Positions 1 to 31,568 of a DNA stretch of 31,568 nucleotides are shown piece after piece (the stretch's first letter is position 1; each line of letters begins with the position of its first letter). Origin of the DNA: a virus. The DNA is taken from the IMG/VR virus record IMGVR_UViG_3300002143_000213, positions 1 through 31,568 of that record. The stretch is one strand, 5' to 3'. A program made the position numbers and the translations under genes. The notes under the pieces were generated by a model. The model was given only the letters and a program-made list of their open reading frames with translations, ran no database searches and was not told where the DNA came from.

Positions 1-563
1 AATGATTGTATATCACGCCAATCTCTAATTTTTTTATTATCGTGTCTTTTTATTTTGATACAAACTCCTCCAGAGGGTTGTCTGTAAACAAAAACTTGTT
101 TTTCATGATCGCTATAAAATTCAGAGGTTTTTTTGAATTCATTTGGATTAAATTCAAAAGGAAATGTTTTTTCTGGAAAAACAAACAAATGATATTGGTT
201 CGCACAATCTAATACCCTTGCTTGAGAAGGGTACAATTCTATGGCGATTCTGTTTTCTCCAGCTAGTTCGTCTTTTATTTGTTGTAGGTGTTCTATATCA
301 AAAATAGCTTCCTTGTCTTTTCTCTTTATAGACAAATACAGGAAGTCTTCAATTTGGTTTTCTTTCAAGTGAATGTAGTGTTTGGCTTGAATGCCATTTT
401 GCAAGTTAACTTGGTATATATCGTTTACCCATACTTGGCAATCTGTGACTTGTTTGCAAAGTAATTTTGCTTTTGGCTCATCTAATTTAAACCTAGCAAT
501 TATTTCGCCAATTATGCTTTTTTTTGTATCTTCGGAAAAATCAGACCGTGTAAACTTTTTCAT
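1..563 (-). CDS. DUF7694-like phage protein, C-terminus cut by window edge
   Basis: The - strand reads open from an ATG at 561-563 to the window edge (187 codons visible, no stop), so the C-terminus is missing. A good Shine-Dalgarno, AAGGAG, lies 8 bases before the ATG. The first residues are MKKFTRSDFSED. The second half contains a block around LSIKRKDKEAIFDIEHLQQIKDEL, then ELYPSQARVLDCANQYHLFVF. This block (basic/Asp pair, then the ELYPs.xRxxDxANQYHL signature) is what I recall for the DUF7694 domain common in phages and prophages. No biochemical function is established for that domain. The gene is the last of a - strand run with the two small genes at 661-813 and 846-1256. The family call is from memory of the motif. 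Confidence 0.75.
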   Translation of the reverse strand, partial: MKKFTRSDFSEDTKKSIIGEIIARFKLDEPKAKLLCKQVTDCQVWVNDIYQVNLQNGIQAKHYIHLKENQIEDFLYLSIKRKDKEAIFDIEHLQQIKDELAGENRIAIELYPSQARVLDCANQYHLFVFPEKTFPFEFNPNEFKKTSEFYSDHEKQVFVYRQPSGGVCIKIKRHDNKKIRDWRDIQS

Positions 564-660
564 ATACTTCACTCCTTGTGTGTATCTTTACTATATCCAT
601 AAATAAATTTTTGTAAAGCTATATGATGTCAATATCTATAATAAATTAAAAATATATTAA

Positions 661-813
661 TTAGAACCAGCCTATGTCTCCCATAACGACCTTTTTACCG
701 GGAAACATTTCTAATGGAATTTTACTTTTTTTCTTTTTCTTTTCGTTTATTATGTTTTTATCTGGTTGGATTATAACTTTATTGTATTTTAACCATTCTT
801 TAAATGATATCAT
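661..813 (-). CDS. Small basic protein (50 aa) with capsid-targeting-like N-terminus
   Basis: A 50-aa ORF starts at ATG 811-813 and stops with TAA at 661-663. It is preceded by a GAAGGG Shine-Dalgarno about 7 bases upstream. It begins MISFKEWLKYNK, has a lysine run (EKKKKKSK) near residue 25, and ends GDIGWF. The Met-x-x-Phe-x-x-Trp start is shared with several other proteins in this window and resembles the head-targeting peptide of T4 internal proteins. An Ile-Asn-Glu tripeptide just before the lysine run would fit a T4-type prohead protease site. It sits 32 bases after the gene at 846-1256 on the same strand, which suggests co-transcription. Function unknown. It is too short for similarity to be informative, but the RBS and packing support it as a real gene. 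Confidence 0.6.
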   Translation of the reverse strand: MISFKEWLKYNKVIIQPDKNIINEKKKKKSKIPLEMFPGKKVVMGDIGWF

Positions 814-845
814 ATTAAACCCTTCGATAAATTGTTTGATTTTAA

Positions 846-1256
846 TTAACGTCCAAGACCTCTTGCGATAATACGCTTCGCATCGGGTTCTTCGTCTTCT
901 TTTTTTGATTTTTTGATTAAGTCTTTCATGTATTCTTCGATTCTAGGAATACTAGTTATGATCTTTATTTCGTTGAATTTTAATTCGTTGACGAGTCCTC
1001 TTGTTAGTTCTAATTTTAGTTCTGCGTGTTTATTTTGAACGGATTTTAGTTTTCTGATAAACTCAGAGCTTTCCATCATTTTAACCGATCTATAAAAATC
1101 AACTAGCTTGTCTTTTGTTTCGTCTGAAATCGACTTAAGAACTTCAAAAGCACTTTGTATTTTAGGAATGTGTTCTTTTTCCACCACGCCTTGCTCGTAC
1201 CATTCCATGCCTTCGACTAAATCTTTTTGTTCTACATAATTTTTAAATTCAATCAT
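846..1256 (-). CDS. Hypothetical helical phage protein, 136 aa
   Basis: ATG at 1254-1256 with an AAAGGA Shine-Dalgarno about 7 bases upstream; stop TAA at 846-848. The protein is rich in Lys and Glu and looks almost wholly alpha-helical, with no Cys, no membrane segment and no motif I recognise. It starts MIEFKNYVEQKD, another case of Phe at position 4 and an aromatic at position 7. The charged C-terminus (KKSKKEDEEPDAKR) looks disordered. It is the first gene of a - strand run leading to 661-813 and 1-563, and it is divergent from the nuclease-like gene at 1416. The N-terminal signature suggests, but does not prove, that it is carried in the virion. Confidence 0.7.
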   Translation of the reverse strand: MIEFKNYVEQKDLVEGMEWYEQGVVEKEHIPKIQSAFEVLKSISDETKDKLVDFYRSVKMMESSEFIRKLKSVQNKHAELKLELTRGLVNELKFNEIKIITSIPRIEEYMKDLIKKSKKEDEEPDAKRIIARGLGR

Positions 1257-1354
1257 AATTAATCCTTTTAAATTATTTATTTTTAAATTTATTGTTTTAA
1301 ATTTAAATTAATTTATTGTGGTGGTTTTTTCTTCCCAAATATCTATTAATTTAA

Positions 1355-1383
1355 TTGACAAATTGTATGCAAATGAATTAAAT
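1355..1383 (+). promoter_or_regulatory. Candidate sigma70-type promoter for the nuclease-like gene
   Basis: Within the divergent gap at 1257-1415 there is a perfect TTGACA (1355-1360), a 17-base spacer, and TTAAAT (1378-1383; four of six matches to TATAAT). Transcription would start near 1390, leaving a short leader before the ATG at 1416 with its AAAGGA. Seen by eye only; AT-rich DNA yields chance -10 matches easily, so the -35 box is the stronger part. Confidence 0.4.
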
Positions 1384-1415
1384 TACGAAAAGGAAACTTA
1401 TGTAAAGGATTATTT

Positions 1416-1934
1416 ATGTCTGAATTTGAAAACAAAGTAGCTATAGGAACCACTATAACTCTTGATTTGACCGAACAATTGATATGTAAGGCGATAGCCA
1501 ACAAGAGATACCAGAACGCAAGAGACATGAATGTTAAAAACTCTAAAATGGGCGGACAATCTAACGAACAAACCGATCTTGAAGGTATTTCTTCTGAACT
1601 GGCATTTTGTAAGTTATTTAATGTATATCCAGATTTAACCGTACAAGTAAGGTCTTCAGCAGAAGGCACAGATGATGGAGACGCTATTTTACGGGATGGA
1701 AGAACGGTGGATGTAAAGAGTACGAAGTACCACACAGGAAGGCTTCTTGCGGTGAGATGGAAGAAACCAAAAGTAGATTTTTTCGCTTTAATGATTGGCA
1801 GTTTTCCAACATATACATTTAAAGGATTCATGAAAAGCGAAGAGCTTTTAAAAGAGCAAAGGATAGGAAATTTGGGTCATGGAAATGGTTACATAGCGGA
1901 ACAGCACGAACTCAAGCCATTAGAAACTATATGA
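1416..1934 (+). CDS. PD-(D/E)XK-superfamily nuclease-like protein
   Basis: 172 aa, ATG at 1416 with AAAGGA 9 bases upstream. The middle of the protein has the order expected for a PD-(D/E)XK nuclease core: a helix with a conserved Glu (LEGISSELAFCKLF, E61), then Asp in GDAIL (D89), then a beta strand ending D99-Val-K101 (TVDVKST). These would bind Mg2+ and cut the phosphodiester backbone. Size and layout are like small phage endonucleases and Holliday-junction or restriction-type proteins; the substrate cannot be told from sequence. The gene ends with TGA directly against the stop of the convergent kinase-like gene at 1935. It stands alone on the + strand, with its own candidate promoter at 1355-1383. 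An alternative is a nuclease-fold protein without catalytic activity. Confidence 0.65.
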   Translation: MSEFENKVAIGTTITLDLTEQLICKAIANKRYQNARDMNVKNSKMGGQSNEQTDLEGISSELAFCKLFNVYPDLTVQVRSSAEGTDDGDAILRDGRTVDVKSTKYHTGRLLAVRWKKPKVDFFALMIGSFPTYTFKGFMKSEELLKEQRIGNLGHGNGYIAEQHELKPLETI

Positions 1935-2381
1935 TTATTTTTCATATCTTAATTTGTTCAGCTTAACATCATGCTCGAAATCATCTAACATTTTTTCTAA
2001 TACATGTTGTGGTATTTTTTTAGTATTCTTAACAGCAAGTTGTTTTGGTTCCCAAGCCCACCCATTGTCTGGCAATTCAATTTTTATTTTATAACCATAC
2101 ATGTCACCTAATTTAACATAAGGCTTCATATCTTCGGCTTTTATGTTCATGTTGTCGATTACAATCGGAGTTATGCCTTTTCGCATTGCCAGTTCAGTTT
2201 TGTGTTGATTTTTTTCTTCATCGTTTTTAATTTCATCAAAATCATATTCATCGGTAGAATAAATGACTCCGCCAATACCAAGGGTTTTGGCCTTGTTTGT
2301 TCTTCCAGAACCCGGCAATCCACGCATTATAATAAGATGCTTGTCGTGTATGCTTTCAAGCCATGAATAAAACGATTTCAT
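1935..2381 (-). CDS. P-loop kinase/ATPase of the N4BP2-like (AAA_33) family, Walker A Lys replaced by Arg
   Basis: 148 aa from the ATG at 2379-2381, which has GAGGA 8 bases upstream; an upstream in-frame TTG at 2396 overlaps that Shine-Dalgarno and is rejected. The layout matches N4BP2-like P-loop proteins, relatives of polynucleotide kinase. It has a P-loop GLPGSGRT (21-28), then STDEY (42-46), a glutamine/histidine helix, VIDNMNI (74-80) and MKPYV (85-89). A Trp-rich strand (DNGWAWEP) and a KNTKKIPQHVLEKML segment follow. The family's usual role is ATP-dependent phosphorylation of nucleic-acid ends or related substrates. Oddly, the invariant Walker A Lys is Arg27 (codon AGA). The first residues, MKSFYSWLESIHD, precede the domain and match the head-targeting-like signature seen elsewhere in the window. 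Confidence 0.75.
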   Translation of the reverse strand: MKSFYSWLESIHDKHLIIMRGLPGSGRTNKAKTLGIGGVIYSTDEYDFDEIKNDEEKNQHKTELAMRKGITPIVIDNMNIKAEDMKPYVKLGDMYGYKIKIELPDNGWAWEPKQLAVKNTKKIPQHVLEKMLDDFEHDVKLNKLRYEK

Positions 2382-2436
2382 ATTTAATATCCTCAAACAC
2401 TATATATATTAATCAATTTACAAAATGAGGTGTAAT

Positions 2437-2790
2437 ATGTCACTTGAAAGTCACACGATCTTAGAACATACAAATCTCGCAGAAATAATTAAAATAAAAG
2501 AATCAAAAGTTTATGATGAAACCATGGTGGGTATGGTTTCCGATGAAATCGATCAAGTGCTAAATTCGAATGATAAAAAATTCATAATAATCGATTTCTC
2601 AAAAGTTAAATATCTATCAAGTTCTTTCCTTGGAAAAATAATCTCGATCAATAAAAAAGTAAAAGCCAAAGAAGGTAAGTTGTTTTTGACTGGACTCAAC
2701 GCTGACATCATGGAAGTTTTTCAAATAACTAAACTAGAAAAGTTTTTTAATTTTCAATCTAATATAGAATCTGCCTTGGATAGCATTTAG
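2437..2790 (+). CDS. STAS-domain protein, anti-sigma-factor-antagonist type
   Basis: 117 aa from ATG 2437, which has TGAGGTG just upstream; the ATG at 2425 lies in front of that site and is less likely. The whole protein is one STAS domain. A beta-strand pair opens it, followed by IIIDFSKVKYLSSSFLGKII (residues 50-69) and KKVKAKEGKLFLTGL. The end is IMEVFQITKLEKFFNF, typical of the domain's last helix. In SpoIIAA/RsbV the Ser of the SSGLG loop is phosphorylated by an anti-sigma kinase, and the unphosphorylated form binds the anti-sigma factor. Here Ser61-63 sit in that loop and Ser63 aligns with the phosphosite. The wording YLSS..LGK and EVF.ITKL.K.F resembles planctomycete STAS proteins as I remember them. 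It is a lone + strand gene that ends with TAG. It could bind a host partner-switch protein. Confidence 0.85.
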   Translation: MSLESHTILEHTNLAEIIKIKESKVYDETMVGMVSDEIDQVLNSNDKKFIIIDFSKVKYLSSSFLGKIISINKKVKAKEGKLFLTGLNADIMEVFQITKLEKFFNFQSNIESALDSI

Positions 2791-2793
2791 AAA

Positions 2794-2964
2794 TTAGCGA
2801 GACGATTTTTTTTGTTTATGGAACCAATTTTTAAAATCTAATTCCATTCTTCTTACTTTGGGTGTATTGCTCTTTTTACAATTTAAATCAGACAATGCTC
2901 CCCATATTTGAAAGTTTGGATTGTCTATGTCTTTACATGTTACTATTGATTCTGATTCGTTCAT
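2794..2964 (-). CDS. Small hypothetical ORF, 56 aa
   Basis: ATG at 2962-2964, stop TAA at 2794-2796. The product begins MNESESIVTCKDIDNPNFQIWGA and ends with a basic stretch (NWFHKQKKSSR). No known motif. It fills the gap between the STAS gene and the C39-like gene exactly, which argues for it. No Shine-Dalgarno is visible; instead an AT element TTAATATATA ends 5 bases before the ATG. It could be translated from a leaderless or nearly leaderless transcript, or not expressed. Confidence 0.45.
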   Translation of the reverse strand: MNESESIVTCKDIDNPNFQIWGALSDLNCKKSNTPKVRRMELDFKNWFHKQKKSSR

Positions 2965-2968
2965 AAAA

Positions 2969-3001
2969 ATATATATTAACTTGAATTATTTTAATATATA
3001 T
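2969..3001. repeat. 11-bp perfect AT inverted repeat upstream of the 56-aa ORF
   Basis: Arms ATATATATTAA (2969-2979) and TTAATATATAT (2991-3001) are exact inverted copies separated by 11 bases. It lies between the start of the 56-aa ORF and the end of the C39-like gene. It could be an operator (a dimer-binding site), two opposed promoter elements, or a cruciform. Similar TTAATATATA elements sit in front of other genes here. Confidence 0.5.
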
Positions 3002-3023
3002 AATTAGTCAAAATGACGTTTTT

Positions 3024-3037
3024 GGGCATGGATGCCC
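3024..3037. other. Short perfect GC-rich hairpin next to the C39-like gene stop
   Basis: GGGCATGGATGCCC is a perfect inverted repeat: GGGCA paired with TGCCC around a TGGA loop, in DNA that is otherwise very AT-rich. It starts 4 bases beyond the stop codon of the - strand C39-like gene. On the - strand it is followed by AAAAACG, not a T-run, so it is not a standard intrinsic terminator in that direction. On the + strand TCTTTAT follows, a weak tract. It may still protect the mRNA 3' end. Confidence 0.35.
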
Positions 3038-3040
3038 TCT

Positions 3041-3667
3041 TTATACGATCATAACATTTGGATATATCGAAGCTGTTCGCAACAATAGAATCATAGAATC
3101 AAAAAAAGAATAATTGTTTCTATTGATGTCTCCATAGAAGCTCCAACTTTCATAAAATGTTTTTTTACTTATACATTCCAATAATCCATTGGATGGGTTT
3201 CCTATGTAAATATTATTTGGAGAAAATCCAATTGCAACCACATAGTGCCATGTGTATCTTCCCGATCTAATAAGGCATATTACTGGTTTGTTTCTTGATA
3301 TATTATCTTCAAGTGATTCTAAATTACCTCTAAAAACACTACAAGGAATATGGTGTTTTTTTAATGTAGAAACGATGTTTTTAGGAATTGTCATTCCGTA
3401 TTTTTCGTTTTTATAAACGAACCATTCGGTTTTAGTTTCTGTTCTTATCTCGTCGTAGACATGAAATACAGAGTAGTAATCTAATACCATAGATACGCAG
3501 GCTGGCCCACACGATATATCATCAGACTGCATTTTGAATGATGAAAAATTTGAAATAAAATGATTTTTTTTAACTATAAGTTTTTCATGTAACGCCACAT
3601 ATAGGCACAAAACAGCAATCGCTATAACAAATGTGGTTACGAAAATTTGGATTCTACTTGTTTTCAT
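3041..3667 (-). CDS. Membrane-anchored C39-like cysteine peptidase
   Basis: 208 aa from ATG 3665-3667 (the open frame upstream begins only with a TTG and lacks a better RBS). Residues 7-26 form one strongly hydrophobic helix (FVTTFVIAIAVLCLYVAL), a signal anchor. The rest fits a papain-fold C39 / C39_2 peptidase. It has M46-Q47-SDDIS-C53-GPAC with the oxyanion Gln and nucleophilic Cys, YTW-H141-YVVAIG, and IYIG-N157-PSNG. That gives a likely Cys53/His141/Asn157 triad, with Asn in place of the commoner Asp. C39 enzymes cleave leader peptides after Gly-Gly or process exported peptides. Here no ABC transporter part is attached, so it may act alone at the membrane. Its start lies inside the end of the small membrane protein gene at 3654-3902, so the two are probably translationally coupled. 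Confidence 0.75.
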   Translation of the reverse strand: MKTSRIQIFVTTFVIAIAVLCLYVALHEKLIVKKNHFISNFSSFKMQSDDISCGPACVSMVLDYYSVFHVYDEIRTETKTEWFVYKNEKYGMTIPKNIVSTLKKHHIPCSVFRGNLESLEDNISRNKPVICLIRSGRYTWHYVVAIGFSPNNIYIGNPSNGLLECISKKTFYESWSFYGDINRNNYSFFDSMILLLRTASIYPNVMIV

Positions 3668-3902
3668 TGTAATATTTTTTAGATAAAATAAACCAACCAA
3701 AATATATGGCTATGCAACCAAGCAATCTAGCTCCAGCTACTGGCAATGTAATCCAGAAAACTCCTACTGCCAATGTTGTAACAGCCATAACTGTTGAAAT
3801 CCAAGATGGCAAAAATTTAATATTGAAAACGATCAATGAGATCGGACCAATCAATATAACAAACATAAAGATAAATGTAACTAAAAGAGCTAAACTTGCC
3901 AT
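3654..3902 (-). CDS. Small integral membrane protein, 82 aa
   Basis: ATG at 3900-3902. Most of the chain is hydrophobic: residues 2-27 and roughly 36-75 form two or three membrane helices (LALLVTFIFMFVILIGPISL, VMAVTTLAVGVFWITLPVAG, LLGCIAIYFGWFIL), ending in a charged tail KKYYNENK. No family recognised. Its last codons overlap the start of the C39-like peptidase by 14 bases, a strong sign of coupling and of working together. It might be a partner, a substrate or an immunity-type protein for the peptidase. It could also be an unrelated phage membrane protein such as a holin-like protein or a superinfection-exclusion factor. No clear Shine-Dalgarno. Confidence 0.65.
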   Translation of the reverse strand: MASLALLVTFIFMFVILIGPISLIVFNIKFLPSWISTVMAVTTLAVGVFWITLPVAGARLLGCIAIYFGWFILSKKYYNENK

Positions 3903-3914
3903 GTTATATGTATG

Positions 3915-4424
3915 TTATATGTTTCCGTAAACAAACATCCATTTTTCGTTATCCGAAAAAACACCTTTGTCCACATCTGACAAATAAGAAAAAACTTCAT
4001 CCCAACTTCCAAACATCATGTCGAGGTCTGCCATGCCAAAATACCAAACTGGCAAGTTTTCCTTTCCTTGAGGGCAAATTAATATGGTCGGAGTATTGTT
4101 GTCTAGGCTCTTTATGATTTCAGTATGTGTGCCTATAGTTGGAACTTTGTATGGTAAATAAGCAATTAAAACATCGGATCTGTTGACCTGAGTTAAATCT
4201 TTAAGTACGAATTTTTTCGCCAAATCTCGCATGTAATTATAATCTTTGTTTTTTTTAGCTTCGTGTATTTTTTCTGTCCATTGCTGTTTTGGATCAGAAA
4301 ATGGATCATATACTGACATGCCAAAGTGTGATTGTAATTTTTCAATTACAGGTCCTCTCCAATTGCCTTCGTCAAATTCAATTGGTCCAGAAAGATAAAC
4401 CTTTTTATTTTTCAAGTAATCCAT
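3915..4424 (-). CDS. Nucleoside 2-deoxyribosyltransferase-like protein
   Basis: 169 aa, ATG 4422-4424 with a GGATG Shine-Dalgarno-like stretch. The start KKVYLSGPIE (residues 7-16) followed by Trp22 is the signature of the nucleoside 2-deoxyribosyltransferase / DUF4406-like Rossmann-type family. Also present are DLTQVNRSDVLIAYLP (76-91), with the family's Asp-x-x-x-x-x-x-x-D pattern, and TIGTHTEI (97-104), whose Glu102 aligns with the catalytic Glu. Such enzymes swap or hydrolyse the base of deoxynucleosides or their phosphates. In a phage this would serve nucleotide salvage or base modification. The C-terminal third (LPVWYFGMADLDMMFGSW) is longer than in minimal members. Downstream and on the same strand are the membrane protein and peptidase genes; upstream is the divergent methyltransferase gene. 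Confidence 0.75.
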   Translation of the reverse strand: MDYLKNKKVYLSGPIEFDEGNWRGPVIEKLQSHFGMSVYDPFSDPKQQWTEKIHEAKKNKDYNYMRDLAKKFVLKDLTQVNRSDVLIAYLPYKVPTIGTHTEIIKSLDNNTPTILICPQGKENLPVWYFGMADLDMMFGSWDEVFSYLSDVDKGVFSDNEKWMFVYGNI

Positions 4425-4472
4425 AAAACATCCATAAAAATAAGAACAATAATAGACTAATATAATTACAAC

Positions 4473-5057
4473 ATGTTAAATGAAAAAACTCAATACTTCG
4501 ATACATCAAAAAAGATTTTAAATCTTATACCAAAAAATGGTACTATTGCAGAAATAGGGGTGTTGCGTGGTGAATTTTCAAATCAAATCAACATATTGTG
4601 CGATCCAAAAAAGTTATTCTTGATTGATTGTTGGGAAGAGCAAGATGATGAAAAATATTTACTAGACACATACAACGAAGGCGACGAACAAACGCATGAA
4701 GAAAACTATATAAATGTTTTAAAGACATTTATAAATAAAGATAATGTCAAAATAATAAAAGCCAACTCTGATTTGGCCAGCAAATTATTTGATAGAAATT
4801 TTTTCGATATGGTTTATTTAGACGTAAGCAAATACCACGAAGATGTAACGAAAGATTTAGATTTGTGGTATCCACTTGTCAAATACAGCGGTTTACTATG
4901 TTGCAGTAATTACGAAAACATAGAAGACAAATCAAGCATTCAAGTAAATGATGCTGTCAACAAATTTTGCATTAAAAATAATTTGTTTATAAGTTATATG
5001 ACATTTGAAAAAAATTCTTTTTTCGCTATATCAAAGCCTAATTTGAAATTATTTTAA
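4473..5057 (+). CDS. SAM-dependent methyltransferase, class I (Methyltransf_24-like)
   Basis: 194 aa. Motif I is IAEIGVLRGEFS (residues 25-36), the SAM-binding loop. It is followed by LFLIDCWE (48-55), with the acidic residue after strand 2 that binds the ribose. Next come VKIIKANS and YLDVSKYHEDVTKDLDLWYPLVKYSGLL (115-142), the pattern usually written DxxHxYxxVxxDLxxWxPxVKxGG. This places it near sugar- and glycan-linked methyltransferases (Methyltransf_24, TylF- or FkbM-like), rather than DNA methylases. A role in modifying a virion or cell-surface glycan fits the glycosyltransferase and epimerase genes nearby. Its TAA stop overlaps the stop of the convergent gene at 5054 through a shared TTAA. 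No clear Shine-Dalgarno; an AT element CTAATATAATTA precedes the ATG. Confidence 0.8.
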   Translation: MLNEKTQYFDTSKKILNLIPKNGTIAEIGVLRGEFSNQINILCDPKKLFLIDCWEEQDDEKYLLDTYNEGDEQTHEENYINVLKTFINKDNVKIIKANSDLASKLFDRNFFDMVYLDVSKYHEDVTKDLDLWYPLVKYSGLLCCSNYENIEDKSSIQVNDAVNKFCIKNNLFISYMTFEKNSFFAISKPNLKLF

Positions 5058-5329
5058 CGATTGTTGAATTTCTTGTTAATAAAAACTTCCGCTTTTACCA
5101 AGTCTTTTTTGCCCATAGATTTACTGAATTTCTTTTTCCCGAAAATTCCAGAAACGGCAATTAAATCTTTTATGCTTACTGGTTTTATGAAATTGACACT
5201 TTCTTCGCCATTAAAAACCCCAATATAAGCTATAATTTCATTAGTTTCAGAGTTCTTTAATTTAACTAAATCTAGACCCATGCCAGCCAAATCAGAAAAA
5301 TCAGCTTGTTGTTGGATTATATGACTCAT
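5054..5329 (-). CDS. Hypothetical phage protein, 91 aa
   Basis: ATG 5327-5329 with GAGGCG about 9 bases upstream; stop overlaps the stop of the convergent methyltransferase gene. The chain has a helical start (MSHIIQQQADFSDLAGMGL), a probable beta-rich middle (LVKLKNSETNEIIAYIGVFNG, GEESVNFIKPVSI) and a very basic end (KKFSKSMGKKDLVKAEVFINKKFNNR). The charge distribution would suit a nucleic-acid-binding or virion protein, but no family is recognised. It lies downstream of the ClpP-like gene in the same direction, with an 81-base gap that holds a weak hairpin. Confidence 0.65.
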   Translation of the reverse strand: MSHIIQQQADFSDLAGMGLDLVKLKNSETNEIIAYIGVFNGEESVNFIKPVSIKDLIAVSGIFGKKKFSKSMGKKDLVKAEVFINKKFNNR

Positions 5330-5356
5330 TTAAAGAAATCGCCTCGTTTAAGTTAA

Positions 5357-5386
5357 AAATCAAAAGTACAAAGGCATTCTACTTTT
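5357..5386 (-). terminator. Weak candidate terminator after the ClpP-like gene
   Basis: Read on the - strand, just past the stop of the ClpP-like gene, AAAAGTA (plus 5380-5386) pairs with TACTTTT (plus 5362-5368) around an 11-base loop. GATTTTT follows. The stem is AT-rich and only 7 bp, so its strength is doubtful. Confidence 0.25.
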
Positions 5387-5410
5387 AATTCAGCGACTGT
5401 ACATGTCAAA

Positions 5411-6016
5411 TTAAATTTTTATTTTGTAACTTACATCCACATTTATTTGAAGAGTGGGAACGCCAATGTGAGTGCAAATTTTATGCTTCTTAGATTCTTT
5501 GTTGTCCAAGTACCAATCCGCCCTTCCTTTGGAGTGTATGATATTGTTGAAGTAATCATGATTGTGACCACAGTTTTTCGATAATTGACTAAAAATTAAT
5601 TTATTCAATCTTTCTGCTTCTTTTGCATCAGATTTAATTTCTTCGACCTTTCCGCACGACATTGTGGACACATCGTGCAACATAAGTGTTGCGTTTTCAG
5701 ACATATACCTTTGATGACCCATTCCAAAAAGAATAGCTCCGCAACTCATAGCCTTGCCTTGTACGATTGTATAAATTGGGAATTTTGAATTTTGAATAAT
5801 AGCCATCATAGACAACAAGCTATAGACCTGACCACCATATGAATCAATTAATATTGGCACAAATGGCTGACCAGTTGTGAGGCATTTTTCAAAATCTTCG
5901 TAAAAACCTTTAACTGCCTCGTCATCGAATTTGTTTACCTTGACAATTACTGGCATTTCTATCAAATCTGAGGTTTTACATTTTATATTTTCATCTATCT
6001 TGATTTCTCTTATCAA
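5411..6016 (-). CDS. ClpP-like serine protease
   Basis: 201 aa with a TTG start at 6014-6016, chosen because TTAGGAG lies 7 bases upstream and the frame has no good ATG nearby. ClpP-fold landmarks are in order. PILIDSYGGQVYSLLSMMAII (54-74) is the oxyanion strand with Gly-Gly, GKAM-S91-CGAILFGMG holds the nucleophilic Ser, and NATLML-H114-D holds the His. KGRA-D167-WYL is the likely Asp. The spacing is close to E. coli ClpP (Ser97/His122/Asp171). In phages, ClpP-like proteins serve as prohead proteases or accessory proteases. With no other capsid gene nearby, an accessory or host-directed role is equally possible. The stop (TAG) of the upstream glycosyltransferase-like gene lies inside the TAGGAG, so translation is coupled. 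Confidence 0.85.
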   Translation of the reverse strand: MIREIKIDENIKCKTSDLIEMPVIVKVNKFDDEAVKGFYEDFEKCLTTGQPFVPILIDSYGGQVYSLLSMMAIIQNSKFPIYTIVQGKAMSCGAILFGMGHQRYMSENATLMLHDVSTMSCGKVEEIKSDAKEAERLNKLIFSQLSKNCGHNHDYFNNIIHSKGRADWYLDNKESKKHKICTHIGVPTLQINVDVSYKIKI

Positions 6017-6025
6017 TGTATACTC

Positions 6026-6910
6026 CTAAATTAACAATACTGGTTCTAGTTTTCTGCCTATCTTCTTCAAATAAGATCCAGCTAAATTATGCATGTAATA
6101 AGAAGCGTATGTACTTGGATTGACACGCAGCAATTCAAAAGGATCTCCGTAATTTAAACTAGAATTAATAAACATAAATTTATGAAAAAATGGAGGAAAT
6201 CCATTTTTGTAGTGTATGAAATTAAAATTATCATTATTGTCTCGCATGTGTGATTCGCAATTGGGAAGATAATTCATATAAAGTTTAGATTTATTTTTCA
6301 TAAGAATAATTGCTAACATAATTTTATATGTTTTTTCATGAACCTTTTCATTCAATCTATATTGTTTCAACGACACATAAGCTATGTGTTCAATCAATGC
6401 ATTAAAAAAATCTAATTTCATGTTGTTGAAAACAATTACAGCACCCATGCTAATCCAATTATCAGATAAAAAATCATCAGTAACATCAAATATTTCTTTA
6501 AAGTTTGGTATTTCTTCCATGAATTTATTATAATCGAAATCTAAATTGCTGGAAAAAAACACAGAAGGAAATTCGGTCTTAACACTATCTTCAAAAGGCT
6601 TGTGCAATACAACATCGCTTTCCAAAAGAGCGAAAGATGATTTCAACTCATTGTTGTCAACGAGGTTTCTTATGGAAAAAAATATATTCGCCTTTGAGTA
6701 GCCAAATTCAAATCCATGATCTGGCATTTGATACATTTGAATTCCCTGAAACGCTGTGTTGAACATATATTTTAAATTATCAGAAAGAGTATCTGCAAAA
6801 AAAGATAATTTTAAATTACTTGTAAGATTTTTTTGTATAAAACTTTCAATAAGCAATTCATTTTGCCATTGATGAAATTCATTGATTTTTGATACTAATA
6901 AATAATCCAT
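6026..6910 (-). CDS. Putative glycosyltransferase (GT-A-like)
   Basis: 294 aa, ATG 6908-6910, no obvious Shine-Dalgarno. The acidic motif LLESDVVLHKPF (95-106) looks like the metal-binding DxD region of GT-A glycosyltransferases. It is followed by NWISMGAVIVFNN and, near the C-terminus, FIHYKNGFPPFFHKF, where a His in the last third often binds the donor phosphate. These are weak, pattern-level matches; the protein may belong to a phage-specific family. It sits in an apparent - strand pair with the ClpP-like gene (9-base gap) and is divergent from the HldD-like epimerase. A sugar-transfer role fits that neighbour and the methyltransferase at 4473, but no substrate can be named. Confidence 0.5.
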   Translation of the reverse strand: MDYLLVSKINEFHQWQNELLIESFIQKNLTSNLKLSFFADTLSDNLKYMFNTAFQGIQMYQMPDHGFEFGYSKANIFFSIRNLVDNNELKSSFALLESDVVLHKPFEDSVKTEFPSVFFSSNLDFDYNKFMEEIPNFKEIFDVTDDFLSDNWISMGAVIVFNNMKLDFFNALIEHIAYVSLKQYRLNEKVHEKTYKIMLAIILMKNKSKLYMNYLPNCESHMRDNNDNFNFIHYKNGFPPFFHKFMFINSSLNYGDPFELLRVNPSTYASYYMHNLAGSYLKKIGRKLEPVLLI

Positions 6911-6922
6911 AAACTATTTTAG

Positions 6923-6930
6923 TATAAATA
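6923..6930 (+). promoter_or_regulatory. TATAAATA, T4-type late-promoter-like octamer
   Basis: An exact TATAAATA lies 12 bases before the chosen ATG of the epimerase gene. TATAAATA is the late-promoter box of T4-like phages. However, the AAGGA Shine-Dalgarno follows immediately, so a start 6 bases downstream of the box would fall inside it. The match may be chance. Confidence 0.3.
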
Positions 6931-6942
6931 AGGAAAATGTTT

Positions 6943-7851
6943 ATGAAAATAATAGTAACAGGTGCCTCTGGTTTTATTGGAACGAATTTAGTCAAATATT
7001 TAAAAAATAAAAAAATGCATGTTATTGCAGTTTGCGATTACACTTGTGAATCTAGTGATATCGCAGATGAAGCTATTTTTACTGGTTTAATTGGATTGAA
7101 AAGTAAATATTTACTAACAAAAAAAGCGGACGCTATGATTCACATGGCAGCAAACAACGATACTTTATCAGAAGATACCGAACAAATGATGAGACACAAT
7201 TATCTTTCATCCAAAAAGATGCTTAAATTAGCAAAAAAACTTAATTGCAGTCGATTTGTTTACGCATCAAGTATAGCGGTGTATGGTAACAAAAAAGACC
7301 AAGAAGACCCTCTTAACATTTACGCTACATCTAAACTAATGTTTGATAATTTCATAACAGATAAAACTGCGTTCAATGGCGAAAAAGATATAACAATAGT
7401 TGGTTTGCGATTATGCAATGTTTATGGACCCTATGAATGCATTAAAGAAAGAAGAATGAGCTTTCTTGGACGAATGTTAAAGAACATGATACTTAACAAG
7501 ACAATTGATTTATTCGAAGAAACAGGCAACAAAAGAGATTGGGTCTATGTAGAAGATGTTTGCGAAGCGATTTTCAAATCACTTCAAGCAAGCAAACACG
7601 GTATTTACAATATTGGATCTGGAAGTACTATTTCTTTTATTGATTTGTTTGAAAAACTAGCTCGTATTACAAATTATAAAAATAAACCAAAATTAATTAA
7701 AAACAAAAACATAAAATCGTATCAAAACATAGAAACAAACGACATTTCATTGGCCGAAAGTGATCTTGGGTATAAACCTAAGTACGATTTAGACAAAGGC
7801 ATTGAAAAATACTACAAAGAAATTAAAGAGAATTATCCTGCCACTTTTTAG
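6943..7851 (+). CDS. NAD-dependent sugar epimerase/dehydratase, HldD-like
   Basis: 302 aa from ATG 6943, chosen over the ATG at 6937 because AAGGA (6930-6934) is 8 bases from it and only 2 from the other. It is an extended SDR with IIVTGASGFIGTNLV at the N-terminus (Gly7/10/13 bind NAD(P)). The catalytic set is VYASSIAVYG (107-115) with Y127-ATS-K131. NVYGPYE is the usual substrate-domain motif. HMAANNDTLSED...NYLSSKKML and GNKRDWVYVEDV...GIYNIGSG resemble ADP-heptose 6-epimerase (HldD/RfaD) more than UDP-glucose epimerases. It would supply an activated sugar, perhaps for the phage's glycosyltransferases. The TAG stop overlaps the end of the convergent nucleotidyltransferase gene by 29 bases. 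Exact substrate uncertain. Confidence 0.85.
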   Translation: MKIIVTGASGFIGTNLVKYLKNKKMHVIAVCDYTCESSDIADEAIFTGLIGLKSKYLLTKKADAMIHMAANNDTLSEDTEQMMRHNYLSSKKMLKLAKKLNCSRFVYASSIAVYGNKKDQEDPLNIYATSKLMFDNFITDKTAFNGEKDITIVGLRLCNVYGPYECIKERRMSFLGRMLKNMILNKTIDLFEETGNKRDWVYVEDVCEAIFKSLQASKHGIYNIGSGSTISFIDLFEKLARITNYKNKPKLIKNKNIKSYQNIETNDISLAESDLGYKPKYDLDKGIEKYYKEIKENYPATF

Positions 7852-9265
7852 TTGATAAAAATCTTTTTATTCCTTCTACTTCGTCTCCAACTGGCTTTCT
7901 GTTGTGGAAAGCATAATAAATAGGATTGTATTCCATAGATTCATCGTTCTTAGCATCGAAGTCTAAATCGTTTTCGTCATGATTGATGAAATTATCAAAT
8001 TTATTGCCATCGTGACCATTGAGGTTCATCCAATTTTTAAGTTTGTTTTTAGACAATCCGCATGGAGCATGCTTAAGGTCATAAAACATCATAGGGTCGT
8101 ATGAATTTTTTGCCCAATTGTGTAATTTCACAAGATGACAAATGTCGCCAGCCTCAGTTGACTTATATCCCAAAGACATCAAATCTTGTTTGGCATCTTC
8201 TGGTTCAGAGTTTTTATAAATATGAGCCAAACTTAAATGTTTGTCTCTATTTATTTCTGGAATATTTGAATCAAATTTAGAACTTGGGAATAAATGTTTT
8301 ACAATACCTAAACTATGCAAGGTACTTAAAAATTTCTTAGTGTTTACATCTGGATGAGACAAACCTTTTAAAAATTCATCATGTAATATTTTTTTATCAA
8401 ATCTTAAATTGTCCATTTTAGAAATAGAATTAATCAATCCTTGATCTGGTTTTTCTCCAAATCTATTCAACATACTAGCATATCTCATAATAACATGAGG
8501 ATCTTCTTCGATTCTTTTCGACATATTGTTGTTTATAAAAACAATTCTTTTATTTTTCAAATCACTTAAACCACCAAATGGATCTAACAAGTCTGCGTTA
8601 TCGCCATCTGAATTATTCAAAGGAATATACATGGAATTAAATGTCAAATCTCTATTCATGCCATCTTCTTCAATTGAAGAAGCTGCGTTGTTTTCATCTG
8701 GAGAAAGATATTTGCTCTTTGGAGCATTCGATAATGTCGAAACATTAAAGGTTTGTCCTTTAATGTGAACTTGGAATTCTATTTCTTTACCAGATTTGTT
8801 CCATCTACTTGCGTGGAAGTGCTTATTATCTGAATCTTCTGGCAAATCTTCGTATTTACTTCTATTTGATTTAGGGAAGTTTTCTGGTTTTACTTCTGTA
8901 AAATCATGTTCTTCATCGGACAAGATCATACGGATTTCTGATGGCGTAGCATCAGTCACTATATCGTAATTTTTAATTGTTTTGTTAGATAGATGGTCTC
9001 TTACCGCACCACCCGTAAGCCAAATTTTCTTCTTTTTAAGTTGTGGCTCTATTTCACCTTTGTTTTTTTGTATTGTTGTATAACCAAGTTTGACATTTTT
9101 AGAATTATCAAAAGCCTTGATTAAATCTCTCAAATTTGCATGAGAAGACTTGTTGACAGAAAACGGACTAAAGTCCTTTTCTTTTTGTAATTTAATCTTT
9201 GAAACTAAAGGCAAATCGCCATTGGTTTCTTTTAACAAACAATATTTTTTAAAAAAATTCGACAT
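7823..9265 (-). CDS. tRNA nucleotidyltransferase / poly(A) polymerase family protein (CCA-adding-like)
   Basis: 480 aa, ATG 9263-9265 with GGAGAG upstream. The class II head domain is clear. It shows IWLTGGAVRDHL (81-92, the GG-x-VRD turn), KNYDIVTDATPSEI (98-111), NRDLTFNSMYIP (the R-R-D-F-T-I-N equivalent), LLDPFGGLSDLKNKRI, and RIEEDPHVIMRYASMLNRFG (the ExDPxRxxR helix). These enzymes add CCA or A tails to RNA 3' ends. The first carboxylate of the DxD metal-binding motif is Asn99 (codon AAT), with Asp101 kept. An N-terminal extension of about 78 residues and a roughly 95-residue stretch between the motifs make it longer than usual. The N-terminus MSNFFKKYCLLKE is loosely like the head-targeting signature. 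It is the longest gene of the - strand block. Confidence 0.9.
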   Translation of the reverse strand: MSNFFKKYCLLKETNGDLPLVSKIKLQKEKDFSPFSVNKSSHANLRDLIKAFDNSKNVKLGYTTIQKNKGEIEPQLKKKKIWLTGGAVRDHLSNKTIKNYDIVTDATPSEIRMILSDEEHDFTEVKPENFPKSNRSKYEDLPEDSDNKHFHASRWNKSGKEIEFQVHIKGQTFNVSTLSNAPKSKYLSPDENNAASSIEEDGMNRDLTFNSMYIPLNNSDGDNADLLDPFGGLSDLKNKRIVFINNNMSKRIEEDPHVIMRYASMLNRFGEKPDQGLINSISKMDNLRFDKKILHDEFLKGLSHPDVNTKKFLSTLHSLGIVKHLFPSSKFDSNIPEINRDKHLSLAHIYKNSEPEDAKQDLMSLGYKSTEAGDICHLVKLHNWAKNSYDPMMFYDLKHAPCGLSKNKLKNWMNLNGHDGNKFDNFINHDENDLDFDAKNDESMEYNPIYYAFHNRKPVGDEVEGIKRFLSTKKWQDNSL

Positions 9266-9313
9266 AATCTCTCCAGTTGTATAAAACTATTTAGTACTAT
9301 TAATCAAAAAATA

Positions 9314-9631
9314 TCAAGGACTTGGAAGTCTTAAAACGTATAGAAGGTAAGCAGATGTTAAAATAACAACAATTTTAAAAGCCCAATCTGTAATTCTTGA
9401 TATAATACTTTCAGTAGAATTCGCCTTGCAACTAATATCTTTAATCTGCAATTCCAAATCGTGAACCTTATCAATTAAATTATCAATGTTTTGATTAATA
9501 AGGTTTATTTCCTTTTCTATGTTTTGAATATTTTCATCATTTCTATAAACGATGCTACTTATATGACTTATATTGGTAGATAAGTCTGACAATAAAATGA
9601 TTTGAGAATCTGTATTTTTAGAATTTGTCAT
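9314..9631 (-). CDS. Coiled-coil protein with C-terminal membrane helix (XhlA-like layout)
   Basis: 105 aa, ATG 9629-9631. Residues about 15-72 are a long heptad-patterned, Asn/Asp/Ile-rich coiled coil (IQNIEKEINLINQNIDNLIDKVHDLELQI, written here as its visible heptads in short: I-x-x-I/L repeats). A single hydrophobic helix follows near the end (FKIVVILTSAYLLYVL), then RLPSP. This layout, coiled coil then C-terminal membrane anchor with few residues after it, is that of XhlA-type haemolysin-enhancing / holin-accessory proteins. A role in lysis is possible but not shown, and no endolysin gene is adjacent. It is the last - strand gene before the + strand structural block, and 42 bases separate its start from the next gene. 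Confidence 0.6.
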   Translation of the reverse strand: MTNSKNTDSQIILLSDLSTNISHISSIVYRNDENIQNIEKEINLINQNIDNLIDKVHDLELQIKDISCKANSTESIISRITDWAFKIVVILTSAYLLYVLRLPSP

Positions 9632-9673
9632 ACTTGTCCATTTCTTTTTAAGCCTTTAACATATATAGGTTAT

Positions 9674-10183
9674 ATGAATCAAGACATACCAGAAAATGAT
9701 GAAAAACTTATAAATCAAAACATCGATACAGATATAATCGACCAATTGACAAAAGATGTTGACAATGTTGTACCTCAACTTAACATTGGTATGCCAGAGA
9801 ATCACATGTCTGATGTTTCGAACATAGTGAAAGACGAAGAACTCGTTGAAATGTACAAAGACATAATTGGCTACATTAAAGACGATAGGTCTCAAATAGA
9901 TACCTACATCGATAATTTCGCCAACATGGTTATGAATGACGGAGACGCAACATCGTCAACCAAAGAAGCTCTTGTTAATTTAATTAAAATAAAAAGTGAT
10001 ATGTCTGACAAAATGTCAAAAGTAGCAGATCTAATGACTAGAATTAAATTAAAAGAAAGAGATACCTTTCCTAAATACCTAGCAGCACAACAAAACAATA
10101 CAATTAATATTGGTAATAATGGAAATAATTCGAGAAGATCTTTGATAGAAGCATTAAATAAAGCAAAGATAAAAAAGGAATAA
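9674..10183 (+). CDS. Helical phage protein, possibly a terminase small subunit (gp16-like)
   Basis: 169 aa from ATG 9674 (the open frame runs further upstream, but that part overlaps the divergent gene and has no RBS; AGGT precedes 9674 closely). An acidic, flexible N-terminus of about 50 residues is followed by two or three long helices (residues 55-125: ELVEMYKDIIGYIKDD, STKEALVNLIKIKSDMSDK). Then comes a Gln/Asn stretch NNTINIGNNGNNSRRSLIEALN. The layout of helical hairpin, Gln/Asn segment with a short strand and a final helix recalls T4 gp16-type small terminases. However, the large terminase is not next to it, and I have no direct similarity. First gene of the long + strand block, only 4 bases before the next gene. 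Confidence 0.6.
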   Translation: MNQDIPENDEKLINQNIDTDIIDQLTKDVDNVVPQLNIGMPENHMSDVSNIVKDEELVEMYKDIIGYIKDDRSQIDTYIDNFANMVMNDGDATSSTKEALVNLIKIKSDMSDKMSKVADLMTRIKLKERDTFPKYLAAQQNNTINIGNNGNNSRRSLIEALNKAKIKKE

Positions 10184-10187
10184 TAGT

Positions 10188-11489
10188 ATGTCAAGAAATA
10201 ATACAACGCAATGGTGGATTAACGAACAAGAAATAGACCCAAGTGTAAATCAGCCAACGGCCGCTATTGCACCAGATGCAAACGTACAAGATCCAAATGC
10301 TACAATACCACCAGCTGATACCAACCAACAAGTTCTCAATCAATCTCCTCCAGAATCCTCAAAAGAAAACGAGGAAGATGATGTGTCGGAAGATCCTAAT
10401 TCTCCAGACATGCCAGAGGAAACCGAAAATAATGATGAAAATTTTGAATTATGGAAAGATACATTTTTCAAAGAATCAATCAAAGGCGATGCCAACAAGC
10501 TAATGGATCTAATTCACAAAATTAGAGACATGGAACTCGATTCTTATCCAAGAAAATTCGTTGAAGATAATCTTCAAATATGTTTTTTAAGACAAAATGC
10601 TAATATTCAAAAAGCTAGTGATAGTATTAGAAAATTGCTTCATCAAGAATTAGACAAAAACAATCCAGCAGTTTCTTTGGTAAACCATATTTCACAAACT
10701 CTAAAAGAATCAAATGAAATAAATCCTATATTTATAAAAATCAAAGGCTTGCTTGGAATGAAAGCAGATTTACATAGAAAATTTATCGCATCGCTAATTG
10801 GCGGAGTCCAAGTTGGAACTGGCGGTAATTTAGAAGATGTAGTTTATAACGAAAGAGATTTTTCAATCAGAATTTCAACTAGATTTAACGATAAATGGGG
10901 AAGAGTCGATATCGGTAAATGGTCTATGCGTGAAGATGATCCAAAAAAATTCCTTAGTGATCCAGAAATAAAAAGATTAGAAGACGGAAGTCCAGAAGAA
11001 AAAGATGTCCTCCGAAAAAGAATTTGTTTAGAAGCCTTGGCCGAGTCTTTCAAGAAAAGAGCCTTTATCATCAATGTGGCTAACGAAGATGGCACAGTAT
11101 ACACACTCGGATGGGATATATCTAATTGTATTAGAAACGCATACGAAGAAGGCAAACTTATAATCAAGTTGTCTAAATTAGAAAATTCAGAAGCTATGAT
11201 TTCAGATGATGGCAGCATAGTTTCATATGTGGATATAAAAATAAAATACGCAAAAGAATCTGGAGAATTGGATGACGAAGGAAATCCTTCAGTCGAAGAA
11301 CTTGATTTCATGGAAAGAATCGATGGCGTTATGTTTTTAACTGCAAATTACGATACAGTAAAAGAAGCCGTAAGTAACATGCAAGGAATAATATTAAAAG
11401 AAGAACCATATAAAGGTAATCCAAGTGATCTTAGATCACTTCAAAGATGCGTTCCAAATTCGAGTGAAATTTTACTTCGTCAATGTTAA
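10188..11489 (+). CDS. Hypothetical phage protein, 433 aa, disordered acidic N-terminus
   Basis: ATG at 10188, 4 bases after the previous stop, with AAGGA inside the end of the previous gene. The first ~85 residues are low-complexity, rich in Pro, Asn, Asp and Glu. The remainder is a mixed alpha/beta protein. A helical part (90-200) leads to a segment with IRISTRFNDKWGRVDIGKW, then beta strands (RAFIINVANEDGTVYTLGW) and an acidic loop near residue 360. Cys residues appear at the very end (RCVPNSSEILLRQC). No family recognised. Its place at the head of the virion-gene block, and its co-directional tight spacing, suggest a structural or assembly protein of the head or neck. Confidence 0.7.
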   Translation: MSRNNTTQWWINEQEIDPSVNQPTAAIAPDANVQDPNATIPPADTNQQVLNQSPPESSKENEEDDVSEDPNSPDMPEETENNDENFELWKDTFFKESIKGDANKLMDLIHKIRDMELDSYPRKFVEDNLQICFLRQNANIQKASDSIRKLLHQELDKNNPAVSLVNHISQTLKESNEINPIFIKIKGLLGMKADLHRKFIASLIGGVQVGTGGNLEDVVYNERDFSIRISTRFNDKWGRVDIGKWSMREDDPKKFLSDPEIKRLEDGSPEEKDVLRKRICLEALAESFKKRAFIINVANEDGTVYTLGWDISNCIRNAYEEGKLIIKLSKLENSEAMISDDGSIVSYVDIKIKYAKESGELDDEGNPSVEELDFMERIDGVMFLTANYDTVKEAVSNMQGIILKEEPYKGNPSDLRSLQRCVPNSSEILLRQC

Positions 11490-11499
11490 AGGAATTTAT

Positions 11500-11979
11500 A
11501 TGAGAAATTTTTTAGAATTCGTAGAAAGAAAACAAAGAGAATCACTTAAACATCTTAAGCTAATAGCAAATATGTTAGAAAATGATTTTTCAATAAGTAA
11601 ATTTTTAGAAAACAAAGATCCTTACATATTTGTGAAAGTTCCAAAAGAAAATAAGTCACTTAGTTTTTCTGGATTGAGAATATATGAAATTGGTGACTGT
11701 ATGGCGTTTAGAATCCAACAAGATCCCGATACAGAACCATACGGAATGGCCTACTCAATAAAAATCAATGAAATGTTTAATGATTTCATGAGCGATATGG
11801 ATACAGAAGAAGAAGTTCTTAAAGAAATTAAAAAATCAATCATCAAAGAAATTAAAAACTTTTTCATCAAGACGCAAAAAGCAGAAGAAGACATGATAAA
11901 TAAAGGGTCAGACCAAAAGAATCTTATCATGAAAGCTGGAGGAACAGATTATTCTGGTATGGTTTTAAATAAATATTAA
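11500..11979 (+). CDS. Hypothetical phage protein, 159 aa, capsid-targeting-like N-terminus
   Basis: ATG at 11500 chosen for its AAAGGA 7 bases upstream; the open frame begins at 11425 but that part overlaps the end of the previous gene. The product begins MRNFLEFVERKQ, with Phe at 4 and Phe at 7, as in several other proteins here. It has a probable beta sheet in the middle (YIFVKVPKENKSLSFSGLRIY, DCMAFRIQQDPDTEPYG) and a long charged helix (EEVLKEIKKSIIKEIKNFF). It ends KAGGTDYSGMVLNKY. No family recognised. It lies between the 433-aa protein and the Cys-rich protein in the same transcriptional block. Confidence 0.65.
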   Translation: MRNFLEFVERKQRESLKHLKLIANMLENDFSISKFLENKDPYIFVKVPKENKSLSFSGLRIYEIGDCMAFRIQQDPDTEPYGMAYSIKINEMFNDFMSDMDTEEEVLKEIKKSIIKEIKNFFIKTQKAEEDMINKGSDQKNLIMKAGGTDYSGMVLNKY

Positions 11980-11994
11980 TCATTTGAGGTAAAT

Positions 11995-12246
11995 ATGAAA
12001 AGTTTCAAAGAATGGAAAAATATAAATGAAAATTGTAGTTGTGGTTGCGGAAGCGATTGCGAATGCAATGACGGTGGAGCAAAAGAAGGAATGGAAATGC
12101 ACTTGAAAAACCTTCGAATTATCGCACATTACGCTCAAAAAATCCATGAAATGGTCGAAAATGGAGCAGACCTCGAAGAATGGCACCAAAACAAAATTTC
12201 CGTGTGTCGTGCCTATCTTTCAGATATCGGACACGCATTTGACTAA
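11995..12246 (+). CDS. Small Cys-rich phage protein, capsid-targeting-like N-terminus
   Basis: 83 aa with TGAGGT 6 bases before the ATG. It begins MKSFKEWKNINE, then a cluster C14-S-C-G-C-G-S-D-C-E-C24, which could bind a metal ion. A helical hairpin follows: EMHLKNLRIIAHYAQKIHEMV, then LEEWHQNKISVCRAYLSDIGH. The second part, with its L-x-x-W-x-x-x-K-I-x-x-x-x-x-Y-L-S-x-I pattern, recurs as I remember in small proteins of marine T4-like phages, where no function is known. The N-terminus resembles the T4 internal-protein head-targeting peptide, and Ile-Asn-Glu at residues 10-12 would be a fitting prohead-protease site. It ends 9 bases before the large glycosyltransferase gene. Confidence 0.7.
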   Translation: MKSFKEWKNINENCSCGCGSDCECNDGGAKEGMEMHLKNLRIIAHYAQKIHEMVENGADLEEWHQNKISVCRAYLSDIGHAFD

Positions 12247-12255
12247 GGAAAAATC

Positions 12256-14784
12256 GTGAATCTATTATTGCTATTCCATTCCATTCAAGAAAATAGTGGA
12301 ATGGAAAACTTTGTTATAGACCTGAAAAGATTTTCAAAATATAAAATAACAATACTGTATCAAAAATCAATTTCATCAAATGTAAAATCAGAATTTGATT
12401 GCCTTCAAATAGATGAAACCAATGAATTTTTCATAAAAAAATTTGATTGTTTGATTTTCTTTAAAGAATATCGAAAAAAATTCGATCTTACAAAAAAACA
12501 CTTCAGTAAAATCAAAAAGATATGTGCGATATACGAACCAATAAGTTTCTCAGATTACTTTGATTCTTATGATTTTCAAATTTGCGAAGGCGTTATAACA
12601 AATTTTTTAACCAATACAATAAAACTTAACGCTCTCACGGACTTACCAAAATTTCACGCATATACCGGCTTAGATTTCTCTCAACTTCCAGAAATAAAAA
12701 AAAACACGCAATTCACAGTAGGAGTAATAGCCAAAGACATTTCTAAAATAGAAAAAACAATAGCTAAAGCCTCTTGTGATTTCATTCATTACCAAAAAAA
12801 AGATCAAATAAACTTCTACAACCAATCCGATGTTGTAATTATCGAAGATCAAGATGATGTTCAATTTCATATTTGGAAATGCTTATATTACAACAAAATA
12901 TTGATGATTAAAAAAACTCACTTTACTCAAGAATTTATAGACGATTATAAAAATGGATTTTTTTACAAAACTAGAAAAGATTTATACGAATTACTAATCA
13001 AAGTAAAAAATAAAAACAATTCAAAAATGATAGAATTTCAAAACGAATCATGCAAAACAGCAAACATAGAATTAAGCATAGAAAAATTACAAGAAAATAT
13101 AAAATTGATTTTAGGATTCGACAAAAAAAACGCAAAAACGACATACTATGATTCTGGGATCGATTTGTCATACGAATCAAATGATGTTTGGAATACAAAT
13201 GATGTAGCACTTTGTTCAGCACTAGACGAATCAGGAATGAGATTTTTTTCTTGCGTGGATAAAGAAATATTCAAAAATGTAGAAAGCGAATTCATTGGAA
13301 TACTACACAACGATATTAAAGATTACAAAAAATTAGATCCATGCAAAGGTCTTTTTGTTTTTTCAGAATACCTGAAGAAATCAATTGAAAAAAACACCAC
13401 CAATGTTCCAATAGAAAAAATTTACTATCCAGTAAAACAATATCAAAAGAAATTCTCGTACACCAACTTTATTGACGATAAAAAAATAGTTTTTTTACAA
13501 AAAAAATACCAACCATTTGTTCAAAAATCTTTCTCGAAAATAATAATCAAATTGACAGAAACAAACATAGTCAAATACGAAAAAATACTAACTAGTAGCT
13601 TGGTGTACTTTAATTTTGATGAATTTATCCAATTAGATTTGTTCTTAGAGTGCTTGGAGAGAAACACTCCTATGTTGCTGAAAAGACACCCAATAGCAGA
13701 AGAATACTTGGGAGAAAACTACCCTCTTTTTTTCACTAAAAAAGAAGATATAATCGAAATATCTTGCGATAAAGTTCTAGCAGCACATAATCATTTGATA
13801 AATATAGATAAAGAAAAATTTAGAATACACACATTCATTAAATCAATTTTTAATTCTAAAACATACAAAGAACTTCCAGTAACAAAACCAAAAACATTAA
13901 TGCGTATAACACTTGGGAGAACTAGTAAAAGCGGATACGAAGTTACATTTCATTGCATAAAAAGTCTAATTAAAAATTATGGATACAATGATTTTGATTA
14001 TTGCATTTGTCACAACAATATATCAGAAAGAAAATTATTCGAATTAAAAAAAACATTTTCAACAATAGATTCACCGTTAAAATATTATAAACAAAAAAAT
14101 TGCGAGCTACCAATTGATGTTAGATTTCCAAAAGGAACAGACGCTACTATTAATCACCGTATTTCTGCTGGAAGTTTATGGAAATTGTGTCCTGCTCGTT
14201 TGAGACCTAATGCTCATGAAATTATTATCGACAACGACATAGTTTTTTTAAAACAAATACCAGAAATAAATCAGTTTTTAAAAAGTGAATTGCCTCTTGC
14301 ACTAGAAGATGTGTCGATACATATGGGAGTTTACGAATCGATTAACGAGTTCAATGATTGCTTTGCTTTGAATTCTGGAATTATCGGACTGCCACCAAAC
14401 TTTAAATTTGAAAAAAAACTTTGTTCTCTTTGGGATACATGCAAACCTTCGAAAAAAGTAAATGGAGGAGACGAACAAGGACTAATTACATCTGTTCTCA
14501 CAAAAGGCGAACATATTTTAATTCCTAGAAGTCATGTAATTGGAATGCACCCCAATAAACTTCATGTTAATTCTTTTAGTTCTGGAACAACGACATATCA
14601 AATACTTAAAGACAACACGCAAAGAGACTTTATGGATTATGAAAGAATAGATTTTAATAAATTGTGCAATAAAACATACGCTTTACACTTTTTTCAAATA
14701 AACAGACAGTCAATAACACATAATGCTTGGGATAAATTCCTGAATTACTACAAATACCTTATTTCCCCAAAGTCTATCATATAA
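12256..14784 (+). CDS. Large multidomain glycosyltransferase (842 aa)
   Basis: GTG start at 12256 with AAGGA 7 bases upstream. Three parts can be seen. Residues 1-290 look like a GT-B half-domain pair: LLLLFHSIQENSGMENFVIDL is the usual GT4-type opening with Gly-Met-Glu. Residues about 330-540 form a second GT-B-like unit, with FIGILHND, CKGLFVFSEYLKKSI and KRHPIAEEYLG (476-486), a motif of polysaccharide-synthesis transferases. Residues about 549-842 are a GT-A-like domain with HEIIIDNDIVF (D659-N-D661, metal site) and GGDEQGLIT (737-745). A protein with two or three transferase units could build a short glycan on a virion protein. It is embedded in the structural block, just before the tail genes, so a virion target is plausible. 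Domain borders are by eye. Confidence 0.75.
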   Translation: MNLLLLFHSIQENSGMENFVIDLKRFSKYKITILYQKSISSNVKSEFDCLQIDETNEFFIKKFDCLIFFKEYRKKFDLTKKHFSKIKKICAIYEPISFSDYFDSYDFQICEGVITNFLTNTIKLNALTDLPKFHAYTGLDFSQLPEIKKNTQFTVGVIAKDISKIEKTIAKASCDFIHYQKKDQINFYNQSDVVIIEDQDDVQFHIWKCLYYNKILMIKKTHFTQEFIDDYKNGFFYKTRKDLYELLIKVKNKNNSKMIEFQNESCKTANIELSIEKLQENIKLILGFDKKNAKTTYYDSGIDLSYESNDVWNTNDVALCSALDESGMRFFSCVDKEIFKNVESEFIGILHNDIKDYKKLDPCKGLFVFSEYLKKSIEKNTTNVPIEKIYYPVKQYQKKFSYTNFIDDKKIVFLQKKYQPFVQKSFSKIIIKLTETNIVKYEKILTSSLVYFNFDEFIQLDLFLECLERNTPMLLKRHPIAEEYLGENYPLFFTKKEDIIEISCDKVLAAHNHLINIDKEKFRIHTFIKSIFNSKTYKELPVTKPKTLMRITLGRTSKSGYEVTFHCIKSLIKNYGYNDFDYCICHNNISERKLFELKKTFSTIDSPLKYYKQKNCELPIDVRFPKGTDATINHRISAGSLWKLCPARLRPNAHEIIIDNDIVFLKQIPEINQFLKSELPLALEDVSIHMGVYESINEFNDCFALNSGIIGLPPNFKFEKKLCSLWDTCKPSKKVNGGDEQGLITSVLTKGEHILIPRSHVIGMHPNKLHVNSFSSGTTTYQILKDNTQRDFMDYERIDFNKLCNKTYALHFFQINRQSITHNAWDKFLNYYKYLISPKSII

Positions 14785-14795
14785 TTTTTTAAAAA

Positions 14796-14805
14796 TTAAT
14801 ATATA
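14796..14805 (+). promoter_or_regulatory. TTAATATATA element before the 180-aa protein gene
   Basis: TTAATATATA ends 4 bases before the ATG at 14810, and there is no Shine-Dalgarno. The same ten bases occur 5 bases before the 56-aa ORF at 2964 on the - strand. It may be a phage promoter box giving leaderless or nearly leaderless mRNA, or it may simply be AT-rich spacer. Confidence 0.3.
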
Positions 14806-14809
14806 AAAT

Positions 14810-15352
14810 ATGGCAGATAACTTATTTATACCTTCTATAATTGAAGATGTTTATGGACCAACCGCAAGAGCCAATCAATATGGCCCTATTTACAATCAAA
14901 TGGTCAAAGCTGTAAACAAAGGAAGTTTAATTGTATTTAACTATATTTTCCACAAACCGGGTCACGATCCGTACCCTTTAGTGTTACTTACTGATGTGAA
15001 TTATCCGCAGAAAAACCCAATACATATCAGAGGCATAAATCTTCATTATTTGACATTTCCAACAATTAAAAAATTACTCCAACCTAATGTGAATAATCTA
15101 GCCTTTTCTTATGCAAATATAAAAGAAGATTCATATATAAGTGGAGCTTTTAGACAATACAGAAGAACTGGGATCAGACAGCTAAAAACTCTTAATACAA
15201 CATTTCTTCTCAATGTTCTTGCCTCTGTAAGATCGTTTAACCCAAATGAAATTGAAGCTATTCGTAAGTCTGTTAGGGAACAATTGCAAAGACTTACCAA
15301 TCCGAGTGCAAACGAAATGGTCTCACAGAGTAATAAAATAGAGAATAAATAA
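14810..15352 (+). CDS. Conserved phage virion-module protein, 180 aa, function unknown
   Basis: ATG at 14810 without a clear Shine-Dalgarno. The sequence has features I recall from proteins in the tail region of large T4-like phages. These are VNKGSLIVFNYIFHKPGHDPYPLVLLTDV, then IHIRGINLHYLTF, FRQYRRTGI and FLLNVLASVRSFNPNEIEAIRKSVREQLQR. The first half would be a small beta barrel (SH3-like, with a processed Pro-rich loop) and the second a helical bundle. It may be a tail or neck component, or a DNA-end or completion protein, since such proteins sit near the tape measure in related genomes. I cannot name a T4 counterpart. The gene is followed by a 56-base gap with a late-promoter-like box. 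Confidence 0.7.
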   Translation: MADNLFIPSIIEDVYGPTARANQYGPIYNQMVKAVNKGSLIVFNYIFHKPGHDPYPLVLLTDVNYPQKNPIHIRGINLHYLTFPTIKKLLQPNVNNLAFSYANIKEDSYISGAFRQYRRTGIRQLKTLNTTFLLNVLASVRSFNPNEIEAIRKSVREQLQRLTNPSANEMVSQSNKIENK

Positions 15353-15371
15353 ATAACATAAGTGTAATAAC

Positions 15372-15379
15372 TATAAATA
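15372..15379 (+). promoter_or_regulatory. TATAAATA, T4-type late-promoter-like box before the tape measure
   Basis: An exact TATAAATA lies 30 bases before the tape-measure ATG, in the only sizeable gap (15353-15408) of the structural block. This is the late-promoter box recognised by gp55-type sigma factors in T4-like phages. With a start about 6 bases downstream, the leader would be about 23 bases. The position is what a late promoter for the tail operon would need. Confidence 0.5.
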
Positions 15380-15408
15380 CTTTAGAAGATTTTAATATAG
15401 GCATTTAA

Positions 15409-18400
15409 ATGGCAGACACAGTAGACATACAAAACCTTAACTTGACCATGGGAGAAATAAAAGCTCTTCTCATGAGCATTAACACCGAAAAAAAAGATGA
15501 TCGACGCACTACTCCTCCAGACATGTCGGAACTCAAGAAAATATTAGAAGATGCTTTTAAGCCATTCACGGAAGAAATGAAGGCAAACACTAAAGCTGTC
15601 GAAGGAATGAAAGAACTTACCAAAGCTATAGAAGAATCTAATAATTTAAGTAAAAAGAAAAAAAGTAAAAATACGACAGGACCTACAACACCATCATCGA
15701 CTGCATCGACAGCGGGACCGAAAACGCCAAAAGTACCAAATGGAAGAAACAACAGTACTAACAAAAAACTAGACAAATTAATAGATATTTTATCAAAGAA
15801 ATCAAATAACAAAGATAAAGAATCATTTAGTCCATACATGCAAGAAAATGACGAACCAGAACAAACTCCAGAAGACAAAAAACGAGCAAAAAAAGACAGA
15901 ATAGACAATGATAAAAGATACAGAACAAGAAACCTTGTAAGTTCTTTCAAAGATGTGGCTTCGATTACAGATGATGTTTTCGCTGGCGTTGGCGATGCAC
16001 ACGAAAAGGCATTCAAAGGAATAATCAAAGATGAAAGAACCTTTGTATCTTCACAAAAAGACATTGCATATGAAACAACAGGAGCTTTGTCTACAAATAA
16101 AAAATTACTAAGCGAATATACGCTATTAGAAAAGACATCTCAAAAAACTGGAGCATCAAGAGAAGAATTTCAAAAAAATCTTGGTAATGCTTTGAAATCT
16201 GGAAATAGAGAATTGAAAATGGCAAAGGCCATCACGACAGCCCAATTAAACACCGAAAAACAACTCGGATTAGAAGCTGGCGAACTATCTGATACTTTCC
16301 AAAAATTAAATACCCAATATGGCATGAGTGAAATGCAAATTGCCGAAATGGGTCGTGGTATGCGTGAAGTAGCTAAAAATTCAGGATTGACCGGAAAAGA
16401 ACTAGCAAAAGCCGTGCAAAGTAGCATGCAATTCATAGAAACAATGAGAAATGCTGGCCAACTAACTTCAGCAGCAGCAAAAAACATCCAATCTATATCT
16501 GCAAGCGCACAAAAATTCGGTATCGCACAAGAACTAGCACCTCTTTTGACTGCAATGTCTAGTAGTACAGATCTAATGATGAAAGCATCTTCTGAAACTA
16601 AAAATTTCTTGTTTATATCTGCAAACGCAGTAGGCAGAACAACAGACCTTTTAAATGGTTCGATTTTAAAAACAAAACAAGGAACCAAAGATATTGCTAG
16701 GGGCATGAGAGAAACACTTAAGATGTTCGGAGTCGAAAGTTTAGAAGCCATAGAGGGCATGACAGATGCACAAAAATTCAATATTAATATGACTTTGAAA
16801 ACTGCTTTTGGTATCGAAGTAGATCAAGCAAAGCGTCAAATTTTATCTCTCGAAGAAGGAACTAAAACTTTAAGTGAAAAGTTGGCAGACTTAAACAAGG
16901 AAAAAAAGAAAAATCTTAATTTAGAAGAAAAAGCAATAATTGTAGAAAAAGAAAGGTCTCTTAAATTATCGGCAAGTTTTGCCGTCTTAACTGTTCTAGA
17001 CGAAGCATCTAAAAATGCAAAAAATATGGGAGAAGCATTCGCTAACTTCAATGCTAGGGCCAGCACATATGCAGACGAATTAAATGTTCTTGGATTAACA
17101 GCTGCTTCCGATAAAGAAGTTGCAAAAGGAGCATTTGTAAGTGCGATAAACAATATAAATCAAAGTTTAAAAGCTGGCGGGAAAAAAGAACTTAAAATTT
17201 CTTCTTCGGAAATAGAAAAAGCAATCAACAATCCAGAAGCAATGAGAGTGCTATCTGCAAAACTCACAGCAAAAGAGCAAGAAGCCTCTACTGCTGCAAA
17301 GGCACAACTTGATCCAGCAAGAAGCATGGAGCAAACCCTTAGAGAATATAATGATTATTTTAGAACTTGGAGCGGTTCCGTACTAACATTGTTAGGCACA
17401 TCACAAATAGGAAATGCCATAACAGGAATATCCACCGTAGCTAGTATTGCAGCTACAACAATATCTAAGGGAATAAACCTTAGAGACTCATTTGAAAATG
17501 TTATAAACTCAATAAAAGCCAAGTGGGAAGAAGTTAGAAACCCAACACCTAGAGCCTCAACAGAACCTATAGTAATTCGAGATGCCATTCCGCCAAATGC
17601 AGCAGAAACATCAACGGCAAAAGCTACTGAGAGTCTGGAAAAAGCAGGAACAAGCGGTCACTCTCTTTCGACACACGATCATCACGCTGAAAAGATTTTA
17701 AATAAAATACTAGAAAGTTTAAAATTAATTGATCAGTCTATAAACAAATGCTGTGTCAACAAAAATGCTCCGCCAGAAACAACAACTGGAAAATCAGATG
17801 CGTCAACTGCGTTAACGCAATCCAAACCAACAACTACACAAAGTTTCAGTCAAACCTCTGAAGAAAAACTTGCGACTGCTAAAAGAATGGAAGATAAGAA
17901 TTGGGACCCAGTTGCAGAGAAAAAAATTCAACAACAACAAAAAGCAGACAAAATCAAAGCGGCTGGAGTTACAACTACTTCGCCAACAGTACCACCAACT
18001 GTAGCCACCACCGCAGCCGGAACAACACCTCCTCCCGCTGTGCCAAGTACTGGTAAAATAGACAAAGAAGCTAATGATGCACTTAAGCAAAGATTAGAAG
18101 AAAAAAAGGCTATTAGAGAAGGAAGGGCTTCTAAAATACCACAAGTAGGAGAAAAAGAAAGCGCAGACAAATCACTTCAAAGATCCAAAGACAAACATGA
18201 AAGAAAAATGATCAAAGAAGAAAAGTTCCTAAACAAGATCGAAAGAAAAAACACCTTAGACGATAAAATAACCAATAAAAAAGAAAAATTCAACGCAAAA
18301 GATCAAGGAGCGATGAATAAAAAAGAAAAAGGAAGCATGAAAAATCAAGGCGCTCCTTCTATCATGGGATTTGATATATCTTCTTTAAGCGGACAAGCCG

Positions 18401-21400
18401 AAGAAATGGCTAAAGCAGCACCAGCAATAATGATTATTGGCGCTGCGATATTACTATTGGGAACAGCACTTGTAGTCATAGGCGATCAAATTCTAAAAGA
18501 ATTAAATCTAGATGTTGGAAGAATCATGGAAGTTGGAGTGGTAATAGCAGCAGTCGCAGGTGCTGGTGCTGCCTTTATTATGGGTTCAATGGCGATGATC
18601 GAACAATATAAAGATATGAATTCAGAAGGCTTCACAAGTGGAGCGTACGGTCTTGCTTTCAAAATAATTAATATGATACCAGCAATGCTTTTACTTGGAT
18701 TAGCAGTAATGGGATTAGGAGCAGCATTAATAGCAATTGGAAGACTTGTTTTAAGCATAGCAGACATAAACACAGACAACATTGTCGAAACAGGTGCGTT
18801 AATCGGAGCTATAATGGGCGCTGCTGTGGCCATGATAGTCGGAGTTTCAGAAGTCTTAGAAGCAACAAAAGATTTTAGTTTCACTGGTTTTGCTAAAAAT
18901 GCTCTTATGTTGGCAGGCAAATTAGCATTATGTGCAGTTCCATTACTGCTTATTAGTGCTGTGTTAATAGGTCTTGGTTCTGCTTTAATTTTCATGTCAA
19001 AAAGAATTCTAGATACTTTATTGTTAGATTCAGCAACCATACAAGAAACTACAAAAAGCGTACTTTCTTTAATTCTTGGATTAACTGCAATAATGGCCTC
19101 AGTAGCATTAGCAACTGGTGTGTTTTTGGCAATCGGAGCAGGAGCCAATGCATTGTTCTTAGGGCCACAAGCAGTAGTTACTTGGGCCATGATAGGATCA
19201 GCAGCAGCTTTCCTCATAATATTAACTCCTATTATCATAACTTTAGCAGCTATGCTTGTTAGTTTTTGTGCAAAAGTTCTTGAGTCTTCAGATTTGTCTC
19301 AACAAAAAATAGAAGAAACAATAACTAAAGTCATAACACTGATAGCAGGATTAACACTTATATCAGTCGCAATAGGACTAGCCTTGTGGGGACTTTTAGC
19401 TGCTGGTGGACAAGCCATGTTATTTTTTACAGGCCCACAAGGAATAGCTGCTCTTAAGGCGATTGGCGTTGGTGCTGCTATGCTTTTCTTTGCCATGCCG
19501 ATCATGTTGTATTTAGCTTCCACATTAATGAAGTGGTGTGCTGGCATTCTAAGCGGTGCCGATTTAGACACAGCTAAAATAAAAGAAACAGTAGAGACAG
19601 TAACTGCTCTTATTGGCGGATTAGGACTACTAGCTGTAGGAATGGCAGCAGCTGTATATGGACTATTCGCTCTTGGTCTTGGTGCTAAAATGATGTTAAA
19701 TCCTCTTGTTCTAGGCGCCATAGCAGCAGGCGCTGTTGCACTTAATTACGGACTTCCAATTTTCCTAGAAGTTTCAGCATCTGTTTTTAAATTTTGCAGC
19801 AAGATAATTTCTGGAACTGGATTAGACAAAAAACAAATTGATGAAACTACAGAAACTATAAAATCTTTATTTGGTGGTTTAGGAACTTTGATTTTCCAAT
19901 TGTGGAAAACAGGAGGTATGATTCTTTACCTTCTTAATCCAATAAACATCGGATTAATATCTCTTGCATTTGGAGTTTTTCTTCCTTATGCGACAGAAAT
20001 GATTTCTGGAATTTCTGTTTTTATTATAGATTTTGTGAAAGCACTTGGAAAGTTAATCAAGAATGTTTCCAATCAAGTAGGAGGATTAAAAGGAGTCGAG
20101 TTTTTAGCTAAATTCTCAGAAGACATGACTAAAGCAATTATTTCTGTAATAGAAATGGTAAGAGTAATAGGATCATCATTAGTTTCATTGACAGCCCCTA
20201 AGTATATATTTTGGGGCAATAGCGTTATGGAAGATATAAAAGAATTTTCAGTTGGTTTCTCCGAATCCATGGAAATCATATGTAGAGATGTAGTCAAAAA
20301 AGGAATTATAGATCCTATATTAAACAATTTTAACAAAAGCGGTATGAAGAAAACCAGTCAAGCACTTAAGGCTTCTGTTCTTATAAGTCAGGCGTTGTCA
20401 AGTATAGCAGACATGTTGGAGACTCTTAGTAATATTGTGACTTATTTTGGCAAAGACACAAGCTGGTGGACACCTTGGCGTAATCCTAGTATCGAACAAA
20501 TAAAAGAATTAGGAATGTCATTTTCTAAACATTTCGCAACTATAATTGTAACTTTGAATACTGGGATAATACAACCATTAGTTGATAATTTCAAAAACTT
20601 AAAGTCGCTGGGAACAGCCGCATCGGCAGCTAAAGGAATCGGGGCTGTATTTTCAGGCATTGCAGAATTTTTGAAAGCGTATTCGGAACAAATCAAACCA
20701 TTGACAGAAGCAAAAGGCTGGCTCTATGGTTTTCGAACTACTGGGATTGAAGATATAAAAACTTCTCTTGATAGTTTGTCTGCACCATTGACGGCAATAT
20801 ATGGTGGAGTAAAAACTTTAGTACAAGATTTAAATATCGGCAAAAAAGACATGAAGGATTTAGACAAAATACTTCCATCATTAGATATGTTTACGAGACT
20901 AGCTTCAGCCATGGGAACAATGTCAAATCAAATGTTAAATCTACAAAAGAATACAGAAAAAACAGAATACGATACAGACAATAGCGTTGTAGCAAACATC
21001 TGGTTCCTTAGAGCATTAACGACAGGAATAAGCAAAGCAGATAAGGCAGCGCAAGGATCTAAAGACATGGCAAAAACAATCACTAGCGTAATATTAAATT
21101 TATCTTCTGTTATTGATGCGATGGATGCGGCACTTAAATCAAACAACAAAGACCCTAAATCATTAGAAGAATCTATTAAGAGATTTGAACAGCTAACGAC
21201 GATAACAAGTAAAGTTTCAAGCATGATAGATAATTACAACACAAGTGCAAAAACAGCAAACGAAATCAAAACAAATAAAAACGGTGGATTCGCAGGAGCA
21301 TCTAAAAACATAAAAGAAGCAGTAGACCAAACATATGATTTCGTGAAAATAATAACAAAGGCAATAGACACAAAAGGAAAATATCAAGAAATTGAAAATG

Positions 21401-24228
21401 CATTTGCAGCAGTAACAGGATTGTCACACTTCATGAAATCAATGTTGGAATTGATAAAAAACTTTTCAGAAACCATGGAATTATTACAAGATTTAGATAC
21501 CGAAATGTATTCCATCGGAAAAGAAGCCGGAAAAGGAATAGTAGAGGTAGGAGAATATACGATATTAAAAAAAGATAAATTAAAAGACCATTTAAACGGA
21601 ATAGTTACATTCGTAGTTGAATTTTCTTCTTCTATTATAGAAGTTTTAAAAGCACAACAACTACCAGATGTAAAAGGGATGGAACAAGAAGTTACAAAAT
21701 TAAACATTTTAATAGAAGCCATTGCAGCAGTTGGAACAATGATGTTGCATTTAAATCGTCTAAACGAAATTCAAGATGAATTAAACAAACAATTAGGGGG
21801 CGGAAAAGTACAGGCACAAGGCGTAAAAACACCATTCTTGGCAGACAGAGGCGACAAAATAAAAGACATAAAAACCAGTATGGGAGAAAATATAAAAACT
21901 GTTATAGAGTTGTCTTCTGGAATAATAGAAACATTACAAAACCTACCAATAGGAGATCTTAAAGGGGTGTCAGAAGCTGTTAAGAAACTAGAAGAATGTA
22001 TCAATGCTATAGTAGCAGTAAGATTTTTGTTTTTAGTAATTAATGGAGATGGGGGAAACAAAGGTCTCAACCAAATAATGCAAGACTTAGAAGCTAGTCT
22101 TCCAAAATCAGAAGCATCAGGAGCAAGCGGAGAAGCAATTCAAAGTGCAATATCTAAAATTAAAGATACTTTAGGAACTCCAATAGGACATGTAATGGAA
22201 TTACTAAAAACTGTAATAGATCAAGTTGGTGGTAAATTATCTGGACTTAAAGGAGACGAAGTCCAAAAACTTATATTCATAGCAAACATGCTTGAAGTTT
22301 TTAAAAACATAACATTATCTCTTAAAACACTATTTCTAGATCAAACAGAAGTAACCGAAGAACCTATAACCAAAACAAAAAAACTAGCGAGTGTTTCTGC
22401 AACACTAGCTAAAGGACAAACCGACTTCGTAGGATACATTAATTCTATAGGATCACTTATAAAAGGAATTGTAACAGCAATTAACGATCCTAATAATTTT
22501 GCCGATGCCAGTGATGTAGAAAAAGTAAAAAGCAAAATGATTCCAACTTCAGAAATCATGGAAAACTTAGCAGTCATTCTTGTGCAAATAAATCAAGATA
22601 TCAAAGACATATACAAGAACTATAGAGATGTTGCAATTGGATCATGTATTGGATTTAGCACAGACGGACCAATGGCACATGTTGGTAGTACAATTAATTT
22701 TAAAATAGTACAAGACATTATAAATAACTTCCCTACTACTGGCGATCTCGATGAATCTTTAGATATTTCATATGAAACATTACAAAGATTAAATAGAATG
22801 GTTTACAATCTTCAAGGAATTCACATCAAAGTAGAACAAATATACAAGGATTACAAAGCTAGTGCTGGGGCTTACTTATCAATAAACAATAATATACCCA
22901 TTAATGATATGGCTATTACAATATGGAATCAAATCGTAAATCAAATATTGCATAATTTTGCAAGTCAGTCTCATTGGCAAACAGCGACCGGAATGGTCGA
23001 AGACACATCTAATAGCTTGCAGATAATGTCGCAAAAAATGTCTTTGATCCACATGGAAGTAGAACAAATATATAAAGATTACAAAGACAATATTTCGATT
23101 TACAGTGGATTAAGAGACGAATCTATTTTTAAAGTAGTAGGCATTGCCATATGGAATCACATTGTTAATTCGATATTCGCAAACTTCGCAGAAAAATCTC
23201 ATTGGGAAAGGGCAACCGCAATGGTCGAAATGACTGCGGATGCTTTGGAATTTATGAAGCATCACATGAATTCAATAAAAGAATCTTGCGAAGAGTTAAT
23301 TTCATTGAACGAAAATTTTGCAGAAATACTTAACTCTAATGCAATAGAAACAATAGGAAAATCAATACTTGAAAATATATTAGATCCAATAGAAATTTTT
23401 ATGCCATCGAATGAAAAAATAGGAAAAACTGTTAAAAGAATAGACATGATTACAACAGGAATCATGATGTTGAGTGATTCGTTGATGCTTTTAAAAAACA
23501 GCATAGAATCCATTGGAAACTTAGGTTCTTCTATTGGCAATATGTTCTCTAATTTTATTGGTTTCGGCAAGGAAATCAGCCAACCTATTGATTCAAAAAT
23601 AAATATACTTTCAGAGCCTAGCGAGCAATTTACTGATCAGAGATCGATAAATTCAGAACCTCGCAATTTATTTACTGATCAGAAATCGATAAATTCAGAA
23701 CCTCGCAATTTATTTACTGACTTTCAGAAATCGATAAACTCAGAACCTCGCAATTCATTTACGGATGAGAACCAATGGAAAAATCGACCTATGGCAACAA
23801 AGCCATATTCAATAGATGAAAGTTTGAGTTCGAAATTCCGAGGCGATGGAATGTCAGCCGATGAAATGAAACAAAACATTATAACTTCTAGCTCTGGAGT
23901 TGATGTAGCAAATGAAATAAGAAGAGAAAAAGCTACTTCGGAAGTAAATGTAAAACCTTCGTACTCTATGGATGAAATAAACAATGTAGCTAATCTACAA
24001 TTAAAAGAACAACAAAAAATGGTTAAATTACTCCAAAGCATTAACGATAAAATGGAACAAGAAGAACCCGCTTCGAATCCTTCTGGGGATTCTTATCTTG
24101 GAGACTCAGACACAGCATCTAGAAAAATAAATAGAAAACCAATAAATCTTTATAAGTGGGGAACAGGACAGTTTCATAGAGGCGCTGGAGTCGGAATGAG
24201 AAACACTGGTGATGGAGGCCCGAAATAA
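15409..24228 (+). CDS. Giant tail tape-measure protein (2939 aa)
   Basis: The longest gene in the window, placed just upstream of the baseplate genes, as tape measures are. Residues 1-180 are charged and disordered, then helical domains (about 190-560, rich in Ala/Ser/Lys) and Thr/Pro-rich linkers (about 720-960). Next comes a long Ala/Gly/Leu/Ile hydrophobic region (about 1000-1510) with strong internal repeats, then long amphipathic helical repeats. The end is a tandem-repeat linker (2735-2787) and a short tail, GWKGTGQF-like (YKWGTGQFHRGAGVG). Tape measures set tail length, occupy the tube lumen and are expelled ahead of the DNA; the hydrophobic region is thought to help form a channel in the inner membrane. 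No peptidase or lysozyme motif was seen. By the usual rule of about 0.15 nm per residue the tail would be about 440 nm. ATAGG before the ATG is a weak RBS. Confidence 0.92.
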   Translation: MADTVDIQNLNLTMGEIKALLMSINTEKKDDRRTTPPDMSELKKILEDAFKPFTEEMKANTKAVEGMKELTKAIEESNNLSKKKKSKNTTGPTTPSSTASTAGPKTPKVPNGRNNSTNKKLDKLIDILSKKSNNKDKESFSPYMQENDEPEQTPEDKKRAKKDRIDNDKRYRTRNLVSSFKDVASITDDVFAGVGDAHEKAFKGIIKDERTFVSSQKDIAYETTGALSTNKKLLSEYTLLEKTSQKTGASREEFQKNLGNALKSGNRELKMAKAITTAQLNTEKQLGLEAGELSDTFQKLNTQYGMSEMQIAEMGRGMREVAKNSGLTGKELAKAVQSSMQFIETMRNAGQLTSAAAKNIQSISASAQKFGIAQELAPLLTAMSSSTDLMMKASSETKNFLFISANAVGRTTDLLNGSILKTKQGTKDIARGMRETLKMFGVESLEAIEGMTDAQKFNINMTLKTAFGIEVDQAKRQILSLEEGTKTLSEKLADLNKEKKKNLNLEEKAIIVEKERSLKLSASFAVLTVLDEASKNAKNMGEAFANFNARASTYADELNVLGLTAASDKEVAKGAFVSAINNINQSLKAGGKKELKISSSEIEKAINNPEAMRVLSAKLTAKEQEASTAAKAQLDPARSMEQTLREYNDYFRTWSGSVLTLLGTSQIGNAITGISTVASIAATTISKGINLRDSFENVINSIKAKWEEVRNPTPRASTEPIVIRDAIPPNAAETSTAKATESLEKAGTSGHSLSTHDHHAEKILNKILESLKLIDQSINKCCVNKNAPPETTTGKSDASTALTQSKPTTTQSFSQTSEEKLATAKRMEDKNWDPVAEKKIQQQQKADKIKAAGVTTTSPTVPPTVATTAAGTTPPPAVPSTGKIDKEANDALKQRLEEKKAIREGRASKIPQVGEKESADKSLQRSKDKHERKMIKEEKFLNKIERKNTLDDKITNKKEKFNAKDQGAMNKKEKGSMKNQGAPSIMGFDISSLSGQAEEMAKAAPAIMIIGAAILLLGTALVVIGDQILKELNLDVGRIMEVGVVIAAVAGAGAAFIMGSMAMIEQYKDMNSEGFTSGAYGLAFKIINMIPAMLLLGLAVMGLGAALIAIGRLVLSIADINTDNIVETGALIGAIMGAAVAMIVGVSEVLEATKDFSFTGFAKNALMLAGKLALCAVPLLLISAVLIGLGSALIFMSKRILDTLLLDSATIQETTKSVLSLILGLTAIMASVALATGVFLAIGAGANALFLGPQAVVTWAMIGSAAAFLIILTPIIITLAAMLVSFCAKVLESSDLSQQKIEETITKVITLIAGLTLISVAIGLALWGLLAAGGQAMLFFTGPQGIAALKAIGVGAAMLFFAMPIMLYLASTLMKWCAGILSGADLDTAKIKETVETVTALIGGLGLLAVGMAAAVYGLFALGLGAKMMLNPLVLGAIAAGAVALNYGLPIFLEVSASVFKFCSKIISGTGLDKKQIDETTETIKSLFGGLGTLIFQLWKTGGMILYLLNPINIGLISLAFGVFLPYATEMISGISVFIIDFVKALGKLIKNVSNQVGGLKGVEFLAKFSEDMTKAIISVIEMVRVIGSSLVSLTAPKYIFWGNSVMEDIKEFSVGFSESMEIICRDVVKKGIIDPILNNFNKSGMKKTSQALKASVLISQALSSIADMLETLSNIVTYFGKDTSWWTPWRNPSIEQIKELGMSFSKHFATIIVTLNTGIIQPLVDNFKNLKSLGTAASAAKGIGAVFSGIAEFLKAYSEQIKPLTEAKGWLYGFRTTGIEDIKTSLDSLSAPLTAIYGGVKTLVQDLNIGKKDMKDLDKILPSLDMFTRLASAMGTMSNQMLNLQKNTEKTEYDTDNSVVANIWFLRALTTGISKADKAAQGSKDMAKTITSVILNLSSVIDAMDAALKSNNKDPKSLEESIKRFEQLTTITSKVSSMIDNYNTSAKTANEIKTNKNGGFAGASKNIKEAVDQTYDFVKIITKAIDTKGKYQEIENAFAAVTGLSHFMKSMLELIKNFSETMELLQDLDTEMYSIGKEAGKGIVEVGEYTILKKDKLKDHLNGIVTFVVEFSSSIIEVLKAQQLPDVKGMEQEVTKLNILIEAIAAVGTMMLHLNRLNEIQDELNKQLGGGKVQAQGVKTPFLADRGDKIKDIKTSMGENIKTVIELSSGIIETLQNLPIGDLKGVSEAVKKLEECINAIVAVRFLFLVINGDGGNKGLNQIMQDLEASLPKSEASGASGEAIQSAISKIKDTLGTPIGHVMELLKTVIDQVGGKLSGLKGDEVQKLIFIANMLEVFKNITLSLKTLFLDQTEVTEEPITKTKKLASVSATLAKGQTDFVGYINSIGSLIKGIVTAINDPNNFADASDVEKVKSKMIPTSEIMENLAVILVQINQDIKDIYKNYRDVAIGSCIGFSTDGPMAHVGSTINFKIVQDIINNFPTTGDLDESLDISYETLQRLNRMVYNLQGIHIKVEQIYKDYKASAGAYLSINNNIPINDMAITIWNQIVNQILHNFASQSHWQTATGMVEDTSNSLQIMSQKMSLIHMEVEQIYKDYKDNISIYSGLRDESIFKVVGIAIWNHIVNSIFANFAEKSHWERATAMVEMTADALEFMKHHMNSIKESCEELISLNENFAEILNSNAIETIGKSILENILDPIEIFMPSNEKIGKTVKRIDMITTGIMMLSDSLMLLKNSIESIGNLGSSIGNMFSNFIGFGKEISQPIDSKINILSEPSEQFTDQRSINSEPRNLFTDQKSINSEPRNLFTDFQKSINSEPRNSFTDENQWKNRPMATKPYSIDESLSSKFRGDGMSADEMKQNIITSSSGVDVANEIRREKATSEVNVKPSYSMDEINNVANLQLKEQQKMVKLLQSINDKMEQEEPASNPSGDSYLGDSDTASRKINRKPINLYKWGTGQFHRGAGVGMRNTGDGGPK
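18406..19940 (+). repeat. Six ~88-residue hydrophobic repeats in the tape measure
   Basis: The pattern Asp-x(3)-I-x-E-T/V followed by a hydrophobic Gly-Leu-rich helix and a second long hydrophobic helix occurs six times. The Ile of the I-x-E motif is at nt 18523, 18781, 19039, 19309, 19579 and 19837 (residues 1039, 1125, 1211, 1301, 1391, 1477), with spacing 86, 86, 90, 90 and 86 residues. Each copy could cross a membrane twice. The repeats are diverged at DNA level, so they are old. Confidence 0.8.
21595..22045 (+). repeat. Two ~96-residue helical repeats in the tape measure
   Basis: VVEFSSSIIEVL...LPDVKGMEQEVTKLNILIEAIAAV and VIELSSGIIETL...IGDLKGVSEAVKKLEECINAIVAV line up with the Ile-Ile-Glu at nt 21634 and 21922, 96 codons apart. 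Weaker related helices continue on both sides. This is the alpha-helical periodic part typical of tape measures. Confidence 0.6.
22600..23270 (+). repeat. Three ~77-residue repeats with the I-Y-K-x-Y motif in the tape measure
   Basis: KDIYKNY, EQIYKDYK and EQIYKDYK occur with their third residue (Ile) codons near nt 22609, 22840 and 23068. The starts of the aligned tripeptides are at 22603, 22834 and 23062, spaced 77 and 76 codons. The second and third copies also share ITIWNQIVNQI / IAIWNHIVNSI and SHWQTATGMVE / SHWERATAMVE, so they are clear duplicates; the first is more diverged. Confidence 0.8.
23611..23769 (+). repeat. Tandem 42-45 bp coding repeat near the tape-measure C-terminus
   Basis: Three near-identical units (23641-23682, 23683-23727, 23728-23769; 42, 45 and 42 bases) follow a degenerate partial unit (23611-23640). 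The encoded unit is about K-S-I-N-S-E-P-R-N-L-F-T-D-Q. The middle unit has one extra codon (Phe). DNA identity is high, so this expansion is recent compared with the larger repeats. Confidence 0.9.
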
Positions 24229-24777
24229 ATGAAAGCAACAGCATTAGGTGGAAAACTTCTAGATATAGATGATATATACATCAAAGTAAAAGAAACAAAG
24301 ATAATTGCGTACATACTTCCTGATGTGTCTGACTCAAAAGGAGCTTCATACGCAGACGAAAACGCCATTGGAAGAAGCACCCCATTTAAAAATTATTCGT
24401 TTAGTGAAAACAGAGTGATTCAATGGAATCACCATTGGATAGTAGACACAAGAGATAGAGTCGATCAAATATTAAGGGAAATAAGAATTTTACAAAGTTT
24501 GGTGTATCCAAGCAATGAAATCAAGCCATACATACCTCCGAATTTGGCCAAGCTAAAATTAGGAAACATACTAGACGATAAAAAAGAATTATGTTGTATT
24601 TTAAAAACTTACTCTCTTAAATATCCAACCGACGTACCTTGGTATAACGATAGTGGTAAAAATGTAAGCATACCTTATAAGGTCGATATGGATTTAAGTT
24701 TCGAAGTCGTGTACGACAACGCAAGCAATGGTGGAGATAAACTTCCATACGCAGAAGATATATCTATAATTTCTTAA
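24229..24777 (+). CDS. Baseplate tube-initiator / adaptor protein (gp48/gp54-like role)
   Basis: 182 aa; the ATG abuts the tape-measure stop (TAA-ATG). The C-terminal half has the pattern typical of tail-tube initiation proteins. PPNLAKLKLGNIL (102-114) leads to CCILKTYSLKYPTDVPWYNDSGKNVSIPYKVDMDLSFEVVYDN, that is a basal strand, an aromatic-rich turn and a strand ending L-S-F-E. T4 gp48/gp54 and the corresponding proteins of other contractile tails carry this fold. They cap the baseplate and start tube polymerisation around the tape measure, which fits the position between the tape measure and the gp53-like gene. The N-terminal half (WNHHWIVDTRDRVDQILREI) looks helical. The assignment rests on the C-terminal pattern and synteny, not on a firm match. 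Confidence 0.6.
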   Translation: MKATALGGKLLDIDDIYIKVKETKIIAYILPDVSDSKGASYADENAIGRSTPFKNYSFSENRVIQWNHHWIVDTRDRVDQILREIRILQSLVYPSNEIKPYIPPNLAKLKLGNILDDKKELCCILKTYSLKYPTDVPWYNDSGKNVSIPYKVDMDLSFEVVYDNASNGGDKLPYAEDISIIS

Positions 24778-24790
24778 AAGGTTAAAATAA

Positions 24791-25120
24791 ATGCCGAACT
24801 ACATAGAAATAAACAATAGTGTGCCAACAAGAAGATTTGTTAATTCATCTAGCAGATATATTGATTCTAAATTAATATATTATACAGACAACAAAATCAC
24901 AACATTCACTACATACAAAAAATCTACACAACCTTACAGTGGAAATGTAAGGTATGCAGTTGTAAGTAAAAATTACGAATACAGACCAGATTTGTTAAGT
25001 TATGAAGCGTATGGACTTTCGGAATTTTGGTGGCAAATTTTGGAATTCAATGGAATAAAAGATGTTTATAATTTTAAAGCTGGATTAAACATCACAATAC
25101 CAGAAAACTTTTTTAGGTAA
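24791..25120 (+). CDS. Baseplate wedge protein, gp53-like (LysM-like fold)
   Basis: 109 aa, ATG 24791 with AAAGG 9 bases upstream. Residues 62-105 read YEYRPDLLSYEAYGLSEFWW, then QILEFNGIKDV, NFKAGLNITIPENFF. This is the signature of the T4 gp53 family (Y-x-Y-R-P-D-L-x-S-x-x-x-Y-G-x-x-x-x-W-W...I-P), a small wedge subunit with a LysM-like part. In T4, gp53 joins the wedges to one another around the hub. Length is shorter than T4 gp53 (196 aa), as in many large phages. It is followed 6 bases later by the hub gene. Confidence 0.85.
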   Translation: MPNYIEINNSVPTRRFVNSSSRYIDSKLIYYTDNKITTFTTYKKSTQPYSGNVRYAVVSKNYEYRPDLLSYEAYGLSEFWWQILEFNGIKDVYNFKAGLNITIPENFFR

Positions 25121-25126
25121 AATACA

Positions 25127-26644
25127 ATGGCATGTTTATTTAATCCAAGATCTTATAGGGTAAGTCGGTACATATGTAATCCTCAAATTGCCCCATTGCC
25201 ATCTGCCGTTGTTGGTCCTTTTGTAGAAATTATTATTGAAGGCCAGACGATTACAAATAGCAACATTGGAAACTTATCAAAAGATGGCACTGCCTGTATA
25301 AAATCATTCCAATTCGGTAGATCGGTGTCTAATGGAGTTGGATTTAAAGTGGAAATAATAAACGAAACATGGGAATGGGTCAAAAAAACATTCAAGGCAT
25401 TAAATAAAACAAAAAAACAAGTATTGCCAGATATGAGAAAAGCTCAATGCAGGTTCGGTTGGGTAACCAGAGATTGTAATGGTAATTACGGTAAAATTAC
25501 CAACTTAGACGCAGGAGGAGAATTACATTTCTTAGTTCAAACAGTAGAAAGTTCATTCGAAAATGGTGTCTATAAAATATCAGTGGAATGCACCGATTTA
25601 ATGCAAAGAAACAATAATCAAACACAAGGACTGAACGAATTCGGAGACGATGACAATAAAATGAACTTAAAAAATTCCTTAAGAAAAATATGGACAGGAA
25701 ACTACACACCACCAGTAGATAGAGTTATTTTCAGGAAATGGGATGCCGATGGAGTTGCTGGCACGGGAGGCGAGTTTAGTTTCCGCAATAAAGATGGTGG
25801 GGAGAATGGACCTTGGGGTACTTGGCAAACCAAAGAAAAAAACAAATTAAGCACAACTAGAAATTGGCTAAATGGAGTCAACACAAGCAACAAAAGAGGT
25901 ATCACACAAAATTTTGATAACGAAAACCTTTTAAGTCTAGTATTCCAAGAAGACCCGAAAAGCCTAGCTCAATGTAAAAACAGCATTGGAACATATGTCG
26001 TAAACGGAGGCAATTGTAGTCCTGTAATAAGTTTTAATCCAAAAATAAATTGGATACTTGAAAATAGCGGAACAGGAGCAGTATCTGGCGGTGCATCATC
26101 TCCTCCGAAAGCAGGAATCAAAAATAGAAACGATGTGCAAAAAGCCAATGAAATACAGAATGAAAGAGAGACAATTGGTGGAGAGCAAAAAGCAGCTATA
26201 GATAGAGTACAACATGGGTGGAGACCACCAGCCGCCCAAGTAGAAGCAACAAGTGAAGCACTCACAAATCATTCTGCGGCAACAAGAGGAAACGAAATAG
26301 TCAACACCATCGAAGCAGAATTAACGGTTCAAGGAAATCCTAAGTTTGCTTACAATTATGGTCAAGGTGGCATTGTAGGAAAAACCATGGCTATTATTGT
26401 TATAAATCCTGCTGTAATTAGAGGCTGCACTTGGATAGCGCAAGAACCAGTTAACGAAATTTTATCAAACCGTACATGGCAAATTATGGGAGTTGATCAT
26501 CAAATCACAGATGGAAAATATGTTACTACATTTAAGGTTGCGCTTCTGAGTCCTAATGCAGAATTGAATGCAAGCACCCCTCTTGGCGGACAAGGATGGA
26601 AAGTTGAAAATATGGAAGTTTCACTTGGAGATAAACCCGGTTAA
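25127..26644 (+). CDS. Baseplate hub protein, gp27 / gpD-like
   Basis: 505 aa, ATG 25127 with AGGT 8 bases upstream, overlapping the previous gene's end. The N-terminal part has beta strands (GPFVEIIIEGQTITNSNIGNLS, SVSNGVGFKVEIIN). Residues about 395-485 match the hub C-terminal domain pattern: AELTVQGNPKFAYN, GKTMAIIVINP, then RTWQIMGVDHQITDGKYVTTFKVAL. Such proteins (T4 gp27, P2 gpD) form the trimeric hub that holds the spike and anchors the tail tube. The middle region (about 215-395) is Gly/Asn-rich and longer than in short hubs. It sits directly upstream of the spike gene, as gp27/gp5-type pairs often do. Confidence 0.8.
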   Translation: MACLFNPRSYRVSRYICNPQIAPLPSAVVGPFVEIIIEGQTITNSNIGNLSKDGTACIKSFQFGRSVSNGVGFKVEIINETWEWVKKTFKALNKTKKQVLPDMRKAQCRFGWVTRDCNGNYGKITNLDAGGELHFLVQTVESSFENGVYKISVECTDLMQRNNNQTQGLNEFGDDDNKMNLKNSLRKIWTGNYTPPVDRVIFRKWDADGVAGTGGEFSFRNKDGGENGPWGTWQTKEKNKLSTTRNWLNGVNTSNKRGITQNFDNENLLSLVFQEDPKSLAQCKNSIGTYVVNGGNCSPVISFNPKINWILENSGTGAVSGGASSPPKAGIKNRNDVQKANEIQNERETIGGEQKAAIDRVQHGWRPPAAQVEATSEALTNHSAATRGNEIVNTIEAELTVQGNPKFAYNYGQGGIVGKTMAIIVINPAVIRGCTWIAQEPVNEILSNRTWQIMGVDHQITDGKYVTTFKVALLSPNAELNASTPLGGQGWKVENMEVSLGDKPG

Positions 26645-26659
26645 AAAAGGTAAAAAATA

Positions 26660-28867
26660 ATGAAAAAAAATAATTATGCTGCACTAGAAAGAAAAATTAA
26701 CGCTTTGGAGAATAGACTTGGAAATATCGACTACGAAGTCGGTGGAGTCGTAAGAGAAAAAAACCAAGACCTTTCGTGGAAAGGAGATGTAGACGAAGCG
26801 TTAGGCGGAATGTACACCGCTTTATGTGTGGACACAGTAGACATATGGAAACAAAACTGTGTTAGATTTTATTGCCCAAGTTTACAAAATCCAAAAACAC
26901 CATTGAAATCACTTCCTTGGGCGAATCCAATTTCTTCGATGGGTGGATTTGATGATTGTGGTCTCAGTTGGGTGCCTCCAGCTGGATCGACAATTTGTTT
27001 GATTTTTGATGGCGGATTAAGAGAAGCTGCATACTACATTGGTACTACTTGGCATAGAAACAGAGGTCAAGGTGAAGAAAAGTTTGGTGGCTTTAATATC
27101 CCAGAATATGATAAAATCCATAGCGGACATAGAAAAGGATATTATGTTGGACCAGATGACGAAACGCAAGTACTTCCTCCTTGGAACACAGAAAGCTACA
27201 ACGGATATGACATAGACACAGTTACAGATTTTACAGATCAAGTAAATGCTCAAAAAATATTAACTTATCCTCACATATATGGATTTAAAACTCCAGACAA
27301 ACACATGATGAAAATGAGCGATGGAGATCCTCGTTGTAATCGTAGATGGAAAAGAATAGAAATAATGTCTGGTTGTGGTAATTGGCTTTGCTTCAAAGAC
27401 GACCATTTACATCATGGAGGACAATGGGTTCACCCAGATTGTTTACCCGGTGAGCCTCCTATTTGTCAAGAAGGTGGTGATATAGGCAAAGACATTAAAT
27501 ACTTCGATCCAAATCCAAGTGACGCTAAATTACAAGCAGACGCTTTAACCAAGGATGTTTATCCAAATCTTGATGATCCGCCAAAAGAAAAAACAGAATG
27601 TGAAGGTAAAAAAAGTAATAGCACAATATTAATTGGCCATCCAAGAACTGGTCATCCTGAAACATGTTACCCAAAAAGCCAAGGTGGTAAAAATCCATTC
27701 TTTAAAAGGAAAGAAGAATGTCGTCCTTATGCTGGACCAAAGACACCTCAAAACAACAAGTGTGACCTTCCTCAAACTGGAATACAATTACTGTCAATTA
27801 GTGGACACACATTTGTTATGGATGATAGCGTAGAAGAACCACGAGGAAAAGTCGAATGGGAAAGGGCAACAGAATCATTCGACTTTGGATGTAACGACAA
27901 ATTTGTTGGTAGAACATATTGGAAATCTACAACTGGCCATAGCATTGAGATGAGCGATGTAGAAGAACCAAAATGCGATCCAGTAGCTGGATCTAAACTA
28001 AGAGGACCAAATAATTACATTAGATTATTAACTGCTACTGGAAATAAAATCGAATTAAACGATCATACTGTTCCAGAGCCTAATTGTCCGGGATGTCTAC
28101 CAAATATGGGCGGGGAAAAACGAGGGATTTACATGGAATCTACCAGTAAACATGTAATCCACATGTGCGATGAAACAAATGAACAATGTGGTCCGTGTCG
28201 TGCAGAAGGTGGAGTTCCAGTCAGCAAAGCTAAAAAAGCATTTATAAGAATCAGATCAGGTTATGGACTTGAAATCTTAATGAAAGACGAAAACAGACAA
28301 GACAAAACAGTTAGGCAATACATAAAAATTACTGCTCCTCAAAAAAATAACAAAGTAAGAGGTCCGCATTTTCATCTTTTCCAAGAAGTCCGATCAGGTC
28401 CGGGTCTTGTAATGTTGCGTGTTGGCGGTAATTACGTGATATCTACATATGACAACAAATACGAAATAATCGGAGAAGATCCAGAAAACCCATCTGATAA
28501 AATAGAAATTATAACTAAAATGAAATTGGTTTACACAAAAGACATGTACATAAACTATACATTGAAATCACATTTATTTATTGCCAAAAAATATATTTTT
28601 CTTTTGGCTGGTAGTGATTGTGGTCCAATTCCAGATGGCACAAAAGGTCCTTGTATCGGTCCCGTGTGCGTTTACGACCCAAATAGCGGATGCGTGAAAT
28701 TAAGCGATAGAGTATTCGCTAGTACCTCTGGAAATGCTACTAATCTTTCATTACAACAAATAGCTCCATTTTGCAAGGGCGCACCCCCAACGGATGCCAA
28801 AGGTCTTAATGATGCAACCAAAGCACTTTCAAATGATTTAAACAACACTAGCCTAGAAGGGAAATAA
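26660..28867 (+). CDS. Baseplate spike protein, gp5 / gpV-like, without lysozyme domain
   Basis: 735 aa, ATG 26660 with AAGGT 9 bases upstream. A short coiled coil (residues 8-20) is followed by an OB-fold domain at about 52-134: VRFYCPSL, LPWANPIS, SWVPPAGSTICLIFDGG and YYIGTTW. This is the phage baseplate assembly protein V / gp5 N-terminal fold. The C-terminal half holds at least five copies of a strand unit I-x-L/M-x-x-x-T/S-G-x-x-I-x-M/L-x-D, near residues 374, 417, 452, 488 and 527. They include ISGHTFVMDD, TTGHSIEMSD, ATGNKIELND and TSKHVIHMCD, and are typical of spike beta-helix parts. Cys residues are frequent. No lysozyme domain is seen, unlike T4 gp5. It would puncture the outer membrane. 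Confidence 0.85.
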   Translation: MKKNNYAALERKINALENRLGNIDYEVGGVVREKNQDLSWKGDVDEALGGMYTALCVDTVDIWKQNCVRFYCPSLQNPKTPLKSLPWANPISSMGGFDDCGLSWVPPAGSTICLIFDGGLREAAYYIGTTWHRNRGQGEEKFGGFNIPEYDKIHSGHRKGYYVGPDDETQVLPPWNTESYNGYDIDTVTDFTDQVNAQKILTYPHIYGFKTPDKHMMKMSDGDPRCNRRWKRIEIMSGCGNWLCFKDDHLHHGGQWVHPDCLPGEPPICQEGGDIGKDIKYFDPNPSDAKLQADALTKDVYPNLDDPPKEKTECEGKKSNSTILIGHPRTGHPETCYPKSQGGKNPFFKRKEECRPYAGPKTPQNNKCDLPQTGIQLLSISGHTFVMDDSVEEPRGKVEWERATESFDFGCNDKFVGRTYWKSTTGHSIEMSDVEEPKCDPVAGSKLRGPNNYIRLLTATGNKIELNDHTVPEPNCPGCLPNMGGEKRGIYMESTSKHVIHMCDETNEQCGPCRAEGGVPVSKAKKAFIRIRSGYGLEILMKDENRQDKTVRQYIKITAPQKNNKVRGPHFHLFQEVRSGPGLVMLRVGGNYVISTYDNKYEIIGEDPENPSDKIEIITKMKLVYTKDMYINYTLKSHLFIAKKYIFLLAGSDCGPIPDGTKGPCIGPVCVYDPNSGCVKLSDRVFASTSGNATNLSLQQIAPFCKGAPPTDAKGLNDATKALSNDLNNTSLEGK

Positions 28868-28869
28868 AA

Positions 28870-29295
28870 ATGGCTACAAAAAAATTCTTAGGAACACCAT
28901 ATCCAATCGTAAAAGATTCCGGTGGTTTTCTACATACCGAATACGGGGTTAGAAAAATAAAAGCAGACATGCTTTCTTTGCTTTTAACGAATCCAATGGA
29001 AAGAGTCATGTTGCCAACTTATGGCACACCATTAAAAAAATTATTTTTTGAGCCAAACGATCCAATAGCTCAAGCTGAAGCAAAAAAAATCATTGCTGAC
29101 TCCATTAATCAGTTCGAACCTAGAATTAGAATAAGTCAAATTGAAATATCTAAGATAACAGATTCTAGTCTCGATAGTTTGGATGATAGATCGGAAAAAG
29201 AATCAATACTATATATCAAAATATTATTTTTTGATCCAAACGACATTAGAAATGTTCAATCACTAATATTAAACTTACCAGATACAATTTCTTAA
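28870..29295 (+). CDS. Baseplate wedge protein, gp25-like
   Basis: 141 aa, ATG 28870 with GAAGGG 9 bases upstream. The gpW/gp25 family motifs are plain. They are IKADMLSLLLTNPMERVMLPTYGTPLKKLFFEPND (residues 30-64), containing L-L-x-T-x-x-x-E-R-V-M-x-P-x-x-G-T-x-L...F-E-P. EPRIRISQIEI (83-93) follows. gp25 starts the sheath and joins it to the baseplate wedge, and it is among the most conserved proteins of contractile tails. Length is close to T4 gp25 (132 aa). It is followed 10 bases later by the gp6-like gene. Confidence 0.93.
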   Translation: MATKKFLGTPYPIVKDSGGFLHTEYGVRKIKADMLSLLLTNPMERVMLPTYGTPLKKLFFEPNDPIAQAEAKKIIADSINQFEPRIRISQIEISKITDSSLDSLDDRSEKESILYIKILFFDPNDIRNVQSLILNLPDTIS

Positions 29296-29305
29296 CGGAG
29301 GCCTC

Positions 29306-30862
29306 ATGGCAATAAATAATTGTCCTTTCGACATAACACCATATGCAAAATCAGAAATAACAGTAAAACCTGTTGTGTTTAATTTGAATTACACAAATCA
29401 AGACTTTTGGTCTATGAAAAATAGACTTGTAGATTTTATACAACAAAAATTTGGTGATAAATTTAATGATTTTGTCGAGTCTGACATATCGATTATGTTA
29501 ATTGAAAATTGGGCTTTCATAGCAGACACCCTTTCTTTTAAAATGGATCAAATAGCAAATGAGATATTTATCGATACAGTAACAGAAAAAGAAAACGCTT
29601 TTAGGCTGGCAAAATTAGTGGGATTCGAACCACAACCACCAATATCAGCAAGATCTTTATTTTCAGCATCAATTCAAAATCCTTTAACTTCAGATTTAAC
29701 TATACCAACTCCACTTGATATTTCTTTTGCTAGTGGTGGAGAATCAATAACATATGAATTGTTTCCAGCAGATGCAAACAACAAACCAATGCTGGATCAA
29801 GACATAGTTATCCCAGCTGGATCTGTGATAAATGCAAGCGTCATAGGATTAGAAGGCAAAACATATACCGACAATCCAAGAGGTAATGGTCAAACAAATC
29901 AAATTTATCAATTAGAACAATATCCAGTCATTTTTGATTCTATTCGTGTAAGCATAGATGGATCTAGTTGGGAACTAGTTGATTACTTTACAGATTCGCA
30001 ACCAAGAAAAGAATTTCGTGTAGAATTCGATTCTGAATACCATGCTTATGTAATTTTCGGAAACAACAAAGCTGGTCTGATTCCGCCTGACGGATCTTCA
30101 ATTCAAATGACCTACAGATCTGGCGGCGGAATAATTGGAAATATCATTAGTGGTTTAGTAGAAACACAAACCATCATTAACGCCAAAGAATTTCAGTTCC
30201 CAGTACCAATCACATATTCAAATTACACACGAGGCGAATATGGATACGATGGAGACACCATAGACGACATTCGTGATCGTCTTCCAAGATACTTAAAGAT
30301 GCAAAACAGAATTGTAACTGGCGAAGATTACAAAACATTTACTGACTTGTTTTCGACTCCTTACAACGGTCAGATTGGCAAGTCTGTAGCGGTTTTAAGG
30401 AACTATGGTTGTGCCGCCAACATTATTGATTTGTACATTTTAGCAAGAGACCTAACAACTGGATTAACCATTGCTTCTCAAACTTTGAAAAACGAACTTC
30501 AAAATGCCATAGAAGAAAAAAAGATATTTACAGATTATGTTTGTATAAAAGACGGAACACAAATAATAGTTGATCTTTCAATAGAGGCAGTAGTTCCTCG
30601 TGCCTACAGAAAATTCGAAGAAGAAATGCGAGAAAAAATAACAAGAAGAGTAAATGAATTTTTTGCATTAGCTAATTGGGAATACGGAGAAACACTTAGA
30701 GATTTAGACTTACTAAAGAAAATATCAGATGTACCACAAGTCGAAAGATACGAAATAGGGTTTACGACAGATGACCCAAACAATAGCGGACACATTGTCA
30801 CAGCTAAATTTTTCGAGATAATAAGATTGGATGCTACATCGATTTCGTTCACATATATTTAA
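29306..30862 (+). CDS. Baseplate wedge protein, gp6 / BppJ-like
   Basis: 518 aa, ATG 29306 with a strong GGAGG 5 bases upstream. The start holds FGDKFNDFVESDISIMLIENWAFIADTLSFKMDQIANEIF (residues ~48-91), the wedge helix region of gp6/gpJ proteins. Later comes TRGEYGYDGDTIDDIRDRLPRYLKMQNRIVTGEDYKTFTD, the conserved baseplate-J segment. The C-terminal part (EEMREKITRRVNEFF, LRDLDLLKKISDVPQVE) matches the end of the family. T4 gp6 makes the ring that ties the six wedges together. It is about 140 residues shorter than T4 gp6 (660 aa). Its downstream neighbour begins 13 bases after the stop. Confidence 0.92.
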   Translation: MAINNCPFDITPYAKSEITVKPVVFNLNYTNQDFWSMKNRLVDFIQQKFGDKFNDFVESDISIMLIENWAFIADTLSFKMDQIANEIFIDTVTEKENAFRLAKLVGFEPQPPISARSLFSASIQNPLTSDLTIPTPLDISFASGGESITYELFPADANNKPMLDQDIVIPAGSVINASVIGLEGKTYTDNPRGNGQTNQIYQLEQYPVIFDSIRVSIDGSSWELVDYFTDSQPRKEFRVEFDSEYHAYVIFGNNKAGLIPPDGSSIQMTYRSGGGIIGNIISGLVETQTIINAKEFQFPVPITYSNYTRGEYGYDGDTIDDIRDRLPRYLKMQNRIVTGEDYKTFTDLFSTPYNGQIGKSVAVLRNYGCAANIIDLYILARDLTTGLTIASQTLKNELQNAIEEKKIFTDYVCIKDGTQIIVDLSIEAVVPRAYRKFEEEMREKITRRVNEFFALANWEYGETLRDLDLLKKISDVPQVERYEIGFTTDDPNNSGHIVTAKFFEIIRLDATSISFTYI

Positions 30863-30875
30863 TTTTGGAGATACA

Positions 30876-31568
30876 TTGTTAGAAAAAAATATTCCGCAAA
30901 TTAAAAAGCCTATCGATCAGTTCAATGATGTTATTGAAAAAAATAGTATATTGATCACAAAGTTAGGTAATTCTGTTTTGGAAAAATTATATTTAAATGC
31001 TGTTAAAACAAACATAGCATTAAATACAACTCCAATTAGATTTGAATTATCCACAGAAAACTCCAGTCAGTGTCTATTCGATCCGTACAAGATAGACACG
31101 ATTAAAATTTATTTTGTAGAAAGAGACTTCAACAATACGAGCATTAGCGAATATGTTAACACATACGAAAAAAATGAAGATAAAATAAAATTAGAAAATG
31201 CATATAAAGCAACATGTGAAGATCCAAGTGAAGCTAATATAATAAATTTAAAAAAAATAAAAAATCAATTAGATGGAAGTAAAATTTCAAATACTTTTTA
31301 TTTTAAAGACGCAATCATTGTTTACAGTCTTGGAACACAAGACTTTCCTGCTTGGCTAAGTAGCGACATAGAAAATTCAATTGCAAAGCACATCACTGAA
31401 GACGCTGATGGGAACACAGTAAAAGGCATTTTTGAATTTAATTGGGATGCTTCTTCGAACAGAGAAGGAGATTATTTTATTTGTTGGACATGGACCGTAA
31501 CTCCTGCTGGCGATCAATTTTCTTCTCATATAAGATTTACATTGTTTGGCGACAATTCAATAGTCACC
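30876..31568 (+). CDS. Virion/baseplate protein, N-terminal part only (runs off window)
   Basis: An open frame of 231 codons from TTG 30876 to the window end has no stop. GGAG lies 5 bases before the TTG, so the start is credible; there is no earlier ATG that fits. It begins MLEKNIPQIKKPIDQFNDVI, then a region with beta-strand character (NTTPIRFELSTENSSQCLFDPYKIDTIKIYFVE), a charged helix, then FEFNWDASSNREGDYFICWTWTVTPAGDQFSSHIRF, an Ig-like pattern. Place and direction match the slot of gp7/gp8-like wedge or tail-fibre proteins after gp6. No family can be named from the visible part. Confidence 0.8.
   Translation, partial: MLEKNIPQIKKPIDQFNDVIEKNSILITKLGNSVLEKLYLNAVKTNIALNTTPIRFELSTENSSQCLFDPYKIDTIKIYFVERDFNNTSISEYVNTYEKNEDKIKLENAYKATCEDPSEANIINLKKIKNQLDGSKISNTFYFKDAIIVYSLGTQDFPAWLSSDIENSIAKHITEDADGNTVKGIFEFNWDASSNREGDYFICWTWTVTPAGDQFSSHIRFTLFGDNSIVT

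Follow-up and report, generated by a model that had tools for sequence, protein, structure and literature searches.

The 842-aa product of a single open reading frame (ORF) in the virion gene block of a phage related to the huge phages is well supported as a glycosyltransferase, and comparison of gene order shows its predicted gene to be an insertion in a conserved virion operon. The stretch of DNA that was analysed, referred to here as the window, covers a virus record of 31,568 bases and is only a 31.6-kb fragment. Phage glycosyltransferases as such are ordinary; the novelty lies in the two unlisted viral families, in the fact that they are fused, and in the insertion of the fused gene into the virion operon of a huge phage. 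An earlier note on this DNA, made from the sequence alone, had proposed a fused glycosyltransferase in the virion gene block, and it was right in this: the fusion is shared by a second contig and the block order is conserved in two relatives.

The fused reading frame and its domains

The ORF and its parts are listed below.

12256..14784, + strand: fused glycosyltransferase, whole ORF, 842 aa (GTG start; fusion also in contig L002; dN/dS 0.13)
12256..13152, + strand: N-terminal segment, residues 1-299, GT-B-like by eye only (no family match; selection 0.11)
13153..13890, + strand: middle domain, residues 300-545, predicted GT-B fold of the retaining GT4 type with altered donor loops (viral homologs, model)
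13885..14781, + strand: C-terminal domain, residues 544-842, predicted GT-A fold, GT8/LARGE/WbbM-like, active-site residues intact (alignment A5, AlphaFold2, VIA)

The 842-aa ORF is present as claimed, on the + strand and with a GTG start, and the same fused frame occurs in a second, independent contig (L002; IMGVR 3300027782_005853) with 95% identity as far as residue 729, where that contig stops; the comparison therefore covers residues 1-729. Over these residues, dN/dS by the Nei-Gojobori method was 0.13 overall, and 0.106, 0.178, and 0.121 for residues 1-300, 301-545, and 546-729, respectively. All three segments of the protein are under purifying selection, and because dN/dS is low in each, the gene was considered real and the three segments to have been kept. 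That the fusion is an artefact of assembly or annotation joining separate genes, as the separate stand-alone forms in other phages might suggest, is hardly credible: L002 has the same frame at 5% divergence, which contradicts an artefact for residues 1-729, the ORF has no internal stop, and selection acts across the joins. The protein, whole and per domain, had no usable match in Pfam, PHROGs, NCBIfam, or PDB sequences, and no tblastn match in 50,697 phage records. A short back-translated motif, which reaches close relatives only, was scanned twice against 84,980 prokaryote genomes and likewise returned no relatives.

The first relative of the C-terminal domain came from L004, a phage contig of 234 kb that encodes it as a stand-alone protein of 251 aa (32% over 226 aa, E 9e-22), and the family was enlarged with a degenerate DNA pattern (WKxxPxR...ExxxDxD core), followed by a profile scan. 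The pattern returned 34 stretches, eight of which (WKL[VL]PYSVASV...) were rejected as off-frame chance matches; another, in L038, was rejected as out of frame. The family, termed here the C family, comprises proteins of ~240-300 aa encoded by about two dozen viral contigs, of which many come from jumbo phages; these contigs reach 527 kb, several carry two paralogs, and the large ones were read as phage because a T4-type portal is present in six and a phage sheath gene in four. A 20-member alignment gave no meaningful Pfam or PHROG match for any member, and its profile had no match among PDB sequences. In the family tree, the fused C domain lies within a 10-row clade (support 100/99) in which every other row is a stand-alone protein, so the fusion is likely a derived state.

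An AlphaFold2 model of the C domain, based on an alignment of 24 family sequences (A5), had a pLDDT of 82.5 and a pTM of 0.85. When it was compared with known structures (Foldseek, VIA-align), 976 of the 998 compared chains reached Z ≥ 8, and the top structural classes were GT8/GT6/GT24/LARGE enzymes, with VIA Z-scores of 15.9 for LARGE1 (227 residues aligned, 4.0 Å), 15.0 for WbbM, 14.7 for both UGGT and glycogenin, and 14.5 for LgtC. Thirteen residues are invariant in the 24 sequences (W642, K643, P646, R648, E655, D659, D661, G691, N706, G708, P714, Q741, and H811), position 740 holds Asp or Glu throughout, and the residue behind this acid-Gln pair is Gly in 22 of the 24, giving [D/E]-Q-G as opposed to the invariant [D/E]-Q-D of GT8. 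The LgtC active site consists of D103-x-D105, N153, and D188-Q189 (PMC7826918); residues of this type recur in the C family in the same order, with the DxD and the equivalents of Asn153 and the His present in 24/24, equivalence being set by order and fold. The C-terminal GT-A domain, claimed earlier from D659-N-D661 and GGDEQG, was thus borne out by a homologous family, a confident model, and an invariant D659-x-D661; both motifs were found, GGDEQG at residues 737-742. The model and alignment strongly support a GT-A superfamily domain with a predicted GT-A fold and DxD metal site, which would work like a GT8-type enzyme; membership in GT8 is not claimed. PF01501 (GT8) matched none of the 20 aligned members, hhalign of the family profile against E. 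coli WaaJ/WaaO, two GT8 sequences only, gave a probability of 0.1%, and a profile-profile test against HtrL failed. The domain was not filed as GT8 because Gly replaces the third Asp and the profile comparison with the two GT8 proteins failed.

The middle domain, residues 300-545, matches stand-alone viral proteins in three contigs (L048, L054, and L062; E 1e-24 to 8e-16), and a profile scan added further members in L068, L070, L071, and L073. In an AlphaFold2 model of residues 1-545, the confident part spans 305-543, and this part most resembles SenB (Z 15.5, 3.2 Å), PimA (14.9), BshA (13.8), and a chlorovirus transferase (13.6); its best 50 structural matches have Z of 12.2-15.5 and are mostly GT4-type enzymes. 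The Pfam GT4/GT1 profiles (PF00534, PF13692, and PF13439) had no match in the window, and across the middle family only PF13439 was detected, in L068 at E 0.058. The model nonetheless confirms a predicted GT-B (GT4-like) fold for this domain. Two elements conserved in the stand-alone relatives, the G-x-x-x-R loop and the D-x-x-A-N-N-T stretch, are absent from the fused copy, and because these two loops were lost its own catalysis is uncertain.

The earlier note had seen GT-B motifs both near the N-terminus and in the middle of the protein. In the middle they are backed by a homologous family and a model, whereas for residues 1-299 family and relative searches gave nothing but the near-identical L002, the pLDDT was about 40 in the model of residues 1-545, no link to the middle-family profile was found, and matches to PDB sequences were chance-like only. 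Three glycosyltransferase domains are accordingly not established, the N-terminal 300 aa being without an assignment. The opening of the segment ('SGMENFV') and its ending look GT4-like by eye only, which is a lead rather than a result.

With one segment lacking detectable relatives and the next missing two loops that its relatives conserve, only the GT-A domain might transfer sugar, the middle and/or N-terminal parts being dead modules that bind the acceptor or a partner. This is possible, at somewhat less than an even chance, but purifying selection acts on both segments (0.18 for the middle, 0.11 for the N-terminal) and the middle domain retains H351, E465, C466, E482, and E483. Such a division of labor would fit either target, virion or host surface.

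Genes of the middle and C families lie ≤3 kb apart in three phage contigs (L048, L054/L059, and L062), so that two neighbouring genes elsewhere are one predicted chain in the window. Beside these pairs are genes for a WbsX glycosyltransferase (PF14307, E 2e-103 and 3e-101), radical SAM proteins, and methyltransferases. Each family also occurs in another fusion: a middle-family domain with a GT2 domain (PF00535) in a 616-aa protein (L068:7974-9821), and a C-family domain with a GT2-like domain (PF13641) in a 493-aa protein (L058:9968-11446).

The virion operon and the accessory sugar genes

The window's gp6 (29306-30862) is 46% identical over 99% of its length to its counterpart in LR756511.1, an uncultured phage of 595,163 bases (L079), and judged by its genes the window virus is kin of this 595-kb phage, for which a literature search found no paper mentioning LR756511. 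A second relative is a 61.7-kb contig (G024; IMGVR 3300027782_006460, L080). Gene order is common to all three, running from a CCA-type nucleotidyltransferase through 9314, 9602, 10188, 11425, 14810, the tape measure, 24229, 24791, 25127, 26660, gp25, and gp6 to 30831, and it includes a T4-like contractile-tail block with gp25, gp6, and gp5-like OB genes (PF04965, E 9.7e-16; phrog_219, E 3.5e-28; PF04717, E 1.9e-4, just below cut-off). The claimed position of the transferase inside a virion gene block agrees with this conserved order. Its immediate surroundings are as follows.

11425..11979, + strand: upstream flank, conserved block protein (37% to the LR756511 homolog, 31% to the G024 homolog)
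11995..12246, + strand: 83-aa cysteine-rich ORF in the same extra segment as the transferase, 9 bp upstream of its start
14810..15352, + strand: downstream flank, T4 gp2-like DNA end protector (phrog_429, E 1.6e-7; 36% to LR756511, 35% to G024)

In LR756511 the homologs of the two flanking genes are separated by about 237 bp, and in G024 they overlap by 1 bp (TAATG), with no transferase between them in either, whereas the window has an extra 2.83 kb at the same junction, made up of the 83-aa ORF and the transferase. The spacing is tight, with 9 bp to the preceding gene and 25 bp to the following one. In LR756511, no C-family match was found anywhere in the record, in a search without a positive control there. 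The particle can be built without the transferase, since the gene is missing from this junction in both of the closest relatives. The gene-order comparison shows what is read here as insertion of the transferase gene into a conserved virion operon, so that a phage-encoded transferase is co-located with virion genes, one of the features expected of a phage virion-glycosylation system. Matches to the late-promoter sequence TATAAATA were not above chance.

The 83-aa ORF has no homolog at the corresponding junctions of LR756511 and G024. It carries the motif CSCGCGSDCEC and is found only with the inserted transferase; it may be a metal-binding or partner protein.

Several other features of the block were observed. 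The CCA-adding/poly(A)-polymerase-like gene (7823-9265) has kept its place beside the virion block in the window virus and both relatives. The tape-measure-like protein (15409-24228) has 2939 aa, compared to 2661 aa in G024 and 1640 aa in LR756511, and these differences in size imply different tail lengths in syntenic relatives. The LR756511 block has other insertions (L079:26444-28337 and 32197-34602), a DNA-methyltransferase-like island among them, as well as caspase-like, HAD, SprT-like, and phosphoglycerate-mutase-like genes (by eye); because of these accessory insertions, the block appears to take up cargo repeatedly. Elsewhere in the window are a STAS-domain gene (2425-2790), a C39-peptidase-like gene with an N-terminal hydrophobic stretch (3041-3700), and a Clp-protease-like gene (5411-6016; 50% to LR756511).

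Three further genes in the window may be involved in sugar metabolism.

4473..5057, + strand: Methyltransf_24 methyltransferase (PF13578, 33.4 bits, above the cut-off of 26.3)
6026..6910, - strand: putative GT-A-like transferase (30% over 93 aa, E 1e-7, to L080:6273-7106)
6937..7851, + strand: NAD-dependent NDP-sugar epimerase/dehydratase, HldD-like (PF01370, E 8.7e-41; phrog_540; TIGR02197)

The Methyltransf_24-like enzyme of the earlier note was confirmed by PF13578. Its HldD-like epimerase does belong to the epimerase/dehydratase family (PF01370), and the protein is 34% identical to E. coli RfaD; HldD itself is not established, as the TIGR02197 (HldD) score of 201.4 bits is below the curated cut-off of 274.6. 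The protein at 6026 had no match in protein-family searches.

In G024, a cluster beside the virion block (L080:370-7106) contains a stand-alone C-family gene (370-1167, 34%) adjoining a carbamoyltransferase gene (E 3e-53), a glycosyltransferase-like gene (3661-4431), and a UDP-galactopyranose mutase gene (E 4e-112), the last overlapping the 6026-like gene (L080:6273-7106). In the window, the methyltransferase, 6026, and epimerase genes fill the equivalent accessory region, which is bounded by the 3915 homolog and the CCA gene. Cooperation of these three with the fused transferase is plausible because the same site in G024 holds the mutase, the carbamoyltransferase, and the 6026-like gene; a set that makes one sugar, transfers it, and caps it, as the earlier note had it, would be a step further. 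The mutase of G024 suggests the use of galactofuranose in this phage lineage.

Proposed activity and target

On balance, the evidence leans toward a single-chain, multi-domain enzyme in which the GT-A domain transfers, the GT-B domain helps, and a glycan on a virion protein is extended. The C domain would catalyze metal-dependent, retaining GT-A transfer, in which, following the LgtC pattern, D659/D661 and H811 would hold the metal and nucleotide-sugar, and N706 and E740-Q741 the sugar. The middle domain might add a neighbouring sugar or, with two donor-side loops lost, mainly hold the acceptor. The gene was inserted into the conserved virion operon at a point where the two flanking genes abut in relatives, and because of this location it is probably translated late, along with the particle proteins. 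The full enzyme would most likely lengthen a short glycan carried by a virion protein, and the products of the nearby genes (epimerase, methyltransferase, and 6026) would shape the sugar.

From the position of the gene, virion glycosylation appears to be the most likely role, and it was favored over the host surface because the insertion lies within a tightly packed virion operon. Mycobacteriophages are reported to use transferases of their own to glycosylate capsid and tail-tube proteins (PMC12363180). However, many relatives in the C and middle families sit in large glycan islands, which might just as well act on the host surface. In the main rival reading, the enzyme would modify a glycan of the host's LPS, capsule, or S-layer, for instance as a barrier to superinfection, its site in the operon being incidental; the nearby HldD-like epimerase fits such a role, and the glycan clusters of jumbo cyanophages have been read as serving outer-polysaccharide modification (PMC7824862). 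A late, tightly packed virion position would be odd for an early host-modifying gene, though, and no membrane glucosyl-transfer genes (Gtr/flippase) were recognized in the window; a host-surface target was therefore rated the less likely of the two.

A third potential acceptor, modified bases in phage DNA that would be glucosylated as by T4 beta-glucosyltransferase, is very improbable. A chain of that enzyme does appear low in the Foldseek list for the model of residues 1-545 (E 0.036), and a nucleoside deoxyribosyltransferase-like gene is present at 3915, but the match is weak and outranked by many GT4 enzymes, the C domain belongs to a GT8-like type that acts on protein or oligosaccharide acceptors, and no hydroxymethyl-base gene was recognized in the window.

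Returning to the virion, a more specific version of its glycosylation can be offered tentatively, at well under an even chance: in huge phages of this lineage, members of two virus-specific families, which act elsewhere as separate neighbours, may have been fused into a dedicated assembly-line transferase, embedded in the virion operon, that glycosylates the phage's own tail or head, with sugars that could include galactofuranose.

Comparison with known systems

The two glycosyltransferase families, for which viral contigs are the only source to date, were missed by Pfam, PHROGs, and NCBIfam, and the WKxxPxR...HExxxDND signature can be used by others to annotate C-family genes. They also link the glycan genes of jumbo phages directly to a particle-building operon. 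If the particle is glycosylated, this would set a tailed phage beside the giant algal viruses with their self-sufficient glycosylation, and it could account for how the largest phages are protected or attach.

At the domain level, GT8 enzymes (LgtC, glycogenin, and E. coli WaaJ/WaaO) and the C-terminal domain of WbbM share with the C domain a GT-A fold and, in the same order, a DxD, an Asn in an N-S/A-G strand, an acid-Gln pair, and a metal-binding His. The C family differs from GT8 in lacking profile similarity, in the Gly rather than Asp behind the acid-Gln pair, and in its own motifs, WKxxPxR and HExxxDND. Similarly, the middle domain has the same fold as the GT4-type GT-B enzymes SenB, PimA, and BshA (Z 13.8-15.5 over about 225-234 residues), but with only about 6-12% identity, a short length (about 245 aa), two conserved loops absent, and no Pfam match.

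The closest architectural counterpart is A111/114R of PBCV-1, an 860-aa, three-domain viral glycosyltransferase that acts on capsid glycans (PMC7826918). Both are one chain of about 850 aa built from modules of about 300 aa, and both combine an LgtC/WbbM-like GT-A with a GT-B. A111/114R serves the virus's own capsid protein; however, PBCV-1 is a eukaryotic algal virus, and its module order is GT-A, GT-A, GT-B, whereas the order in the window protein, compared by architecture, is N-terminal segment, GT-B, GT-A. The window protein further differs in that two of its modules have stand-alone phage relatives and its gene lies in the virion operon of a tailed phage.

Among phages, Che8 gp110 and Corndog gp38 of mycobacteriophages are likewise phage-encoded and are reported (cited in PMC12363180) to sugar-coat capsid and tail proteins; neither the window protein nor its relatives had a tblastn match in the 50,697 phage records (chance-level at most). 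The glycan clusters of jumbo cyanophages (PMC7824862) resemble the window in that jumbo phages carry epimerase, transferase, and methyltransferase genes, but those clusters form separate islands, whereas the transferase of the window is fused and embedded in the virion operon.
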